A stretch of DNA of 64,000 nt, from assembly GCA_036488875.1 (NCBI GenBank), contig DASXGW010000007.1, forward strand, positions 124,001-188,000, given 5' to 3'. A program made the position numbers and the translations under genes. The notes beneath the pieces are model-generated. The model did no database searches, had not been told where the DNA came from, and worked only from the letters and a program-made list of their open reading frames with translations. Positions 1 to 64,000 of the stretch are shown here, one piece after another (the stretch's first letter is position 1; every line of letters starts with the position of its first letter). The DNA comes from Candidatus Baltobacteraceae bacterium. Lineage in GTDB: Bacteria; Vulcanimicrobiota; Vulcanimicrobiia; Vulcanimicrobiales; Vulcanimicrobiaceae.

Positions 1-661
1 GCTCGAACGCGTCGGCGGCGGTCTCGTCGTCGAGCTGCTGCACGACCGCGACGGCTTCGCGCGCGGACAGATCGCCGATGATTTCGGCGAGCTCCGACGG
101 ATGCAGGCGCGAGAGTTTACTCTCTTTGACGGCCAGCCGGACTTGGCTGGGATTTGGCTCGCGAATCGGCGAGACCGAATCCCACGCGATCATCGCGCGC
201 GGTACGCGTTTGTAGATTGCCGGCGTAAAGCGCTTGCCGAACGAACGAAGGCCAAGCCGCCGCAATAGTCCCGCGACGCCGACGTCGGCCGCAACGACGC
301 GCAGCCGGCCACCGGCATTGGCCACCTCGATATCGTTGATGCGCACGACCTTCCGGCCGTCGACGTCGACGATTTGCTTGTCGAGCAAGTCGGCGACCAG
401 GTAGAGCTCCTCGCCCTCGGGCGGTGCCGGATCTTTGGGCGCCATGGTGAGCGCAACCGTACCGTCGCGATCGACGTCGACAACGGTCTCGATCGGGGCA
501 AAGCGAGGCCCCTGCGCCGTCTTTACGACCAGGCCGTCGATATGTGGGAACGTGTCGTCGGGTTTTTTGACGAGAAAGTCGGTGACTTTACCGATGGGAA
601 GGTCGTTGATCGTCGCGCGGCGCCCGACCAACTCCGAAATGAAACCCTCAGTAAACGCCAT
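1..661 (-). CDS. MgtE-like protein with N-terminal PRC-barrel (3' end outside window)
   Basis: The leftward reading frame opens with ATG at 661 and runs off the window edge after 220 codons. The sequence GGAGG lies about ten bases upstream of the ATG and supports the start. Residues 1-75 look like a PRC-barrel domain (ELVGRRATINDLPIGKVTDF), with a second PRC-like stretch around 85-125. From about residue 185 the sequence AEIIGDLSAREAVAVV matches the helical N domain of MgtE magnesium transporters, which senses Mg2+ in the cytoplasm. Transmembrane and CBS parts, if present, lie beyond the edge. It could be a soluble PRC/MgtE_N/CBS protein instead of a complete channel; the window cannot decide this. 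Confidence 0.75.
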   Translation of the reverse strand, partial: MAFTEGFISELVGRRATINDLPIGKVTDFLVKKPDDTFPHIDGLVVKTAQGPRFAPIETVVDVDRDGTVALTMAPKDPAPPEGEELYLVADLLDKQIVDVDGRKVVRINDIEVANAGGRLRVVAADVGVAGLLRRLGLRSFGKRFTPAIYKRVPRAMIAWDSVSPIREPNPSQVRLAVKESKLSRLHPSELAEIIGDLSAREAVAVVQQLDDETAADAFE

Positions 662-1015
662 CTCACGCCTCCGTCGCAGCGAGCTTTGGCACCACGCACC
701 GTAGACCCGAAGGTCAGCCGCGTTAGGCATCGCCTTGTCTCGGCGGAGCCTGGTGTACCCACTTGGCGTCTCTCGACGTTTCGGGGCAGCGGCCTATGTA
801 TCGCGTGGACGCCTCACCTAGCGAGGTTGTCAGCTTTTAGTATACACCAAAGATCCAGCAGGGCCATCGCCGCCATCCTTGGCGGGCGGGCCCTAGCCGC
901 ACCCATTGTCATCCTGAGCGTAGCGTCCAAAAGGACGCGAAGTCGAAGGGCATGGTGGCGCGGCGTAAATCTTTCGGCGAAAGTATTAATCGCGGGTCAT
1001 CTATCCACTAAAAAC
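662..1015. other. Intergenic region with no gene seen
   Basis: This 354-base gap separates the MgtE-like start from the end of the flagellin gene. It contains one copy of the dispersed repeat at 908-952 and a short dyad (CTTTCG/CGAAAG) near 971-983 that could act in flagellin transcript termination, although no T-run follows it. The one open frame that crosses most of the gap on the plus strand (up to 1066) has atypical composition, lies opposite two real genes and is rejected as coding. Confidence 0.6.
908..952 (+). repeat. Dispersed repeat, copy 1
   Basis: The element begins GTCATCCTGAGCG and ends GCGAAGTCGAAGGGCA. Its centre is a perfect hairpin, GCGTCC (923-928) and GGACGC (933-938) around AAAA. 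Two related copies lie at 19296-19340 and 26849-26891 with conserved ends and different centres. Copy 1 is the only one outside a gene. Similar elements are common in metagenome-derived bacterial genomes and resemble REP sequences, but no transposase is linked to it here. Confidence 0.8.
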
Positions 1016-2461
1016 CTATCCTCCACCCGATATCGTCGCCGCCGGTGCACCTTGCGCGGCTCCTAATCCAGAGAACGAGTTCAAAAGAAGTGCGGTGAGC
1101 TGGGTCGCGCTCACTTCCGTTTGAGCTAGTACGCTGTTTCCGACGCCGACGAGGATTTGTTGTTTCGTGAAATCGGTGACCGTCGCTCCGATATTGGCAT
1201 CGCGGATGTTTGACGATGACGCGGTAAGATTGACGATCGTGACGTTGGCGTTGTCTGCATCCTGCTCCAACGCTACCGTCTGCGCACCGATCTGCGCACT
1301 GGCCGTAGTGATTTGCTCCAGAGCGTCATCGACTTTGAGTTCCCAGTAGCTCGCGTTGAGGTTGTTGCTGGAAACCACTCCGGATGTCTGCGTGTTCAGG
1401 GTACCCTCTTGTAGGGTCGTCAGCTGTTGCTGCGTGACGTCGATGCCTGAAATGTTGAGTGCGGTCGTGTTGATTTCCGGCAGACTGATGGAAACGGTCT
1501 GCCCTTCATCACCTCCATCGTTAACGGTGAGTGCGTTGCCTCCGGCCGCAGCCGTTTGCACTTCTTCGGTGAGAAATGCGACTTGAGCGCCGACGTCGGC
1601 GGCGGTGACGTTGCCGACTTTAATGTTCGGGAACAGCACGTTACCGCTGAATCCCGGTCCATATCCGGAGGGTGCGGGAACGCTTACGACTTGCGTTCCG
1701 GCATTCGTGTTGTATGCGAACGTATCCGAGAATATCGGCGTCGGCCCGAACGAGTTTCCTTGGACGCTGTACACGTCTTCTTTGATGAGCACTCCCGGAC
1801 CGATATCCGCTTGCGTGTCCGGATCGATCATATTGGTGCTGGCCGAAATGATCGAGAACACCGCGTACGCTGGTACGAATGCGGCACCGATGAGATTGAG
1901 CGGCGTCAAGAACGCTGACGGATGTCCCGTTCCGGTGCCGTCGACTAGCGTATTGGTTCCAACGGCGCCGGTAGCCGGGTTCGGCGCGGGCGGCGTTTCG
2001 GAGATCGCTATGCCTTGAAGCGGTGCGGCGTGCAGAGGCCCTTGCGTGAACTGGCCTGTGAACAACTTCAACCCATTGAAGTTGGTGTCCGACGAGATCT
2101 TGTTGATCTCGAGGAGCAGCTGATTGATTTCCGATTGGATGTTCTGGAGGTCGTTTTGCGAGTTGATGTCCGAGTTCGACTCAACGATTAACGAGCGGAC
2201 GCGCTGGAGGATGCTCGTGACGTTGCTGAGCGCACCTTCGGCGACGTTGAGGAGATTGTTCGCCGTTTGGACGTTGGTGACGGATTGCTGGAGGCCGGCT
2301 ACCTTGTTTTCGAGCGATGCACCGATCGCGTAGCCGCTGGGATCGTCGGAAGCAGAACGGACGCGAAGGCCGCTGGCCAACGCGTTCACATCCGTGGCTA
2401 ACCTATTTTGAGCGAGCGCCTCATTCTGCAGAATGAAGGACGCACTCCCCAGCACATCCAT
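1016..2461 (-). CDS. fliC: Flagellin
   Basis: This 481-residue protein is the filament subunit of the flagellum. The N-terminal D0/D1 coiled-coil region is clear (NRLATDVNALASGLRVRSAS followed by DDPSGYAIG). The matching C-terminal helix, near residues 430-470, contains TDFTKQQILVGVGNSVLAQ. The surface-exposed middle, about residues 140-350, is a large low-similarity insertion. GGAGGAAAC lies 14 bases upstream of the ATG, a long spacing. No other flagellar gene is in the window, so flagellin stands alone, divergent from the surface-fibre cluster. A sigma-28-like promoter lies upstream at 2501-2528. The fold assignment is secure. Confidence 0.93.
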   Translation of the reverse strand: MDVLGSASFILQNEALAQNRLATDVNALASGLRVRSASDDPSGYAIGASLENKVAGLQQSVTNVQTANNLLNVAEGALSNVTSILQRVRSLIVESNSDINSQNDLQNIQSEINQLLLEINKISSDTNFNGLKLFTGQFTQGPLHAAPLQGIAISETPPAPNPATGAVGTNTLVDGTGTGHPSAFLTPLNLIGAAFVPAYAVFSIISASTNMIDPDTQADIGPGVLIKEDVYSVQGNSFGPTPIFSDTFAYNTNAGTQVVSVPAPSGYGPGFSGNVLFPNIKVGNVTAADVGAQVAFLTEEVQTAAAGGNALTVNDGGDEGQTVSISLPEINTTALNISGIDVTQQQLTTLQEGTLNTQTSGVVSSNNLNASYWELKVDDALEQITTASAQIGAQTVALEQDADNANVTIVNLTASSSNIRDANIGATVTDFTKQQILVGVGNSVLAQTEVSATQLTALLLNSFSGLGAAQGAPAATISGGG

Positions 2462-2500
2462 GAAGAAGGTCGTTTCCTCCGTGAAACTTCCCTAGTCCGG

Positions 2501-2528
2501 GTATCGGCCGAACCGCTGGAAAAGTTTG
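2501..2528 (-). promoter_or_regulatory. Sigma-28 (FliA)-type promoter for flagellin
   Basis: Read leftward, CAAACTTT (2528-2521) and GCCGATAC (2508-2501) are 12 bases apart. The sigma-28 consensus is TAAAGTTT-N11-GCCGATAA, so the -10 box matches at 7 of 8 positions and the -35 box at 6 of 8, with a spacer one base longer than usual. Transcription would start near 2495, giving a leader of about 33 bases that contains the GGAGG site at 2476-2480. Confidence 0.6.
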
Positions 2529-2600
2529 GGGAAATCCTCACCTACTCCCGTTAAGCAGGCGGCCCCGAGCGTCGAATTCCCTTAAGGAAAGGGTTGGTGC

Positions 2601-5600
2601 TTGGTCGGCCAAACGCTCCGCGGAATTGGTCTCGGCTTACTTCTCCTCGGCGGCTTGGGGCTGATCGCCCCGAGCTTGCCGGCGCATGCCCAAATTCTGG
2701 CACCCTTGGCCGCCATCGGTCAGGCGGTCCAGCGGATCGCTCAGGTCGATCAGAGCGCGCCGGAGGAGTCGCCCACCCCCATCCCGAGTCCGACGCCTAC
2801 CCCGACCCTGGAATCGGTCCGCGGCGGACCGGTTCGCTTCAGCTTGGTCGGTGGCCTGACGGCGGGCACCCGGTACCAAAGCTCGACCACGGGGGGCGGC
2901 GGCGTGCTCTTCCCAGGCCCGAGCCCCTCTCCGTCGGCGACGCCGTTCGGTCTCCAAGGCGCGACGACCGACGCCGCGACCCAGTCGCTTTCGAATGCTT
3001 CGATGCTGGCCGAGGTCTCGCGCCGCACGGCTCTGAGCTCGACCGACGTCAAGGTTCCGCTCGGTTTGGGAAACAATGGGTCGCAGCTCGGCACCGTCCA
3101 AGCGCTCTACTCGACCCCCAAGTACTCGCTCGGCTACGGGGCGCAGCCGGTCAATCTCTTCGGCCAATTGCCGGCGGGCGGCACGCTGCGGGGCCCTTCC
3201 TTAATACTCCCGCTGGCATACGGCGACCAGACGTTCTACGAGGGCGCATCCACCGGCGCGGAGGGCGAGGTGCTCCGGCTCTTCGGCTATCGGCTGAGAG
3301 AAGAACGCGGAAACAGCTACTGGGAGGCCGGGGTTGCCAGCGGCGGCGGCCCGCTGACCGGAGAGGCGACGACGCTCCTTGGGGGCGCGGCGACGTCGTT
3401 CGGTCCGTTATCGGTCATTGGCGAAGCAGCCTGGCAGTCGCGAATCGATCCCGGACCCGACCAAGGTTCGCCCAAAGGCTACGCTGCGGCGTTCCGCGCC
3501 GATGACCAGCTGCCCGACAGCAGCATTTCCCTGTCGATCCGCCATATGCCCGACAGCTTCATTTCCTACGGCGTCGGCAGCGTCGAGCAAGACAACTACT
3601 TCGGCGCAAACTACCAGCTGACTGGACGAAGTTCGCAAGACCTTTTGGTCAACGCGAGCTGGGAGCAGTACGGCGATGCGGCTACGGGGGCTTCATTGCA
3701 GCGTCTCGGGCTGCTCAATTACAACGGACCGTGGATCTTGGGCAGCTACGGCGTCGGATTGCAGGCGCAAGAGCTTACATCGACGACGGCGGCGCCGCAA
3801 TCCGTCGTCGGTGCGCTCCTGCAGAACTCGACGTCCAATCGCTTCATTACGCTCTTCACCTCGATGCAGTTTTTGCGGAATACCGCGGCCGATATCGGCG
3901 TCACCGCTTCGAGCGGCGTAAGCTTCGAACTCGAGCGTCAGCTCGGGTCCTTCAATGCCGGTTTCGGCGGCCAGTTCTTGCGCCAGACGAGCACGGCCGC
4001 TCCGCCGTCGCTGCAGGCGCTGGAATCGCTGAACATCTCGCGTCAATTCGGCAAAATGTCGCTAGGCATCGGCGATGCGTTCGCGCACACGATTAGCGGC
4101 GGTACCCCCGGAAGCGACGCACTTTCGCAGACGCCCAACATCACGGTAGGACGGCAGATATCGCCGGCGTTGTCCGTTTCCGTCAACTTCGGTATTCAGA
4201 CGCTCAAAGACAGGCTCAATCCGTCGGCCGACGGACGTTCGCGCGTTTTCGGAGTGCAGATCAACTCGCCGTTCGCGTTCGGCAACGGTATCGTAAGCGG
4301 TCGCACCGATCCGCGTTTGCCGGCAACGATTATCGGGCGCGTGCAAACCGACTTGACGACGCTCAATCCCTCGCTAGCGGGCTTCGCGACGTCGGGCAGC
4401 ACGAGCGGCGGTGTCGGCAATATTATCGTAACGCTCGACGATCGCTACGTGCAGCGCACCGATCTCACCGGCGGCTTTGAGTTCTCGTTCATTGCGCCCG
4501 GACAGCATCAGCTGCGCGTCGAGACCTCATCGGTTCCGCGTGGATTCACCGTCGACTCGCCGGTGCAGACCCTGAACTTGCAGGGCGGTCAGACCGCGCA
4601 AGTGCTCTTCCAACTCGGAAACTACGGCGGCATTCTGGGTCACGTTTACGGCCTCGATCCGGGGGGCAGCGAAGTGCCGCTCTCCAACGTCATGCTGCGC
4701 GTCGATCAAGGGGCGTACTCCCAGACCGACACGACCGGCGCGTACGGCTTCGGCCATCTCGGCGCGGGAACGCACGAGGTCACGATCGTCGCAAGCACGG
4801 TTCCCGCGTTCGTCACGTTCGATACCGCCGCAGAGAAACGCACGGTGGGCGTGCAGAACGGTCAATACACGACCGCGGACTTCCACGCCGAACCGCTCGG
4901 CTCGATCTCCGGTAAGATCGTCTATTCCTCCGACATGCAGCCGCTGGAAGGCGGCGTTCTCAACGCCTACGTCGTTGCCGAGCCCGGCGAGCACGCGGCC
5001 ATCGACGAGGACGACGGAACCTTCGTCATCGACAACCTGCCGCCGGGGCAGTACACCGTTTCGGTCGACCCCGAGACGCTGGACACCGGGCTGGGTTCGC
5101 AGCCGGAGTCGATCGCCGTCGAGCTCAGCCCGCGCGAACACTACCAGGGCGTGGTCTTTTCGGTCGGGCGATTCGAAAAGAAGGTCGTCTTCTCGTTCCT
5201 TGGCAGCGGCGCGAAGGCGCCGAGCCTGGCCGGGCAGACGCTGCGGCTGAGCGAGAGCCGCTTGCCGCCCTACGGTACGGCCGACGTCATCGTTCCGGCC
5301 GGGGAGGCCGCCAAGGGCGTTTCGGTGACGGTGTTCGGTCGAACGAGGTCGCTGAAGTACGACAAGCGGGTCAATGGGTGGACGGGCCAAGTCGACGTGC
5401 CGCAAGGCCAAGCGGCGGGGCAGTATTCCGTGACGGCCGCGGTGGAGGAGGGGAGCGCTCCGGCACCCGCCACGCTCACCGTGGATCCGAAGATGCCGAT
5501 CGCCATCGTCCAGCTCAGCCCCCCTACCGCGGCGCAGGGCGACTACGTCCGGGTCCGGGCCCGCTTCCTCGTGGACGCAAAGCAAGGCGACAAGATCCAG

Positions 5601-5738
5601 TGGGAGGACGGTCAGACGACTATCTTAGGCAAGCCGCTGAGCGGGCGCGTCTTTACATTTACCAAGGTCCTTTCTTTACGCCCCCTACACGGTGTCTTAT
5701 TAACCGCGGCAGGCAGGCTACCGATAGAACTCTTGTAA
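2601..5738 (+). CDS. Large exported beta-rich protein, candidate usher-like outer-membrane platform
   Basis: The 1045-residue product starts at TTG 2601, eight bases after AAGGAAAGG. A signal peptide (GLGLLLLGGLGLIAPSLPAHA) is followed by a Pro/Thr-rich linker (SPTPIPSPTPTPT, about residues 56-70). Residues 75-590 alternate polar and hydrophobic residues in a way typical of an outer-membrane barrel. Three carboxypeptidase-regulatory-like sandwiches follow at about 605-670 (IIVTLDDRYVQRTDLTGGFE), 674-765 and 769-855, then Ig-like strands to the C-terminus. CS1/CFA-type and archaic ushers combine a barrel with small sandwich domains, and the neighbours here are a chaperone candidate and subunit-like proteins, so an usher role is inferred. 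I do not recognise a PapC/FimD family motif. Confidence 0.6.
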   Translation: MVGQTLRGIGLGLLLLGGLGLIAPSLPAHAQILAPLAAIGQAVQRIAQVDQSAPEESPTPIPSPTPTPTLESVRGGPVRFSLVGGLTAGTRYQSSTTGGGGVLFPGPSPSPSATPFGLQGATTDAATQSLSNASMLAEVSRRTALSSTDVKVPLGLGNNGSQLGTVQALYSTPKYSLGYGAQPVNLFGQLPAGGTLRGPSLILPLAYGDQTFYEGASTGAEGEVLRLFGYRLREERGNSYWEAGVASGGGPLTGEATTLLGGAATSFGPLSVIGEAAWQSRIDPGPDQGSPKGYAAAFRADDQLPDSSISLSIRHMPDSFISYGVGSVEQDNYFGANYQLTGRSSQDLLVNASWEQYGDAATGASLQRLGLLNYNGPWILGSYGVGLQAQELTSTTAAPQSVVGALLQNSTSNRFITLFTSMQFLRNTAADIGVTASSGVSFELERQLGSFNAGFGGQFLRQTSTAAPPSLQALESLNISRQFGKMSLGIGDAFAHTISGGTPGSDALSQTPNITVGRQISPALSVSVNFGIQTLKDRLNPSADGRSRVFGVQINSPFAFGNGIVSGRTDPRLPATIIGRVQTDLTTLNPSLAGFATSGSTSGGVGNIIVTLDDRYVQRTDLTGGFEFSFIAPGQHQLRVETSSVPRGFTVDSPVQTLNLQGGQTAQVLFQLGNYGGILGHVYGLDPGGSEVPLSNVMLRVDQGAYSQTDTTGAYGFGHLGAGTHEVTIVASTVPAFVTFDTAAEKRTVGVQNGQYTTADFHAEPLGSISGKIVYSSDMQPLEGGVLNAYVVAEPGEHAAIDEDDGTFVIDNLPPGQYTVSVDPETLDTGLGSQPESIAVELSPREHYQGVVFSVGRFEKKVVFSFLGSGAKAPSLAGQTLRLSESRLPPYGTADVIVPAGEAAKGVSVTVFGRTRSLKYDKRVNGWTGQVDVPQGQAAGQYSVTAAVEEGSAPAPATLTVDPKMPIAIVQLSPPTAAQGDYVRVRARFLVDAKQGDKIQWEDGQTTILGKPLSGRVFTFTKVLSLRPLHGVLLTAAGRLPIELL

Positions 5739-5762
5739 ACTCGCTTTCCCACTTAGCCAAGG

Positions 5763-6524
5763 ATGGCGTCTTCGCGCATGGTGAAAAGGAAAATGAACGG
5801 AAAACGACTTCTTATTCTGGCGGCTTTTGGAGCACTGGCAACTGTTGCTATGCCCTCCGCCTTCGCCTCGACGGTAACCAACACGATCACCGTCAAGTGG
5901 AACACCCAAGCGATCTCTACGTTGCTGGTGACCACGAACTACAGTGCTACCGGAGCTCAACAGCTCACCGCGCCGGCAATCATCACGAATGCCAACGGTG
6001 GAACCGGAGCGTGCACCGCGGCCGGTGCCGGCTCCGAAGTCCTACAGGTTGCGAACTTCGGCGCCGTTACGCCGGACGGAACCACGAACTACACCGACTG
6101 TCTCTATAAGAACGGTGCCAACGCCTTCGTCGCGTCGTCGGACTCCAGCGGCTATGCGTTAGCCGTTGCCGGTACGACCCCGGCTTCGGGCGTTGCCAAC
6201 CCGTACAAGCTGTGTCTGCTTCCCAATCCGGCGGCCGGCTGGACCGCGCCGGCGGCCGGCGGCGCCGTTGCAGTCGCACAGACGGTTCGCGTCGCTGCTC
6301 CGGCAGTCACGAACGCAACGGCTTGCAACGCCGTCGAATCCAACAAAGGCATCGACCTGGCGAACCTCGGCGGAACCGGCGGTACGATCCAACCTGCTAC
6401 TTCGGGCGCAAATGCGACCACGTCCGGTGCCAACTACGGTGGCGACATCCTGTTGGGAATCCCGGCGCTCGCGTCGTCCGGTGCGCAGGCTGTAACGGTT
6501 ACGTACACGCTGACGCTCAACTGA
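5763..6524 (+). CDS. Small exported subunit-like protein A (pilin-like)
   Basis: The product has up to 253 residues. In-frame ATG codons at 5763, 5778 and 5793 are all possible; the last gives the cleanest signal peptide (MNGKRLLILAAFGALATVAM) but its AAGGA is only two bases away. After cleavage comes TNTITVKWNTQA, which is nearly repeated in the protein encoded at 7464-8183 (TAPITVKWSTQA). The body is rich in Ala, Gly, Thr and Asn, with a few Cys residues, and the protein ends in the amphipathic strand VTVTYTLTLN. It lies 24 bases after the usher-like gene and before a chaperone candidate, as a major subunit would. Similarity to spore-coat-U/Csu pilins is structural inference only. Confidence 0.6.
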   Translation: MASSRMVKRKMNGKRLLILAAFGALATVAMPSAFASTVTNTITVKWNTQAISTLLVTTNYSATGAQQLTAPAIITNANGGTGACTAAGAGSEVLQVANFGAVTPDGTTNYTDCLYKNGANAFVASSDSSGYALAVAGTTPASGVANPYKLCLLPNPAAGWTAPAAGGAVAVAQTVRVAAPAVTNATACNAVESNKGIDLANLGGTGGTIQPATSGANATTSGANYGGDILLGIPALASSGAQAVTVTYTLTLN

Positions 6525-6537
6525 GGTTGGCGATCAT

Positions 6538-6560
6538 CCCCGCACCGCTTCGCCGCGGGG
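6538..6560 (+). terminator. GC hairpin after the subunit A gene
   Basis: CCCCGC (6538-6543) and GCGGGG (6555-6560) form a 6-bp stem with an 11-base loop, 13 bases after the stop codon of the subunit gene. Only a short TTT follows, so it may attenuate transcription or protect the 3' end of the upstream message more than end it. Such a hairpin would raise subunit A over the chaperone candidate downstream. Confidence 0.4.
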
Positions 6561-6594
6561 CGGTTTGAAAGGCTCCGCGGCGAAGAGGCACGGC

Positions 6595-7392
6595 ATGATG
6601 CAAACGAGACGAGGCATTCTTGCCGTCATCGGATTGGCGTTGCTTCTAGGGGCGCCGCGTCCGGCAAATACTGCCGGACTCGGATTGGAAGTGACGCCGG
6701 GTAAGCTCGAGATCTCGGTCCCCAGTGGGGCCACCTACAACATCCCAATCACGGTTCACAACTCGAGTTTTAGTCCGGTGCACGTGCAGGCGTCGATGGT
6801 CGACTTCAACGTCGGAATCGACGGAGCGTATCAGTTCCAGAAGGTGGGAACGCGCTCGAACTCGCTGATGAAGTACGCTGCGATCCGTCCGCGCGAATTC
6901 GACGTCGGACCGGGTGAATCGCAGCAAGTACAGCTCACGGTGCAGTTGCCTCAAGCTCCTAACCTTGCCGGCGAATATGCGGGAATCGTCTTCTTTCAGA
7001 CTCGTCCGCCGCGTGCTAAAGGCTTGGCTCTCGCGTTCTCGGTTCGCGTCGCTTCGAAAATCTACGAAACGATTCCGGGAACGGTCAAGCTCGACGGCGC
7101 GATCGCCAAGATGACGGCGGCAGCGAGTCCGAGAGGCGAGACGTATCGCGTCGTCTTTAAGAATAACGGCAACACGCATCTGTACCTGCGGGGACAGTTG
7201 ACGGTGCAAAAGGGAGGCGCGGTCGTCGATCAGCTGCCGATCGCAACCGGCGAGTTAGTCGAGCGCGGCGGCGAGCGGCTGCTGGAGGCCGTCGGGAAAC
7301 GTTTGGATCCGGGATCGTATCAAGCGATTGCGACGATCGATTACGGCGGCAAAACGGAAACCGGCGGAGAGATTGCGTTCGACGTCCGTTAG
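6595..7392 (+). CDS. Periplasmic Ig-like protein, pilus-chaperone candidate
   Basis: From ATG 6595, with GAAGAGG seven bases upstream, the product has 265 residues. The signal peptide is RRGILAVIGLALLLGAPRP with cleavage near ANTAG. The mature N-terminus (LEVTPGKLEISVPSGATYNI) followed by PITVHNSS resembles the first Ig domain of pilus-assembly chaperones and of DUF916-like surface proteins. The middle strand FDVGPGESQQVQLTVQLP and a second sandwich from about residue 170 (YRVVFKNNGNTHLYLRGQLT) complete a two-domain architecture. The length fits periplasmic chaperones (about 230-260). Its position between subunit-like genes supports the role. The conserved Arg/Lys pair of classical FGS/FGL chaperones is not obvious. 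Confidence 0.6.
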   Translation: MMQTRRGILAVIGLALLLGAPRPANTAGLGLEVTPGKLEISVPSGATYNIPITVHNSSFSPVHVQASMVDFNVGIDGAYQFQKVGTRSNSLMKYAAIRPREFDVGPGESQQVQLTVQLPQAPNLAGEYAGIVFFQTRPPRAKGLALAFSVRVASKIYETIPGTVKLDGAIAKMTAAASPRGETYRVVFKNNGNTHLYLRGQLTVQKGGAVVDQLPIATGELVERGGERLLEAVGKRLDPGSYQAIATIDYGGKTETGGEIAFDVR

Positions 7393-7463
7393 GGCGGACG
7401 ACTAACGCAAAACGGAAGTGCATGATAGGGAGGTAACCGTACCGGAACGCCCTCCGGACGGTC

Positions 7464-8183
7464 TTGGGAGTGTTGAACGGACGCAAAACTTACGACGGGA
7501 AAAGCTGGATGCTGGTGGGAGCGCTCTTTGCGCTGGCACTAGCGTTAACGGCAAACCCGAACGCGCTCGCCGCCAATCCCACCGCCCCAATTACGGTCAA
7601 GTGGAGCACGCAGGCGCTGGTCAGCATCAAGCTCTTCGTGAACTACGCAACGGGCTACGGTCAGATTCCGGCCACGATCGGCGCGCAGCCGGCGCCCACA
7701 CACGGACCCGATGCTAACTGTCCCAATGGAACGCCGAGTGCCACCTGCTCGGTCGACTTCGGTAACGTCGTGACCGGCAAAAACTATGTCTATAGGTACG
7801 CAGTGCACCTCAACGTGGTCAGCACGTCGGCAACCGGTGTAAACGTTTACGGCGAGGGTGCCGCGGATTTCACGAACACCAGCGGCGGAACGATTCCGAT
7901 TTCGTCTGCAGTGTACTGGCTGAACTCGACGAGTGGGTCGCCGGCCGACGCGAACACCGGCTTTTCGGCAGCGACGCCGTTCCTGCTTTCGAGCGGCATG
8001 GTAACCGGCGGCGGGAGCCCGAACACCGTGCCGTCCATTGCGTACACCACGTATCCCGCGCCGATTTCGTCGAGCAACGTGCTAGACTCCGATTTCTACT
8101 ACGACTATCAACTGAAGGTGCCGTTTACGGCCACCTCGGGTCTATACTACGTTTGGATAGTCTACACGGTGTTAGCGAAATGA
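7464..8183 (+). CDS. Small exported subunit-like protein B, paralogue of subunit A
   Basis: The product has up to 239 residues. Possible starts are TTG 7464, TTG 7473 and ATG 7509; all include the hydrophobic segment LVGALFALALALTANPNALA ending in Ala-Ala. The mature start TAPITVKWSTQALVSIKLF repeats the ITVKW(N/S)TQA motif of the protein encoded at 5763-6524. CSVDFGNVVTGKNYVYRYAV recalls the FGxV strand of spore-coat-U-like pilins, although the similarity is weak. The final strand LYYVWIVYTVLAK matches the ends of its neighbours. Its stop overlaps the next gene's ATG (ATGA at 8180), so the two are translationally coupled. Confidence 0.6.
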   Translation: MGVLNGRKTYDGKSWMLVGALFALALALTANPNALAANPTAPITVKWSTQALVSIKLFVNYATGYGQIPATIGAQPAPTHGPDANCPNGTPSATCSVDFGNVVTGKNYVYRYAVHLNVVSTSATGVNVYGEGAADFTNTSGGTIPISSAVYWLNSTSGSPADANTGFSAATPFLLSSGMVTGGGSPNTVPSIAYTTYPAPISSSNVLDSDFYYDYQLKVPFTATSGLYYVWIVYTVLAK

Positions 8184-8881
8184 TACGGCTGCGAGCGGCG
8201 TTTATAACGTTTGGTTTTTTAGCGCTGATTCCCATCATCGTAAGCGCCGCGTTTCAAACGCAGCGGGCGCAAATCGAAATAACCATCACGATCAACGTAA
8301 CGCCGAATCCGCTCGGCTACGCGACGCCGGGTGCGGCGAGCGATACGTCGGGTCGCGTCATCGCGGCGAAGTTAAGGCTGAATCGCAGCGAGGCGGCGTC
8401 CGAATTTCACGCCGAAAGCCTGAGCTTTGCGAGTAACGTCGTCGCTCAGAATCAAGGCGCCGTCAAGGTGGAGGCGTCGGTTTCTCCAAATCCGTTGGGA
8501 ACGCTGCTCTACAGTAATCAAACCGGCGTCATCATCAGTCAAGAGGCCGGCACGACCGTGGTGTATCCATGTGAATACACGGTCACGGCTTCGACCACGC
8601 AAGCCGCATGGACGCTCGACCACGGCTTATTCACGAATTTCATTCTCGGCGGCGGCAGCGCGTCGTTTGCAGGCGGCAACGTTGCCAATAACACCCATCT
8701 CGCGACCCCGAGGCCGACCGCTACGCCGTTCGTCGTGTACTCTGACGACGGCGGTACGTGGACCGCTGCCGCGACGGGAGCGCACGCCGAAACGTTCTGC
8801 GTCGATCTCACCGTTACGATTCCCATTGCGACGTCCGGAGGAACGTATAGCTCGAATGCAGTCTATACGTTGTTCTACTAA
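8180..8881 (+). CDS. Small exported protein C, probable minor subunit
   Basis: ATG 8180 overlaps the stop of the preceding gene by four bases and is preferred over the upstream GTG/TTG possibilities. The 233-residue product has a hydrophobic N-terminus (LRAAFITFGFLALIPIIVSA) that may be a signal peptide or an anchor, then a Thr/Ile-rich strand (QIEITITINVTPNPLGYATP). The Pro-rich segment TPRPTATPF sits near residue 175. The last residues, TYSSNAVYTLFY, form an amphipathic strand ending in aromatics. I find no known family. Its stop TAA shares one base with the start of the next gene. Confidence 0.55.
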   Translation: MIRLRAAFITFGFLALIPIIVSAAFQTQRAQIEITITINVTPNPLGYATPGAASDTSGRVIAAKLRLNRSEAASEFHAESLSFASNVVAQNQGAVKVEASVSPNPLGTLLYSNQTGVIISQEAGTTVVYPCEYTVTASTTQAAWTLDHGLFTNFILGGGSASFAGGNVANNTHLATPRPTATPFVVYSDDGGTWTAAATGAHAETFCVDLTVTIPIATSGGTYSSNAVYTLFY

Positions 8882-11800
8882 TGTTGAATTCGTTCGGCCG
8901 TAGCGCTTGGATCGGCACCGCCTTCGCGTTTTTAGCGGCGGCGGCAACGGCACTCGGGCAAATGCACCCGGGCGGCAACGGTCATGCTCCGCCCGCCGCG
9001 CATCCAACGATGAGCGCGCCGCAACCGGTCGTGCATCCGATCGCGAGCATGCCGGGCGTGCCGGGTCCGGTTTCGCCAAACGACAATCGCTACGTGCACG
9101 GTGTGGCCCCCGGTTCGAAAGTGCCGTTGTCGCGGCTTCCGAAGCTGCCGCCTCGGACGATGATGAACACGCTCCTCCCGCGCCAAACGCTGCACGGCCG
9201 CCATTACCGCGTCCTCGGCGCTGCAGTCTTCAACCCCCAGCGGTTGGGTTCGGGAGCCAGCGCAGCGCGCAAGTTGCATCCTAACGCCGCCAACGGTTCG
9301 ACGATTGAGTTTTGGGCGACGGCCGCTTCCTGCACGACCGCCGGAACCGTTGGTGCGCTCTACAACGTCGGCTGTGCGTTAGAGTGGCAGCCGGTGAATC
9401 TCGACAACTTCAGCAACACCGACAGCTATCAAGAGTATTACATTCCGTCCAACTCGACGACGGCGACCGCGATCGGTCCCAATAGCGCGCCGGCCGGCGC
9501 GGATAACGGCAGCATGCCGCCGCAGACGACGACGTTGAGCAGCACGGGCACGTGGACCTTCGGCGTCTACGACTCGACGGCGCAAGAATGGGTCGCCGTC
9601 AGCTACGCCAACGCCGGCAATACCTTCAGCATCGCCGTCTACCAAGATTCGTTCCATTTGAACCAGTCGTATCAGTTCGACGTGAGCTCGAGTTCGGCGG
9701 CGTACATTTATCTGACCGGACTGGCGCCGGCCGACTACTACGTCGTCTACGTAACGCGTACGGGCGATACGCCGAATTGCGTGATGATCGCGCCCAACAC
9801 GTCGCCGACACCGATTCCCGGACCGACGCCCACCGGCGGAGCTTCGAACCTGATCTGCAACCCGGCAAACTCCACCGGCCAGCAAGCGCCGAACAACCAG
9901 TTGTCGGTAACGTGGGCGCTCAACAGCACGTTGGAAGCCGGCACGTATTCCATTGCCGTCTATGACTGCAGCACGCAGTGTAACAGCGGTGGGAGCGGTT
10001 CGCTGCTCGGACAAGTGCAAGTTTCGCTAACCGGCTCCGGCGGCGTGACGATCATTACCAAACCCGACGGTACCAACGCGAACCCGTCCCCAAATCCGCA
10101 GCCCGCAGCAACGGCCAATACGACCGTGGACTGGGACGGCACGACGGATCAATCCGACTCCGGTATCACGGGAAGCGCGGGTGCCAGCAAGCCGTTGACG
10201 AGCGGGCACTCCTACACGTGGACCTTGACCGACCCGCAAGGCCAGGTCATCGCCCTCGCTACGCCGGCGGCATTAGGCTCCGGAGTGACGACGGCGAGCC
10301 AAACGTTCCAGTTTGCCTCGGCCAACCTTGGCTTCCAACAGGCCACGACGCCGGCGCTGCCGGGCCAGTATCCCAGCAACATCTGGGCGATGCAGCTCTA
10401 CGATCGGACGTCGAAGTCGGTCGTTGCTTCCCAAGCGTTCAAGATGCTGGGATATTCGACGTCGACACAGTTCATATTCCCCTCCGGTTCGGGAACCACG
10501 AGCACCTCGCTCACCATTCCAAACGCGCTCGGTACCGTTGCCGACTTGCGCTTTACCAATACCAGCAGCACCAGTTATCCGAACGCCGGCGATAGCCTCA
10601 GCGAAATCGAGTTCTCTACCGGTCCAAACTTCAACGACGACCATAGCGGCCACGGCGTCATCGCGCAGCTCAACGGCTGCGGCACGGCGAACTGCAGCGG
10701 CACGGCCACCGATTCCAACGGCAACACCTGGGACGTCACTTCGGCGTGCAGCTCGTTGACCAGTAATAACGCCGAATGCAATATTCTGCTGACGCCGGCG
10801 GTAGCGGGCACGACGCTGACGCCGGGCGCTTACGTAACCGTGGTCGGAATAAGCTGGACCAACACGAACGGCGGCAGCGGCTGCGGCAGCGCCTGCGAAG
10901 GCATCACGTCGGAGCTTCCCGTCAACGGCCTCACCTGGTCCAGTACCACGGGTACGGTGGCGTGGTCACCCGTCTACTTCGCGATCAGCCTGACGGACGC
11001 CGGAACGGTCAGCTTTGCGGTGGTCGGTTCGATCGATTGCCCGGCCAACTCGCGCAACCTCGCGACACCGCCGCCGTTTGTGGGAACGCACTGTTATCGG
11101 GATCGCTTCAATCACGCGGACTATAATAACAACTCACCGTTCACGGTAACCAATAGCAACGAGTCGATTTGGGCGTTCACCGTAACCAATGACGCGCTAT
11201 CCAGCAACAACATCAGCGAGCTGTTGATCCAGCAACCGCCGCTGCTCGTGTCGCAAGGCGGTATCGCGGCGGTCGACTCCTTGAGCAGCGCGAACTGGCA
11301 GCTGCTGACGACTTGTCCGACCGGCTTCGGCTCGCAATATGCCTGTCTCCAGGCGAAGGGTTCCCACAAAATCGCGGCCGGCGGCAACGAAACGGTTTAC
11401 GTCGACGCGAACTGGCCAAACCAAAGCTTCACGTATACCGACTTAGCGGTACTGGCATCGCAGACGCCGACGCCGAGCGACACGTTCGCCTTGACGGCGG
11501 CCGCGGGATCGAACACGACCGTCGACGGTGCGTACACGACGCTCGACAACCTTTCCATCGGCGCGTATTCCCTCAATAGCGCGTTGATGTCGGCGTACTT
11601 CTCGCCGACCTCCGTGAGCGTCAGTCAGGCGTCCACACCGCTAGGCATCGTCGTCTCGAATACGTCGACGGCGCAGGATCCCAATCCCGATTCGATCGAC
11701 GCGTTGATTATCGAACAGTCGACCAATAAGAACTGGACGATCACGGGAACGCCGACCGTCAGCACTTCGGGCTGGAGTAATATCGGGACGAACAATCCTA

Positions 11801-13086
11801 GCGGCAATACCTTGGATTATTGGTTCGGACTGTGCGGTGGACAGTACGTTACAGCCGACGGTCCGCCGGCCTCGACGCCGCTGACGACGGTACAAACCGC
11901 GCTGCCGGAATGCACGCTGCCCGAATCCAACTCGCTCGCGCCGGGTCAGTCGATGACGATCAATATGAACGTCCTCAACTTCGGCAGCCCCAGCAGTCCG
12001 ATCACGTTCACGCTGTACGCGCACGGCGCCAACGGTAACGGTTGGTCGGCTGCCAAGACGTTTAGCCTGCTGACGGCTTCCGAGACCGCAAGTATCGCGT
12101 TCTCCAAGGTCAACAGCACGACGATTTCCAGCCCCACCGTTCCGTCGGTCGGTGCCGGTCCAAACACGTACACGTACGCGATCAAGAACACGAGCAATAG
12201 TCAGAACATCAGCACGATCGTGATTACGCTGCCCGGTACGGATACGAGCGGCAACAACGCGACCGACTCGAGCGGGACCACCTGGACGCTGGTCGGGCCG
12301 ATCAGTTCGACGATTACGGCCAGCCCCGCCGGCGTCAACTGTACGCCGAACACGAGTCCGGCGGCGACGTTCAGCGCGACGACCGCCGGCGCGAACGGAC
12401 AAATTACGATCAACTGTACGAGCTTTACGCCGGGCACCACTCTGAGCGTGCAGTTCCAAGCCAACAACCCGCAGTCCCAGAGCGACAGCTATCTCTTCCC
12501 GGCGACTATCGACGGCAGCACGACCGGCGCCGGCGCGCTCTATCTCGGATCGAACCAAGTCTCGGTAGCGTTCTCGCTCGGCCTATCGCTCTCGGTCGAC
12601 CCGTCGAACCCCACGAACGGCAAGGCGCATCCGGTTCCGGCGTGTTCGCCGGCGCAGTGTGCCTTCTCGGGCACGACTCTGGATTTCGGTAACATTGCCA
12701 ACAGCAGTGCGGTGACTGGTACCGACGTCGTTGCGGCGAGCGTCATCTACACCGGCGCCACGTCGTCAGGTCATACGTGGTCGCTCTCCGTTTCGTCGAG
12801 CGTCAATCCGACGTGCACCGGCGGTACGTGTACGACGGCCAAGGAAATGTCCGTGGACGTCGACTCCACGGCATCGGGCAGCAACGCTAACGGCTGCGGG
12901 GCGATGACCTACGATCAAACGACGTTAGCTGCCGTACCCACTGTCGGAACGCTCTCACTGGCCACCGGTCCGGAGACGCAGTGCGGCTTCTCGTACGACG
13001 TGATCGATAACTACAAGATCAACGTCGGCACGGAGTCGATCACCGGCACGGTATCCACGGTAACCTACACGCTGATTGCCAACTAG
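8881..13086 (+). CDS. Giant exported multidomain adhesin-like protein
   Basis: The 1401-residue protein begins at ATG 8881 in a TAATG junction. A signal peptide is followed by a Pro/His-rich stretch and then beta-sandwich-like modules. Repeated units opening with a (T/K)N(T/D)(S/A) turn and a hydrophobic strand occur near residues 557 (FTNTSSTSYPN), 768 (TNDALSSNNISELLI), 923 (VSNTSTAQDPN) and 1101 (IKNTSNSQNISTIVITLPG). The last domain (1231-1401) contains LDFGNIANS and several Cys, and ends VSTVTYTLIAN, like the small subunits. Size, position and modular build suggest a tip adhesin or cell-wall-distal fibre. No catalytic motif is visible. The four-base overlap with the convergent gene is a shared CTAG. 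Confidence 0.6.
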   Translation: MLNSFGRSAWIGTAFAFLAAAATALGQMHPGGNGHAPPAAHPTMSAPQPVVHPIASMPGVPGPVSPNDNRYVHGVAPGSKVPLSRLPKLPPRTMMNTLLPRQTLHGRHYRVLGAAVFNPQRLGSGASAARKLHPNAANGSTIEFWATAASCTTAGTVGALYNVGCALEWQPVNLDNFSNTDSYQEYYIPSNSTTATAIGPNSAPAGADNGSMPPQTTTLSSTGTWTFGVYDSTAQEWVAVSYANAGNTFSIAVYQDSFHLNQSYQFDVSSSSAAYIYLTGLAPADYYVVYVTRTGDTPNCVMIAPNTSPTPIPGPTPTGGASNLICNPANSTGQQAPNNQLSVTWALNSTLEAGTYSIAVYDCSTQCNSGGSGSLLGQVQVSLTGSGGVTIITKPDGTNANPSPNPQPAATANTTVDWDGTTDQSDSGITGSAGASKPLTSGHSYTWTLTDPQGQVIALATPAALGSGVTTASQTFQFASANLGFQQATTPALPGQYPSNIWAMQLYDRTSKSVVASQAFKMLGYSTSTQFIFPSGSGTTSTSLTIPNALGTVADLRFTNTSSTSYPNAGDSLSEIEFSTGPNFNDDHSGHGVIAQLNGCGTANCSGTATDSNGNTWDVTSACSSLTSNNAECNILLTPAVAGTTLTPGAYVTVVGISWTNTNGGSGCGSACEGITSELPVNGLTWSSTTGTVAWSPVYFAISLTDAGTVSFAVVGSIDCPANSRNLATPPPFVGTHCYRDRFNHADYNNNSPFTVTNSNESIWAFTVTNDALSSNNISELLIQQPPLLVSQGGIAAVDSLSSANWQLLTTCPTGFGSQYACLQAKGSHKIAAGGNETVYVDANWPNQSFTYTDLAVLASQTPTPSDTFALTAAAGSNTTVDGAYTTLDNLSIGAYSLNSALMSAYFSPTSVSVSQASTPLGIVVSNTSTAQDPNPDSIDALIIEQSTNKNWTITGTPTVSTSGWSNIGTNNPSGNTLDYWFGLCGGQYVTADGPPASTPLTTVQTALPECTLPESNSLAPGQSMTINMNVLNFGSPSSPITFTLYAHGANGNGWSAAKTFSLLTASETASIAFSKVNSTTISSPTVPSVGAGPNTYTYAIKNTSNSQNISTIVITLPGTDTSGNNATDSSGTTWTLVGPISSTITASPAGVNCTPNTSPAATFSATTAGANGQITINCTSFTPGTTLSVQFQANNPQSQSDSYLFPATIDGSTTGAGALYLGSNQVSVAFSLGLSLSVDPSNPTNGKAHPVPACSPAQCAFSGTTLDFGNIANSSAVTGTDVVAASVIYTGATSSGHTWSLSVSSSVNPTCTGGTCTTAKEMSVDVDSTASGSNANGCGAMTYDQTTLAAVPTVGTLSLATGPETQCGFSYDVIDNYKINVGTESITGTVSTVTYTLIAN

Positions 13087-14465
13087 CTCTTTTTCACAAA
13101 CAACGTGCAGCAGGGATCGTCCTGCGGCAGTTGGCTCCAGCCGGCCAGCGTTTCCATCGCTTGTTCCAAGCGTCCGCCGTGCCATACGATCACGGCGTTG
13201 ACGTCGTACGCGTCGAGCGTTTGCTGCCACTCCGGCCGCAACGCGGCAACCGTCGTGTAAGCGGCCCACACGTGCGGCGGGTACGGGTCGGCGCGGCCGT
13301 CGATGAATACGCGAACGTTCGGCTTCCCGAGCGCGAGCGCGCACCACGAATATTCCGCGCACAGCAGCCGGTGTTCGCCGGGACGCGCGGTCAGTGCGGC
13401 GACCGTGCGCGGCGGCGACGGCCAAGGAGTAAACATCGGCGGAGCGTGGTAGGCAATCCAGCCAAGAATCGGCGCGAGCACGATCGTCGAAACGAGGGCG
13501 AGCGCGCCGAGCGGACGGCGTTCGAGCGGATCGTCCCATCCCTCACCTACGCCGGTGGCGAGCGCGACCGGCACGGCCGCGACGATTGCAAAGAGGGCGA
13601 TATTGCGGGCGGCGGCGACACCCCACGCAGCCATCAGCAGCGAGAGGACGAGGTCCCGCGGCCGCTCGCGCCACAAGCGGGGCATGCCGTAGAGCGTCAA
13701 CAGGAGAAGCGGCAGAACGCCTGCGACGGTTTGCGTGCTCATCGAGATGGGCTGCCACTCGTTGATATAGTGTTTGATCGGACTGTCGAGCAGGCTGAAG
13801 GCGTAAAGGGGAAGGTGCCAGCCGAGCGGAGTGCATAGCGTCGCAAGCACGACCAGAGCGCATAGCAGCAGGCGTGAACGCACGCCGGGCTTACCCGGAT
13901 GCTTCCATGCGTACGCGGCCGCGTCGATCCAGACGATGGGGATCGCGAGCATCACGCTGGCGTGGAGGTTGGCCCAGGCGACCGTAATCGGTAAGGCCCA
14001 GAAGACGGCGTTCCCCTCCTCGTCGAGTACGAGCAGCAAGAGCGCGAGCAGCGGCCACGCCAGCACTTGAGCCCGCAAGGCGAACGAGCTCTCGAGCACG
14101 ATCCCGGCGAAAAGCAGTGCGGCGAGGGTCGAGTATAGCGAGGCGCCCCCGCGACGGCTGCGCACCGCGATCGCGGCGAGGGTGACAAAAAGCGCAATAC
14201 CGGCAACGACCGATAGCGCCCAGAGCGCATTCGCGCGGAATACGAGGGCAACGAACGTTCCGAGCAGCCATTCTTGCGGTACCCATGGCGCTCCGACGGC
14301 GGTAAACGTGTCGGTGCCGAGCGCGTGCGGCAGCGCGCGATCGTTCAGAACGTACTCGCCGAGTTGGCGCTGCCAATAGAGATCGCCGTCGATGAACGGG
14401 TGGGCGATGTGGCTGCCGGTCAGGTACGCGCAAAAGAGCGCGATGACGATCAAAACCAGTCTCAC
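13083..14465 (-). CDS. Polytopic membrane protein, GT-C-like fold suspected
   Basis: The 460-residue product is best started at GTG 14465 (VRLVLIVIALFCAYLTGSHI). Around ten hydrophobic helices are spread over residues 1-370. The first extracytoplasmic loop holds DGDLYWQRQLGEYVLNDRAL and a WVPQEWLLG motif. The C-terminal 90 residues are soluble and include VRVFIDGRADPYPPHVW. This pattern is recurrent in uncharacterised membrane proteins related in layout to GT-C or PMT glycosyltransferases, but I cannot name a substrate. It diverges from the phosphatase gene with 36 bases between starts. Confidence 0.6.
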   Translation of the reverse strand: MRLVLIVIALFCAYLTGSHIAHPFIDGDLYWQRQLGEYVLNDRALPHALGTDTFTAVGAPWVPQEWLLGTFVALVFRANALWALSVVAGIALFVTLAAIAVRSRRGGASLYSTLAALLFAGIVLESSFALRAQVLAWPLLALLLLVLDEEGNAVFWALPITVAWANLHASVMLAIPIVWIDAAAYAWKHPGKPGVRSRLLLCALVVLATLCTPLGWHLPLYAFSLLDSPIKHYINEWQPISMSTQTVAGVLPLLLLTLYGMPRLWRERPRDLVLSLLMAAWGVAAARNIALFAIVAAVPVALATGVGEGWDDPLERRPLGALALVSTIVLAPILGWIAYHAPPMFTPWPSPPRTVAALTARPGEHRLLCAEYSWCALALGKPNVRVFIDGRADPYPPHVWAAYTTVAALRPEWQQTLDAYDVNAVIVWHGGRLEQAMETLAGWSQLPQDDPCCTLFVKKS

Positions 14466-14501
14466 GGGGACGGCTTCGTAAAAGCGCGTATTGCGGCCTC
14501 T

Positions 14502-15269
14502 ATGGACCCCGTTACGTTTGCGCTCGACGTGGCGCACGAAGCCGGGCGCGAGCTGCTCGATCGGTTGAACCGACCCCGCGAGATCGCGGAGAAATCGCGC
14601 CGCGCCGATTTGGTGACCGACGCCGACGGTGCGAGCGAGCGTATCATCGTCGCGCGGCTGCGAGCTGCATATCCGGCGGCGACGATTCTTGCCGAGGAAA
14701 GCGGACGCCACGAGGGCGCGCCGGACGAACGCTGGATCGTCGATCCGCTCGACGGCACGACCAACTTCGCGCACGCGTATCCGCTCTTTTGCATTTCGAT
14801 CGCGTACGAGCGCGGCGGCGAGCTGATTGCCGGCGTCGTGCACGCGCCGGCGATGGGGGAAACGTTTGCCGCCCAGCGCGGCGCCGGCGCGACCTTCAAC
14901 GGGAGGGCAGTGACCGTCTCCGGCATCGAGCGCGTCGGCGACGCGATGACGTGCACCGGCTTTCATCCGGCCGACTACGACCGCAACGCGGCGTGCTTCG
15001 CGGCGGCGTCACGCCGAACGCAGGCGGTGCGCCGCGATGGCGCGGCAGCGCTCGATTTGGCGTACGTCGCGTGCGGGCGGTACGACGGATTCTGGGAGTT
15101 CGACTTGAGTCCGTGGGACGTCGCGGCTGGAACGCTGCTGGTGCGCGAAGCCGGCGGAACGGTGACTCGGATCGACGGATCGCCGGCGGCACTCGACGCG
15201 CGATCCATTCTTGCGACCAACGGCCGCATCCACGAAGAACTCCACGGCGTGCTCGCGAATGAACCCTAA
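14502..15269 (+). CDS. Inositol monophosphatase family protein
   Basis: The 255-residue product has the metal-binding motifs of the Li+-sensitive phosphatase family: EES near residue 65, WIVDPLDGTTNFAHAYP near 82-98, and the C-terminal WDVAAGTLLVREAGG near 205. Such enzymes hydrolyse phosphomonoesters such as inositol 1-phosphate, histidinol phosphate or PAP with Mg2+. ATG 14502 gives the normal N-terminus (MDPVTFALDVAHEAGRELL); the longer frame lies over the divergent gene. The next gene starts directly after its stop. Substrate cannot be told from sequence. Confidence 0.88.
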   Translation: MDPVTFALDVAHEAGRELLDRLNRPREIAEKSRRADLVTDADGASERIIVARLRAAYPAATILAEESGRHEGAPDERWIVDPLDGTTNFAHAYPLFCISIAYERGGELIAGVVHAPAMGETFAAQRGAGATFNGRAVTVSGIERVGDAMTCTGFHPADYDRNAACFAAASRRTQAVRRDGAAALDLAYVACGRYDGFWEFDLSPWDVAAGTLLVREAGGTVTRIDGSPAALDARSILATNGRIHEELHGVLANEP

Positions 15270-15725
15270 GTGAAGGCACCGATGATTGCGCGCGTTCTCG
15301 GCATCGCGTTCTTGCTCGCGGGCATTCTGGGTTTTGTTCCGTACGTAACGGTGCCGGCGGATTTAACCGCGCAGTGGGTGACGCTCGGCGCCAACTACGG
15401 ATTTCTCGGCGGCCTTTTCCCGGTCAACGTCGTTCACGACCTGATTCACGTGCTGTTCGGCGTTTGGGGACTCGCGGCATCGGGCAAGTTCGCGGCTTCC
15501 GTGCGTTACTGCCGCGCAATCGCGTGGATTTACGCCATACTAGTCGTGCTGGGAGCGATTCCGATCACCAACACGGTCTTCGGCATCGTGCCGATTTACG
15601 GTTTCGACGTGCTGTTGCACCTCGTCGTCGCGCTGCTGGCGTTCTACGGCGGATACGGCGCGGGGCGTTACGAGCCTACGCCGCTAGAGGCGCCCGCCGC
15701 GTCCACTCCCCCGCCCGTAGCTTGA
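15270..15725 (+). CDS. DUF4383 membrane protein
   Basis: The 151-residue product starts at GTG 15270, the base after the upstream stop codon; ATG 15282 is an alternative. It has four hydrophobic helices. The second loop contains NVVHDLIHVLFGVWGL and the last helix starts near DVLLHLVVALLAFYGG, the His-containing helices typical of DUF4383. The function of this family is unknown. The last 50 bases overlap the convergent MATE gene, and the coding tail TPLEAPAASTPPPVA is proline-rich and outside the conserved domain. Confidence 0.75.
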   Translation: MKAPMIARVLGIAFLLAGILGFVPYVTVPADLTAQWVTLGANYGFLGGLFPVNVVHDLIHVLFGVWGLAASGKFAASVRYCRAIAWIYAILVVLGAIPITNTVFGIVPIYGFDVLLHLVVALLAFYGGYGAGRYEPTPLEAPAASTPPPVA

Positions 15726-17013
15726 TCTGCGTCAGGATCGCGCGGAAACTCCACGCCGCGATCCAACCCAGCGGCACGCTGTAGAGACCGATGTGGAAGT
15801 GCTCGATGCCGGCCCATGCAAACGGGATCACGAGCGCGCTGCACATGATGCCCACGAACATCGAGAATTGGGTGTCGCCCGACGCGCGGATCGGGGCCAT
15901 CGATACCATTGCCCAGCCTTTGATCGGCAAAGTGATCATGTGGAGCGCGAGCGGGAGCGCGGCCATGGTTGCTACCGTCGCATTGAGTGTGAAGACGAAC
16001 GCGAGCGGCCACGCCAGGGCGGCTGCGACGACTCCCGCGCCGGCCGTTACCCTCAAGCCGAGCCGCTGCGCGCGAATTAAGAAGACTTGCGCGCCGGCCG
16101 GATCGCCCGCACCCAGCCGTTGACCGATAATGATCTGCGTGGCGCTTTGCAGCGGCTGCGGAATGACGAACGTGAGGTCCGAGACGACGTTGAGCGCACG
16201 GAACGCCGAAATAACGGTTGGCCCCAACGGCGCGAGCATCGCCACGACGAAAATGTCGGGCGCCATCACGCCCAGCAGAAAAACCGATTCGGGCAATCCC
16301 ACTCGGGCGCACTGATACGCCAGGCGCAGCGGCGCGTCGAAAGAAGCGAAGATGCGATACGCCGGTTTGTAGGCAACGTAGACCAAAGCAAAGATCGCTG
16401 CAACCGTTTCGGAAAGCAGCGACGACACGCCGGCGCCTTCGATCCCGTAGGGGTGGTGCGTTCCCCACCCCAACGCCAGCACGAGCAGCAGGGGAATGTG
16501 TACCGCGTTGACCACGACGAGCACCAAGATGCCCAAGACGCGATTTCCCGCCGCGCTCAGGCCGACGATAATCGCACCCGAGACGATCATCGGAATCAGT
16601 GACGCGCAGCGCAGCGAGAGGTAGACTCCGCTCGCGTGCGCGCTCGCAAGGTTGCCCACCAGCGCGTGAATGGTCTGGGTACCGAGCGGGACGCTTATCC
16701 CAAAACAAACGACGCCCAGGAGCAGCGGCGTCAGTGCGCCGGCGCGCACGGTACGCGCGAAACCGTCGAGATCGTTGGCGCCGATGCGCTGCGCGGCGAT
16801 GATGGACAGTCCGGTGAGGAATCCGTAGAGGCCGAATGCGACCGCAACGAAGACCGTCGTGGCGGCCGTCGCGCCGGCGAGCGCTACCGTACCGAGCGTG
16901 CCGATCGCAATCGTATCGACGATGCCCAGCAGCTGATCGCCCAGCATCTGCACGCCGACGGGAATGGAAAGGCGCCGAAACGCGGCGCCTACTCTGGTAT
17001 GATCGACGATCAT
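15676..17013 (-). CDS. MATE family efflux transporter
   Basis: The 445-residue protein has twelve hydrophobic segments in two similar halves. The first half begins RLSIPVGVQMLGDQLLGIVD and the second resumes near residue 232 with YQCARVGLPESVFLLGVMAP, matching the MATE (NorM/DinF) layout. These antiporters export organic compounds using Na+ or H+. It starts ten bases after the kynureninase-like stop, so it is probably in one operon with tryptophan breakdown, and export of a pathway product such as kynurenine or anthranilate is a possible role, by inference. It overlaps the convergent DUF4383 gene by 50 bases. Confidence 0.88.
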   Translation of the reverse strand: MIVDHTRVGAAFRRLSIPVGVQMLGDQLLGIVDTIAIGTLGTVALAGATAATTVFVAVAFGLYGFLTGLSIIAAQRIGANDLDGFARTVRAGALTPLLLGVVCFGISVPLGTQTIHALVGNLASAHASGVYLSLRCASLIPMIVSGAIIVGLSAAGNRVLGILVLVVVNAVHIPLLLVLALGWGTHHPYGIEGAGVSSLLSETVAAIFALVYVAYKPAYRIFASFDAPLRLAYQCARVGLPESVFLLGVMAPDIFVVAMLAPLGPTVISAFRALNVVSDLTFVIPQPLQSATQIIIGQRLGAGDPAGAQVFLIRAQRLGLRVTAGAGVVAAALAWPLAFVFTLNATVATMAALPLALHMITLPIKGWAMVSMAPIRASGDTQFSMFVGIMCSALVIPFAWAGIEHFHIGLYSVPLGWIAAWSFRAILTQIKLRAGEWTRRAPLAA

Positions 17014-17023
17014 GGCGAGGGAT

Positions 17024-18169
17024 TCAGCGTAGCGCGTCGAGTTCCGTGAAGAAGTTGTCGATCTCGGCGTCGGTCGTGTAGAAGTGCGGACTCACGCGAA
17101 TGCCGCATCCGGGGCGGTAGTCGACGAAGACGCGGCGAGCGATCAGCTCGCGGCACACGGCGTCCGATCGGTCGAAGTCGATTCCGATCCAGCCGGTGCG
17201 GCGTTCGGGCTCCAGCGGCGTGTTCACTCGCAGACCGCGCTCGAGCGCCATCGAAGCGAGCTTGCTCGTAAGGCGCACGTTGTGCTCGCGAACGCGGGCG
17301 ACGCCGACCTCGCGGATGAGATCGTGACCCGGCTTCGCGACGGCGTAGCCTGGTATCGTCGGCGTACCGGTAGCGAAGCGATACATCGACGGCGCGTGAT
17401 CGATTGGTGCGGCTTCGAACGCGAACGGCCGTGCGTGAGCGAACCATCCCGTCACCGCCGGCCGAAAGTACTCGAGCAGCGACGGTTTGATGTAGATCCA
17501 GCCGCAGCCCGGTCCCCCGCACAGCCACTTGTGCGAGCCGCCCGTTACCATATCGAGGTCCCACTCGGTAACGTCGTACGGATAGATCCCCGTCGTCTGG
17601 TACGCGTCCACGCACAGCAAGGTGCCGTACTCGTGACAGTGGGCCTGAATCGCGCGAATGTCGGCGACCGCACCCGAGACGTAATACGCGTGCGAGAGCA
17701 CGGCGATCGCGGTTTTCTCGGTAATGGCCGAAAGAATGCGATCGAGCGGAATCGAGCGGCCGTCGTCGCTCGGGATCACGCGCGTGACGGCGCCGAAGCG
17801 CTCCCATTCCTTCCAGACATACGTGAGCGACGGAAACTGCAGCGCTTCGTAGACGACTTCGTTGCGTTCGCGCCCGAAGCCGATGCAGCTCGCTATGGCG
17901 GCTTGCAGCACCGAGACGTTGGGCCCTAAGAAAATGCTGCCGGCAGGTGCGCCGATAATCGAGCCGATGCCGTCGGCGATCTCGGCGATGCGCGGAATCC
18001 ACGCCTCCCACGCTTCGGGACCGTCGGCCGCCCATTCGTCCCAATACGTTTCGAGCGCGGCTTTCGCGCGCCACGGCGCGGCGCCCATCGAGTGACTGAC
18101 GAGATACGTCGAGGTTCCCAGAATCGGAAACTGATCGCGATAGAGGGCTTGCGTTAACGCGCTATGCAT
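17024..18169 (-). CDS. Kynureninase-like PLP-dependent enzyme (class V aminotransferase fold)
   Basis: The 381-residue product has a class V aminotransferase fold. Residues around 205-222 hold DAYQTTGIYPYDVTEWDLD and then GGSHKWLCGGPGCGWIYI, where the Lys of SHKW is the expected PLP Schiff-base residue. Kynureninases have a D-x-W-x-x-K-Y-x-N-x-GPG pattern, and here the same region reads HKWLCGGPG, so it is close but not canonical. Its start overlaps the end of the tryptophan 2,3-dioxygenase gene by eight bases, which favours cleavage of kynurenine to anthranilate and alanine. A cysteine-desulfurase-like or isopenicillin-epimerase-like activity is possible. Confidence 0.75.
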   Translation of the reverse strand: MHSALTQALYRDQFPILGTSTYLVSHSMGAAPWRAKAALETYWDEWAADGPEAWEAWIPRIAEIADGIGSIIGAPAGSIFLGPNVSVLQAAIASCIGFGRERNEVVYEALQFPSLTYVWKEWERFGAVTRVIPSDDGRSIPLDRILSAITEKTAIAVLSHAYYVSGAVADIRAIQAHCHEYGTLLCVDAYQTTGIYPYDVTEWDLDMVTGGSHKWLCGGPGCGWIYIKPSLLEYFRPAVTGWFAHARPFAFEAAPIDHAPSMYRFATGTPTIPGYAVAKPGHDLIREVGVARVREHNVRLTSKLASMALERGLRVNTPLEPERRTGWIGIDFDRSDAVCRELIARRVFVDYRPGCGIRVSPHFYTTDAEIDNFFTELDALR

Positions 18170-18944
18170 ATGTGCTGCTCGTCCCTAAAAGCGTGCGGAC
18201 TTCCCATAACTCCGGGAAAAGTTTGTAGGCGAGCGTCGCCTGCAGATAGTCGACGCCCGGCGAACCTCCGGTCCCGCGCTTGTGGCCGATCATGCGTTCG
18301 ACCATGCGCACGTGGCGTCCGCGCCACAGCAAGAGCCGCTCGTCGAACTCGATGAGCTCCTCGAGCAGCAAGTAGAGATCGTAATACTCGCCCTCTTCAC
18401 CGCTGTAGATGCGGCGAAACGACTCGACGAGCGCTTCGGGCGTGTCGACGGCGAATCCGCGCCGCTGCAGTACCCCTTTGAGCTTGTCGTACAGCGACGG
18501 CTCGGCAGCGCGGCGCTCGAGCCGCGCGCGCTGCGCGTCGTCGAGCTCGACGTACTTGAGCACGTCGGTGCGGCGCAGACCGGAGAGAAACTCGACCTCG
18601 CGAAACTGGATCGACTGAAACCCGCTGGCCGGATTGAGGTTATCGCGAAACGCGTTGAACTCTTGCGGCGTCATCGTCTCGAGAATATCGACCTGCTGCT
18701 CGAGCAGCCGTTGAATCGTATGGATTCGCCGAAAATGCTTGGCGACGCGCAAGAGGTCGTCGCGGTCCATCGCCCGCATCGCGGCTTCGAGCTCGTGCAG
18801 CAGTTGCTTGAACCACAGTTCGTAGACCTGATGGATGATGATGAACAGCATTTCGTCGTGATGCGCCGGCTGCGACAGCGGCTGCTGAAGGTCCAAGAGC
18901 TGATTGACCTTGAGATAGGAACCGTACGAAAGGCGTTCGCTCAT
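18162..18944 (-). CDS. kynA: Tryptophan 2,3-dioxygenase
   Basis: This 260-residue haem protein oxidises L-tryptophan to N-formylkynurenine, the first step of the kynurenine pathway. Family signatures are plain: SYGSYLKVNQLLDLQQPLSQ at the N-terminus, HHDEMLFIIIHQVYELWFKQ near 30, LNPASGFQSIQFREVEFLSG near 105-125, and RHVRMVERMIGHKRGTGGSP near 218, the segment bearing the proximal haem His and the substrate loop. It starts five bases after the chagasin-like gene and its 3' end overlaps the kynureninase-like gene. No formamidase gene is adjacent, so the second step must be encoded elsewhere or occur without it. Confidence 0.95.
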   Translation of the reverse strand: MSERLSYGSYLKVNQLLDLQQPLSQPAHHDEMLFIIIHQVYELWFKQLLHELEAAMRAMDRDDLLRVAKHFRRIHTIQRLLEQQVDILETMTPQEFNAFRDNLNPASGFQSIQFREVEFLSGLRRTDVLKYVELDDAQRARLERRAAEPSLYDKLKGVLQRRGFAVDTPEALVESFRRIYSGEEGEYYDLYLLLEELIEFDERLLLWRGRHVRMVERMIGHKRGTGGSPGVDYLQATLAYKLFPELWEVRTLLGTSSTYA

Positions 18945-18949
18945 CGAAG

Positions 18950-19354
18950 CTATTGCACCGTTACGTTAAACGTCAGCGTTCTGACGGGCGGAGCGTTCGG
19001 CTCGAACGGCCGCCCGTAGGAGAAGTGGATTACCGTAGCGCCGCTGCGATTGGCGTGATAGATAAAAATCTGCTGCCCGCCGCCGCCAATCAATCCGTTA
19101 CTCGGATTTTGATAGACGTTGCCTTCGTAGGCGAGAATCTTGCCGTCGTCGATCGCTTGCTTCCACGTATAGCCCGTCGCCTCGTTAGACGGCAGCGCGA
19201 TGAAGAACTCCTCGCCGGCATCGACGGTCACCGGCTGGGAAGCGTCGGTAAACACCGGTGTATGCGGCGCCAACCCTAACAGTGCGAGAGCCGCTGTCAT
19301 CCCGAGCGCAGCGAGCGTCAGCGAGCGAAGTCGAAGGGCAGGCGCACGTACCAT
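18950..19354 (-). CDS. Chagasin-like (I42) protease inhibitor, secreted
   Basis: From ATG 19354, with GGAG seven bases upstream, the product has 134 residues. The signal peptide is partly encoded by the dispersed repeat at 19296-19340 (ALRLRSLTLAALGMTAAL). The mature part carries three loops of the I42 fold: NEATGYTW (family NPTTGYxW), GGGGQQIF (family GxGG) and YGRPFEP (family RPW). Chagasins block papain-like cysteine proteases by these loops. The changes NPT to NEA and W to F may alter affinity. The start shares a base with the stop of the DUF962 gene, and the dioxygenase gene follows after five bases. Confidence 0.78.
   Translation of the reverse strand: MVRAPALRLRSLTLAALGMTAALALLGLAPHTPVFTDASQPVTVDAGEEFFIALPSNEATGYTWKQAIDDGKILAYEGNVYQNPSNGLIGGGGQQIFIYHANRSGATVIHFSYGRPFEPNAPPVRTLTFNVTVQ
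19296..19340 (+). repeat. Dispersed repeat, copy 2, inside a signal-peptide region
   Basis: The ends match copies 1 and 3 (GTCATCCCGAGCG and GCGAAGTCGAAGGGCA). The centre differs: GCGAGCG occurs twice as a direct repeat around TCA and does not make the clean hairpin seen in the other copies. Read leftward it encodes residues 5-20 of the chagasin-like protein. Confidence 0.8.
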
Positions 19355-19668
19355 TACGCTTCTCCAATGTGGGCGTACTGTTGGTCGATCGTACCGCGCA
19401 GCACGTGCCAAGCCATGAGATAATCCGCCGCGAGCGACGAAAGCGGGGCCCTAAACGTCTCGGGCTTGTTGCGCTCGATGACCGCGTGCGAAATCCAGGC
19501 GGGGCCGTAACCGGCTACGAGCGCCGCGGCTGCGAGCCAGGGTTTGCGCGTCGCCACGGACGCGGCAACCAGCGTCGTGGCGGCGAGCGTTCCCGCGACG
19601 TGCAAGGCGCGCGTCGTTGGGTGGCTGTGCGCCCGCAGATAGCGCGGCCAAAACTCTTGGAAGGACAT
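19354..19668 (-). CDS. DUF962 (Mpo1-like) membrane protein
   Basis: The 104-residue product has the DUF962 signature: FQEFWPRYLRAHSHPTTRAL with the following HVAG, and a closing SHAVIERNKPETFRAPLSSL before the last helix-like end. Two hydrophobic helices lie between (TLAATTLVAASVA and WLAAAALVAGYGPAWISHAV). The yeast homologue Mpo1 is an iron-dependent dioxygenase in fatty-acid alpha-oxidation; a bacterial role is not established. It opens the leftward five-gene run and its TAA overlaps the chagasin-like ATG. Confidence 0.82.
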   Translation of the reverse strand: MSFQEFWPRYLRAHSHPTTRALHVAGTLAATTLVAASVATRKPWLAAAALVAGYGPAWISHAVIERNKPETFRAPLSSLAADYLMAWHVLRGTIDQQYAHIGEA

Positions 19669-19713
19669 GAGCTACGGGATACCCCGTGGGAGCGTCGAAA
19701 TCCGGCCCCGGTC

Positions 19714-20400
19714 ATGAACGTTTTGCGTTTGAGCTGGGCCGCTTGCGCCGCCGCGGTCGCGTTGGCTGCGTGCTCGGGCGGCCATCCGGGCGGTGCCCAG
19801 CCGTCGCCGAAAGCGACCAATCCGGTGAACTTCCCACTCTTCGACGGCGCCGAGGTGCTGTCGTCGCGAGCGTGGCACGAGACGATCTCGTCGCGTCCCG
19901 GCGTGGCCGACAGCGCGCTGCTCACGCAAGGTGCCGGTACCTACGACGGTCACGACGTCGTCGCCGGAACGCAGGCGCTAATGCCGTCGCTCGAAGCGTG
20001 GCTGCGCGATCTCGACGCGCATCCGCCCAGCGGATACACGTCGGCGGTGCGCGGCAACGGTATCGACGCGGTGCGCGACCACACGCGCGATCTCGGCATC
20101 GACTTTGCCGTCTTCGAGCGCCCCGAAAACGGCAAACAGCACGGCGTCGTCGTGCTCGCGGTCGATCCGCAGACGCTCGATCAGAAGGCGGGGCCGATGC
20201 TCGGCATGATCGGAAAGTTCAAACTGCTCCCCCAAACCCTGCGCGACTCGATCGACGGTCAGGCGAAGAAACAAACCGGTTTTTCCGTTACCGAGCTGAC
20301 CAATCCGAACTCGCCGATCGGCGCAGCGATTCTAGCGCTCGATCAGCTGCGCGACTTCGGCGGGCGCGGCATCGTCATCATTGACGCCATTAAGCAGTAG
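19714..20400 (+). CDS. Lipoprotein of unknown function
   Basis: The 228-residue product begins at ATG 19714. Its signal peptide LSWAACAAAVALAACSGG ends in a lipobox (LAAC), so the mature protein should be lipid-anchored. A Pro/Ser linker follows, then a soluble domain with NFPLFDGAEVLSSRAWHETI and a C-terminal FGGRGIVIIDAIKQ. I recognise no family. It faces away from the DUF962 gene and lies nine bases before the MFS-acyltransferase gene, so the two may be co-transcribed. Confidence 0.6.
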   Translation: MNVLRLSWAACAAAVALAACSGGHPGGAQPSPKATNPVNFPLFDGAEVLSSRAWHETISSRPGVADSALLTQGAGTYDGHDVVAGTQALMPSLEAWLRDLDAHPPSGYTSAVRGNGIDAVRDHTRDLGIDFAVFERPENGKQHGVVVLAVDPQTLDQKAGPMLGMIGKFKLLPQTLRDSIDGQAKKQTGFSVTELTNPNSPIGAAILALDQLRDFGGRGIVIIDAIKQ

Positions 20401-20408
20401 CGAACCAG

Positions 20409-22766
20409 TTGAGTAACGGAACGGCTCGTTGGCGCGAGTACGGGCAATGGACGGTGCTCAACGCACTTTGGATTCCGCTGTCGTTCCAAGACGCGGCGCT
20501 CATGACGATCGCGGTGCCGGCCGCACTGCTCAAGCTCGCGCCCGCCCAGCACGTCGCCGCGCTCTCGGCGCTGGCAAGTATCGCGGCGTTTGCCGCGATG
20601 ATCGTTCAGCCGTTTGCGGGCTGGTTGTCGGATCGGCTGCGGCGCGGCGGCGGCCAGCGCAAGATGTTCGTCGCGGCGGGACTAGCCGTCGACGTCGCGG
20701 CGCTGATCGCGGTTCCGTTTACCCATTCATTGTTTGCATTCAGCGCTTGCCTCGTTATCGCGGTTGCCGCCGCGAACGTCGCGTTGGCGGCGTATCAAGC
20801 GCTGCTGCCCGAGCTCGTCGAGCGAATCCATTGGGGGGCGGTCTCGGGCGTGCGGGGCGCGCTGACGCTCGTCGGTACGGTGCTGGGGCTGGCAATCGCC
20901 GGCAACGCTCCCGATCCGCACATCACGTTTATCGCTGCGGCCATCGCTCTTGCGATCTGTTCGCTGTCGCTGCTGGGCGTGCGCGAGGTCGAGTACGAAG
21001 AGCCCGGGCACGCGCACGTGCGCGACTGGCACGACTTCATGGTCGTCTTCGCCGCGCGCACTCTCGTCTTTTTCGGATTGGTGCTGCTGCAGACGTTCGT
21101 GCTCTTTTATTTCCACGACGTGCAGGGGCTGCCCAACGCTTCGGCGGGCACCGCGGTCGCTGCGTTCTGCACGATGCTGGGCGCTACCGGGTCGTCGATC
21201 TATCTCGGCATTCTCTCCGACCGCGCGCCGCGCAAGATCATCACGGCGATAGCCGGAGTTCCAATGGCGCTCGCGGCAATCGGCTTTGCAATCGCGCCGG
21301 CGCCGCAGTGGATTTTCTTGTACGCGTTTCTGTTCGGGATCGGTTTCGGCGGCGTTTTTTCCAGCGGCTGGGCGCTGGCGATGGACAGCATTCCGGCCAT
21401 GCGCGACGTGGCGCGCGATCTCGGGCTGTGGGGCATCGCGACGAACCTGCCCAACGTGATCGCACCACAGATCGGCGGTTGGCTAATCGGCCTCTTTCAC
21501 GGTACGCGCGACGGGTATCAAGCCGTCTTCGGGCTGGCGGGGTTTAGCTTCGCGCTGGCGTCGCTCTCGGTGCTGCGCGTCGGTCGTTATCCGATGTCGT
21601 CGATGTGGGGGATTCCCCTTCGCTTCGCCGCTATCGCTCCGACCTATTGGTGGAATCACACGGCCTGCCGCGTACGGCGCTTTGGAAGCCTTCCGCGCAA
21701 ACGCGCGGCGAGCGTTCTTCTCGCTAACCATCAGCACGATCTCGAAGGGCAAGCGATCGTGGCCGACGCCTTTATGCGTGGTCCGTGGCGCCATCCCATC
21801 TACATGGTGAACTCGCGCCGGATGTTCGAGCCCGGATTCCTTGCCGTGCGGCTGCCCTTCGTGCGTTCGCTTCTGCGCAACTACAATGCCGCTCCGCTGT
21901 TCGGCGCACTCGGTATGATGCCGCTCGAGAACGAACTGAGCTCGCGCGAGATTTCGGCGCTGGCGTGGTCGATTCAGCGACGGCACGGTGCGCTGCCGCT
22001 GAGCGAGATCTTCGACGAAAAGACCGCGGCGCCGTTTGCGCCGGGGACGAAGACCGACGATCTGCTGCGCGCGGAAAACTTTGAACGATCGCACACGATC
22101 GTCAAGCTGAGCGCGCTGCGCGAGCCGTACCGCAAAGAGATTCTCGACGAGACCCGCGCCCTGGTTACCGAAGATTTACAGCGCATGGAGAACGTGGTGC
22201 GGCGTGGGGCGACGTTCTACATGACGCCCGAAGGGTTCTATTCGACCGACGGACGGCTAGGTCGAATAAAGGGCGTCTACGATCGATTGGCGCCGCATGC
22301 GACGGTCTATCTCGCGGGCGTCAGCTACGATCCGTTCGTCTCGAAGCGATTGTCGCTGCTGTACCGGATCGTTCGTCTCGACGATCGCGAACACTTAAAA
22401 GAGACGCTCGCGGCGATTCGTCCGGTGACGGCGAGCCATCTGCTGGGCGCGTGGCTCGAAGACCGCGCGCAGCCGTTTAGCGCGCAAGAGGCGATCGACG
22501 GCGTAACGGCGCGCCTGGGCGCCCTGCCGCCGCAACTTTTCGTCGATCCCGAGCTTCGGCGCAATCCCGCGCGTTTGGTGCGCGCCGCCCTTCCGTTGAT
22601 GGTCGACTGGGGAATTCTGCGGCGCGACGGTGCCGCTTACGTCTTAAACGAGACGCGGGGTCACCCGCAGTTCCCGAAGGTGCAGGACATTATCGCCTAT
22701 CAGGCGCGCTTCTTGGAAGAAACGATCGCCAACGCCGCTTACTCGACGACGATCACCGTCGAGTAA
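20409..22766 (+). CDS. MFS transporter fused to glycerolipid-type acyltransferase
   Basis: The 785-residue protein starts at TTG 20409. Residues 1-400 form a twelve-helix MFS carrier with typical loop motifs (GWLSDRLRRGGGQRK near 78, LGILSDRAPRKIITA near 270). Residues 415-785 are PlsC-like: LLANHQHDLEGQAI near 440 fills the place of motif I, and TPEGFYSTDGRLGRIKG near 610 matches motif III (FPEGxxS). The carrier plus acyltransferase pairing recalls LplT-Aas, which imports and re-acylates lysophospholipids, so lipid repair or remodelling is inferred. Motif I reads H-x4-E where the family has H-x4-D. The last 28 bases overlap the convergent gene in a perfect palindrome. Confidence 0.8.
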   Translation: MSNGTARWREYGQWTVLNALWIPLSFQDAALMTIAVPAALLKLAPAQHVAALSALASIAAFAAMIVQPFAGWLSDRLRRGGGQRKMFVAAGLAVDVAALIAVPFTHSLFAFSACLVIAVAAANVALAAYQALLPELVERIHWGAVSGVRGALTLVGTVLGLAIAGNAPDPHITFIAAAIALAICSLSLLGVREVEYEEPGHAHVRDWHDFMVVFAARTLVFFGLVLLQTFVLFYFHDVQGLPNASAGTAVAAFCTMLGATGSSIYLGILSDRAPRKIITAIAGVPMALAAIGFAIAPAPQWIFLYAFLFGIGFGGVFSSGWALAMDSIPAMRDVARDLGLWGIATNLPNVIAPQIGGWLIGLFHGTRDGYQAVFGLAGFSFALASLSVLRVGRYPMSSMWGIPLRFAAIAPTYWWNHTACRVRRFGSLPRKRAASVLLANHQHDLEGQAIVADAFMRGPWRHPIYMVNSRRMFEPGFLAVRLPFVRSLLRNYNAAPLFGALGMMPLENELSSREISALAWSIQRRHGALPLSEIFDEKTAAPFAPGTKTDDLLRAENFERSHTIVKLSALREPYRKEILDETRALVTEDLQRMENVVRRGATFYMTPEGFYSTDGRLGRIKGVYDRLAPHATVYLAGVSYDPFVSKRLSLLYRIVRLDDREHLKETLAAIRPVTASHLLGAWLEDRAQPFSAQEAIDGVTARLGALPPQLFVDPELRRNPARLVRAALPLMVDWGILRRDGAAYVLNETRGHPQFPKVQDIIAYQARFLEETIANAAYSTTITVE

Positions 22767-22767
22767 G
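22738..22767. repeat. Palindrome spanning both stop codons of convergent genes
   Basis: CTTACTCGACG (22738-22748) and CGTCGAGTAAG (22757-22767) are perfect complements separated by eight bases. The stem contains the stop codons of both the rightward fusion gene (TAA 22764-22766) and the leftward lipoprotein gene, so both proteins end in Tyr-Ser-Thr-x-Ile-x-Val-Glu. It can fold in both transcripts and may be a bidirectional terminator lacking a T-run. Confidence 0.7.
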
Positions 22768-23818
22768 TCAGATCGGCGCGCGCCGGCAGCCTGGGGCGCT
22801 GCTGCGTGTTGCCGGGCGGTCCGATGCCGAAATCGTCGTAATCGAAGCCGATGACCTGAACGTTGAGCAGATCGCCCTTGCAGAACGTCTTCGCACCGCC
22901 CTTACCGTAGTTTCCGAGATCGTCCGGAACGCGCAGCGTACCGCTCTTATCGAAGCGCAGGGTCGCAAAACCCAATCCGGTGTTGCACGGATTCGACGAC
23001 GGCGCCGGCGGGACGTTCGCATCGATAATGTTCACGAGCGCTTGGTTCACGCCGCGCGGAAATCGAAGCGTCACGACCGCACCACCGCGATGGTCGGAAT
23101 GCGCGGTGACGTTCGTAAAGCTCGGGAGCAGCGCCGGTCGAAACTCCGCGCTCGCCGTCTGCGTCGTCGCGCGGCCGTTTTGCGAGTACGTGACGGTTAG
23201 CGTGTACTTTCCGGCTGGGGGCAGCTTCTTGAAAGCGATCATATAGAAGCCTTCCGGCGAGCTCGACGGAATTTGCACGAGCGAGGAAAGCGCGCTTGCG
23301 GCCAGCGTCGTTGCCGGATAGGCCGGCGGTCCGCCGTAGAACGGCTCGGTGCCGCCGCCGAAGGTCAGTTTCGCCGCGACGTCGGCGAACTGCGGTTGAA
23401 ACGGATAGAAGTTGATGCCGGCGCAGCTGCATCCCGGCGGTCCGATGCCGAAACCGTCGGCACCCGCTAAGACGCGCGTTTGCGTCGGCCCGACTTGAAA
23501 TTGATTCGACGCCGCACCGATCGGAATCGCGGCTTTGCCGCTACCCGGATCCTTGGAGTGCTTGGGACCTTGCAATCCGAGCGGCCCGGTTAACGTCGCA
23601 GTCGTAATCGGAATCGCCGTGTATCCCTGCGCGCCGCGAAATGTTTCCAGCAGGTTTACGCCTTGATTGAGTCCGCTGAGGTTGGCCGTGCCGAGCGATA
23701 GCTGCAGCGCGACGCTGCCGCTGCCGGGGGGCGGTCCGCTCGTAATCGGCGGCGTCGTGTTCGCCTGTCCCGTGGTGCAGGCGGTCAGCGCAAGCGCGAG
23801 CAGCGCGCCGCGTTTCAT
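22739..23818 (-). CDS. Lipoprotein coupled to a TonB-dependent receptor
   Basis: The 359-residue product starts at ATG 23818, sharing a base with the receptor stop (TGATG). The signal peptide KRGALLALALTACTTG has a lipobox ending LTAC. The mature protein is Pro/Gly-rich with probable sandwich domains; FGIGPPG appears twice (near residues 123 and 342), with Cys pairs nearby. A strand-rich stretch LPPAGKYTLTVTYSQNGRAT lies near 208. I recognise no family. Translational coupling suggests it works with the receptor, for example as a surface-exposed partner, which is inference. Its end overlaps the convergent fusion gene. Confidence 0.65.
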   Translation of the reverse strand: MKRGALLALALTACTTGQANTTPPITSGPPPGSGSVALQLSLGTANLSGLNQGVNLLETFRGAQGYTAIPITTATLTGPLGLQGPKHSKDPGSGKAAIPIGAASNQFQVGPTQTRVLAGADGFGIGPPGCSCAGINFYPFQPQFADVAAKLTFGGGTEPFYGGPPAYPATTLAASALSSLVQIPSSSPEGFYMIAFKKLPPAGKYTLTVTYSQNGRATTQTASAEFRPALLPSFTNVTAHSDHRGGAVVTLRFPRGVNQALVNIIDANVPPAPSSNPCNTGLGFATLRFDKSGTLRVPDDLGNYGKGGAKTFCKGDLLNVQVIGFDYDDFGIGPPGNTQQRPRLPARADLTYSTVIVVE

Positions 23819-26800
23819 CACAACGTAAACCTCGTGAAGAGCGTGTACTGACGCCCAAAGCCCGACGGAATCGTGAAGTACGGTCCGGCCGGATACGCCT
23901 TGACCGCTCCTTGTAAACCGAGCACGGGATTTGCGCCGGAGCCCGGGCCGAACGCACCGTAGCCGTTATTGACGTAGCCGGGATTGTAGTACGGATAGTT
24001 GGCGTAGTTGCCCAGAACGTTCTGCAGTTCGAATCCGACGGTGACGCGCCCGTGCTCGAAGCTGCGCGCGACGAGCAGGTTGGCAAACAGCGCGCGATGC
24101 GTGAGCGCACCGTTGAGCGTCGCGCTGCAGCCGCCGCCGGTCGCGCCGATAATGTGCGGATGCTGCGGCGTTCCGGGCGACTGCGGATCGACGTAGTAAC
24201 AGAACTGGCTGCCGAATCCGCCGTAGAGATTGGTATTCGGGACGAACATCGGCACGCCGTTGACGTAGACCGGATCCATCGCCCAAATACCGATCGGATA
24301 GCCGTTCTCGAAACGGAAGATCGGGTCGACCTCCCAGTCCTGGTGATGGTAGTCGAGCGTCAGCGCGCCGGTCAGCGGCGACAAGTACGGCGGATGAAAC
24401 AGCGCGCCCGTGGCGAGCAGCGCCGGCTGCACCGACGGGCGAAACGCGTTGCTCGTCACGTAGTTGACGAACTGGTTGATGTACGTGGCGTTGAGCTGCA
24501 CCGAGAGCCCTTGCGACACTTGGCGCGAAAGCTGAAACTCCAGGCCGGCGGTTTGCGCGGCGCCTTGGTTGGTCACCGAGATCGTTCCCGGAATGACCGC
24601 GCCTTGCCCGGTAACGGTAACCTGCTGGCTGTTGACGATCACGCCGTAGTCGCGCCGGTCGAAAAACGTGAGCTTCAATCCCACGTCGTGCGCGAATGCG
24701 TGCTCGAACGAGAAGTCGTAGCTGTCGGATTGCTGCGGCCGGGAGAAGCTGACCGGATTGACGCCGAAACCCTGCCACCACGCGTTGACGAGCTCGTCGT
24801 AGTAGTTCGGACACGCTGCGTGAAAGCCGGCGCTGGGGCCGCCGCAAATCGAAAGCGTGGCGGGATACTGCTTGTATCCCAGCGGCGGCGTGTACTCGGA
24901 AACGAGTTGAAAGAGCGGCGCGAACGTCGCCGCGTGTCCGTAACCGGCCCGCAGCACCGTGTCGCGTTTGCGCCCGATGGTCCACGTCGCGTAGGCGCGC
25001 GGATCGAGCGCGTTGGCCTCGTACGTGCCGGCCGCGGTGGGCACCGTTTGGCGATCGTAGCGCACGCCGGCCTGCAGCATCAAACGATCGGTGGCGTTCC
25101 AGTTGTCGGTTGCGTAGAACGACGTCCGGTACATGTCGTTGTCGATCGTCTCGTTAAACGCCGGATAGCGCTTGCCGTAGAAGACGCCGGGCGTTCCGGC
25201 GGAGCCTGAGGTCGCGGCCAAGTACGGATCGGCGGGAAGAAAGTCGGCGATCGTCGGCCCGGCGAAGACGAACGTGGGCGAGACGACGTATCCAAGCAAG
25301 TTGGCGCGCGAGAAGCGCGAGTCGACGCCGGCCGAGAGCAAATGGTTGTTGCCGATGACTTGCTGGAGGTCGACGGCGTACCCCGTGTTCTGCGTCGCAC
25401 GCGTGACGTCGTTGTCGGAAAACCCGATCGACGGTAATCCGTAGCCGAAAAGCACGTTGTTGGGATCGTTGAAATCGTCGACGACGTCGTTCTGCGTGCG
25501 GTAGACGCGGGCGTTGAGATAGGTGCGGGAGCTCAAGTTGCGCGAGTACGCGATCTTCATCAGATCGTACGTCGTCACTTCGTTGGGAACCGCGCCGATC
25601 GGCTGATTGGGCGCGCTCTGTCCGGGAAAGAACGGCATCAGCCCGAGCGTGTCTTTTTGCGACAGCGAGGAGTTGGTGGCGTTCAGGTTGAGAATTGGAA
25701 TGCCGAACTTTTGCGCTTCGACGCCCAGCAGCTGCGGCGTCGCAGCGTAGATTTGCTGGTACGCGGCCTGACCGGTGTAAAACGGGTAGGTCTGCGGATC
25801 GATGCCGTAACCGCCGGTTTCTTTGTTTGCGCCCCACACGCCCCAGAGTTGTATCGTATTGGCATCGTCGCGGCCGAAGTGAATGAGCCCGTTGACGACC
25901 GTGTCGTTGGTGGTCTCGAACTGTACTTGTCCGACGGTGTCGGGGAAGGACGTCGACGATCCGCCGTAGGTGTTGCCGTACGGCGGCGCCGTGACGCCGC
26001 CGAAGTCGCGTCCGTAGCGGCCGCTCACAAACAGCGAGTAACGTTTGTTCGGAGTCGCCGTACCGAACTCGAAGTCGAGATTGTGCTCGAACGCCGGTCC
26101 GCCGCCTTCGAACTGCACGAAACCGCTCGACGGATAGCTCCCCGCCTTGGTGACGATGTTGACGAATCCCGAACCCGAGCCGCCCTTGCTTGCGTCGCCG
26201 GGGCCGGCCGTTAGGTCGACCGCCTGCGAGCCGTTGAGAATGGTGTTGTTGATGAAGTAGCCGGTAATCGGATCGGTGGCGTCGATGCCGTCGAGCTGAT
26301 AGCCGATTTGGTTCGCGAGACCGCCGCGTATCGCGGCGAAACCTCCGACCAATCCGCTGCCCGACGAGCCGCCGACGAGCGTTGAACCCGGGAGCGTGTT
26401 GAGCAGCTGCGCTTCGTTATCGAACGCCGGTAAGCCGCCGAGTTGCGATTGTTCGTGCGGCGTGACCACGTATACGTCGACGGGCTGATGCGCTTGCACC
26501 GGAAACGATGCGGAATGCGTCGTCACGCGCGCGATCTCGCGCAGCGTCTCGCGCTCAAGCGCGACGTCGATGGTCAGGTTCGAATCTTGCGTGATCGTGA
26601 CTCCGGCTTCGTGGAACGCGCGATAGCCTTTGACGTTCGCGTCGAGCGCGTACGTGTCGGGAATGATGCCGACGATCGAGTAGAACCCGTGCGCGTCGGT
26701 AACGGCCTTGTAGCTTCCCGAGGGTGCGGTGATCGTCACCGCGACACCCGCCAACGGCCTGCGGTCGACCGAGTCGAAGGTAAGCCCGTGCATTGACCCG

Positions 26801-26892
26801 ACCGTCGCAGCGGGGACTCGCGCCATCATTGCGGCGGCAATTAGCAATGTCACCCTGAGCGTAGCGCCGTAGGCGCGAAGTCGAAGGGTCAT
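23818..26892 (-). CDS. TonB-dependent receptor with carboxypeptidase-regulatory-like domain
   Basis: The 1024-residue protein begins at ATG 26892, in an ATGA overlap with the alkyltransferase-like stop. The signal peptide is encoded partly by the dispersed repeat. Residues 35-120 form a carboxypeptidase-regulatory-like sandwich (MHGLTFDSVDRRPLAGVAVT). The plug follows at about 140-270 (GFAAIRGGLANQIGYQLDGI), and the remainder is an outer-membrane barrel ending in YTLFTRFTL. This Oar/SusC-like layout is used to import large or complex substrates through the outer membrane. A canonical TonB box is not evident. The substrate is unknown; the downstream lipoprotein is the likely partner. Confidence 0.85.
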   Translation of the reverse strand: MTLRLRAYGATLRVTLLIAAAMMARVPAATVGSMHGLTFDSVDRRPLAGVAVTITAPSGSYKAVTDAHGFYSIVGIIPDTYALDANVKGYRAFHEAGVTITQDSNLTIDVALERETLREIARVTTHSASFPVQAHQPVDVYVVTPHEQSQLGGLPAFDNEAQLLNTLPGSTLVGGSSGSGLVGGFAAIRGGLANQIGYQLDGIDATDPITGYFINNTILNGSQAVDLTAGPGDASKGGSGSGFVNIVTKAGSYPSSGFVQFEGGGPAFEHNLDFEFGTATPNKRYSLFVSGRYGRDFGGVTAPPYGNTYGGSSTSFPDTVGQVQFETTNDTVVNGLIHFGRDDANTIQLWGVWGANKETGGYGIDPQTYPFYTGQAAYQQIYAATPQLLGVEAQKFGIPILNLNATNSSLSQKDTLGLMPFFPGQSAPNQPIGAVPNEVTTYDLMKIAYSRNLSSRTYLNARVYRTQNDVVDDFNDPNNVLFGYGLPSIGFSDNDVTRATQNTGYAVDLQQVIGNNHLLSAGVDSRFSRANLLGYVVSPTFVFAGPTIADFLPADPYLAATSGSAGTPGVFYGKRYPAFNETIDNDMYRTSFYATDNWNATDRLMLQAGVRYDRQTVPTAAGTYEANALDPRAYATWTIGRKRDTVLRAGYGHAATFAPLFQLVSEYTPPLGYKQYPATLSICGGPSAGFHAACPNYYDELVNAWWQGFGVNPVSFSRPQQSDSYDFSFEHAFAHDVGLKLTFFDRRDYGVIVNSQQVTVTGQGAVIPGTISVTNQGAAQTAGLEFQLSRQVSQGLSVQLNATYINQFVNYVTSNAFRPSVQPALLATGALFHPPYLSPLTGALTLDYHHQDWEVDPIFRFENGYPIGIWAMDPVYVNGVPMFVPNTNLYGGFGSQFCYYVDPQSPGTPQHPHIIGATGGGCSATLNGALTHRALFANLLVARSFEHGRVTVGFELQNVLGNYANYPYYNPGYVNNGYGAFGPGSGANPVLGLQGAVKAYPAGPYFTIPSGFGRQYTLFTRFTL
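26849..26891 (+). repeat. Dispersed repeat, copy 3, inside a signal-peptide region
   Basis: The copy has the conserved ends (GTCACCCTGAGCG and GCGAAGTCGAAGGGT). Its centre is a perfect GCGCC-GTA-GGCGC hairpin (26864-26876), so stem pairing is kept although the bases differ from copy 1. Read leftward it supplies the first fifteen codons of the TonB-dependent receptor, including part of the ATG. Confidence 0.8.
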
Positions 26893-27377
26893 ACCGGCAG
26901 TTTGCCGCCGGCGAGCGCTCGCCCCTTGCGCTCGAAGGCAACCAGCGCTAGGCGGGCGCCGCCCGGCGTCGCCCCCTTGACCCGGCCGTCGGCTCCCACC
27001 ACCCGGTGTGCCGGCACGAAGAGCGCGATGGGCGTGCGCCCCATTGCCATTGCGACGCCGCGGTGTGCCAGCGGCCGGCCGATCGCGCGCGCCACGTCGG
27101 CGTACGAAACGAACTCGCCGAACGAAAGCCCCGCGACGCATTCCCACACGGCTTGCGAAAACGGCGTTCCGTCAAACTTCAACGGAAGATCGAAGCGGCG
27201 CAACCGCCGCGCGAAGTAGGCGCGCACTTGCGACGCCGCTTCGGCCAGCAGCGGATCTGCCGTGCGCCGCGCGGCCGGGGGGCGCTTACTTCGCACGAAT
27301 CGCGCGGCAACGATGGCGCCTTGCTCGCTTTCTATCTCGAGAGCGAACCGTAAAGGTGTGAGTATCGTTAAACCCAT
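26889..27377 (-). CDS. Alkyltransferase-like (ATL) protein of the MGMT/Ogt family, catalytic Cys replaced
   Basis: The 162-residue product aligns along the O6-alkylguanine alkyltransferase family: the helix-turn-helix region FGEFVSYADVARAIGRPLAH is near 87 and the active-site loop reads LFVPAHRVVGADG near 118. Active enzymes have PCHR; here GCA encodes Ala in place of the Cys. Cys-less ATL proteins (PWHR in E. coli) bind alkylated guanine and hand the lesion to nucleotide-excision repair, so a lesion-binding role is more likely than direct reversal. GKLPV is the last segment before TGA, which overlaps the receptor ATG. That link to an outer-membrane receptor is odd. Confidence 0.85.
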   Translation of the reverse strand: MGLTILTPLRFALEIESEQGAIVAARFVRSKRPPAARRTADPLLAEAASQVRAYFARRLRRFDLPLKFDGTPFSQAVWECVAGLSFGEFVSYADVARAIGRPLAHRGVAMAMGRTPIALFVPAHRVVGADGRVKGATPGGARLALVAFERKGRALAGGKLPV

Positions 27378-27428
27378 AGGTATGGACGCCGCGGCATGCT
27401 AAAATGCTCCTCTGCGGGAGGCCCGTTT

Positions 27429-28778
27429 TTGATTGGTTTGATCGTACGCGCCGTTGCCATTTCGTGCATTGGTGCGTTGGCCGCCTGTTCCGGAGCGCTT
27501 CCGGGGCGGGGTATTCTCGCGCCTAACTCCGAGGGGCTCGGTCCCGACGACGGTTACTATCCGCTCGCGAGCGCCGCCGCGATGCGTCCGGTGTGCCCGC
27601 CCGCCGAGGCGCCCGGCGAGATGCGCTGTTTTGCGTGGATGCGCACCGATCTGCACCCGCAAGCGCAGTATGGGAAAGGCATTCCCAAAGGCGTCGGGTA
27701 CACGCCCGCGCAGATCGCCGACGCGTATGGTCTCGATACGAGCAAAGGCGGCGGTCAGACCGTCGCGATCGTCGACGCGTTCGGCGACGACACGGCGGAA
27801 TCGGATCTTGCGACGTATCGCCAAGCCGCGGGTCTACCGCCGTGCACGATCGACAACAGATGCTTGCGCATCCTCAACGAAGACGGACAGCCGTCGCCGC
27901 TTCCGCCGCAGCCGAAGACGTCGTCAAATACAATCGGATGGGCGTTTGAAGAAACGCTCGATCTCGACGCGGTATCCGCTGCGTGTCCGAAGTGCAAGAT
28001 CGTGCTGCTGCAGGCGAGCAAACAGTACAGCAACTCGCTGTATAGAGCCGCCGCGACGGCGGCGCGTTTGGGAGCCAACGTCATCACCAACTCCTACGGC
28101 GGCGGGGAAGCGCTGCCGGCGGCGCCCAAGGCGTTCGAGCAGCCCGGGCACGTGTACGTCGCGAGCGCCGGCGACTACGGCGGCGGTGCCAGCTACTACA
28201 GCGGTGTGAACTACGGCGGTCCGCAAATGCCGTGCGCCTACGCCAACGTCGTGTGCGTCGGCGGCACGCGGCTAACGCACAAGAACGGAAAATGGCATCA
28301 AGTCGTGTGGAACGATCTTGCCGACGGCTCGTGCGGCAGCGGCTCGTCATCGTGCGGAGCAACGGGAAGCGGCTGCAGCCAGATTGTTCACAAGCCGTCG
28401 TGGCAAACCGACAAAGGCTGTACGTGGCGCAGCGAAACCGATATCGCCGCGACCGCGAGTCCGTTCGCGCCGTTTGCCATCTATAGCGCGCTCTTCAAGA
28501 AGCTCTACGGTTCGGGATGGCAGCCGTTCGGTGGAACGAGCCTCTCCGCGCCGTTGATCGCCGGTATGTTCGCGCTCGCCGGAAACGCTTCGACGCGCCA
28601 TGGCGCCAAGGAGATTTGGCAGAAGCACGGCGCGCTCAACGACGTCGTCAAAGGAACGAACATCGATCCTCCCCTCACCGGTGCGTGCGCGTCGAGCGCT
28701 ACGTACATCTGCGTCGCCGGCCCCGGTTACGACGGACCGAGCGGCTGGGGCACACCCAACGGAACAGGAGATCTCTAA
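27429..28778 (+). CDS. S53 (sedolisin) peptidase lipoprotein 1
   Basis: TTG 27429 is preferred because GGGAGG lies seven bases upstream; ATG 27396 would add eleven residues with no ribosome site. The 449-residue product has a lipobox (GALAACSG) and a short 70-90-residue stretch before the catalytic domain, which starts at VGYTPAQIADAYGL. The sedolisin triad is present: Glu and Asp in FEETLDLDAV (about 174/178), the oxyanion Asp in SAGDYGGG (about 248) and Ser in GGTSLSAPL (about 369). The Ca2+-site tail GYDGPSGWGTPNG is intact. Sedolisins are acid-active serine-carboxyl endopeptidases. The usual long prodomain is missing. It is first of three tandem copies. Confidence 0.88.
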   Translation: MIGLIVRAVAISCIGALAACSGALPGRGILAPNSEGLGPDDGYYPLASAAAMRPVCPPAEAPGEMRCFAWMRTDLHPQAQYGKGIPKGVGYTPAQIADAYGLDTSKGGGQTVAIVDAFGDDTAESDLATYRQAAGLPPCTIDNRCLRILNEDGQPSPLPPQPKTSSNTIGWAFEETLDLDAVSAACPKCKIVLLQASKQYSNSLYRAAATAARLGANVITNSYGGGEALPAAPKAFEQPGHVYVASAGDYGGGASYYSGVNYGGPQMPCAYANVVCVGGTRLTHKNGKWHQVVWNDLADGSCGSGSSSCGATGSGCSQIVHKPSWQTDKGCTWRSETDIAATASPFAPFAIYSALFKKLYGSGWQPFGGTSLSAPLIAGMFALAGNASTRHGAKEIWQKHGALNDVVKGTNIDPPLTGACASSATYICVAGPGYDGPSGWGTPNGTGDL

Positions 28779-30145
28779 TGCAGCGCCGTTTGCTCGCGCT
28801 CGCCATTCTCGTTGCGATGACCGCGTGTTCGGGACACTCGTCCGGCGGCGGCATGCTGCCGTCGACGCCCGAGAGTACGACGCTCGCACAGCCGATCGAC
28901 GATCTCGACGCCGGATTGACGCCCGCCAACGGCTACTATCCGATGACGACGCCCAGCGCCGCGCGGCCGATGTGTCCGCCGTCGCCGCGCCATACGTTTC
29001 GCTGCTTCGGCTGGATCCGCACCGATCTCGTCGCGGTTGCGCGAGGCGACGGAGTTCCAGCCAATGTCGGCTACACGCCGTCCGAAATTCAGTCGGCGTA
29101 CGGTCTCGACGTCAGCCGGGGTCGCGGTCAAACGGTCGCGATCGTCGACGCATACGGTTACCGGGCAGCGGCGACGGATTTAGCGGCGTACCGAAAAGCC
29201 GCGAAGCTGCCGCCGTGTACCACCGCCAACGGCTGCTTAAAAATTCTCAATCAGTTCGGCGCAACGGCACCGTTGCCGGCGCAGCCGCCATCGACGGGTA
29301 TCGGCTGGCTGTACGAACAGTCGACCGATCTCGACGCCGTTTCCGCCGCGTGTCCGCTGTGTCACATCACGCTGGTCGAGGCAACCAATGCGCAAACGCT
29401 TTCCACGGCGGTTGGGGCGGCGCTACGCCGGAGCCACATCGTGAGCATGTCGTGGGGCGGCCCCGAGTCGGGACAGTCGCCGAACTCCGGCCTGCCGTCG
29501 CACGGTTACGCTCTCGTCGCCAGCGCCGGCGATTTCGGGGGCGGGGGCTTGCAGCAGGCCGGCGGACCCGCCAATCGGGGCGGCCCGCAGATTCCGTGCT
29601 CGTGGGCGACGGTCGTGTGCGTCGGCGGAACGCGTCTAACGCACAGCGGAGCCGCGTGGACCGAGACCGTCTGGAACGACGAAGCCTTTCGCCAGTGCGG
29701 CAGCGGCACGGCGCCGTGCGGTGCGACCGGGAGCGGGTGCAGCCGGATCGTTCCCAAGCCGGCCTGGCAGCACGACGTAGGCTGCCGCATGCGGTCGTCG
29801 GTGGACGTCTCCGCCGACGCGTCGGTCCGCACACCGTTTGCGGTCTATAACTCGAACTTTAGAAGCCCTTCCACGCCGTCTCCGTGGGCGGGCATCGGCG
29901 GAACGAGCCTGGCAGCCCCGTTGATCGCGGCGGCATTTGCCTTGGCGGGCAACGTCGCCAGCCGGCATGGCGCGATGGAGCTGTGGCAGAAACACAACGC
30001 CCTGCGCGACGTCGTCACAGGCAGCAACGTGTACCTGCCCGTTACCGGGCCGTGCGCGTCGAGCGTCCCCTACATCTGCGTCGCCCGCAGCGGCTACGAT
30101 GGTCCGACGGGCTGGGGAAGTCCCAAGGGCACGTCAAACTTCTAA
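28778..30145 (+). CDS. S53 (sedolisin) peptidase lipoprotein 2
   Basis: The 455-residue product starts at ATG 28778, sharing one base with the TAA of the first copy, with AGGAG nearby. The lipobox is LVAMTACSG. Triad positions match copy 1: YEQSTDLDAV (Glu and Asp), SAGDFGGGG (Asp) and GGTSLAAPL (Ser). The tail GYDGPTGWGSPKG is also kept. The mid-region is similar to copy 1 almost throughout (for example CGATGSGCSRIVPKPAWQ against CGATGSGCSQIVHKPSWQ), so the two are recent paralogues by tandem duplication. Both should be anchored outside the cytoplasmic membrane. Confidence 0.88.
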   Translation: MQRRLLALAILVAMTACSGHSSGGGMLPSTPESTTLAQPIDDLDAGLTPANGYYPMTTPSAARPMCPPSPRHTFRCFGWIRTDLVAVARGDGVPANVGYTPSEIQSAYGLDVSRGRGQTVAIVDAYGYRAAATDLAAYRKAAKLPPCTTANGCLKILNQFGATAPLPAQPPSTGIGWLYEQSTDLDAVSAACPLCHITLVEATNAQTLSTAVGAALRRSHIVSMSWGGPESGQSPNSGLPSHGYALVASAGDFGGGGLQQAGGPANRGGPQIPCSWATVVCVGGTRLTHSGAAWTETVWNDEAFRQCGSGTAPCGATGSGCSRIVPKPAWQHDVGCRMRSSVDVSADASVRTPFAVYNSNFRSPSTPSPWAGIGGTSLAAPLIAAAFALAGNVASRHGAMELWQKHNALRDVVTGSNVYLPVTGPCASSVPYICVARSGYDGPTGWGSPKGTSNF

Positions 30146-30169
30146 GAGCTACTCCCGGAGGTACACACA

Positions 30170-31594
30170 GTGAGGCGTTTTCTCATTGTCGCCATGGCTG
30201 CCGTAGCAGCGGCGGCGCTGGCGGCGTGCAGTCACTCGTCGCTCCAGCAATCGCTCATACCGTCGGCGCCGAACGCGCAAGTTCCGAGCGCGGTTTCGGA
30301 ATTTACTCCGATGAATCAAGAAGAACTTCGAGTGATGGAAGTGCCGAGGTATCGCGCGTGCCCCGCGGCGGCGCGCGGTCACTTTGAGTGTTATGCGATT
30401 CTGAGCGCGGCCTCTCTGGATGCGACGCTGCCGCGATCTTCGTCGTGCCAGCACGAGCCGGGCTGCTACGAGGCGTCCGATTTGCAGGCAGCCTACGGCG
30501 TGACGAGCGCGGCGCAAACGGGCGGCAAGGGCGTGACCGTTGCCGTCGTCGATGCATTCGGCTATAAGGGCGGCTATAAGGGCGCGGCTAGGGATCTTGG
30601 TTTGTACCGAAAGTTGTCCGGTTTGCCTGCGTGCGGTAAGGGCTGCTTCAAGATCGTGAATCAAAGCGGCGGAGCAAAGTTACCCCCGGCGGCCTCGGGG
30701 TCTAACGCCGGCTGGATGGCCGAACAAATGCTCGACATCGACATGGTGTCGGCAATGTGTCCAAACTGCAACATCCTGCTCGTGCAAGTCAATTCAACGC
30801 AAGACATGGATCTCGTGGCCGGCGTAACCGCCGCTCTGAAGACGGCCACGATCGTCAGCAACTCCTGGGGTGGGGCCGAGTTTCTGCCGACCTACCCGAC
30901 GTTCGATTCGCACCCGGGCAAAGTTATTACGGCAAGTGCGGGTGACGACGGCGCGGGCGCGCCGGTGAGCCAGGGCGGCAACAGTCCCGAATCGCAGCCA
31001 TGTGGATTCGCCGGCGTCGTTTGCGTCGGCGGAACGTCGCTGATGGTCAGCAACGGCGTGTATCAAGGCGAGAAAGTGTGGCAAGATTTTCGCGTTACGA
31101 ACAGCAGCGGGACGCAAAACTACGGCGCGACCGGAAGCGGCTGCTCCGCCATGGTTGCCAAACCGTCGTGGCAAAAGGATAAGGGTTGCAAGAAGCGCTC
31201 GGCGGTCGATATTTCCGCCAACGGGGATCCCGGCACGGGCGTCGTGATAGCCTGTACTCCGTGTGCGGCACTCTATCACTTTCCGAACGCGTATATTATC
31301 GGCATCGGCGGCACCAGTGAAAGTTCGCCGATAATCGCGGGTATGTACGCGCTCGCCGGTAACGCGGGATCGCTATCGAGCGCTCCTCAAAGGATCTGGA
31401 CGAGTTCCAAGAGCAGCTTCCACGACATCACCAGCGGATTCAACGATTCGGGTAAGCTCAATCCCCCGCTGCAAAGCGGCGACACCCGAACCGGACTCAT
31501 CTGCAAGAAAGCGATCGCGTATATCTGCAAAGCAGGCCCGGGCTACGACGGTCCGAGCGGCTGGGGTTCGCCCAAGGGTCTCGGCGCGCTCTAA
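30170..31594 (+). CDS. S53 (sedolisin) peptidase lipoprotein 3
   Basis: GTG 30170 lies eight bases after CGGAGG. The 474-residue product has the lipobox AALAACSH. Triad: AEQMLDIDMV (Glu and Asp), SAGDDGAG (Asp) and GGTSESSPI (Ser). It is more divergent than the first two: an extra Cys-containing insertion (SSCQHEPGCYEASDLQ) before the catalytic core, a double GGYKGG-type loop after AVVDAFGYK, and Lys-rich surface segments. The Ser loop GTSESSP is closer to canonical sedolisins (GTSxSTP) than its neighbours. Substrate specificity may differ from copies 1 and 2. Confidence 0.88.
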   Translation: MRRFLIVAMAAVAAAALAACSHSSLQQSLIPSAPNAQVPSAVSEFTPMNQEELRVMEVPRYRACPAAARGHFECYAILSAASLDATLPRSSSCQHEPGCYEASDLQAAYGVTSAAQTGGKGVTVAVVDAFGYKGGYKGAARDLGLYRKLSGLPACGKGCFKIVNQSGGAKLPPAASGSNAGWMAEQMLDIDMVSAMCPNCNILLVQVNSTQDMDLVAGVTAALKTATIVSNSWGGAEFLPTYPTFDSHPGKVITASAGDDGAGAPVSQGGNSPESQPCGFAGVVCVGGTSLMVSNGVYQGEKVWQDFRVTNSSGTQNYGATGSGCSAMVAKPSWQKDKGCKKRSAVDISANGDPGTGVVIACTPCAALYHFPNAYIIGIGGTSESSPIIAGMYALAGNAGSLSSAPQRIWTSSKSSFHDITSGFNDSGKLNPPLQSGDTRTGLICKKAIAYICKAGPGYDGPSGWGSPKGLGAL

Positions 31595-31597
31595 GCG

Positions 31598-32098
31598 ATG
31601 ATTCGAACGGCGACGTTCGCCGTCGCGATGACGATGGGGCTGCTCGCGGTGTGTGCCGCGGCAGCCCCATCGCGCGACGGAGCGTCGATCGTCGACTCCG
31701 GATCGACCAATACGGCCGGCTACACGATCGACGTCTGGTCCGACGGCAGCGCGTCGGTCACGTATCAAAATCGCACGAATGCGGCGGCTTCACCCAAGTC
31801 GTTTACCGTCTCGCCCTCGCTGGCCGCCCGGTTTTTTGCCGCCCTCAAAGCGGCGCGTGCCGGCAAACCGCGAGTCGAACCGTGCATGAAGAGCGCCTCA
31901 TTTGGAACCTCCACGCACGTGCGATGGCACGGCTGGACCTCTCCGGATCTCGACTGTCCGCCGAGCGATAAGCTGACGTCGGCCATCGTCGACGACGTCA
32001 ACGCGATTAGTGCGGCCGGCAAGGTCGCGGTACCGGTACGCGGCGGCATGTTTCCCGGCGGTCCGCCGCGGGTGATCGTCAGTCCTTTGCCGACATAA
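31598..32098 (+). CDS. Small secreted protein of unknown function
   Basis: The 166-residue product starts four bases after the third peptidase gene. An N-terminal signal peptide (AVAMTMGLLAVCAAAAPSR) is followed by a beta-rich domain beginning GYTIDVWSDGSASVTYQNRT and two Cys residues in a loop (PCMKS and DCPPSDK). I recognise no family. Its place directly behind three exported peptidases suggests a shared transcript and possibly an accessory or inhibitory role, by inference only. Confidence 0.55.
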   Translation: MIRTATFAVAMTMGLLAVCAAAAPSRDGASIVDSGSTNTAGYTIDVWSDGSASVTYQNRTNAAASPKSFTVSPSLAARFFAALKAARAGKPRVEPCMKSASFGTSTHVRWHGWTSPDLDCPPSDKLTSAIVDDVNAISAAGKVAVPVRGGMFPGGPPRVIVSPLPT

Positions 32099-32104
32099 TA
32101 GCTC

Positions 32105-32881
32105 GTGGACGACCGCATCGCGCTCAGCATCGTCATTCCGGCGTATAAAGAAGCGCATAAAATCGCCGCGGACGTCGAAGCCGCCGACGCGTTTTTAGCC
32201 ACGAACCACATCGGCGGCGAAATCATTCTCGTCGACGACGGATCTCCCGACGGCACGGCACAAACGGCACGCGACCTGCAGCGCAGCTATTCGGTGCTGC
32301 GCGTCGTTTCCTACCAACGCAATCGCGGAAAGGGACACGCGATTGCCGTCGGCATGGCTCAGGCGCGCGGCGACTTCGTCATGTTTGCCGACGCGGGCTT
32401 GTGCGTGCCCTACGACGTAGCGGTGATCGGCCTCAAGATGCTCGAGCTGGATATGTGCGACATCGCTCACGGCTCGCGGCGCATGCGCGGCAGCATCGTT
32501 AAGGCGCAGCCGTTTTACCGCCGATTGGGCTCGCAGATCTTTCGGATGCTCGTGTATACGGTGGTCGGTATTCCGTCCTCCATTTCGGACACGCAATGCG
32601 GCTTCAAGATCTACCGGAGGCCGATCGCGCAGCACCTGTTCGGACAGATCGTCACCGACGGCTTCATGTTCGACATTGAAGTCATCTTGCGCGCGCTCAA
32701 GGAAGGGCATCGGATCTTGGAGTTTCCCGTCCTTTGGAGCAACGACGCCGACACGCGTTTTAATCCCGGCAGCGGCTCGCTGCGCAATCTCAAGGAACTC
32801 GCCCACATTCGTTGGGCGCTTACGATGGAGCGCGGCGCGCCGTCGCAGCGCGAAGCGGTCGTTGTCGACGAAGTGGCCTAA
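32105..32881 (+). CDS. Family 2 glycosyltransferase (dolichyl-phosphate glucosyltransferase-like)
   Basis: The 258-residue product starts at GTG 32105. It has the GT-A core: SIVIPAYKEAHKIAADVEAA at the N-terminus, ILVDDGSPDGT near 41, RNRGKGHAIAVGMAQARGDF near 73 with FADAGL replacing the usual DxD region, and DTQCGFKIYRR near 163, a motif of DPG/DPM synthase-like transferases that move sugar from a nucleotide donor to polyprenyl phosphate. No C-terminal membrane helices are present. It is followed after one base by a methyltransferase gene, consistent with a small glycan- or lipid-decoration operon. Confidence 0.85.
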   Translation: MDDRIALSIVIPAYKEAHKIAADVEAADAFLATNHIGGEIILVDDGSPDGTAQTARDLQRSYSVLRVVSYQRNRGKGHAIAVGMAQARGDFVMFADAGLCVPYDVAVIGLKMLELDMCDIAHGSRRMRGSIVKAQPFYRRLGSQIFRMLVYTVVGIPSSISDTQCGFKIYRRPIAQHLFGQIVTDGFMFDIEVILRALKEGHRILEFPVLWSNDADTRFNPGSGSLRNLKELAHIRWALTMERGAPSQREAVVVDEVA

Positions 32882-32882
32882 G

Positions 32883-33572
32883 GTGCTTGCGCCGTTGACG
32901 GCGGAGCAGGAGCGCATCAGCAACGAGTTCATGCGCGAGTGGCTCGAGGAGCTTCGGCAGCACTACTCGATCGCCGAGCGATTCAGTCACGGTTATCCCG
33001 TTACCGTTTCCGATTTTCCGTTCGTTTCGACGCTCGAAGTCGGTGCGGGCCTGGGCGAGCATCTGCACTACGAGACCTTGAGCGCCGAACAGTTGCGCAA
33101 CTACACGGCGATCGACCTTCGTGCGAACATCGTCGAGGCGCTGCGGGCGGCGCTTCCCCAAATACGCGTGCTGCAGGCCGACTGTCAAGAACCGATGGCG
33201 ATTGCCGCCGGGTCGATCGACCGCATTCTGGCCATCCACGTTCTCGAGCATCTTCCGAATCTGCCGGCGGCGGTCGAAGAGCTGCACCGCGTCTGCGTCA
33301 AGCCGGCCGGGCGGCTGATCGTCGTGATTCCCTGCGAGGGCGGCTTCGCGTACTCGCTCGCGCGCAAGATCTCCGCCGAACGATTCTACAAGCGGCGGTT
33401 CGGCGGTTCGTACAAGTGGCTCTATTCCCGCGAGCACATCAACCTTCCACACGAAGTTCTCACCGAGCTCGAGCGATACTTTACCGTCGAGCGCCGCTCG
33501 TATTTTCCGCTGCCGTTCTTACCGGCAACGACGATGAACCTCTGCATCGGCCTGCGCCTGAAACCGAGGTAA
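32883..33572 (+). CDS. Class I SAM-dependent methyltransferase
   Basis: GTG 32883 starts a 229-residue product one base after the glycosyltransferase stop; a longer frame upstream lies over that gene. The SAM-binding motif STLEVGAGLGEHLHYETL appears near 57, the acidic strand YTAIDLRANIV near 82, and the post-motif DRILAIHVLEHLPNLPAAVE near 118. These are UbiE/type 11 methyltransferase features. It ends MNLCIGLRLKPR. Target unknown; its tight fit between a glycosyltransferase and PPK2 suggests a glycolipid or polyprenyl-linked substrate, as inference. Confidence 0.85.
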   Translation: MLAPLTAEQERISNEFMREWLEELRQHYSIAERFSHGYPVTVSDFPFVSTLEVGAGLGEHLHYETLSAEQLRNYTAIDLRANIVEALRAALPQIRVLQADCQEPMAIAAGSIDRILAIHVLEHLPNLPAAVEELHRVCVKPAGRLIVVIPCEGGFAYSLARKISAERFYKRRFGGSYKWLYSREHINLPHEVLTELERYFTVERRSYFPLPFLPATTMNLCIGLRLKPR

Positions 33573-33573
33573 C

Positions 33574-34359
33574 GTGGATCTCAAAAACAAGAAAGACGCG
33601 AAGAAAATCTTGGCGGCGGACGTCGAGCGTTTGGCCGAGCTGCACGATCTCTTCGCGACGCAAACCAATCGCGCGCTGCTCATCGTTCTGCAGGGCATGG
33701 ATACGGCCGGCAAGGACGGCGTCATCAAGCACGTGATGTGCGGAATGAACCCGCAAGGCGTTAACGTCTACGGCTTCCGTAAGCCTTCGGAAGAGGAAGA
33801 GCGCCACGATTTCTTGTGGCGGGAAAGTAAGGTATTGCCGGAACGCGGGCGCGTCGCCATTTTCAACGGGTCGTATTACGAGGAAGTCCTGGTCGTTCGC
33901 GTCGAGCAGGACCTTTTGAAAGAGGAGAGCGCGACCAATGGCCATCGCGTGTGGGAGCATCGCTACGAGGATATCAATGCGTTCGAACGCCACCTGACGC
34001 GCTGCGGCACGATCGTGCTGAAGTTCTTCCTGAATCTGTCGAAGGAAGAGCAGCGCGAACGCCTGCTGGCGCGCTTGGAAACGCCGGACAAAATGTGGAA
34101 GGCGTCGGACGCCGATCTCGCGGGGCACGCGAAGTGGGACGCCTACGCGCACGCGTACCGGCAAATGCTCGAACACACCAACACCGAGTGGGCGCCGTGG
34201 CACGTTATCCCGGCCGATCGTAAGTGGCTTGCTCGCGCACTGATCGGACGCACGATCGTCGAGAGGCTCGAGTCCTTAAAACTTACATATCCCGCGATCC
34301 CGCCCGAGCGGCGCAAGCGCTACGGCGAGCTGGCCGCGCAGCTCAAAGCCGAGGAGTAA
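33574..34359 (+). CDS. ppk2: Polyphosphate kinase 2 family protein (PPK2)
   Basis: The 261-residue product starts at GTG 33574, one base after the methyltransferase stop. It has the single-domain PPK2 pattern: Walker A GMDTAGKDG near 41-49, then NPQGVNVYGFRKPSEEEERH and DFLWR, the lid segment LPERGRVAIFNGSYYEEVLV, and HVIPADRKWLARALIG near 210. Such enzymes transfer phosphate between polyphosphate and nucleoside mono- or diphosphates. The conserved lid usually reads FNRSxYE; here Arg is Gly (FNGSYYE), which might affect catalysis. The last 17 bases overlap the convergent Skp-like gene. Confidence 0.9.
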   Translation: MDLKNKKDAKKILAADVERLAELHDLFATQTNRALLIVLQGMDTAGKDGVIKHVMCGMNPQGVNVYGFRKPSEEEERHDFLWRESKVLPERGRVAIFNGSYYEEVLVVRVEQDLLKEESATNGHRVWEHRYEDINAFERHLTRCGTIVLKFFLNLSKEEQRERLLARLETPDKMWKASDADLAGHAKWDAYAHAYRQMLEHTNTEWAPWHVIPADRKWLARALIGRTIVERLESLKLTYPAIPPERRKRYGELAAQLKAEE

Positions 34360-35419
34360 GTTCTTTTCGAACGTCTGGGGTAAGGTCGACGCCGCCGGAT
34401 GAAGGGGCACGCTGATAGATGACGACGCTCATGTCGCGTCTTCGCGCGACCTGTGAAGCGTCGTTGCGGATTTGCGTGAGGATCGCATCGTAGAGCTGCC
34501 GGCGTGCCGCCTGCAGCGCGGCGATGCGGGCGTCGGTATCGGCGCGCGAGGTATGCTCGACGGTTTGCAGTTGGGCGAAGCGGCCGTGCAGGTCGTTCCC
34601 GGCGTTGGCGATCGCGTTGCCGATGCCGGCGGCCGCGCCGGGATCGTAACCGCGAAGGGCGGCGGCCTCGGGCGGGAGCGATTCGGCAAGCTGCGTGCGC
34701 TGTGCGACGTTCAATGTCGTCGAGCGGGCAACGGTCGCGGCCATGCGCGCGTCGTCGGCGCTCTCTTGCGCGCGCAGTTGCGCGGCGTAGGCACCGAGCT
34801 GTGCGTCGTCGGAGCGCTTGCGTTGGGCCACGGCACTGACGACGCTCGCATCGAGCGCGGCGATTTTCGCGCCTAGTACCTTTTGATTCGACCTATCGAG
34901 ATGCAAATTGCGCAGTTTCGTCGCCAGGATGAGCCGTTGACCGGCGTGCGCCTTCTCGAGATCGAAGGCGAGCGTTGACTCCTTTTCCCGGAACTGTTGC
35001 GCGCGCGCCGCAAGCGCGTGCTGCGTTCGTTGCGCCATGGCGGCGCGATAGGCGGCGAGCGTGGCTTGTCCGGACCGCGCGGCGCCGCTGCGATACGACG
35101 CAGTGTCGTTCGCGGGAATCCGTTGCGACTGCATTCCGGAGAGATACGCCTGTTCGCGCGATCGATATGCGGCGCCGTTGGCCCCACTCATGGACTGTGC
35201 GCGGCGATTGGCATTCGTCGTCGAGGCCCTCATCGCATCGGCATCTTTACGCACCGATGCGGCGATCGTCCGCAGCCCCGCGACGTGTTCCGTCGAGCGC
35301 ATCGCCGCGATTTCGCGGTCGTACTGCGATAGCACTGGATAGAGCGGATGCTGCGTGACGAGCTTGGCAACGTCGACGTATCCAACGCCGGCGGCGAGCA
35401 GCAGTATCAGTGCGATCAT
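34343..35419 (-). CDS. Skp/OmpH-like periplasmic coiled-coil protein
   Basis: The 358-residue product has an N-terminal hydrophobic signal or anchor and then GYVDVAKLVTQHPLYPVL, which is the opening of OmpH/Skp proteins. The centre (residues 50-300) is Ala/Gln/Arg-rich and strongly helical, suiting a long coiled coil, and the end (VVIYQRAPSSGGVDLTPDV) resembles the VDLT strand of Skp. Skp chaperones outer-membrane proteins through the periplasm. It is about twice the usual 160-190 residues, because the helical arms are longer. ATG 35419 overlaps the stop of the TamB-like gene (ATGA), so both are probably made together. Confidence 0.72.
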   Translation of the reverse strand: MIALILLLAAGVGYVDVAKLVTQHPLYPVLSQYDREIAAMRSTEHVAGLRTIAASVRKDADAMRASTTNANRRAQSMSGANGAAYRSREQAYLSGMQSQRIPANDTASYRSGAARSGQATLAAYRAAMAQRTQHALAARAQQFREKESTLAFDLEKAHAGQRLILATKLRNLHLDRSNQKVLGAKIAALDASVVSAVAQRKRSDDAQLGAYAAQLRAQESADDARMAATVARSTTLNVAQRTQLAESLPPEAAALRGYDPGAAAGIGNAIANAGNDLHGRFAQLQTVEHTSRADTDARIAALQAARRQLYDAILTQIRNDASQVARRRDMSVVIYQRAPSSGGVDLTPDVRKELTPRL

Positions 35420-38400
35420 GGGAATTTGTGCACCCAGGAGAGGTCCATGCCGTTGGTGCCGGACCCCGCCGCAATCGCGGTCATCGGATTAAGGTTGAGC
35501 GCGTCCAGACCCACCACCGACGGCTGCTGCGCAGCGCCCGCGATGCCGGTCAGCGACGGACCGGACGTGCTGTACATACGCATGCGGATGCCGGTCGCAA
35601 TGCTCGGGTGCGCTTCGAGCGCGACCGCCTGTTCCTTTGGATTGCCGAAGCTTTCGTTGAACGTCGCCGTGAGATTCTTCCCGAAGGCTTTGGCCGCGTT
35701 GAGTCCCAGTCCGGTTTGCAGATCGTTGGTGATTTGCAGATCGGTGAACCCGAGCGACGATCCGAGCGACGCCGAGAGCGGTTCGAGCAGCTGGCGCGTG
35801 AAGACCGTATTGACTTGCGAGCGGGCCAGACCGGCCGCGGCCCCGCCCATCGAGAACCCGCCGCTGGCGGTTTGACCCGACGAGACGCCGCGCACGGCAC
35901 CGATGCGATTGACGCCGATGAGCAATCCGAGAATCTGCTCGCGGTCGTAGTTCGGATCGGACTCGAGTTGGAGGTTCATGTCGGAAACCGGCCCGGTCAC
36001 CTGCATGCGGATCGCCGTCGCGGGATCGGGAATGTACGTCGTCGCAACCGCGTTCACGTAGGGATTGATGCCGCTGCCGCCCGGCTCTAAACGCACGCTC
36101 GCGCGCTGCACCGTGAACGTATGATAGAAGTCGACCGTGCCGCCGGTCGCGTTGAACGCACCCGCCAACACCGGACGCGCGAGCGTTCCCGACAGTGTTA
36201 AATCGCCGGCTCCGCCGACGTCGACGTTGCTGCTTTGAATGCGCACGTCGGGTCCGGCCTTCACCTTGAAGTCGTTGAAGGCGACCGCCGGAAGCTTAGG
36301 CGGAGGCTTCTTCGCCGAGTTGGGATTGAAGAACATCGTCGGCGAAATTCGCGCGCTCGATACGTCGACGTTGCCGGCGATTTCGATTGGTTTGCCGTCG
36401 CTGCGCGCGACCGAGATATCACTATCGATGTTGCCTTGGAACCCCAATGGCACCTCGAGGTGCGCGTTCTCGGCGCGCTGGTGCAGCGTAAAGGCGATGT
36501 CGCGCAGCGATCGCCAACTGCGCACGCTAGCCGTTCCGTCGGCCGCGACCGAGCCGCCGCCGACGTCGCCGTGCATGCCCTCGAGCGCGACGCGCGTGCC
36601 TTCGAAGCGCAGCGTCCCCTTGACGTTCTTGATCGGCGCGCGCTCGATCGGACCGATGAACGCGCCGTTGGCCAGTGTCAGCGCGCCGGCGAGCGACGGA
36701 GCCGCCGCCGTACCGCCCGCGCGCACCGTGCCGTCAATCCGGCCGCCGACGTGGGTGCCCTTCGGGAACGCGTCACTGATGTCGACGCCTTCGAGATCTT
36801 GCACCGTTAAGGTCGCGGCGATCGGGCCGCGTCCCGGCGCGATGCCGTGCGCCCAAACGTGCAGCGGTGCCGTGGCCGCCAGCAGCACGCGACCCTTTTT
36901 GAAATCGGCCTCCCCGCCGGTGACGGCAACGGTTCGTCGCGTTGCGGCGACGCGCGCCTTCGCGCGCTCGACCGTGAACTTTCCATACCGCAGCGAGCTC
37001 ACCGCGACGTCGTCGACGAGCCGCGGGTCGGCAAGCGTGCCGCCGACCGCGAGCGTCGAGTCGAGGCTGCCGCTCAGATCGTATACTCTGCCGGTCACGT
37101 TTTTCGCGAGCGCGCCGAGATTGGGACTCCTGGTGTGCGCGACGATCGCAAACGCGTCGTTCTCGTGCAGTCCGAACGTGCCCGCGACGTTGGTCGTCAG
37201 ATCGGGCAGCTGCAGCACCGCCGAATCGACGCGTCCGCGACCGTTGTCGATTGACGCGGCGACCACGAATCGTTCGATCTGCATGCGTCCGGCCGTGCCG
37301 CCGAAAACGGCTGCCCGTAAGCGTCCGGCGACGTCGGGATAGCGGCCGGAGACGTTTGCGTCGGCGTCGAGCTTGCCCGTCACCGGTACGTTCATGCCGA
37401 GCATCGGCAGCCACGTTGCGAGATCGGCGTGCCGCACCGTCGCGACGACCTTCATGCCCGGATCGACGTGCGCCGCGACGACGCCGGTGGGTCCGCCGAA
37501 CGACGCGTCGGCGGCAATCGCACCGCGGGAATCGTGCCAGCGCGCGTTGACGGTGCCCAGCGCGATGCGGCGGTAACGCGCGTCGGTGAAATGTGCCGTT
37601 CCGGTCGATGCGACGACCGTTTTACCGGCGGTGGTTGCATCGAGCGCCACGCTGCCGTTGCCGGCGAACATGTCGCCGGCGTCGAAGTAATCGTTGAAGT
37701 CGGCGAGATTCGCGCGCGGTGCGCTGACCGCGACGCGCATCGCGCCGGGGCTCGTCGCGCCGGAGAAACCGATCGCCGTGTCGCCGACGACCACGCGCCC
37801 GTCTCCCAGCGACATCGCGCTGGTCGAACCTGCGATCGTCGCGCTCAAGTTCCGAAACGCCAAACCGTTGACGGAGCCTTCGGGAGCGTCGACGGTTCCC
37901 TCGACGGACGGGTTCGACGCCGTACCGGTAACGCGCACATCGGCATTTACGCTGCCTTCAATAGGGACGGGAAGACGCGCGTTTGCCGCTGCAACGAGCG
38001 CGGCGGCGTCGGCCGATTCCACGTGCGCGTCGAGATCGTAGTGCGGCGTCGCACCGGAACCCATGATGCCGGCGATCGTTCCGTCCGCCGTCACGAACGC
38101 AGGACCGACTTGCGCCAGCGTGTCGCGAATCGCGAGCGTACCGTTGGCAAACGCGATCGAGGCCGCACCGTTGACGGCGTAGTTGTCGTATCGCTCGCCC
38201 GCGATGTAGGTCGATGCAGCCAGACGCGGAGCGCGCAGCGTTCCGCCCAGCGACGCGACGACCTGCGACCGCGCGCCCTGACGCACCGCGGTCCCGTTGA
38301 GATTTCCGTCAAGTGACTGGCCGCGCAATGCGATAATGCCGTGTGCGTCGATTGCGCCGACGCTGCCCGCGGCGAACCGATGCGCGTCGAGCACGGCAAC

Positions 38401-39960
38401 GTCGCGATCGTTCGGACGATCGATGGCGGCGCGAACGTACAGGTCGCGGCCGTTGCCTTGCGACACGACGATCGGCCCGATCGAACCCGTGCCGTTGGCC
38501 GCGACGTCGAACGTGCCGGCCAGCGATTCGCCGGCGCCGGCGCCGGTGATAACGCCGCGCGTCGCGATACGTTTGGGATCGTCGGCGGTTGCCAGCGCGA
38601 GCGCGTCGAGCGACAGCCCCGGCACAATCTTCGCGCCGAAGGGAATCGCGCTCGACGGAACGGCGGCGCCGGCCAGCATCTCGATCGCGCCGGCGCGCCG
38701 CTGCATCGCCACGCGGCCGCGCGCGTCGAACGCGATGCCGTCGTAAGTCGAGGAGAAGTGCGCGATGTCGGCTTCCTGACCGTCGAAGGCGACGAGACCG
38801 TCGGTGCGTTCTACCGTTCTCCCCGCGTAGGTTGCGTGCGGCGAGCGAATGGAGATCCACTCGAGCGGTTTGGAAACGAAGCCTTCGGCCAGCACGCTAA
38901 ACGCGACCGGTCCGCTCATCGGCAGGCGCGACGCTTGCGCGAACGCGCCGCGCAGCTGAGCCAGATCGGCGCTTCCCTCAATGGCGAGCCGCGCTTGTAC
39001 GCCGTTCCGTAAGAACGCGCCGCCCCGCACGACGACCGGGATGCCGGCCAAGGTCGCGTCGAGCCGGGCGATCGAAAGGCCGCCTTCGTCAACGTCGAGG
39101 CGCCCGCGCACGTTGTCGACCGGTTTGGTGAGGCCGCCGATTGCGATGCGTGCGCCGGCCAACTGCGCCGTCGCCGCGATATGCGACTGCGTCGCGCCGC
39201 TTTCCGGAACGTCGAAGACGCGCGCGTCGACACCTTGTAAGTGTCCCGCCGCAACGTGCAGGCTCGGCGAACTCAACGCGAAGTCGACGGCGCCGGCAAT
39301 CGGTACGTAGGCCGCGGTCCAACGCTGCAATCCGTAACCGCTGCGCGCGTCGACGCGGCCCGTTCCGCGAATCGGATAGAGCTCGCCCGCGCGTTCTCCG
39401 TAGTTCAACGAAACGCGGTAGCGCGAAAGGGCGGTCTGATCGAAGGTGCCGGCGGCCTGGAAGTCGCGTACGTACAGATGGCGCTGATGCGGATCGACGC
39501 GTCCTTCATCGATCACGTCGACCGAACCGTCGCGAATCGACGCGGCGGCGCGCAGCGGCGCTTGCCGGCGTTTGGGTCCCGAGGGAAGCTTTGGAATCGG
39601 CACGTTGTAGCTTCCGTCGGCGTGCCGAATTACGACGATCTGCGGTTTGACGATCTCGAGCGAGGTCAACCCGTAAAGGCGGCTCCCGGCGAGGAGCGCG
39701 TGCAAGTCGTAGCCGACCGACGCGCTCTCGGCGCGAGCGATCGGTTCGCCCCGCGGCGAGGTCACGACGAGGTTCGAAAACCGGGCTTCGTGCAGGGTGA
39801 TCGACGACGCGCCGAAGGCGACATCCATGTGCACGAACGCGCGCGCCGCCGCCACAATTGCGATGCGAGCGAGGGCCTGCCGCTGAGCGAACGCAACTCC
39901 GGCCAGAAGGACCACCACGCTGAGCGCCACCGCCAGCCACCGGATGTGCGCGTGCTTCAT
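35416..39960 (-). CDS. TamB-like translocation and assembly module protein (AsmA-like)
   Basis: The preferred start, ATG 39960, gives 1514 residues and a single N-terminal membrane anchor (WLAVALSVVVLLAGVAFAQ). A long series of beta-helix-like repeats fills residues 60-1150. The C-terminal DUF490/TamB domain follows, with GTLARPVLAGAFNATGGTV near 1300, VTGPVSDMNLQLESDPNYDR near 1380, and the LLIGVNRIG region. TamB bridges inner and outer membranes and supports outer-membrane protein or lipid transport. The Skp-like gene is coupled downstream. No TamA/BamA gene is in the window. An upstream in-frame start at 40089 would add 43 residues rich in Pro and Arg and is unlikely. Confidence 0.88.
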   Translation of the reverse strand: MKHAHIRWLAVALSVVVLLAGVAFAQRQALARIAIVAAARAFVHMDVAFGASSITLHEARFSNLVVTSPRGEPIARAESASVGYDLHALLAGSRLYGLTSLEIVKPQIVVIRHADGSYNVPIPKLPSGPKRRQAPLRAAASIRDGSVDVIDEGRVDPHQRHLYVRDFQAAGTFDQTALSRYRVSLNYGERAGELYPIRGTGRVDARSGYGLQRWTAAYVPIAGAVDFALSSPSLHVAAGHLQGVDARVFDVPESGATQSHIAATAQLAGARIAIGGLTKPVDNVRGRLDVDEGGLSIARLDATLAGIPVVVRGGAFLRNGVQARLAIEGSADLAQLRGAFAQASRLPMSGPVAFSVLAEGFVSKPLEWISIRSPHATYAGRTVERTDGLVAFDGQEADIAHFSSTYDGIAFDARGRVAMQRRAGAIEMLAGAAVPSSAIPFGAKIVPGLSLDALALATADDPKRIATRGVITGAGAGESLAGTFDVAANGTGSIGPIVVSQGNGRDLYVRAAIDRPNDRDVAVLDAHRFAAGSVGAIDAHGIIALRGQSLDGNLNGTAVRQGARSQVVASLGGTLRAPRLAASTYIAGERYDNYAVNGAASIAFANGTLAIRDTLAQVGPAFVTADGTIAGIMGSGATPHYDLDAHVESADAAALVAAANARLPVPIEGSVNADVRVTGTASNPSVEGTVDAPEGSVNGLAFRNLSATIAGSTSAMSLGDGRVVVGDTAIGFSGATSPGAMRVAVSAPRANLADFNDYFDAGDMFAGNGSVALDATTAGKTVVASTGTAHFTDARYRRIALGTVNARWHDSRGAIAADASFGGPTGVVAAHVDPGMKVVATVRHADLATWLPMLGMNVPVTGKLDADANVSGRYPDVAGRLRAAVFGGTAGRMQIERFVVAASIDNGRGRVDSAVLQLPDLTTNVAGTFGLHENDAFAIVAHTRSPNLGALAKNVTGRVYDLSGSLDSTLAVGGTLADPRLVDDVAVSSLRYGKFTVERAKARVAATRRTVAVTGGEADFKKGRVLLAATAPLHVWAHGIAPGRGPIAATLTVQDLEGVDISDAFPKGTHVGGRIDGTVRAGGTAAAPSLAGALTLANGAFIGPIERAPIKNVKGTLRFEGTRVALEGMHGDVGGGSVAADGTASVRSWRSLRDIAFTLHQRAENAHLEVPLGFQGNIDSDISVARSDGKPIEIAGNVDVSSARISPTMFFNPNSAKKPPPKLPAVAFNDFKVKAGPDVRIQSSNVDVGGAGDLTLSGTLARPVLAGAFNATGGTVDFYHTFTVQRASVRLEPGGSGINPYVNAVATTYIPDPATAIRMQVTGPVSDMNLQLESDPNYDREQILGLLIGVNRIGAVRGVSSGQTASGGFSMGGAAAGLARSQVNTVFTRQLLEPLSASLGSSLGFTDLQITNDLQTGLGLNAAKAFGKNLTATFNESFGNPKEQAVALEAHPSIATGIRMRMYSTSGPSLTGIAGAAQQPSVVGLDALNLNPMTAIAAGSGTNGMDLSWVHKFP

Positions 39961-40114
39961 CGAACAAGGTGTTCCCTTACTCGATGCGTGCGTAGCAGCC
40001 GGGCGTGCATACGCTCTGCTCGGGGTCAAAGCTTGGCAATCTTTAGGGGTAAGGAGCCTCGGGGGGAGGTGAGGTCGAATCTTCCTCACAGTAGAGAAAG
40101 AAAGAGGAAATGCT

Positions 40115-40372
40115 ATGGCCCGTCAGTTCCGGACGACCGCGCAGCACGCCGAACTTTCGGCGAACCTTGGAGCCGCCGCCAACGCGATGCGCTTCACCGT
40201 CAATCTTTCGCAAGACGTCGGAGATCAACTTCGCGACATTGCATTCGAGCATCGCGTCAGCGAAAGCTCCGTGATCGAAGTCGCGCTGCGGCAGCTTTTC
40301 CGTCGCGTCACTCCCGCCGCGCTCGGCACGTTTCTGCGTCAGAACGGCGCCTGTTTGCGGCGCCGTTCTTAG
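40115..40372 (+). CDS. Small ribbon-helix-helix protein
   Basis: The 85-residue product starts at ATG 40115, with AGAGGAAA about seven bases before it. Residues 26-63 (MRFTVNLSQDVGDQLRDIAF, then EHRVSESSVIEVALRQLF) fit the beta-strand plus two helices of Arc/MetJ/CopG-type DNA-binding proteins. No toxin partner is adjacent. A strong hairpin covers its last codons. Its own promoter region could be shared with the divergent TamB-like gene 154 bases away. Regulatory targets are unknown. Confidence 0.68.
   Translation: MARQFRTTAQHAELSANLGAAANAMRFTVNLSQDVGDQLRDIAFEHRVSESSVIEVALRQLFRRVTPAALGTFLRQNGACLRRRS
40341..40369 (+). terminator. Hairpin over the 3' end of the ribbon-helix-helix gene
   Basis: AGAACGGCGCC (40341-40351) and GGCGCCGTTCT (40359-40369) form a perfect 11-bp stem with a 7-base loop, ending at the stop codon. 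There is only a short CTT tail, so strong T-run-dependent termination is uncertain, but it is the clearest terminator-like structure in this part of the window and separates the small gene from the signalling block. Confidence 0.6.
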
Positions 40373-40387
40373 GTCGCTTAACGAAGC

Positions 40388-42241
40388 ATGAGCTCGGCTC
40401 TAGCCGGCCTCGCGGCGGTACTGCGTGCCGTCCGCCGCGCATCCCAGCAACGCTCGAAGGTACCGGCGCTCGTAGCGGCCCTGAGCGACGGCAATCCATT
40501 GTTCGTAGGAAGCGTCATTCTGACGGCTTCCGCGCCGCGGCAGCAGTTCGTTGCCGTGGCCTCGACGATCGGTTCTGCGCGCGTGTGGAGCCGCTGGCCG
40601 CTAAGCCGTCTGTTCGCCGAAATGCGGCCACGCTGGATCGAGCATCCGCGTGCGGCGCAAGAAGCCATCGCCATTCCGTTTGAGTACGGTGAGTACGGTG
40701 AGTACGGTGAGTACGGTAGATATGTCGTCGTCTTAGCCCTCATGGAAGCGGGCCCGAAAAGCGACGAAGAGCGCGCGTACCTCGACGCGCTGCAAGAGCT
40801 GTCGGTGCGCCGCGCCGCCGCCGATTCCGACGTCTCTGCCGACGTGCCGCTGGCACCGGTCGATCCGCGCTTCGTCGGCTTTGCGCTCTGTCCCGCACTG
40901 CAAACGGCGATCGATGCGATGCTCTCGCGCCGCGGCTGGTCGATGCACGCGGTCGCCAACGCGCACGAGTTTCGCAACGCGATCGATCGGATTCGGCCCG
41001 ATATGATGCTGTTCGACGCGGAGCACGTAGTCGATCCGTTTCGTGCGCTCGTCGAGCTGCACGCCAAGGCGCACAGCGAGCTTAAGGTCGTCGCCTTCGG
41101 CGACGACCCGCGCCGTTTGCAAGCGCAGGGCCTTATCGACGGAGCGATCTCGCACGACGCTGCCGAGTCCGAGGTCTTCGCTGCAATTAAGCGTTTCGTG
41201 CGAGGGATCCCGCAGCACCGCAAAAGCCGCGTGAACTCGATGCTGACGGCGGCCGAAGCGGCGCTGGCGACGGTGCGGACGCCCGCGGAGCTATCGAATG
41301 CGTCGGCAATGCACGCCGCGGACGTCATGCACGGCTGGGCCTGTACGCATCTGCTTTCCGAGGCGGGAGCGTTGTACGCCGCCGAGTATCCGCCGTCGCG
41401 CCGGCCTATCCTAAGCCACGTTCCGAAGGCATTCTTAAACGACGCGCCGCTCTTCCAGTTGGTCGCCGACGAGCGTTTTTACAACGAGATGTCCGATGAC
41501 CGGCTTGTCTGGCGATCCTTGGAGCAGCTGGGTCCCGTTTCGACCGCCACGGTGCCGCTTCGTCACGGCGAACGCCGGCTCGGCGCTCTCGTTTGCGTGT
41601 CGCGCGACGAGCCGGTCGACCCGTGCGTCTTCGACGGGCTCGAGCGCTTCTCGAAGGTGGTCACCGCGCGTTTCGAAGAGTTGCTGTACGCTCCGACCGG
41701 TCTCGCGCTGCCCAATCGTAACGGCGTGTGGGAATGCCTACGGCACGGCAACCTCGAGATCGCCGTCTATCGCTCGCGCCGCTGCGCGGTGCCGTGGGAT
41801 TATCAGATCATCGACCCCGTGACCGGCATTCTCTCGATCGGTGCGGCGGCATCGGGTGGCGCCGCGGACATCGTCGAACGAGGGCCGCGGGAACTCGCCG
41901 GCGACGACCTTGCCGCGTACCTCGCGGAAACGCGCGGCAACGGGCCGTCGTTTCTCGCAACGTGCAACACGCTGCTCCGAACCGTCTGTTACGCCGGGCG
42001 GCGCTTTCCAGCGCCGGTACTCCTGGAGTCGATTGGGCCAAGCGGCTCGGTGGCGGTACGCGGTGACGTGTTGCGCGGCACGCTGACCATTGGCCCTCCG
42101 GCGGCGCTGCTGATTGCCGACCAACGGTTGCACGGGTGGATGGCACAAGAAGGTGATGGTTTTTCGAGCTTCACCGAGGCAGTCGAGGATTTGCGACCGC
42201 CCGGACTAGCCGTCGTCGTGACGCAGGCACCGAGCAGCTAA
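40388..42241 (+). CDS. Signalling protein with pseudo-receiver, GAF and possible degenerate phosphatase region
   Basis: The 617-residue product has no membrane segment. Residues 95-115 contain four EYG repeats made by a 9-bp tandem repeat. Residues 160-275 have a receiver-like layout (VGFALCPALQTAIDAMLSRR) without the expected phosphorylatable Asp pattern. Residues 300-440 resemble a GAF domain (VSTATVPLRHGERRLGALVC). The last part (450-617), with YLAETRGNGPSFLATCNTLL, has a weak SpoIIE/PP2C-like profile but lacks the metal-binding Asp motifs I can recognise. The next two genes are CheB-CheR-PAS and STAS proteins, so partner-switching signalling is suggested but not proved. Confidence 0.55.
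   Translation: MSSALAGLAAVLRAVRRASQQRSKVPALVAALSDGNPLFVGSVILTASAPRQQFVAVASTIGSARVWSRWPLSRLFAEMRPRWIEHPRAAQEAIAIPFEYGEYGEYGEYGRYVVVLALMEAGPKSDEERAYLDALQELSVRRAAADSDVSADVPLAPVDPRFVGFALCPALQTAIDAMLSRRGWSMHAVANAHEFRNAIDRIRPDMMLFDAEHVVDPFRALVELHAKAHSELKVVAFGDDPRRLQAQGLIDGAISHDAAESEVFAAIKRFVRGIPQHRKSRVNSMLTAAEAALATVRTPAELSNASAMHAADVMHGWACTHLLSEAGALYAAEYPPSRRPILSHVPKAFLNDAPLFQLVADERFYNEMSDDRLVWRSLEQLGPVSTATVPLRHGERRLGALVCVSRDEPVDPCVFDGLERFSKVVTARFEELLYAPTGLALPNRNGVWECLRHGNLEIAVYRSRRCAVPWDYQIIDPVTGILSIGAAASGGAADIVERGPRELAGDDLAAYLAETRGNGPSFLATCNTLLRTVCYAGRRFPAPVLLESIGPSGSVAVRGDVLRGTLTIGPPAALLIADQRLHGWMAQEGDGFSSFTEAVEDLRPPGLAVVVTQAPSS
40682..40717 (+). repeat. Tandem 9-bp repeat, four units, in frame
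   Basis: GAGTACGGT is repeated four times without interruption and encodes Glu-Tyr-Gly four times. A nine-base unit allows the number of copies to change without a frameshift, making this a possible length-variable linker in the signalling protein. Confidence 0.9.
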
Positions 42242-42255
42242 GACGCAATAGCCTC

Positions 42256-44796
42256 ATGGTGAGCGACCAAGCCGAGAACAAGTGCATCGTCGTCGTCGGC
42301 GCTTCAGCCGGCGGCATTGACGCACTCGCGCGGCTCGTCGGGGCGCTGGCCGAGAACTTCCCGGCACCGATCGTCGTCGCTCAGCACGCCGATCCGAAAG
42401 GAGCCGGACGGCTCGGTGAGATTTTGCAGCGCCAGACGCGCTTGAAAATTCACATGGTTGCGGACGGTGACGGTGAGTTAGAAGCCGGATGGATCTACCT
42501 TGCTTCACCCGGCCAGAATCTTGCGATCGAAAACGGGCGAGTGCTCTCGGTTGCGCGCCAACCCGGGCATCCGGTCCCGTCGATCGACGGTCTGTTCGAA
42601 TCGGCGGCGCACGCATACGGCGATCACGTGATCGGCGTCATTCTTACCGGCATGGGCACCGACGGCGTTGCGGGCGTGCGCAGGATCAAAGAGTTCGGAG
42701 GAACGGTGGTCGTGCAGGAGGCCGAATCGGCCGCGTATCCGGCCTTGCCGCGCGCGATTCCGACGAACTACGTCGACTTTACGTCCCGCATCGAAGAGAT
42801 TGCGGGACTCTTGGGCGTGCTGGCGGCACCAGGCGACGGCAACATCTTCGATTCTCAATCGGTCGAAGTGCTGCTCGGTCAAGTCCGCACGCGATCGGGT
42901 ATCGATTTTCGCCAGTATAAGCCCGCGACGATTCGCCGCAGATTGATGCGCTTGATTGCGGCCGCCAACGCCAAGTCGGTAGCGGACTATATGCGGCACC
43001 TCAACACGCACCCCGAGGCCTATCAGCAGCTGGTCAGCTCGTTCCTCATCAAGGTTACGGGTTTCTTTCGCGACCCGGCGCTCTTTGAGTACCTGCGGGA
43101 GACCGTACTTCCCGAGCTGATCGCCGAGGCGCGTGAAGGCCAGCGCGAGCTGCGCTTGTGGTCTGCCGGCTGCTCGACCGGAGAAGAGGCGTATTCGTTG
43201 GCCATTCTGCTCGCAGAACTGCTGGGCAACGATGTCGACAAGCTGCCGGTTCGCATCTTTGCGACCGACTTGGACCATCACGCGATCGATTTTGCCCGGC
43301 GCGGCGTGTATCCGGCCGCGGCATTCGAAGAGCTGCCGCCGGCGCTGATCGAAAAGTATTTCACTCGCGTCGACGGCGCTTTTCAAGTCCGTAAGGACAT
43401 TCGGAATCTCACGGTATTCGGCGAGTACGATCTCGGACAGCGCGCTCCGTTCCCGCACATCGATCTGATTATGTGCCGCAACGTGCTGATTTACTTCACG
43501 AAAGAACTCCAGCAGCGCACCTTGCAGCTCTTCGCGTTTTCGCTCCGTCAATCGGGTTATCTGGTCCTCGGCAAGGCCGAGACGACGTCGCCGCTTCCAC
43601 GATACTTCGCCGCCGCGCAACCAGCGCTCAAAGTGTATCGCCGCCAAGGCGAGCGGCTCATGATTCCGGCGCCCGTTGCTCTTGAAAGTCTGCGGCATCA
43701 CGATCGGCCGCTGCGGCTGGGCGCTATTCGGCCGTCTCATCCCCGCGAGACCACGCACGAAGGGATGCCTCCGCGCTGGTCGATGATCGACCGCCTGGGG
43801 GCGTTTCTCTTCGAATCGTATATTGGAATCGTCGTCGTCGATCGCCATTACGACATCGTTACGATCAATCAGGCGGCTCGCACGCTGTTGGGCGTCGCGG
43901 GGCAAGGAATCGGCGACGATCTCATCCATATCGCGCAGCTTCCGGGATTGGAGCTCAAAGCGCAGCTGGACACCGCGTTTCGCGGTGCGATGCCGACCGC
44001 GCCCTTCGAAGTGAATTTGCGCGATCCGGGTGAGATCGAGCAACGCTGCCTGCAGATCGCCTGCTATCCCGATCGGGTCGCGAGCAAGGAAGGGCGAACC
44101 GAAGGGGTGGTCGTCGTTATCTTCGACGTGACGTATCAAGCGAAGCGGCGACGGGAGCTCGAAAAAGAAAACGCGGAGAGCCGCGCCGCGATCGAGCAAC
44201 TGACGCGGCAGACGAGCGAGCTGGCCGGCCACCAGCACGCGCTCGTGCAAGCCAATGAAGAGCTCAGTTCGGCAAATATCGATCTGCGCAACACCAACGA
44301 GCACCTGATGATCGCGGCCGAGGAGGCCGAGGCGTCGGCCGAAGAGGTCGAGACGCTCAACGAAGAGATGCAGGCGACCAGCGAAGAGCTCGAAACGCTC
44401 AACGAGGAGCTGCACGCAACGGTCGAAGAGCTCAACACCACCAACGAAGAGCTCGCGTCGCGGAGCTCCGACCTGGAACAAGCGGTGCAGGAGCGCGAAA
44501 AACAACTCGATCACGCGGTGAGAACGCTCGGCACGTTGCGTGCCGTGGTCGAACACGCCCCGCTGATCATGTGTATCGTCGACAAAGACTCGAATGTATC
44601 GCTGGCGTCCAAACGATATGCGGAGATGGTGCGGCACAACGGCGGTGCCTTGCCGGCGGTCGGCGAGAAATGGCTGTCGCGGCCGGAGCACGTTGCGTTG
44701 CGCGAGCGCGACGGCGCGGTGGACTATGCCGTACGGCGGATTTCGCTCCCCTCCGACGGCGGCGATACGATGGTTGTCCTAGCCCCCTCTTCGTAA
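42256..44796 (+). CDS. CheB-CheR-PAS hybrid chemotaxis-type signalling protein
   Basis: The 846-residue protein begins with a CheB methylesterase domain without receiver (GASAGGIDALARLVGALAE with the catalytic Ser, VAQHADPKGAGRL with His, GMGTDGVAG with Asp). Residues 205-480 are CheR (SSFLIKVTGFFRDPALFEYL, LWSAGCSTGEEAYSLA and IDLIMCRNVLIYF). A PAS domain follows around 515-620, a Glu-rich coiled coil (LNEEMQATSEELETLNEEL) around 690-740, and a shorter PAS-like end. There is no histidine kinase domain in this gene. The STAS gene shares its stop codon base (TAATG). No chemoreceptor gene is nearby, so its target is likely elsewhere or not chemotaxis. Confidence 0.9.
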   Translation: MVSDQAENKCIVVVGASAGGIDALARLVGALAENFPAPIVVAQHADPKGAGRLGEILQRQTRLKIHMVADGDGELEAGWIYLASPGQNLAIENGRVLSVARQPGHPVPSIDGLFESAAHAYGDHVIGVILTGMGTDGVAGVRRIKEFGGTVVVQEAESAAYPALPRAIPTNYVDFTSRIEEIAGLLGVLAAPGDGNIFDSQSVEVLLGQVRTRSGIDFRQYKPATIRRRLMRLIAAANAKSVADYMRHLNTHPEAYQQLVSSFLIKVTGFFRDPALFEYLRETVLPELIAEAREGQRELRLWSAGCSTGEEAYSLAILLAELLGNDVDKLPVRIFATDLDHHAIDFARRGVYPAAAFEELPPALIEKYFTRVDGAFQVRKDIRNLTVFGEYDLGQRAPFPHIDLIMCRNVLIYFTKELQQRTLQLFAFSLRQSGYLVLGKAETTSPLPRYFAAAQPALKVYRRQGERLMIPAPVALESLRHHDRPLRLGAIRPSHPRETTHEGMPPRWSMIDRLGAFLFESYIGIVVVDRHYDIVTINQAARTLLGVAGQGIGDDLIHIAQLPGLELKAQLDTAFRGAMPTAPFEVNLRDPGEIEQRCLQIACYPDRVASKEGRTEGVVVVIFDVTYQAKRRRELEKENAESRAAIEQLTRQTSELAGHQHALVQANEELSSANIDLRNTNEHLMIAAEEAEASAEEVETLNEEMQATSEELETLNEELHATVEELNTTNEELASRSSDLEQAVQEREKQLDHAVRTLGTLRAVVEHAPLIMCIVDKDSNVSLASKRYAEMVRHNGGALPAVGEKWLSRPEHVALRERDGAVDYAVRRISLPSDGGDTMVVLAPSS

Positions 44797-45080
44797 TGGC
44801 GACCACCATTTCGTTCGCAGGCGAGTACGACTTGACGGATCAGCGCGAGTTCAAGAGTAAGCTCGCGGCGGCCCAGGCCGAGCACGAGGTTATCGTCGAC
44901 TTCACGAACGTTTCATACGTCGACTCGGCGTGCATCATGGAGCTGCTGCTTTTCAGTCGCACGCGCCGCGAACGTGGTTTACCGCCCGAGACGATTTTCG
45001 TAACGGCCGGCCCGGTCGCCAAGGTGTTGGAAGTGTCCGGCGTCGCGAAAGTGTGCCGCGTCGTTACGCAGGCTCGCTAA
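44796..45080 (+). CDS. STAS-domain protein (anti-sigma-factor antagonist type)
   Basis: The 94-residue product starts at ATG 44796, overlapping the stop of the CheB-CheR gene by one base. It has the STAS fold elements: TTISFAGEYDLTDQREFKSK, EVIVDFTNVSYVDSACIMEL and IFVTAGPVAKVLEVSGVAKV. The phosphorylatable Ser or Thr of SpoIIAA-like proteins is usually within the (V/I)DSxG loop; here it is VDSAC, so Ser is retained. Together with the upstream GAF protein this could be a partner-switch. No anti-sigma kinase is adjacent. The 3' end overlaps the convergent GGDEF-EAL gene by 17 bases. Confidence 0.82.
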   Translation: MATTISFAGEYDLTDQREFKSKLAAAQAEHEVIVDFTNVSYVDSACIMELLLFSRTRRERGLPPETIFVTAGPVAKVLEVSGVAKVCRVVTQAR

Positions 45081-47229
45081 GCAGCGCGCCTTTGCGCGAC
45101 TCGACGAACGTCTGCAGGGCGCGTATCTCCAGCGCCGGCGCGAAGTAGAATCCCTGGGCGTAATCGACGCCCGCTTCGGTCAGACGCTCGGCTTGCGCCG
45201 CGTCTTCGACGCCTTCGGCCACGACGTAGATATCGAGCGTCTTCGCTAGCGCGACGATGGCCTGTACGATCGCCAGCGACTGGCGATCTTTCACGATCGG
45301 CGTGATGAACGAGCGGTCGATCTTCAGGCCGGCGACGGGCAGGCGCTGCACGTAACTCAGCGACGAATGTCCGGTGCCGAAGTCGTCGATCACGACGTGC
45401 GAACCGAACTCGCAGAGTTCGTTGAGCACGACGAGGCTATCCTTGGGGCTCTCCATGATGGCCGACTCGGTCACCTCGAACTTGAGTGCGGTGGGCTCGA
45501 GCTCGCTCTGCTCGAGGACTTTGCGAATGCGCTTGACCAAGTCGGTTTGATTCAACCGCGCCGCCGAGAGATTGACGCTGACGGTGAGGCCCGGAAGAAA
45601 ACGCTGCATGCCGCGCACGTCGGAGCAGGCGCGCGAGAGCACCACCCAGTCGATGGCATCGATGGCGCCGCACTGCTCGGCCAGCGGAATGAAAAGATCC
45701 GGCGGGATGAGCGTTCCTCGCTCGTCCATCCAGCGCGCCAGCGCTTCGACGGCGACGATCTCGCCGCTGGCGAGATTCACGATCGGCTGGTAGCGCGCGA
45801 AGATCTGCGACGATGCGATCGCGCGGTGAAGCGCGCTTTCCATGGTGTGACGCGCCAGCACTTGTTCGCGCATCGATTCGTCGAAGATCGCCAGACGGTT
45901 GCGTCCGGCGCGCTTGGCCGCGTACATCGCGATGTCGGCGTCGCGGAGGAGCTCGTCGGCCTTCCCGTAGCGCTGCGCCGCGACGACGATGCCGATCGAA
46001 GCGCTGATGTAAATGTCGCGGTCGCCGACCCGGAACGGTTGGCGCATGTGCGAGAAGATCATTTGCGAGATCGTCTCGCACTTATCGAGATCGCTGCCCG
46101 GAGGAACCCACGCGACGAACTCGTCGCCGCCGATCCGGCCGATCTCCACGCCTTGCGGCAAGCCGTCTTCGAGCCGCTTTGCAATCGCGCACAGGAGCTC
46201 GTCGCCGACGGAATGTCCAAGGCTGTCGTTGACCACGGCGAAGCGGTCGAGATCGATGTAGAGCACTCCGAACGGATTGTGACTTACCGCGAACGAGCGA
46301 AGCGCTTCTTTGAGGCGCCACAGCACGTACGCCCGGTTGTAGAGACCGGTCAGCGTGTCGCGCACGGCCGATTTTTGGAGAGCCGCCGCGCGCAGCTGCA
46401 GCTTGCGGAGGCGCAGCAGCACGAAGATCACGAGCAGCGCGCCGCCCCACGCGACAATGGTCAGCGGAACGTCGATCGCGAGCGCGCTGGCTTGCGCGCT
46501 GTCGACGGCGGCGAAGTGCGACGCGACCTGCAAGCTCCACGGAGCGGCGTCGAGCTGTCTAGTCAGCGCGGCGTCGATCGCCATCGTGGGCGGCGGCGTC
46601 GAACCGGCAATGACGTTCCCGGCCGAATCGGTAATCCAGGCGCTGTCGAGGGCGTCGCTCGCGCGCGCGAGCAAAGAACCGAGTTTCGCATGCGACGTTT
46701 CGATCATGACCACGCCCGCCGGCGAGGTGGAACCGATGGTTTCGCTCACCGCAACGAACGGCGTACCAGAGGGTGGATCGGCTCGCGTAAAGACCGCTTT
46801 CCCCGGATCCGCAAGTGCCCCTTTGAACCACGGACGCTGGCTATAATCCGCGGCAAGCCGAGCGTTGCGCGAGCGGCTCAACCGAATCGATGGCGGATAG
46901 CCCTGCGAGTAGTACGCACCCATGCCGGCAACGAGCGACGGATTGGTGGCCGAAAACAGCTGCGCAAGCGTCTGCGCGGCGGTGTAGGGCCCGGTTTGCG
47001 CGCCCACGGTCGCCGCGGTGACGTCGGTCAACTGGGACGCCAGGGCAAAGTAACCGTCGACTCTGAGGCGCATTTGCTGCGCATTGCCTTCTTGGATGGC
47101 AGCGGCTTGGCTGCGTGCCTCGGCGACTCGCTCGATCGAATAGAGCAAGCCTAGGCCGTAGACGGCGAGCGCTACGACGAGCGTCGTGATGATGGCCGGC
47201 CATGGATATGGGGGTGTTTCCTTATCCAT
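45064..47229 (-). CDS. Membrane GGDEF-EAL protein with Cache-like sensor, c-di-GMP turnover
   Basis: This 721-residue protein has two membrane helices (about residues 11-29 and 250-275) enclosing a periplasmic sensor with PWFKGALADPGKAVFTRADP, typical of a dCache domain. The GGDEF domain contains the intact motif GRIGGDEF and so may make c-di-GMP. The EAL domain (VAVEALARW, and VVIDDFGTGHSSLSYVQRLP) has the metal and base residues to degrade it. The inhibitory RxxD site expected before GGDEF is missing (LPQGVEIGRI), so product inhibition should be weak. A similar protein is encoded at 48167-50449. Confidence 0.93.
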   Translation of the reverse strand: MDKETPPYPWPAIITTLVVALAVYGLGLLYSIERVAEARSQAAAIQEGNAQQMRLRVDGYFALASQLTDVTAATVGAQTGPYTAAQTLAQLFSATNPSLVAGMGAYYSQGYPPSIRLSRSRNARLAADYSQRPWFKGALADPGKAVFTRADPPSGTPFVAVSETIGSTSPAGVVMIETSHAKLGSLLARASDALDSAWITDSAGNVIAGSTPPPTMAIDAALTRQLDAAPWSLQVASHFAAVDSAQASALAIDVPLTIVAWGGALLVIFVLLRLRKLQLRAAALQKSAVRDTLTGLYNRAYVLWRLKEALRSFAVSHNPFGVLYIDLDRFAVVNDSLGHSVGDELLCAIAKRLEDGLPQGVEIGRIGGDEFVAWVPPGSDLDKCETISQMIFSHMRQPFRVGDRDIYISASIGIVVAAQRYGKADELLRDADIAMYAAKRAGRNRLAIFDESMREQVLARHTMESALHRAIASSQIFARYQPIVNLASGEIVAVEALARWMDERGTLIPPDLFIPLAEQCGAIDAIDWVVLSRACSDVRGMQRFLPGLTVSVNLSAARLNQTDLVKRIRKVLEQSELEPTALKFEVTESAIMESPKDSLVVLNELCEFGSHVVIDDFGTGHSSLSYVQRLPVAGLKIDRSFITPIVKDRQSLAIVQAIVALAKTLDIYVVAEGVEDAAQAERLTEAGVDYAQGFYFAPALEIRALQTFVESRKGALLSEPA

Positions 47230-47311
47230 CGCGCCCCTTAGGCATATGCTGGTACTTGCTTCCGGGCGCTCGGCGGGTCGACCTACTGCTGGGCCCTAAG
47301 AACTAGGGCTT

Positions 47312-48160
47312 ATGAAGATTGCCTATTTTGGAACCGGTTTGCTGGGGTCGGGCTTCGTGCGGGCGATGCTCGACCGCGGCGATGACGTGCGGGTTTGGAA
47401 CCGCACGAAAGCCAAGGCGCACGCGCTCGCGGAGCACGGTGCCGTCGTGTGCGACGATCCGGCCGATGCGACCCGCGGCGCGGATGCGATCCATTTGACG
47501 CTCGCCGACGACGCCTCGGTCGACGCCGTTCTGGAGCCGCTTGCCGGTTCGATTGCAAGCGAAACCACCATCGTCGATCATACGACCACGGCACCGACGC
47601 CGACGCGCGAACGCGCCGCACGCTGGCGCGGGCGCGGTATTGCGTTCGTGCACGCACCAGTGTTCATGGGTCCGAAAAATGCTCGCGAAGCGACGGGCAT
47701 CATGATGATTTCGGGCGATCGCGCGCTTTGCGCGCGCGTAAAACCTTCGCTCGAACCTATGACCGGGCAGGTTGTGGAACTCGGCGACGATCCCGGTGAA
47801 GCGGCGGCGTTCAAGCTCATGGGAAATTTGATGCTCGTCTTTACCGTTGCCGGACTCGCGGACATGTATCGCTTTGCCGATGCGATCGGCATCGCGCCGC
47901 GCGAAGCGCATAAACTCTTTTCCTTTTTTATGCCGGTTAACGCGATCAACTTTCGCGGCAAGGACATGGCTCACGGCGATTTCACACCGCAGTGGGAGCT
48001 CAAGATGGCCCGCAAAGACGTGCGTTTGATGCTCGAAGAGGCCAAACGCTACGGCGAAGATCTTGCCGTCCTCCCCGAGATCGCGGCGTTTTTCGACGAC
48101 TATATCGAGCGTGGCCACGCCGAAAAAGACGTGGGAGTCATCGCAATGCGAGCCGAATGA
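47312..48160 (+). CDS. 3-hydroxyisobutyrate-dehydrogenase-like NAD(P)-binding oxidoreductase
   Basis: The 282-residue product has an N-terminal Rossmann fold with GTGLLGSGFVRAMLDRGDDV and then VWNRT, where Asn-Arg suggests NADP binding. The substrate-contact segment HAPVFMGPKNAREATG near residue 111 replaces the common DAPVSGG pattern. The catalytic Lys is within AAAFKLMGNLML near 168. These beta-hydroxyacid dehydrogenases oxidise 3-hydroxy acids or reduce aldehydes and imines. It starts 82 bases from the divergent GGDEF-EAL gene and six bases before the second one. A metabolic signal feeding c-di-GMP control is conceivable but not shown. Confidence 0.85.
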   Translation: MKIAYFGTGLLGSGFVRAMLDRGDDVRVWNRTKAKAHALAEHGAVVCDDPADATRGADAIHLTLADDASVDAVLEPLAGSIASETTIVDHTTTAPTPTRERAARWRGRGIAFVHAPVFMGPKNAREATGIMMISGDRALCARVKPSLEPMTGQVVELGDDPGEAAAFKLMGNLMLVFTVAGLADMYRFADAIGIAPREAHKLFSFFMPVNAINFRGKDMAHGDFTPQWELKMARKDVRLMLEEAKRYGEDLAVLPEIAAFFDDYIERGHAEKDVGVIAMRAE

Positions 48161-48166
48161 CGGTTT

Positions 48167-50449
48167 ATGGGGCTCGAAGCCCTCGAGGTCGACGCGCGAC
48201 GCTATCGCCGCCCATGGTTTTGGTTGGTGGTGCTGTTTCTTGCGGCACTCCTTGCGACGGTCGCCGAAGCCGTCGTCGCGCAATCGCGTATCGCGCAAAA
48301 CGTCGCGGACTTCCGTTCGGTGCAGATGCTGCGGCTCGAACGAGCCGAAACCTCGATCGACGACTTCCTTAACGACGCCGTCCAGCTCGTCAACGCCGAA
48401 GCCGGCGCCATCGGACCGCTGCGCGGTGACCGCGCCCTCGTCGAGCGTCTCTTATTGGGGATGGCACCGGCGCGCAACGATCGTCTTATGTATGGTATGG
48501 GGATCTTCTACGCGCCGGGCGTTTTCGACCGGCGATCGCGCCTTTTTGGGCCGTACGTCGTCGTGCTGCCGCGGGTTCGATTCCTTCCGAACACGGAAAC
48601 GAGCGACAAAGAGTTTCACTATCCCGCGCGTTTGTGGTATCGCGACGCGGTAGACGCCGAGGGTGAGCGAGTCGTCGACGGTCCTTATACCGAGGAACGC
48701 CAGAGCTACATCAGCGTGTTGAAGGCGTTTTATCGTAACGGCGCCCTTGCGGGCGTGGCGAGCGTCGACACTAAAACGTCGGCGTTCGGCAACATGGTCG
48801 CCGCCGCGATGAAGAAAACGTCGCACGACGTCGTGTGGATCACGAGTCGAAGCGGCGAACGCGAGTTTTCCAGCGGAACGATGCCGCCGGGGCGTTCCCA
48901 CATCGATCAAGCGATTGCGTTGCGTGTCGTTCACGCGCTGCTGCACCTTTCGACCGACGCTTCGGCGCTCGCGGCGCAGAATAAGGTGATTGCGTCCGGT
49001 GCGATCGTTACCGGTGTGATCGTCTGGATTCTCGCAGCGACTCTGGGGATCGTCATCGTTCGCGGATGGCGCGTTCGCGAGGCGGCGCTGGCCTCGGAGC
49101 TGCGCGAGGTGCGCCTGCGTCACGAAATGGAGGCGGCGAAGAAGCTCGAAGCCAGCCTTCGCAAGGCCGCATACACCGATGCGCTAACCGGGCTTCCCAA
49201 CCGCACGCCGTTTTTGCAGAGCGTTTCGACGGCGATGTCCGAAGTGCGCGCCGGCACGCGATCGTATGCGGTATTCTTCATCGACCTCGACCGTTTCAAC
49301 ATGGTCAACGACACGCTCGGACACATCGCCGGCGACGAACTGCTCAAGCTGGTGGCGCGGCGCCTGCGCGAGACGCTTCCGCCCGATGCAATGGTCGCTC
49401 GGCTCGGCGGCGACGAGTTCGTCGTTCTCGCGCCGGTCGATCCGAGCGGCATCGAGCCGATCGCGCGCCTTTTGCTGGAGTCGTTCAAACGGCCGATCGT
49501 GCTGGAGTCGCGCAGCTTGCGCATTGGCGCATCGTTCGGCATCGTCGACATCGGCGGCGAGTACTCACGTCCGGACGAGCTGCTGCGCGACGCGGACATC
49601 GCGATGTTCCACGCCAAGCTGGCCGGCCGCGGCCGTTACGCGCTTTTCGATCTGGCGATGCGGTTGCGCGTGGCCGAAGCGTCCGAACTGGAAAACGACC
49701 TTCGTCACGGCATCGAGAAGCACGAGTTTACGCCCCACTACCAGCCGCTCTGCGACATCGAGTCCGCCTCGATTCGGTCGTTCGAGGCGCTCGTGCGCTG
49801 GCAGCGTCCCGGCCGGGGGCTCGTGCCGGCCGCGGAGTTCATCGGTTTTGCTGAAAGTCACGGTTTGATCGACGCCATCGACCTCATGGTGCTCGAAGAC
49901 GTGTGCGAGCACGCGGCGGCAATTCGCGCCGCGTATGCGGAGAGTTCGATTGCGGTCAACATCTCCGCCGCCCATCTCGCCGCGACCGACTTGGTATCGA
50001 CCGTAGCGGCGGCATTGTCGACGCGGGGGTTATCGCCCAGCGCGCTCAAGATCGAGGTGACGGAAACGGCCGTTATGTCGAACGAGGAGCTCGCACGCGC
50101 GACGATGACGGGCTTGCGAGATTTGGGCGTGCAAATCGTTCTCGACGACTTCGGTCAGGGACATTCGTCGCTGGCGTACTTACAACACTTGCCGATCGCG
50201 GGACTGAAGATCGACCGCTGCTTCGTCGAGCCGCTTGGAACGAGCGCCCAAGCGCTCGCGATCGTGCGCAGCATCGTGGCGCTGGCGGGGACGCTGGGTT
50301 TATATACCGTCGCCGAAGGGGTGGAGAACGAAGCGCAGCTTCAGGTTTTGCGCGAGCTCGGCGTCAATTTAGGCCAAGGGCATCTGTTCGCGCCGCCATT
50401 GGCACTCGACGAACTGCTCAAACGCTCCGCCCAAGCGACCGCCGGATAA
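48167..50449 (+). CDS. Membrane GGDEF-EAL protein, second copy
   Basis: The 760-residue product has a membrane helix at about 20-42, a periplasmic sensor of about 220 residues with PARLWYRDAVDAEGERVVDG and RQSYISVLKAFYRNG, and a second helix near 275-300. GGDEF is intact (VARLGGDEFVVL), without the RxxD inhibitory site. EAL reads SFEALVRW and the loop LDDFGQGHSSLAYLQHLPIA is intact, so both synthesis and hydrolysis are possible. Its sensor region differs from the copy encoded at 45064-47229. The six-base gap after the dehydrogenase suggests co-transcription. Its end overlaps the convergent GMC gene by 32 bases. Confidence 0.93.
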   Translation: MGLEALEVDARRYRRPWFWLVVLFLAALLATVAEAVVAQSRIAQNVADFRSVQMLRLERAETSIDDFLNDAVQLVNAEAGAIGPLRGDRALVERLLLGMAPARNDRLMYGMGIFYAPGVFDRRSRLFGPYVVVLPRVRFLPNTETSDKEFHYPARLWYRDAVDAEGERVVDGPYTEERQSYISVLKAFYRNGALAGVASVDTKTSAFGNMVAAAMKKTSHDVVWITSRSGEREFSSGTMPPGRSHIDQAIALRVVHALLHLSTDASALAAQNKVIASGAIVTGVIVWILAATLGIVIVRGWRVREAALASELREVRLRHEMEAAKKLEASLRKAAYTDALTGLPNRTPFLQSVSTAMSEVRAGTRSYAVFFIDLDRFNMVNDTLGHIAGDELLKLVARRLRETLPPDAMVARLGGDEFVVLAPVDPSGIEPIARLLLESFKRPIVLESRSLRIGASFGIVDIGGEYSRPDELLRDADIAMFHAKLAGRGRYALFDLAMRLRVAEASELENDLRHGIEKHEFTPHYQPLCDIESASIRSFEALVRWQRPGRGLVPAAEFIGFAESHGLIDAIDLMVLEDVCEHAAAIRAAYAESSIAVNISAAHLAATDLVSTVAAALSTRGLSPSALKIEVTETAVMSNEELARATMTGLRDLGVQIVLDDFGQGHSSLAYLQHLPIAGLKIDRCFVEPLGTSAQALAIVRSIVALAGTLGLYTVAEGVENEAQLQVLRELGVNLGQGHLFAPPLALDELLKRSAQATAG

Positions 50450-52049
50450 CGCTTGCAGTCCGCAGCGCTAGCGCCGCGATGGTGAGCGTTGGATTGGCCG
50501 TGCCAAAGGTCGGAAAGAGTCCGCTGCCGGCGAGATAGAGGTTGGGATGATCGTGTGAACGGCCGTAGCCGTCGGCGACCGACGTTTTGGGATCGTCGCC
50601 CATCCGATACGTTCCCATGATGTGCCCGGCGCTTTGAAATGCCGGCGAGTGGTGGCGCTCGGTCACGCCGAGCGCGTCGAACAAGCGGTCGTGCGTGCGT
50701 TGCGCTTCGGCCATGCCGTCGAGCGCGTACCGGTCGACGCGGTACGTAATCTTCGGCCGGGGAATACCGATCGCGTCGAGCTTGTCCCAGTCGGGGACGA
50801 TCCGGTTTTGCGAATCCGGCATCTGCTCGTTGAGGCTGGCGAAGCGAATCTCGCGCTGCATCCGTTCGTCCAGTGCGCGCTGCAGCGCGGCTCCCGCGAG
50901 GCCTCGATCGATGAGCGCTTTGGCCGAGTCCGTCGGCCAGCCGAACGGCCAGCTCCAGCCGTCGTTTCCGATCTCGATGCGAAACGCCGAACGTTTCGAA
51001 CGAAACGCGCCGTCGCGCAGCATCTCGATGCCCGACGTCGAGAGCGGGCCGCGATACGGGTAAACCGGATCCTTCGCGAGCGCCCAGCTGAGCCGGGTCG
51101 GATGATCGCTGAGATTGCGGCCGACGAGCCCGCTGGCGTTGGCGACGCCGTTGGGCAGCGCGTTCGATCGCGAGGCCAGCAGCAGTTTCGGCGTTTCGAT
51201 AGCGTGCGCTGCGACGACGAAGACCTTGCCCGTCGCGGTATGCGACGATCCGTCGGGGCGCTTGAAGCGAACCGCGGCGATCTTGCCGCCGCTCGCGACG
51301 TCGATCGCGTACGCGACCGACTGCTCCAGAATGCGAACGCCTTTAGCGCGCGCCTTTTGCGCGTGAACCGAGCCGTCGTACTTCGCGCCGATGGGACAGA
51401 CCGGAATGCACGACGCGTTGCCGCAGCACGGCGGACGACCGTCGTAGACTTGCGAGTTGCGGGCTTGAGGGGTCGATGCGACTTCTAAGCCGATCTTCGA
51501 CGCCGCGACGGCAACGCGGCCGTCGAGATACGATTGCGCGATCGGAGGCAGCGGATACGGCCCGCTGCGCGGCGCACCGCCGAGATTGGCGTGCGCATCG
51601 CCCGAGACGCCGAGCTCGCTTTCGGCGCGATCGTACCACTGAGCGAGATCGCTATACGCGATCGGCCAATCGATTCCGACGCCGTACGCGGTGCGCATCT
51701 TGAAATCGTTGGGCAGCAGCCGCAGCGCGGTGCCCAGCCAATGCCACGTCGTTCCGCCGACGCGGCGTTCGTAGGTTGCCGCAAACGCATCCGGTCCATT
51801 TTGTACGTAGTACGCGTGTGGATCGAGCGACGAGGGTCGCGGCGCGTAGGGTACGTCGGGATACGCGCACTCCGGTACCTTGGCGATCGCGTTACGAAAG
51901 CGTTCGACGGCGTCGCCGCGATCGACCGACGGTCCCGACTCGAGCACGGTAACGCTCGCGCCGGTTTGCGCGAGCTCGTAGGCGATCGACAAGCCGGCCA
52001 CGCCGCCGCCGACCACGACGACGTCGGAGTTTATGGTTTGTAGTGCCAC
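50418..52049 (-). CDS. GMC-family FAD dehydrogenase with Fe-S-type Cys motif (large subunit)
   Basis: GTG 52049 begins a 543-residue protein; longer upstream frames overlap the next gene. The FAD-binding motif is VVVGGGVAGLSIAYELAQTG. The cluster CCGNASCIPVCPIGAKYDGS near 200-220 matches the C-x5-C-x3-C pattern that holds a 3Fe-4S centre in FAD glucose and fructose dehydrogenases. The C-terminal catalytic region has SAGHIMGTYRMGDD and ANPTLTIAALALRTASV. The small subunit gene lies upstream with a 19-base overlap. It should oxidise a sugar, gluconate or sugar alcohol and pass electrons to the respiratory chain. No cytochrome subunit is adjacent; the monohaem c gene is 5 kb away. Confidence 0.88.
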   Translation of the reverse strand: MALQTINSDVVVVGGGVAGLSIAYELAQTGASVTVLESGPSVDRGDAVERFRNAIAKVPECAYPDVPYAPRPSSLDPHAYYVQNGPDAFAATYERRVGGTTWHWLGTALRLLPNDFKMRTAYGVGIDWPIAYSDLAQWYDRAESELGVSGDAHANLGGAPRSGPYPLPPIAQSYLDGRVAVAASKIGLEVASTPQARNSQVYDGRPPCCGNASCIPVCPIGAKYDGSVHAQKARAKGVRILEQSVAYAIDVASGGKIAAVRFKRPDGSSHTATGKVFVVAAHAIETPKLLLASRSNALPNGVANASGLVGRNLSDHPTRLSWALAKDPVYPYRGPLSTSGIEMLRDGAFRSKRSAFRIEIGNDGWSWPFGWPTDSAKALIDRGLAGAALQRALDERMQREIRFASLNEQMPDSQNRIVPDWDKLDAIGIPRPKITYRVDRYALDGMAEAQRTHDRLFDALGVTERHHSPAFQSAGHIMGTYRMGDDPKTSVADGYGRSHDHPNLYLAGSGLFPTFGTANPTLTIAALALRTASVIRRSLGRSV

Positions 52050-52372
52050 GATCCGGGAGCCGCGCACTGACTCGGGGGTTTGGTAAAGCTGCACGCACGC
52101 CAAGCCAATGCTTGCAGCCACGTTACCGTCGTCGCCTTTGCGCCGTCGATCCCCGTGTACCAGAGCGTCAGAATCGCTCGATCCGGCGCGGACGCACCCG
52201 CGATTTGGAAGTACGTCGCGCCGAGTTGTGCGTCGAGATCGGCGTAACCCGTGAGTGCTTTCGACTTGGTCATAAACGCGTCGAGATCGCCGCCGCTCGC
52301 CGCACGCGTGCACCCGGCCAGCGCGGCGATACCGGCGATGAACGCGCTCCGGCGCAGAGATGCGATTCGCAC
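52031..52372 (-). CDS. FAD-dehydrogenase small subunit (FAD-SLDH-like), Tat-type lipoprotein
   Basis: The 113-residue product has an N-terminus with SLRRSAFIAGIAALAGC, which combines a twin-Arg-like motif with a lipobox. The rest resembles the small subunit of membrane-bound sugar or sorbitol dehydrogenases: TGYADLDAQLGATYFQIAG, ILTLWYTGIDGAK, and WLQALAWRACSFTKPPSQC near the end. In known enzymes this subunit is needed for folding and Tat export of the catalytic subunit as a hitchhiker. The GMC large subunit follows with an overlap, which fits that role. Confidence 0.78.
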   Translation of the reverse strand: MRIASLRRSAFIAGIAALAGCTRAASGGDLDAFMTKSKALTGYADLDAQLGATYFQIAGASAPDRAILTLWYTGIDGAKATTVTWLQALAWRACSFTKPPSQCAAPGSWHYKP

Positions 52373-52405
52373 GTACGGTCGCTTATCTGCGGTGTACGAG
52401 GGTCC

Positions 52406-53032
52406 CTACCAGTGCAGCTGTCCCTCGGGGTGCGGCTTCACCCAAACGATCAGGTCCCATTGCGTCGGGAACTCGAAGATCGTCGAGATGTAATCGGTAC
52501 TGGGGACCCGGCCGGCCTTGACGACGGTCTCGGCCGACGGATGCGCGAGATCGCCGCCCGCCTTCACGAAATCGTCGTTCCAAATCCACTGGTCGTAAAT
52601 CGTTTTGCCGCTGCGCGGATACTTGACAACGTAGTGCACGTGTCCGTTGAACTCGTACCAGCGGCCCGGATCGACGCCCCACATGCTCGGCCGGGGTTCT
52701 CCGTTGGGCCGCGGTACCGAAAAATCTGCTCCCATCAGGTTACCGTCTTTGTCGTACCAGAGCTGGCTGGGGTGCTTCGGATCGGAGTTCCACTGCTGAT
52801 CGGCGTAGCTGATCGCGCCCGTGTCGTCGGGTGCGGTGTAGCGCACGTAGCCGGCCTTTAAAGCGTCGCCGACGTGCGCAAAGCGCGCCATGAGGTCTTG
52901 CTGAACGGTTTGCACGAACTGCGTTTCAGTCGGGCCGAGCGGCCCGGTGTTCGTGGGCTGCTCGTCGGCGACGGCAGTTGCGGGGAATGCGCAAAGAGCC
53001 GCCCACACAACCGCTACCAACAGTGATCTCAT
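52406..53032 (-). CDS. Secreted protein of unknown function
   Basis: The 208-residue product has a signal peptide (SLLVAVVWAALCAFPATAVA) and a soluble domain rich in Trp, Tyr and Asp, including FAHVGDALKAGYVRYTAPDD and VDPGRWYEFNGHVHYVVKYP. The end, TQWDLIVWVKPHPEGQLHW, is unusually aromatic. I recognise no family. It is transcribed in the direction of the dehydrogenase pair and separated from it by 33 bases. The presence of conserved-looking Asp/His/Trp residues suggests metal or ligand binding, but I cannot say which. Confidence 0.6.
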   Translation of the reverse strand: MRSLLVAVVWAALCAFPATAVADEQPTNTGPLGPTETQFVQTVQQDLMARFAHVGDALKAGYVRYTAPDDTGAISYADQQWNSDPKHPSQLWYDKDGNLMGADFSVPRPNGEPRPSMWGVDPGRWYEFNGHVHYVVKYPRSGKTIYDQWIWNDDFVKAGGDLAHPSAETVVKAGRVPSTDYISTIFEFPTQWDLIVWVKPHPEGQLHW

Positions 53033-53133
53033 CGAACCTCCTCCTCGCTCGTCGGGTGCCCCGAACGATAACGTGGCGAGGCGGTACCCTGTGACTGCAT
53101 CGTTTAGGGCACGACCTCAACCAAGTTCCAATT

Positions 53134-53232
53134 TCAACGCCACCGAATGCTGCTCGCGCGCAGCCTGCCGGGCGTTATTCCGGAGAGGCCACCAGCCGCG
53201 CAGGCCGCGAGCAGAAGAATGATCGCCAGCAT
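53134..53232 (-). CDS. Candidate small lipoprotein ORF
   Basis: ATG 53232 directly follows the stop codon of the pyrophosphatase gene. The 32-residue frame begins MLAIILLLAACAAGG, a compact lipoprotein signal with a lipobox-like LAAC. A second frame through the same DNA reads GWWPLRNNARQAAREQHSVA and stays open about 16 bases longer (to 53117), so a one-base shift near 53190 would make a longer protein. It may be a small membrane protein, a remnant, or chance. Confidence 0.35.
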   Translation of the reverse strand: MLAIILLLAACAAGGLSGITPGRLRASSIRWR

Positions 53233-53766
53233 CTAACCGGAAAAGCGGGCGTGCGATTCGGCAATTATGCGGCGAGCATAGGCGCTGTCGTGCCAACCGA
53301 TCACGCTCGTTTCTTTTCCTTCGAGCGCTTTGTACGTCTCGAAAAAGTGCGAAATCTTTTTCATGAGATGCGGAAACATTTGCGTATAGTTGTAGATCTC
53401 GTCGAAGGCGGGCTCGCCGACCGGTACGGCGAGAACCTTGTCGTCTTCCTTGCCTTCGTCGCGCATCTCCAGCAGCCCGATGGGGCGCGCCGCAAGTAAG
53501 CATCCGGGAAACGTCGGCACGATCGCCAAAACCAGCACGTCGAGCGGATCGCCGTCGAGCGCCAGCGTTTGCGGACCAAATCCGTAATCGCCGGGATAGT
53601 GAATCGAGGAATGTAGGGCGCGGTCCAAGCGAAAAATATCGAGCTTTTTATCGTACTCGTACTTGTTGCGCGAACCTTCCGGAATCTCGACCACGACGTT
53701 GATCTCGTCGGGCTGCTTGTCGCCCAACGGCAGGTGCAGGTAGTTGCGTGGCGGTGCGGGCGGCAT
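53233..53766 (-). CDS. ppa: Inorganic pyrophosphatase (family I)
   Basis: The 177-residue product is a soluble cytoplasmic enzyme that hydrolyses pyrophosphate to phosphate with Mg2+. The signature DGDPLDVLVLA is present near residue 71, with the substrate residues in VVEIPEGSRNKYEYDK near 25-40 and the second acidic cluster in GLLEMRDEGKEDDKVLAVPV near 97. KISHFFETYKALEGKE near 137 is also typical. Length fits the family. It stands directly after the 53787-54215 gene on the same strand. Confidence 0.96.
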   Translation of the reverse strand: MPPAPPRNYLHLPLGDKQPDEINVVVEIPEGSRNKYEYDKKLDIFRLDRALHSSIHYPGDYGFGPQTLALDGDPLDVLVLAIVPTFPGCLLAARPIGLLEMRDEGKEDDKVLAVPVGEPAFDEIYNYTQMFPHLMKKISHFFETYKALEGKETSVIGWHDSAYARRIIAESHARFSG

Positions 53767-53786
53767 AGTCGTCGACTAAAGATCGA

Positions 53787-54215
53787 TTACTGGACCGGCT
53801 TAAAAAAGAGCCCGGCGATCTTTCCCGTCGCCGGATCGATCGCGATCTCTTCGGCGATGACTCCACTCTTGAACAGGACGGCGTAAACGTACACCATATA
53901 GTTTGCCTGTTTTGTGACTTGAGCCAGTTTGAATCCCTGGGGATCGCCCAGTTGCGACAGCTGTGAGGCAATCGTTTTGACCAGCGAGTCGGTGAGTGAC
54001 GCGTTCATCTTGTCGTCGAACTGCGAGCGATCGAACTGCCCGGTCTGAGCTTGATGAAAGAGGTCCTTGGCTTTGGCCGTCATCACCGGATCGTCGGTCG
54101 GTAAGGGCGATGGCGCGGAGGACGGCGTGGACGAAGGGGTGGCGCTCTGGGCGAACGCTGCGCCGGGGAAAAGTGCGATCGCTAGTGAGACGCCCGTGAT
54201 AACGCGATGTTTCAT
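53787..54215 (-). CDS. Small secreted protein, DUF3887-like fold possible
   Basis: ATG 54215 is chosen over the upstream start at 54230 because it gives a compact signal peptide (KHRVITGVSLAIALFPGAAF). The 142-residue product then has a Ser/Pro/Thr-rich linker (SATPSSTPSSAPSPLPT) and a mixed helix and strand domain: AKAKDLFHQAQTGQFDRSQF followed by KQANYMVYVYAVLFKSGVI. This outline resembles DUF3887/NTF2-like lipid-exposed domains, but I would not assign a function. It lies twenty bases upstream of the pyrophosphatase gene on the same strand. Confidence 0.55.
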   Translation of the reverse strand: MKHRVITGVSLAIALFPGAAFAQSATPSSTPSSAPSPLPTDDPVMTAKAKDLFHQAQTGQFDRSQFDDKMNASLTDSLVKTIASQLSQLGDPQGFKLAQVTKQANYMVYVYAVLFKSGVIAEEIAIDPATGKIAGLFFKPVQ

Positions 54216-54296
54216 GGTTTGGTCGTACACCGCCGATGCGTCGATTCCCGTCTAATTTGAAGGACTCGTGGGGCGCGACGCTCGATTTTCAATAAC

Positions 54297-54791
54297 GTGG
54301 CCGTGCCCTGGAAGCCGCTGATGGTTATGCTCGTTGCCGTGCAGGCGATGGCCGGCTGCACTGTCTCGCGTAATACCGGCGAGGGCGCAGCGCTGATCGG
54401 TACGTGGTCCTGCAGCAGCGTCTCTCACACCGTCAGCACGATGCGATTTTCGCGTGCATCGGATGGGTCGATTTCAATGGCGAACCGATACACGACCGAA
54501 GGCGGCGACGCGGGCGAGTTCGACGAGACGTACAGCTACGATCCCAAAGGCAAAATATGGACCTGGAGCACGACCGACAGCATAACGGGATCGAGAGAAG
54601 AAGGTACGGCCGGCCCGTGGACCGGCCGCACGTGGACGTTCGACGGAACGCGCTACATGCGCTCGGGCAGCAAGCAAAAAATGCAGATGGTCTACACGCG
54701 GCTAAACGACAATGCGTTTAGGCGTGAGTTTATGATTTCGCGGCGAGAGACGCCGATTATGACGAGCTCTTCGCTGTGTAAGCGTATTTAG
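54297..54791 (+). CDS. Small lipoprotein, lipocalin-like beta-barrel possible
   Basis: The 164-residue product starts at GTG 54297 or, less likely, ATG 54321. The signal peptide LMVMLVAVQAMAGCTVS has a lipobox ending MAGC. The mature domain of about 130 residues is strand-rich: GTWSCSSVSHTVSTMRF, then KIWTWSTTDSITGSREEG and GRTWTFDGTRYMRSGSKQ. GTW near the start and evenly spaced strands suggest a small lipocalin-like barrel. Family unrecognised. The last four bases (TTAG) contain the stop codons of both this gene and the convergent one. Confidence 0.55.
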   Translation: MAVPWKPLMVMLVAVQAMAGCTVSRNTGEGAALIGTWSCSSVSHTVSTMRFSRASDGSISMANRYTTEGGDAGEFDETYSYDPKGKIWTWSTTDSITGSREEGTAGPWTGRTWTFDGTRYMRSGSKQKMQMVYTRLNDNAFRREFMISRRETPIMTSSSLCKRI

Positions 54792-57043
54792 AATCCTGCC
54801 GCGGTAGCGAGTGACGTGATCTGCGCTTGCGTCAGGACACCGTTGAAAATGGCGACTTCGTCGATCGTCGACACCGGCGCGCAGGGTATCGTCCCGCACA
54901 GGCCTCCGCCGGCGTTGAAGTATGAGGCGGCTCTTGCCGGCCACGCCGTCGAGTGCGGATTCGCGGCGCTTAGCGTTGCGCCGTTGACGCTGACGAACAC
55001 GTGATTGACGCCGCCCGAAACCTGCTGTGTCATTGCGACGAAATAGGGAGTACCGTCCGTTAGCGCGACTGCCTGCGACGCCGCGTTGCCAACGAGCGCC
55101 CATCCTAAAGAGCCGTGATAGATCCCAAAGCAGTTCCCTTGATAATCCACGACGCACTGATGCAGGGCCGAGTACGTCCCCTTGATTTGCGCGACGATCG
55201 TATATCCGGTCGCCCTGGTTACCGTCGGCATGTTCGACGGCAACGCGACGAAGCCGTGTTCTGCAAACGAGAATGCGGTATCGGGCGAACAGCAAATGCC
55301 GGTCACTCCGGTCGCCACGTCCGAGGGGTTGCGCACGACGCCGGCATAGGCGTTTCCGGACGAGTCGGCTACTGCAGAATTCGCGGCATCGTCGAGCCGG
55401 TAATAGGCAAGCGGCGATAGTGCCAGGACCGATGCCGCATAACCGGTGGGCGCCGGACTCGGCGTGGGGACCGTAAAACCGGCCGTCGTCGCGAGTGTTG
55501 CGATCTGTGCGGTGGTCAGTGGCCTGGGGAAGATCGCGATTTCGTCAATCTTGGCTACTCGCGTGCACGCCGTGGTGCAGGTTGGGCCGCCCACGTCGAC
55601 CCGGCTGGTTGTGGTCGCGAGGTGCGACACGCCGGAGATGTTCGCCGGAACTTGCGGGCCGCCGTCGACGCTCACCGTAACGACGGCCGGGCTGTGGGAA
55701 ATGTCGACCGACGCGGTTGCGAAGTAATTCGTGTTGTCGGTGAGTGCGATCGCCTTGGACGTCGCCTTGCCGACGTTTCCCCAACCTAAGTAACCGTCGT
55801 CGACACCGAAACAATCGCCGTAGTAGTCGACGATGCACTGACTCACCGTCGAATAGCTGCCGCCGATTATCGCCGAGATCGTATACATGCTCGCGTGCTT
55901 GAGCGTCGCCGAGATCGCAAGATACCCCGGCGTGACGAACGAGTAGGAGGTATCGGGCGAACAACACAAACCGGTTGCTCCCCGCGTCACGTCAGCCGGG
56001 TTTCCCACCGTCGCGTTCGCGTTGTGGGCCGATCCGTCGACCGCCGCCGTTCCGCCGCCCTCGTCCAAGCGGTAATACACATACGGGGTGTGCGCAAGGA
56101 CGGCTTGCGCGAACGGATCGGCGCCGGTGGCCGTGGACGAATGCACGCAGCTCGACGTCTGATTGCTAAAGAGCGGTTGCATGGGAAACTCGTCGGTACC
56201 TAGCGTGGAACCGCCGAAGCTGTCGTTTTGCAGCATGATATTGGCGCACTTGTCGGCTATCTCGGCCGTCGTCGAGTCGTTCCAGCTGACACCGTTGAGA
56301 TCGGTGAGCGTTTCGGCGATTTCGTGCCCCATCGCGATCGAGACGCCGTCGAGCGTTCCGGCGCCGCCGGAGTTGACGAAGTTCACCCCGCAGTTCGAAC
56401 CGATCATATACGGAAACGCGACGAACGGCAGGACGGTGGTGCCCGTGATCGCGTCGGAGTGATAGGCACAGAACGACGTGTTGTAACCGGCGGGATTATG
56501 ACCGAAGGGAAGCGCGATGACGTAGATGACGTTGTAGTTGCTCACTCCGAAATGCGTAGCGACCCGCTCGGTTTCGGCGGCTATTTGGGCGGTCGTCGGT
56601 GCCGACGGCACCGCGTTGGCGGTATCGCTCCACGTACCGGCAACGATATTCGCGGGATTGGTGATGTAGGATCCGTTCCACTCCCAATATTGCGTGACCG
56701 TGTTGAGCCAGTTCGATCCCCCCAATGCGTTCAGGAAGTTCGTAATGCGCGTTTGCTCGCTGTCGGGATCGCTCGTAAATCCCCAAAAGTCGAGGTAAAT
56801 GGTGGGTACGGGTTGGATGGCGCCGCCGTGGTAGTACAGGTTTTGCGTTGCGGTCGTGTGAGGACGCAGCCTATAGCCGCGCTTGGTGAGCATGAGGTGC
56901 GGCTTGCGGAATCGGATCTGTCCGGACCACTTCGTTTCCGTCTTCGCAGGGAGCACCGAAAGCGGCCCGCTCGGGCCTCCCTTGGCCGCGCAACCGGCGG
57001 CAAGGAGCAGTAAAATGGCAAAAGCCCCACGGTTCAAACGCAT
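54788..57043 (-). CDS. Lipoprotein with EXORDIUM-like HEIAE domain and two LamG-like domains
   Basis: ATG 57043, with GGAGG about five bases upstream, starts a 751-residue product. Its signal peptide is RGAFAILLLLAAGCAAKGG with a lipobox. Residues 55-280 resemble plant-type EXORDIUM/metalloprotease-like secreted proteins: TIYLDFWGFTSDPDSEQTRI, and SIAMGHEIAETLTDLNGVSW, where HEIAET could hold zinc. Two similar domains follow, each starting YYRLD and containing an ATxG(L/I)CCSPDT turn (ATGLCCSPDT near 345 and VTGICCSPDT near 571) and ending IDEIAIF or IDEVAIF. These match LamG/concanavalin-like lectin modules. It may degrade or bind polymeric glycans or peptides at the surface. Confidence 0.7.
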   Translation of the reverse strand: MRLNRGAFAILLLLAAGCAAKGGPSGPLSVLPAKTETKWSGQIRFRKPHLMLTKRGYRLRPHTTATQNLYYHGGAIQPVPTIYLDFWGFTSDPDSEQTRITNFLNALGGSNWLNTVTQYWEWNGSYITNPANIVAGTWSDTANAVPSAPTTAQIAAETERVATHFGVSNYNVIYVIALPFGHNPAGYNTSFCAYHSDAITGTTVLPFVAFPYMIGSNCGVNFVNSGGAGTLDGVSIAMGHEIAETLTDLNGVSWNDSTTAEIADKCANIMLQNDSFGGSTLGTDEFPMQPLFSNQTSSCVHSSTATGADPFAQAVLAHTPYVYYRLDEGGGTAAVDGSAHNANATVGNPADVTRGATGLCCSPDTSYSFVTPGYLAISATLKHASMYTISAIIGGSYSTVSQCIVDYYGDCFGVDDGYLGWGNVGKATSKAIALTDNTNYFATASVDISHSPAVVTVSVDGGPQVPANISGVSHLATTTSRVDVGGPTCTTACTRVAKIDEIAIFPRPLTTAQIATLATTAGFTVPTPSPAPTGYAASVLALSPLAYYRLDDAANSAVADSSGNAYAGVVRNPSDVATGVTGICCSPDTAFSFAEHGFVALPSNMPTVTRATGYTIVAQIKGTYSALHQCVVDYQGNCFGIYHGSLGWALVGNAASQAVALTDGTPYFVAMTQQVSGGVNHVFVSVNGATLSAANPHSTAWPARAASYFNAGGGLCGTIPCAPVSTIDEVAIFNGVLTQAQITSLATAAGF

Positions 57044-57113
57044 GGTCGCCTCCTGGCCATACAAGGATTCGCCGGCCAGGTACCCGACCCTGGCGCGTTG
57101 CGGCCGCCGGAGG

Positions 57114-57545
57114 CTACTTCAGTTGGGTGAAGACGTAGGTGGCGACGTCGTGTAAGTCGGTCTCGGAGAGCCTCCAACGCGGCATGACGGGATCGAGCGG
57201 CTGACCCTCGTTGTCAATGCCGGTGGAGATCGCGCGCTCGAGCAGTGCGATCGTGTACGGATGCTTCTGATCGACGACCAGCGCTTTGTGTCGTAGGTCG
57301 GCGCTCACGGCGCCGCCCGGCAAGTGGACGCCGCCGGCTCCGTCGGCGCCGTGGCACGCCGCACACGCCGGCCGCAACGGGGGCTTGGCAGCGACGATCT
57401 GAGTGCCGCTGCTGTCACGGCCGGTCAGGAAGATCGATCGTCCGTTGTTGGCCGAGCTCGAGTTCCCTCCGCTGCATGCCGCGATCGAACAAGCGGTCAG
57501 GAGCGCAAGCGATGGAAATACCTGGGCTCGAACGACGCTCAACAT
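57114..57545 (-). CDS. Monohaem c-type cytochrome lipoprotein
   Basis: The 143-residue product has an export signal with a lipobox (TACSIAACSGG). The haem motif CAACHG is near residue 61, and the axial Met lies in DPVMPRWRLSETDLHDVATY near 118. It would carry electrons at the cell surface or in the periplasm. The start at 57545 is accepted, with other starts possible. It is read in the same direction as the LamG lipoprotein gene with a 70-base gap. It may serve the GMC dehydrogenase pair or another oxidase, by inference. Confidence 0.82.
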   Translation of the reverse strand: MLSVVRAQVFPSLALLTACSIAACSGGNSSSANNGRSIFLTGRDSSGTQIVAAKPPLRPACAACHGADGAGGVHLPGGAVSADLRHKALVVDQKHPYTIALLERAISTGIDNEGQPLDPVMPRWRLSETDLHDVATYVFTQLK

Positions 57546-57683
57546 TTCAATCCTTCAGTTCCACGAAGACGACGTGGGTATCGGTGGCTCCCAACGTTCT
57601 CGCCGACATTATTTTTTGTCGAGAGTTTCCATTTTCCCGGCAGCGCGGATTGCGTGGCACGCTTGCTTAGCGGAAATCCCCTA

Positions 57684-57713
57684 TTGTCGCGGCCGCTTGA
57701 CTAGGGCTACAAT
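57684..57713 (+). promoter_or_regulatory. Sigma-70-like promoter for the cyanophycinase-like gene
   Basis: TTGTCG (57684-57689) and TACAAT (57708-57713) are separated by 18 bases, near the sigma-70 optimum of 17. The -10 box has five of six consensus bases and the -35 box four of six. Transcription would begin around 57720, about 30 bases before the ATG at 57751, leaving space for the ribosome site GAGGTGG. Confidence 0.4.
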
Positions 57714-57750
57714 TCGACATCTTTTGTTGACGCTCGACGAGGTGGAAAAG

Positions 57751-58875
57751 ATGTCGCGACGTTTTCTCGCAGTAACATGCGCCACTGCTGCTCTCGCACT
57801 TGGAGCCTGCGCCGGAAGCAACGCTCCCTCAGTGCCCACCTCGTCTGCCCCTGTGAAAGGGTTGCGCCCTCACGGGGCGTGTAAGTACCAGTTTTATCCG
57901 CCGGTGGGGAGCAGCACGCCGAGCAACGTAACGCCTCAAGGGCCAGGCATCATCATGGGCGGCGGCGGTACCGACGTCGACGCGGGGTTCGTGTGGATGC
58001 ACGACACGATTGCCGGCTCGCCGTCGGGAAACGGCGGCGACGTCGTCATTCTGCGTTCGACTGGAACCAATGCGTACGACTCGTACATTTACGCCCTCGC
58101 GAAGTTTAATTCCGTGCGCACGCTATTGCTTCCGACGTGCACGCCGGCGAGCGTATTGCAACAGGCGGCGACGATCGTCAATCAGTCCGAGGGCGTCTTC
58201 TTTGCGGGTGGAAATCAAGCCGACTATATCAGCGCCTGGACGGGTACGCCGCTCGCGACCGCCGTTCAGAACCTCTACAATCGCGGGGGAGTCGTTGGGG
58301 GAACCAGTGCCGGCGACAACGTGCTGCCGCAGTATATTTTCGATGCGATCGCCTCAGGAAATAAGTCGGTCGAAACGAAGGACGTCGTCGCCAATCCCTA
58401 CGAGTCGACCATTAGCTTTTCGTACGATTTCCTGAATCTGCCGATCTTGCAGAACGTCATGACGGATCCGCACTTCGTTACGCGCGATCGCTTCGGGCGC
58501 TTTGCTGGATTCCTGGCTCGCCAGTTTGCAGACGGGAAAGACACCGGGACGGTCATCCACGGAGTCGGCATCGACGAAATGACCGACGTGGTCGTCGACA
58601 AGAATGGGATTGGAACGCTCTTACTACAAGGTACGGGTGGTTCGGCGTACTTTTTGAGCGCGGGCCCGGCTCAAACCATCAGCGCGAAAACACCGCTGGT
58701 ATACGACAACATTCAAGTTACCCGTTTAGGCGCGGCGGGGCAAACCTTCAACTTCAAAACCTGGTGCGCTGCGCAACCGACCTATACCGTTAACGTCAAC
58801 GGCAACAACTCGCCGATCTACGCCCCGAATCCGCCGTACACGCCGCCGCCCAGTGCGATCATCCCCACCTGTTAG
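57751..58875 (+). CDS. Cyanophycinase-like (S51) lipoprotein
   Basis: ATG 57751 gives 374 residues, with GAGGTGG before it. The signal peptide FLAVTCATAALALGACAGSN has a lipobox. Residues 70-260 form a class I glutamine-amidotransferase-like core: IIMGGGGTDVDAGFVW, GVFFAGGNQADYISAW, and GGVVGGTSAGDNVLPQ, where Ser of GTSAG is the nucleophile of the peptidase E/cyanophycinase family. Cyanophycinases cleave beta-Asp-Arg bonds of cyanophycin; secreted ones use external polymer. The Cys- and Pro-rich C-terminal tail (NPPYTPPPSAIIPTC) is unusual. Four bases (TTAG) are shared with the convergent STAND gene. Confidence 0.82.
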   Translation: MSRRFLAVTCATAALALGACAGSNAPSVPTSSAPVKGLRPHGACKYQFYPPVGSSTPSNVTPQGPGIIMGGGGTDVDAGFVWMHDTIAGSPSGNGGDVVILRSTGTNAYDSYIYALAKFNSVRTLLLPTCTPASVLQQAATIVNQSEGVFFAGGNQADYISAWTGTPLATAVQNLYNRGGVVGGTSAGDNVLPQYIFDAIASGNKSVETKDVVANPYESTISFSYDFLNLPILQNVMTDPHFVTRDRFGRFAGFLARQFADGKDTGTVIHGVGIDEMTDVVVDKNGIGTLLLQGTGGSAYFLSAGPAQTISAKTPLVYDNIQVTRLGAAGQTFNFKTWCAAQPTYTVNVNGNNSPIYAPNPPYTPPPSAIIPTC

Positions 58876-61724
58876 AGGGCGGTTTTAGCGAGCAGACGTA
58901 CTTCAGCGATGGCCTTCTCTTCGGTCCAGAATTTGCCGGCGCTCACACACGTGTCGAGGTGTTCCTCCTCGATGGCGCCGCTCCAGAAGGCGTTGAGAAG
59001 TTCGGTATATCCGAGCAGCTCGGTGTGCTCGCGCGTAATCTCGAGCGCTTCGAGTCGTCCGTCGATATAGCCAAGCAGGTGCGCCGCTCGCGCGGCATTT
59101 CGGCTGCCGTTGCTGCTTTCGAGCATATGAGCCGCCGTCAGATGTTGAACCGCGTAGATTAGCGAGACTTCGTCTCTTTGGCCGTCGCAAACGATGTCCA
59201 GCGCTTCGCGCGCATGCTCTTTCGCATCGGCGTAACGTTGAAGCGACAACTCGTAGGCGGCGATATTCACTAAGATTCCCGCCAGGAGATTGTACCGTCG
59301 CAGATCGCGCGCGCTCGTCAACGCCTCCTTCGCCAATCGAAGCGCCTCTTGCGCATTCCCCGCCATGAACTCCGCTTCGGCCAGCGTCGCGGCAGTGAGC
59401 ATAACCTTCGATGCGTCGGCGGATTCTTGGTAGGCCGCAGATGCCTGTGCGAAAAGCCCACGCGCGGCCACGACGTCACCCTGGAGCGCGCGTGCAACGG
59501 CGAGATCTCCCAAGACGGCGCCCAAACGCGTCGAGCCGCAAGCCCTTCGACCTGCGAGCGCCTCAAGTAAAAGCGCCTCGCCCTCGTCGACTCGCCCCAT
59601 GTAGAGCAGCGAGCGGCCCGCCAAGCGTTGAGCGTCGGCAACGTTGCTGGGCACGTGGAGGTCTTTGAATAGCGTTAGCGCGCTGACGGCGGCCGTATGC
59701 GCTTCTCGGAAATGATTGAATATCGAGGCGAAGCTCGCGCGCGCCAACTCGAGTCCGGCAACGATCTCCTTGGGCGTCTCATCGGTAACCGACTCAAACG
59801 CGACGGCGAGCCAGCGCAGACCTTCGGCCGGCGCGACGGCACCGAACACACGGGGAATTGAAGCGGCAATGCGCTGTCCGACGAGCCGATCGCCGCACGA
59901 GAACGACCAGGAAAGCGCGTCGCGCAAGTTCTCGAGTTCGGCTTCGGCACGCGCCAGCCACGCACGAGGCGAAAACGTCTCGTACTGACCGTTCAACGCT
60001 TCAAGGTAATCCGCGAACAGGCCGGCATGCCGGTTGGCGGCGGTTTCGTGTTCGGCTGCGAACGTTAGCTTCTCACTCGCGTAGTCGTGGGTCGACTCGA
60101 GGAAGTCGTACCGAGTGGACTCTTCCCAAGGTTCCGTAAAGAGCAAAGACTTGTCGACGAGCGACGTCAGCGCGTCGATAACGTCGACCGAGTCGACGCC
60201 GGAGCTCTCGCACAATGCTGCCGCCTGCTCGGTCGTAAAGCCGTTGAGGAAAATCGAGACCTTGCGGAAGATCGATTGCTCGCGTTCGGCGAGCAGATCG
60301 TAGCTCCAATCGATCAGCGCGCGCATCGTTTGATGACGCGGCAGCGCGCTTCGGTCGCCGCCGGTGAGCAAGCGAAAGCGCTCGTGGAGTTTCTCCGACA
60401 GCTGCTTGGGAGTCAGTATCTTGACGCGTGCGGCAGCCAGTTCGATGGCCAACGGAATACCGTCGAGCCGGCGGCAGATCTCCGTTACGTCCGGCGTATT
60501 GTCGTCGGTCAACGTGAAACGTTTGTCGGCCGAGCGCGCACGATCGGCAAAGAGCGCAATCGCTCCGGCGATCTCCAAAGACGGCATACGATACGCGTCC
60601 TCGCCGGCGATCGCGAGAGCCTCGCGGCTGGTGGCAACGATGCGCGTATCCCCGCACTGCTGGAGGAGGACCGTGCAGACGGCGCGCGCCTCGGCGATGA
60701 CGTGCTCGCAGTTGTCGATGATCAGCAGCAACTGCTTGCGCTTGAGGTAGCCCACGATGGTATCGAGCGGAGAGCGCGTCTGCGACTGCGGCAGGTTCAG
60801 TGCGCGCACGATGGTATCGGTTACCAGCGTTGCATCTGCGACTGGAGCAAGATCGACCAGCCACACGCCGTCGGCGAAGCTCGGAAGCAACTGCGTGCCG
60901 ATCTCTAACGCCGCACGCGTCTTTCCAATGCCGCCCGCGCCGGTCAAGGTGACGAGACGGAACGTACGGAGCGCTCGTTCGATCTCGGCGACGTCGTTCT
61001 CGCGCCCTACGAGCGATTTTACGAGCTGCGGCAGATTCGTGCGCGGCTGTTCGTGGAGTCGCAGCTCCGAATCGAGCGTCACGAGTGCGAGCCCCGCCGC
61101 CTCGACGAGGGCGCTAAGCGCGTGCAGATCCTCCGCGTCGTAGTCGATGTGCTTGGGTGCGACGGCCAGAAACCCAACGAGCTCACCGCGCGCCATCATT
61201 GGAAACGCAAGGCGCCCCGCGGCCATCGAGCCGAGCGCGGTTGGATCTACCGGAACCGGTGACGACCGCAGACGGATAGGTAGCGCATCGTTGAGCGGTA
61301 TGCTTTCAAGCGTGCGTTCGAAGGATGTGGCTTCGGGCGCGTATTCGCCGCGCCAAAGATACACGGCCGATCCCGCGGTGCTCATGTGACGATCGACCGT
61401 TTCGATCATGTGATGGAGCAGTTGCGATACGTCGGCGTACGAAGTCAGCTGTTTTTGCAACCGCGCCAAGGCGGCGCGCGCTTCGCGTCGGCGCTTCGTG
61501 AAAATCGAGTCAATGAGCGTTTCGACGCGGCTATGAAACGGCCTGAGCGCAAGTGCGCCGGCTGCGACGATGCCAAGTTCGATGACGGTGCCGGCGACGC
61601 GCGAGTGGTGCGAAACGAAGTTTTCGGTCAGCGTTTCGCCAATCGCAAAGACCGCCACCACAACGGCGGAAACGAGTCCGTATGCATACGCCCGAAGACG
61701 CGCTGCATTTGCGGCGCCTCTCAT
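58872..61724 (-). CDS. Membrane-anchored GAF-STAND (NB-ARC) ATPase with TPR-like repeats
   Basis: The 950-residue protein starts with two hydrophobic helices (VSAVVVAVFAIGETL and VIELGIVAAGALALR), then a GAF-like region at about 90-215 with SQLLHHMIETVDRHM and ARGELVGFLAVAP. A STAND ATPase follows: GREND near 240, Walker A TLTGAGGIGKTRAALEIG near 260, Walker B LLLIIDNCEHV near 335 and GIPLAIELAAARV near 425. The C-terminal half has paired helices typical of TPR repeats. No DNA-binding, protease or nuclease effector is visible. Known relatives (AfsR/MalT-type) carry a helix-turn-helix. It diverges from a secreted-protein gene. Role as a sensory hub is inference. Confidence 0.8.
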   Translation of the reverse strand: MRGAANAARLRAYAYGLVSAVVVAVFAIGETLTENFVSHHSRVAGTVIELGIVAAGALALRPFHSRVETLIDSIFTKRRREARAALARLQKQLTSYADVSQLLHHMIETVDRHMSTAGSAVYLWRGEYAPEATSFERTLESIPLNDALPIRLRSSPVPVDPTALGSMAAGRLAFPMMARGELVGFLAVAPKHIDYDAEDLHALSALVEAAGLALVTLDSELRLHEQPRTNLPQLVKSLVGRENDVAEIERALRTFRLVTLTGAGGIGKTRAALEIGTQLLPSFADGVWLVDLAPVADATLVTDTIVRALNLPQSQTRSPLDTIVGYLKRKQLLLIIDNCEHVIAEARAVCTVLLQQCGDTRIVATSREALAIAGEDAYRMPSLEIAGAIALFADRARSADKRFTLTDDNTPDVTEICRRLDGIPLAIELAAARVKILTPKQLSEKLHERFRLLTGGDRSALPRHQTMRALIDWSYDLLAEREQSIFRKVSIFLNGFTTEQAAALCESSGVDSVDVIDALTSLVDKSLLFTEPWEESTRYDFLESTHDYASEKLTFAAEHETAANRHAGLFADYLEALNGQYETFSPRAWLARAEAELENLRDALSWSFSCGDRLVGQRIAASIPRVFGAVAPAEGLRWLAVAFESVTDETPKEIVAGLELARASFASIFNHFREAHTAAVSALTLFKDLHVPSNVADAQRLAGRSLLYMGRVDEGEALLLEALAGRRACGSTRLGAVLGDLAVARALQGDVVAARGLFAQASAAYQESADASKVMLTAATLAEAEFMAGNAQEALRLAKEALTSARDLRRYNLLAGILVNIAAYELSLQRYADAKEHAREALDIVCDGQRDEVSLIYAVQHLTAAHMLESSNGSRNAARAAHLLGYIDGRLEALEITREHTELLGYTELLNAFWSGAIEEEHLDTCVSAGKFWTEEKAIAEVRLLAKTAL

Positions 61725-61796
61725 ACTCGCCCATTATGCGGTGATTGGCAGCGAAACGCAACGCAACGGCGAAGTGCTTCGCTGCGAGAGGTGCAC

Positions 61797-63221
61797 GTGA
61801 AAGCTATACAGATGCGTTTGATTGCTCTTGGCGGCGCAATGGCGCTTGCTTTTGCCGGGTGTGGAGGAAGTGAGCAACAAGCAGGCGCTGGATTAGCTGG
61901 ATTACAAGCGAGTCAACCGAGCGTCGCGTTGCACACGTATCACGTTGCGCGATCGGGCGTCAGCGTCGACCTGCACGTACGCGCAAATACGGTGCTGCCG
62001 AATTCGTCGATCCGCTTTCAACGTTCCGAAAAGCGTGCTCGAACGACCGAGCAAGCTTGTCTGTCGATTCCGCCGATTGAGATCTTCAATCCGCGCTTCG
62101 TTCCCATCACGATCGGCATCCCGTCCTTTACGGTACACCTGCCGTGCGCGAACACGGGCATGCTCTTCGGAGCGACCTGGACCCAAATCAAACCGTTGCC
62201 TTCCGTAATCGCGCCGCTAAAGATCGGCGATGCAACGGCGATCCGCCGCGCGATAACGTTCGCCCCGGGGGTGCAGAGCGTAACGCTTGCGCCGCGCACC
62301 AGGTACGAGCTCATCATTCTACCCGAGCAGTCGACCTCGGACGTCGCCTTTCCGGTCGTTCCGTCGGCTACGACGAACTTGACGGCGAACGCCACCGATG
62401 TGACCTCGGGCACAACGTTCAACGGACTGACCTTCTCGTATCCGAATGCGTCGGGCGCGTCGAGCTATTCGGCGGCGTGTTTCCCGGCCTTTGTGAACGG
62501 ACAGCTCGCGTCGTTCCTACAGAACGTCGCGCTCGTCGGCACGCCTTCGTTCTATTGTGACCTCACCACGCCGTTCAACGCGCCGGTCACCTTTGGACAG
62601 ACGGTGAAGTTCAACGTGCTGTCGCCGCCGGCGGACCGTGCGCTTTTTGAGCCCGACGGAGTGCCGCAAGGCTTTGCGTGCTCGGCGCCGTCAAATAATT
62701 CCAGTTCGTGTAACGTACCGCAGTTCAGCATTCCCACCACCTATCAAAACTTTATCGTAGGAAACGTACAGGATCTGCGATCGTGCGTTCCCGTTACGTC
62801 CGGCGTGGATTGCAACGGTTTTGGAACCGATCGGCAAGGCGGCGCGCGCACGAACGTGCCGTGCTGCAGGGAGTTCCAGCTGCTCGTTGCCGACGATCCG
62901 ACGTACAAGCCGCCGGCGTCGTCGTTACAGCCCTGGGATGGTCTGTTCCGGATGACTTATACACCCGGAGTTTGTGTAGCCAGCACGGGTCCCGACAATG
63001 ACCACGACGGCCCTCCGGGCTACTCCGACAGCGCGCAGAAGGGCATCGGCCCGGCAGCCGAGTTTGACGTTGCGTTGCTGGCGTCGGGAACGTGTACGAT
63101 TACGGTTACCGAAGATTCGAAATATATCATCGATGACAGTAATCCGAGTGCGCCCACTCCGCGATCCGCTACAATCACCCTTACCGTCGGTCAGGTGCCC
63201 GCGACTTTACCTGGGAAGTAG
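61797..63221 (+). CDS. Secreted lipoprotein of unknown function
   Basis: GTG 61797 is chosen because GAGAGG lies five bases upstream; ATG 61812 would give a shorter signal peptide. The 474-residue product has a lipobox (ALAFAGCGGSE), then Ser/Thr/Asn-rich strands with IEIFNPRFVPITIGIPSFTV, RYELIILPEQSTSDVAFPVV and a Cys-bearing segment SSSCNVPQFSIPTTYQNFIV. GPDNDHDGPPGYSDSAQKG near 415 could be a Ca2+-binding turn. I recognise no family. It is divergent from the STAND ATPase gene and may be controlled with it. Confidence 0.6.
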   Translation: MKAIQMRLIALGGAMALAFAGCGGSEQQAGAGLAGLQASQPSVALHTYHVARSGVSVDLHVRANTVLPNSSIRFQRSEKRARTTEQACLSIPPIEIFNPRFVPITIGIPSFTVHLPCANTGMLFGATWTQIKPLPSVIAPLKIGDATAIRRAITFAPGVQSVTLAPRTRYELIILPEQSTSDVAFPVVPSATTNLTANATDVTSGTTFNGLTFSYPNASGASSYSAACFPAFVNGQLASFLQNVALVGTPSFYCDLTTPFNAPVTFGQTVKFNVLSPPADRALFEPDGVPQGFACSAPSNNSSSCNVPQFSIPTTYQNFIVGNVQDLRSCVPVTSGVDCNGFGTDRQGGARTNVPCCREFQLLVADDPTYKPPASSLQPWDGLFRMTYTPGVCVASTGPDNDHDGPPGYSDSAQKGIGPAAEFDVALLASGTCTITVTEDSKYIIDDSNPSAPTPRSATITLTVGQVPATLPGK

Positions 63222-63232
63222 GGGTTCCTCCC

Positions 63233-63261
63233 CATACCGCCGGCCTCCCGAGGGCGGTATG
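63233..63261 (+). terminator. Hairpin after the secreted lipoprotein gene
   Basis: CATACCGCC (63233-63241) pairs with GGCGGTATG (63253-63261) to form a perfect 9-bp stem with an 11-base loop, eleven bases after the stop at 63221. There is no strong T-run afterwards, but position and stem length fit a termination role. It also lies eight bases before the start of the ATPase-tail gene. Confidence 0.55.
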
Positions 63262-63269
63262 CTCACCTC

Positions 63270-63827
63270 GTGCCGATCTGCGACGACCTCGCTCCGGTTC
63301 TATTGCAGCGTATGCGTCGCTTGAATCGTGCCGAGCGAACGATTCTCATGCGGGCCGCGGTCATCGGGCGGCGTTTTCATCTCGCCGTTCTGACTGCCAC
63401 AACGGCTGTAGGCGAACATCGCGTACGAGCGATTCTCGAGAAGGCTTGCACTCTGCAATTGACAATACGCGAGAGCTCGCACGACGACTGGTATGCTTTT
63501 CGGCATGCCTTGATCAGAGACGTCGCTTACGAAGAGTTCGTCCGCACGCGGGTGCTCCAAGTTCACCGCCTCATTGCGCGTGCCTTCGAGCGCTGCGCGG
63601 ATGAAACGGGGACATCGCTCGACGATCTCGCCTATCACTTCTGGGCCGGTAGAGATGCGCGGCGGTGCGTTCACTACAACGAGCTCGCAGGTGATCGAGC
63701 GGTTGCCGTCTTTGCCAACCAGGACGCTCGAATCTACTACACGCGTGCGCGCGAGTTTACACACCCGCGTTCGGAACGATATCGACGCTTGACGAGCAAG
63801 CTTGCGGGTCTGCAAGGCGATGAATAG
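63270..63827 (+). CDS. Orphan C-terminal segment of a STAND-type ATPase
   Basis: GTG 63270 opens a 185-residue product. It corresponds to the region usually found after the ATPase core of large predicted ATPase/adenylate-cyclase-associated regulators: LNRAERTILMRAAVIGRRFH, then FRHALIRDVAYEEFVRTR, LHRLIARAFE-like (here VHRLIARAFERC) and DLAYHFWAGRDARRCVHYNE. No Walker A or B is present, so this is a fragment or a stand-alone adaptor. An intact-looking ATPase start lies twelve bases downstream in the correct orientation, which suggests local duplication and loss. Confidence 0.65.
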   Translation: MPICDDLAPVLLQRMRRLNRAERTILMRAAVIGRRFHLAVLTATTAVGEHRVRAILEKACTLQLTIRESSHDDWYAFRHALIRDVAYEEFVRTRVLQVHRLIARAFERCADETGTSLDDLAYHFWAGRDARRCVHYNELAGDRAVAVFANQDARIYYTRAREFTHPRSERYRRLTSKLAGLQGDE

Positions 63828-63838
63828 AAGACCGCCGG

Positions 63839-64000
63839 GTGATCGTTCGACCCGTTGTCTGTCGCCGGTTCATTGGTCGGCAGGCGGAGCTCGCATATCT
63901 TCAAGAGGCGCGCCTCGAAGCGGGCGCTTCTCGCGGCGGCTTGATCTTTGTTGCCGGAGACGCCGGCCTGGGCAAGTCACGGCTCATCTCAGAGTTTTGC
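63839..64000 (+). CDS. Predicted STAND/AAA ATPase, N-terminal end only (3' end outside window)
   Basis: GTG 63839 begins a frame open to the window edge with 54 codons. The sequence CRRFIGRQAELAYLQEARLE followed by GGLIFVAGDAGLGKSRLISE is the opening of an AAA/STAND regulator; GDAGLGKS is the Walker A motif. The gene lies twelve bases after the orphan ATPase-tail gene. What follows (TPR, helix-turn-helix or cyclase) cannot be seen. Confidence 0.72.
   Translation, partial: MIVRPVVCRRFIGRQAELAYLQEARLEAGASRGGLIFVAGDAGLGKSRLISEFC

Follow-up and report, generated by a model that had tools for sequence, protein, structure and literature searches.

A conserved six-gene cluster of Candidatus Baltobacteraceae encoding a PapD-like chaperone and an usher-like platform protein, probably a very divergent chaperone–usher-type pathway

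The six genes and their conservation

The window, a 64,000-nucleotide stretch of the genome of an uncultured bacterium (Candidatus Baltobacteraceae, phylum Eremiobacterota), contains six co-directional open reading frames (P1 to P6, + strand, 2601-13086), all of which ORF calling recovered where an earlier note on this DNA, made from the letters only, had placed them. For P2 the start at 5793 was preferred over 5763, as judged from its relatives, and the P3 start at 6595 is the one conserved in relatives. The genes and the features discussed below are as follows.

2601..5738, + strand: P1, platform (usher-like) protein of 1045 aa (ORF, AF2 barrel, Foldseek FimD/PapC, hhalign to canonical ushers)
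2832..4280, + strand: predicted outer-membrane barrel of P1, residues 78-560 (AF2 model, VIA structure alignment)
4386..5735, + strand: predicted periplasmic tail of P1, residues 596-1045, sandwich domains D1-D5 (Pfam, hhalign)
5793..6524, + strand: P2, putative small subunit A (ORF, hhalign to P4)
6595..7392, + strand: P3, putative two-domain Ig periplasmic chaperone of 265 aa (hhalign to chaperones)
7464..8183, + strand: P4, putative small subunit B (ORF, AF2 model, Foldseek)
8180..8881, + strand: P5, the third of the small exported proteins, which may be a minor subunit (ORF)
8881..13086, + strand: P6, giant multi-domain protein of 1401 aa, candidate tip adhesin (ORF)
12670..13083, + strand: subunit-like C-terminal segment of P6 (hhalign to the P2 and P4 families)

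The gene overlaps noticed earlier, ATGA at P4/P5 and TAATG at P5/P6, are present, and a signal-peptide-like segment (read by eye) opens each of the six proteins. The cluster is carried by 18 fetched loci of the same taxonomic order, 12 of which have the exact gene order of the window, and about 30 named contigs from Eremiobacterota also have it. Such recurrence is more than chance; all six genes are real, and they are conserved. Promoter and terminator scans at the cluster gave nothing clearly above chance, and a literature search found no description of such a cluster in Eremiobacterota.

None of the six proteins had a direct Pfam match to the usher or PapD families. NCBIfam and PHROGs searches with all six returned nothing useful, and PDB-sequence profile searches with P1, P2, P4 and P5 returned no relevant chain. 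The claim that classical PapC/PapD signatures are missing thus holds for direct Pfam matches, but profile–profile comparison does relate P3 and the P1 tail to these families. The gene order had also been likened to that of archaic Csu-type pili. This is right only loosely; an ordinary Csu-type cluster, however, sits elsewhere in the same genome (G000:C13, locus L104), so that the six-gene cluster is a second, distinct system.

The P3 chaperone and the P1 platform

Compared by hhalign with the canonical chaperones of the same phylum, P3 matched at 96.5% (E=8.8e-10), with a score of 68 against a maximum of 23 after shuffling. Full-length matches were obtained to relatives in Gemmatimonadota (E=1.8e-22) and Deinococcus (E=4e-25). 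One Gemmatimonadota relative matches PapD_N above the cut-off (34.5 bits), and the profile of these relatives matches CupB2 (E=1.2e-4). At the level of sequence profiles, these results support placing P3 in the PapD-like chaperone superfamily as a remote but significant relative over both Ig domains.

P99 is invariant in the P3 family and aligns with the invariant proline of canonical chaperones; by its spacing, it would correspond to CsuC Pro59, the superfamily-invariant proline (PMC4654587). The subunit carboxylate anchor of classical chaperones consists of R8 and K112. K155 of P3 is invariant and, with the Gemmatimonadota relatives as intermediates, falls opposite PapD K112; K37 is also invariant, in an uncertain register relative to R8. 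Opposite the Arg of the "TYR" motif of canonical chaperones, which judging from spacing is likely CsuC Arg89, the super-conserved anchor of non-classical chaperones, P3 has Ala129 and its relatives have Ala or Ser, so that an archaic-type anchor Arg is missing.

P3 itself does not match Pfam PapD_N. Its nearest direct Pfam family is WxLIP_PGBD, in the first domain, matched by 15/15 P3 members at E<=0.5 (best E=2e-7), with the P3 of the window below the Pfam cut-off. This raises the alternative that the cluster corresponds, in a diderm, to the WxL system of Gram-positive bacteria; P3 would then act like WxLIP and hold P2/P4 and P6 in a non-polymeric surface complex, with P1 as an anchor only. 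The WxLIP structures 9i1y and 9i25, one of them bound to a long WxL protein, appeared both in the search with the P3 profile (E 0.3) and in the VIA list of P4; WxL clusters likewise combine small and large partner proteins, and WxLIP has been predicted to contribute a strand that completes WxL (PMC10599100). Against this, Pfam and NCBIfam found no WxL domain in P2, P4, P5 or P6, P3 lacks a C-terminal membrane helix by inspection, and the large outer-membrane barrel with its usher-like tail is absent from WxL clusters. We consider this alternative unlikely.

The ushers of known chaperone–usher systems consist of an N-terminal docking domain, a barrel with a plug and two C-terminal domains. In P1 the resemblance was clearest in the C-terminal part. 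P1 matched canonical ushers with E=1.4e-11 by hhalign (score 109, maximum 24 after shuffling), a signal carried by the tail, which compared with the usher C-terminal domains gave E=4.8e-11. Within the tail, D1 resembles usher CTD1, D2 and D3 resemble CTD2, and D4-D5 are common to Deinococcus platform proteins. The host genome contains >30 CarboxypepD_reg domains. In a control with 24 such domains that are unrelated, usher CTD1 was matched at only 7%, against 94% for D1, whereas the generic control reached 83% for CTD2, so that CTD1 is the specific part of the match. Homology of the P1 tail to usher CTD1/CTD2 is thereby supported at the profile level. Pieces of the P1 tail also occur in other proteins of the phylum, among them long surface proteins that look unrelated (L124); these other carriers were left aside.

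For residues 78-560, AF2 predicted a barrel of about 23 long strands and some short ones (pLDDT 77, pTM 0.52). FimD was the best Foldseek match of the P1 model, and FimD/PapC led the list (3rfz, E=7e-15). By VIA, the barrel aligned with FimD at Z 16.9 (rmsd 5.3, 370 aligned) and with PapC at Z 16.4 (rmsd 5.7, 373 aligned); the top match was MtrB at Z 18.2 (rmsd 7.3, 420 aligned), and as modelled the barrel taken by itself fits MtrB as well as FimD. Barrel-to-barrel sequence similarity to ushers was weak (hhalign E about 1e-3), and Pfam Usher PF00577 was matched by the canonical usher of the same genome but not by P1. A 24-strand barrel with plug had been expected. A large barrel is indeed predicted; the model shows no inserted Ig-like sandwich domain, however. 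Ahead of residue 78 it has only the signal and a low-confidence Pro-rich linker rather than a folded N-terminal domain, and the relatives resemble P1 in this. A 50-residue segment (157-208) is conserved. As modelled, P1 appears to be a pore that lacks the docking domain and the internal gate of known ushers.

The MtrB match, the weak barrel similarity and the abundance of CarboxypepD_reg domains would also fit P1 being a large but ordinary protein of the outer membrane, similar to a porin or a receptor, with common CarboxypepD_reg domains and a generic resemblance to ushers, the cluster then making unrelated surface adhesins. The specificity of the D1–CTD1 match and the chaperone-superfamily gene that always adjoins P1 speak against this reading, which we believe is very improbable. 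The assignments of P3 as chaperone and P1 as platform are supported by remote homology together with fold, more strongly than the earlier note could see.

The small subunits and the giant P6 protein

P2 and P4 were homologous by hhalign (98.2%, E=5e-14), which supports, on sequence grounds, treating them as one subunit family. The shared ITVKW(N/S)TQA start described earlier is present in both, and an alternating hydrophobic/aromatic version, [IV]x[VIL]xW, is kept across the family near the N-terminus (columns 34/36/38 in P2, 45/47 in P4). P5 showed weak hhalign similarity to P4, and the C-terminal segment of P6 matched the P2 family at 87.9% and the P4 family at 74.4%. None of the subunits had a Pfam match to the SCU domain (PF05229), and hhalign of P2, P4, P5 and P6 with the SCU subunits of the genome's own Csu-type cluster reached at most 1.3%.

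The chaperone–usher pilins CfaB, FimG, FimA and Csu filled much of the Foldseek list of the P4 model, none at E<=1e-3 (E>=2e-3), and VIA matches of P4 had Z<=8, with pilins at about 6. In this model of modest confidence, segment 34-52 lies outside any strand. The model would be compatible with a putative incomplete Ig fold and donor-strand exchange. The same VIA list contains TLP-1a (Z 8.0, 148 aligned, model 34-239) and the TasA fibre (Z 5.3). P2/P4 might accordingly form self-assembling TasA-like or thread-like fibres, with P1 as an export pore and P3 as a general periplasmic holdase, and no usher-catalysed donor-strand exchange. On this reading there would be no need for the homologies that tie P3 to chaperones and the P1 tail to ushers, nor for the constant pairing of P1 with P3 across phyla, and we regard it as quite unlikely.

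A proposed pathway and its relatives

We think it likely that the cluster encodes a very divergent chaperone–usher-type pathway, a kind of machinery familiar from E. coli pili, and that it assembles a surface fibre. This reading is favoured by the homology of P3 to chaperones and of the P1 tail to ushers, the Foldseek rank of FimD, the pilins in the P4 list, the P2/P4 homology, the conservation of the cluster and the parallels in Deinococcus. It is weakened by the missing usher N-terminal domain and plug, the weak barrel similarity and the MtrB fit of P1; by Ala129 in place of the anchor Arg and a Pfam neighbour of P3 that is WxLIP_PGBD and not PapD_N; and by P4 fold matches individually below significance and the dissimilarity of P2/P4/P5 to SCU subunits. 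The functional interpretation given in the earlier note is thus partly supported, with fibre formation and chaperone–subunit contact remaining inferred.

In the proposed pathway, P2, P4 and probably P5 and P6 would be exported to the periplasm as subunits. P3 would cap each of them by lending its G1 strand (residues 144-153, hydrophobic at 146/148/152), with the invariant K155 holding the subunit C-terminus. The P3–subunit complexes would dock on the tail of P1, because P1 appears to lack an N-terminal docking domain. Each incoming subunit would then put its N-terminal [IV]x[VIL]xW segment in place of the strand lent by P3. As it grows, the fibre would exit via the P1 barrel with P6 at its tip.

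Like archaic (Csu-type, sigma) pili, this cluster combines a two-Ig-domain chaperone relative bearing the superfamily proline, a large platform in the outer membrane that has C-terminal domains of usher type, and several small exported subunits followed by a larger last one. Unlike them, it has the extra tail domains D3-D5, a 1401-residue giant and another gene order, and it lacks SCU subunits, the anchor Arg, the N-terminal domain, the plug and any Pfam usher/PapD match. With FimD/FimC and PapC/PapD it shares the P1 fold match and the K155–K112 alignment, but the sequence relation is remote only, and the plug and N-terminal domain of these ushers are missing.

Related clusters that pair a chaperone with a barrel are also found in Deinococcus and in Gemmatimonadota. 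On Deinococcus plasmids (L159, L160; annotated hypothetical), the chaperone is homologous to P3 over its full length, the platform tail is homologous to that of P1 including D4-D5 (E=2.5e-15), and small exported proteins flank the chaperone on both sides. These clusters differ in an N-terminal Ig-like domain ahead of the platform barrel, and no P6-like giant protein was seen. D. psychrotolerans is one cultured species with the related chaperone. The Gemmatimonadota platform was not called a P1 orthologue because it had no usher match and overlapped P1 only in a CNA-B-type region. Subunits of neither group showed profile similarity to P2/P4. Eremiobacterota, Deinococcota and Gemmatimonadota may have in common a separate chaperone–usher class, without an Ig plug, that docks by a multi-sandwich C-terminal tail rather than the usher N-terminal domain and whose chaperone lies between the PapD and WxLIP families; this proposal is tentative, and we lean somewhat against it.

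What is essential in an usher would become clear from a relative that apparently does without docking domain and plug, and the chaperone–usher superfamily would extend to poorly studied phyla. The connection of WxLIP with PapD-like chaperones bears on the evolution of strand-complementing chaperones across cell-wall types. Cultured Deinococcus strains carry a related cluster, which makes the idea testable in a tractable laboratory organism.

Gene content and conservation of the cluster

The ORFs that we found match the coordinates, the gene order and the ATGA and TAATG overlaps that the earlier note had described, and the P2 start at 5793 is the conserved one.

Window 2601-13086, all genes in one direction: six-gene cluster from the ORF reading, encoding P1 (1045-residue platform), P2 (small subunit), P3 (265-residue Ig chaperone), P4 (small subunit), P5 (third small exported protein) and P6 (1401-residue candidate tip adhesin)

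The scaffold is from an uncultured member of the Eremiobacterota: its close relatives lie in records named Candidatus Eremiobacterota or WPS-2. The named contigs, where long enough, show agreeing gene order. P3 relatives occur in 43 of the 103 genomes of the order and full-length P1 in about 40 genomes, all within the order's two families; matches to P1 in the rest of the phylum were partial and mostly to its tail. We retrieved 18 loci containing clear P3 relatives: the window's exact order P1-P2-P3-P4-P5-P6 was found in 12, the order P1-P2-P3-P6-P4/P2-P5 in five, and one was rearranged with P3 in two copies. In the rearranged locus L044 (G093:C11), P2-like and P3-like genes are each present twice, followed by P6 and finally P1. 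The cluster is possibly accessory, since P1 and P3 matches were both absent from G041, the sole same-genus genome compared (90% completeness). A flagellin gene (window 1016-2461, minus strand) is divergent from P1, as in nearly all related loci, and a link to the cluster by regulation or function is possible.

The P3 chaperone and the P1 platform

Judged by profile comparison, P3 is a chaperone-superfamily protein. Compared with a set of ten canonical chaperones from its own phylum, it scored 96.5% (E=8.8e-10, 205 columns), with a top score of about 23 in the shuffled-profile control. Gemmatimonadota relatives aligned with P3 over the full length (E=1.8e-22); one of them matched PapD_N at 34.5 bits, and their profile reached CupB2 (E=1.2e-4). 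P3 itself had no direct PapD_N match in Pfam, and WxLIP_PGBD was matched by all 15 aligned P3 members, the window's P3 falling below the cut-off. P99 is the conserved superfamily proline, the invariant K155 aligned with PapD K112, and hydrophobic residues alternate at 146, 148 and 152 in the G1 region. The archaic-type anchor Arg, a chaperone feature taken from PMC4654587, is absent from P3, which has Ala129 at the aligned position.

P1 is an usher-like platform. Its AlphaFold2 model (28 sequences; pLDDT 77, pTM 0.52) has a barrel of about 23 long strands at 78-560, followed by sandwich domains whose division into five (D1-D5, residues 596-1045) is our own. Foldseek with this model placed FimD at the top (3rfz, E=6.8e-15), and most of the top 13 matches were ushers. 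VIA-align fitted the barrel to MtrB, FimD and PapC with similar quality (Z 18.2, 16.9 and 16.4; rmsd 7.3, 5.3 and 5.7, respectively), and the barrel alone is therefore no proof of an usher. Sequence profiles suggest that the tail speaks more for usher kinship than the barrel does: in hhalign, with 14 canonical ushers from this phylum as the comparison set, P1 gave E=1.4e-11 and the tail alone E=4.8e-11, with shuffles far lower. D1 matched usher CTD1 at 94% and D3 matched CTD2 at 94.5%, compared to 7% (no match) for CTD1 and 83% for CTD2 when the control profile was built from 24 other CarboxypepD_reg domains in this genome, which holds more than 30. One such domain is N-terminal in a TonB-dependent-receptor-like protein (window 23818-27147, minus strand).

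Both an N-terminal domain and a plug are present in known ushers (PMC8410936). Upstream of the barrel, the P1 model has only a Pro-rich, low-confidence linker and no N-terminal domain, and no Ig-like insertion was found in the barrel model. A conserved 50-residue segment at 157-208 might, speculatively, form a small constriction.

Subunits and the Csu-type cluster of the same genome

P2 is a homologue of P4 (98.2%, E=5e-14), and the two proteins start with an alternating hydrophobic segment with Trp/Tyr at its end, comparable in idea to the EcpA donor strand, which has Trp11 at its centre (PMC4654587). For P4 the model is of modest quality (pLDDT 70), with the first mature segment outside any strand; chaperone–usher pilins are abundant in its Foldseek list, in which no match passes E=1e-3, and the best VIA Z was 8.0, with pilins at about 6. 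The end of P6 resembles P2 (87.9%) and P4 (74.4%), as would be expected of a tip protein carrying a subunit domain. P5 is only weakly tied to these proteins.

G000:C13:462974-468327 (locus L104 3975-9328), adjoining the contig end: ordinary Csu-type chaperone-usher cluster of the window's genome, with two SCU subunits, a PapD_N chaperone, a 766-residue Usher protein and an SCU tip protein

Because SCU subunits of Csu-type clusters showed no similarity to P2, P4, P5 or P6, and because the genome holds this distinct cluster, the window cluster is a separate lineage and no Csu copy.

Related clusters elsewhere and the proposed mechanism

L159 8902-13536 and L160 8848-13472: Deinococcus plasmid chaperone-plus-platform clusters, annotated mostly as hypothetical proteins
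L084, L086, L087, L089, L091: Gemmatimonadota clusters with a PapD-like chaperone, a roughly 950-residue barrel-like protein and small exported proteins
L128 3281-7164 (genome G002): divergent P3-like chaperone beside an 877-residue barrel-like protein

On the Deinococcus plasmids, genes for a subunit-like protein, the chaperone, a small protein and a 1018-1090-residue platform are consecutive. The chaperone matched P3 (E=4e-25) and the platform tail matched P1 (E=2.5e-15), including the D4-D5 module, which differs from generic CarboxypepD_reg domains. In D. deserti, a distant relative carries the annotation FimB/Mfa2 fimbrial subunit. In Gemmatimonadota the related chaperone accompanies a different barrel protein, with an N-terminal NPCBM_assoc Ig domain and an SdrD_B-like tail, and this platform had no profile match to ushers. 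The G002 barrel-like protein has three SdrD_B/CarboxypepD_reg domains, and together with its neighbouring chaperone it may represent another version of this arrangement.

We place the cluster outside the Csu, classical and WxL families, since the defining features of these that we tested were either absent or equivocal. We consider it quite probable that it works by a chaperone–usher-type mechanism, in which subunits would be complemented by a strand, docking would take place on the P1 tail, and the fibre would be secreted with P6 at its tip.
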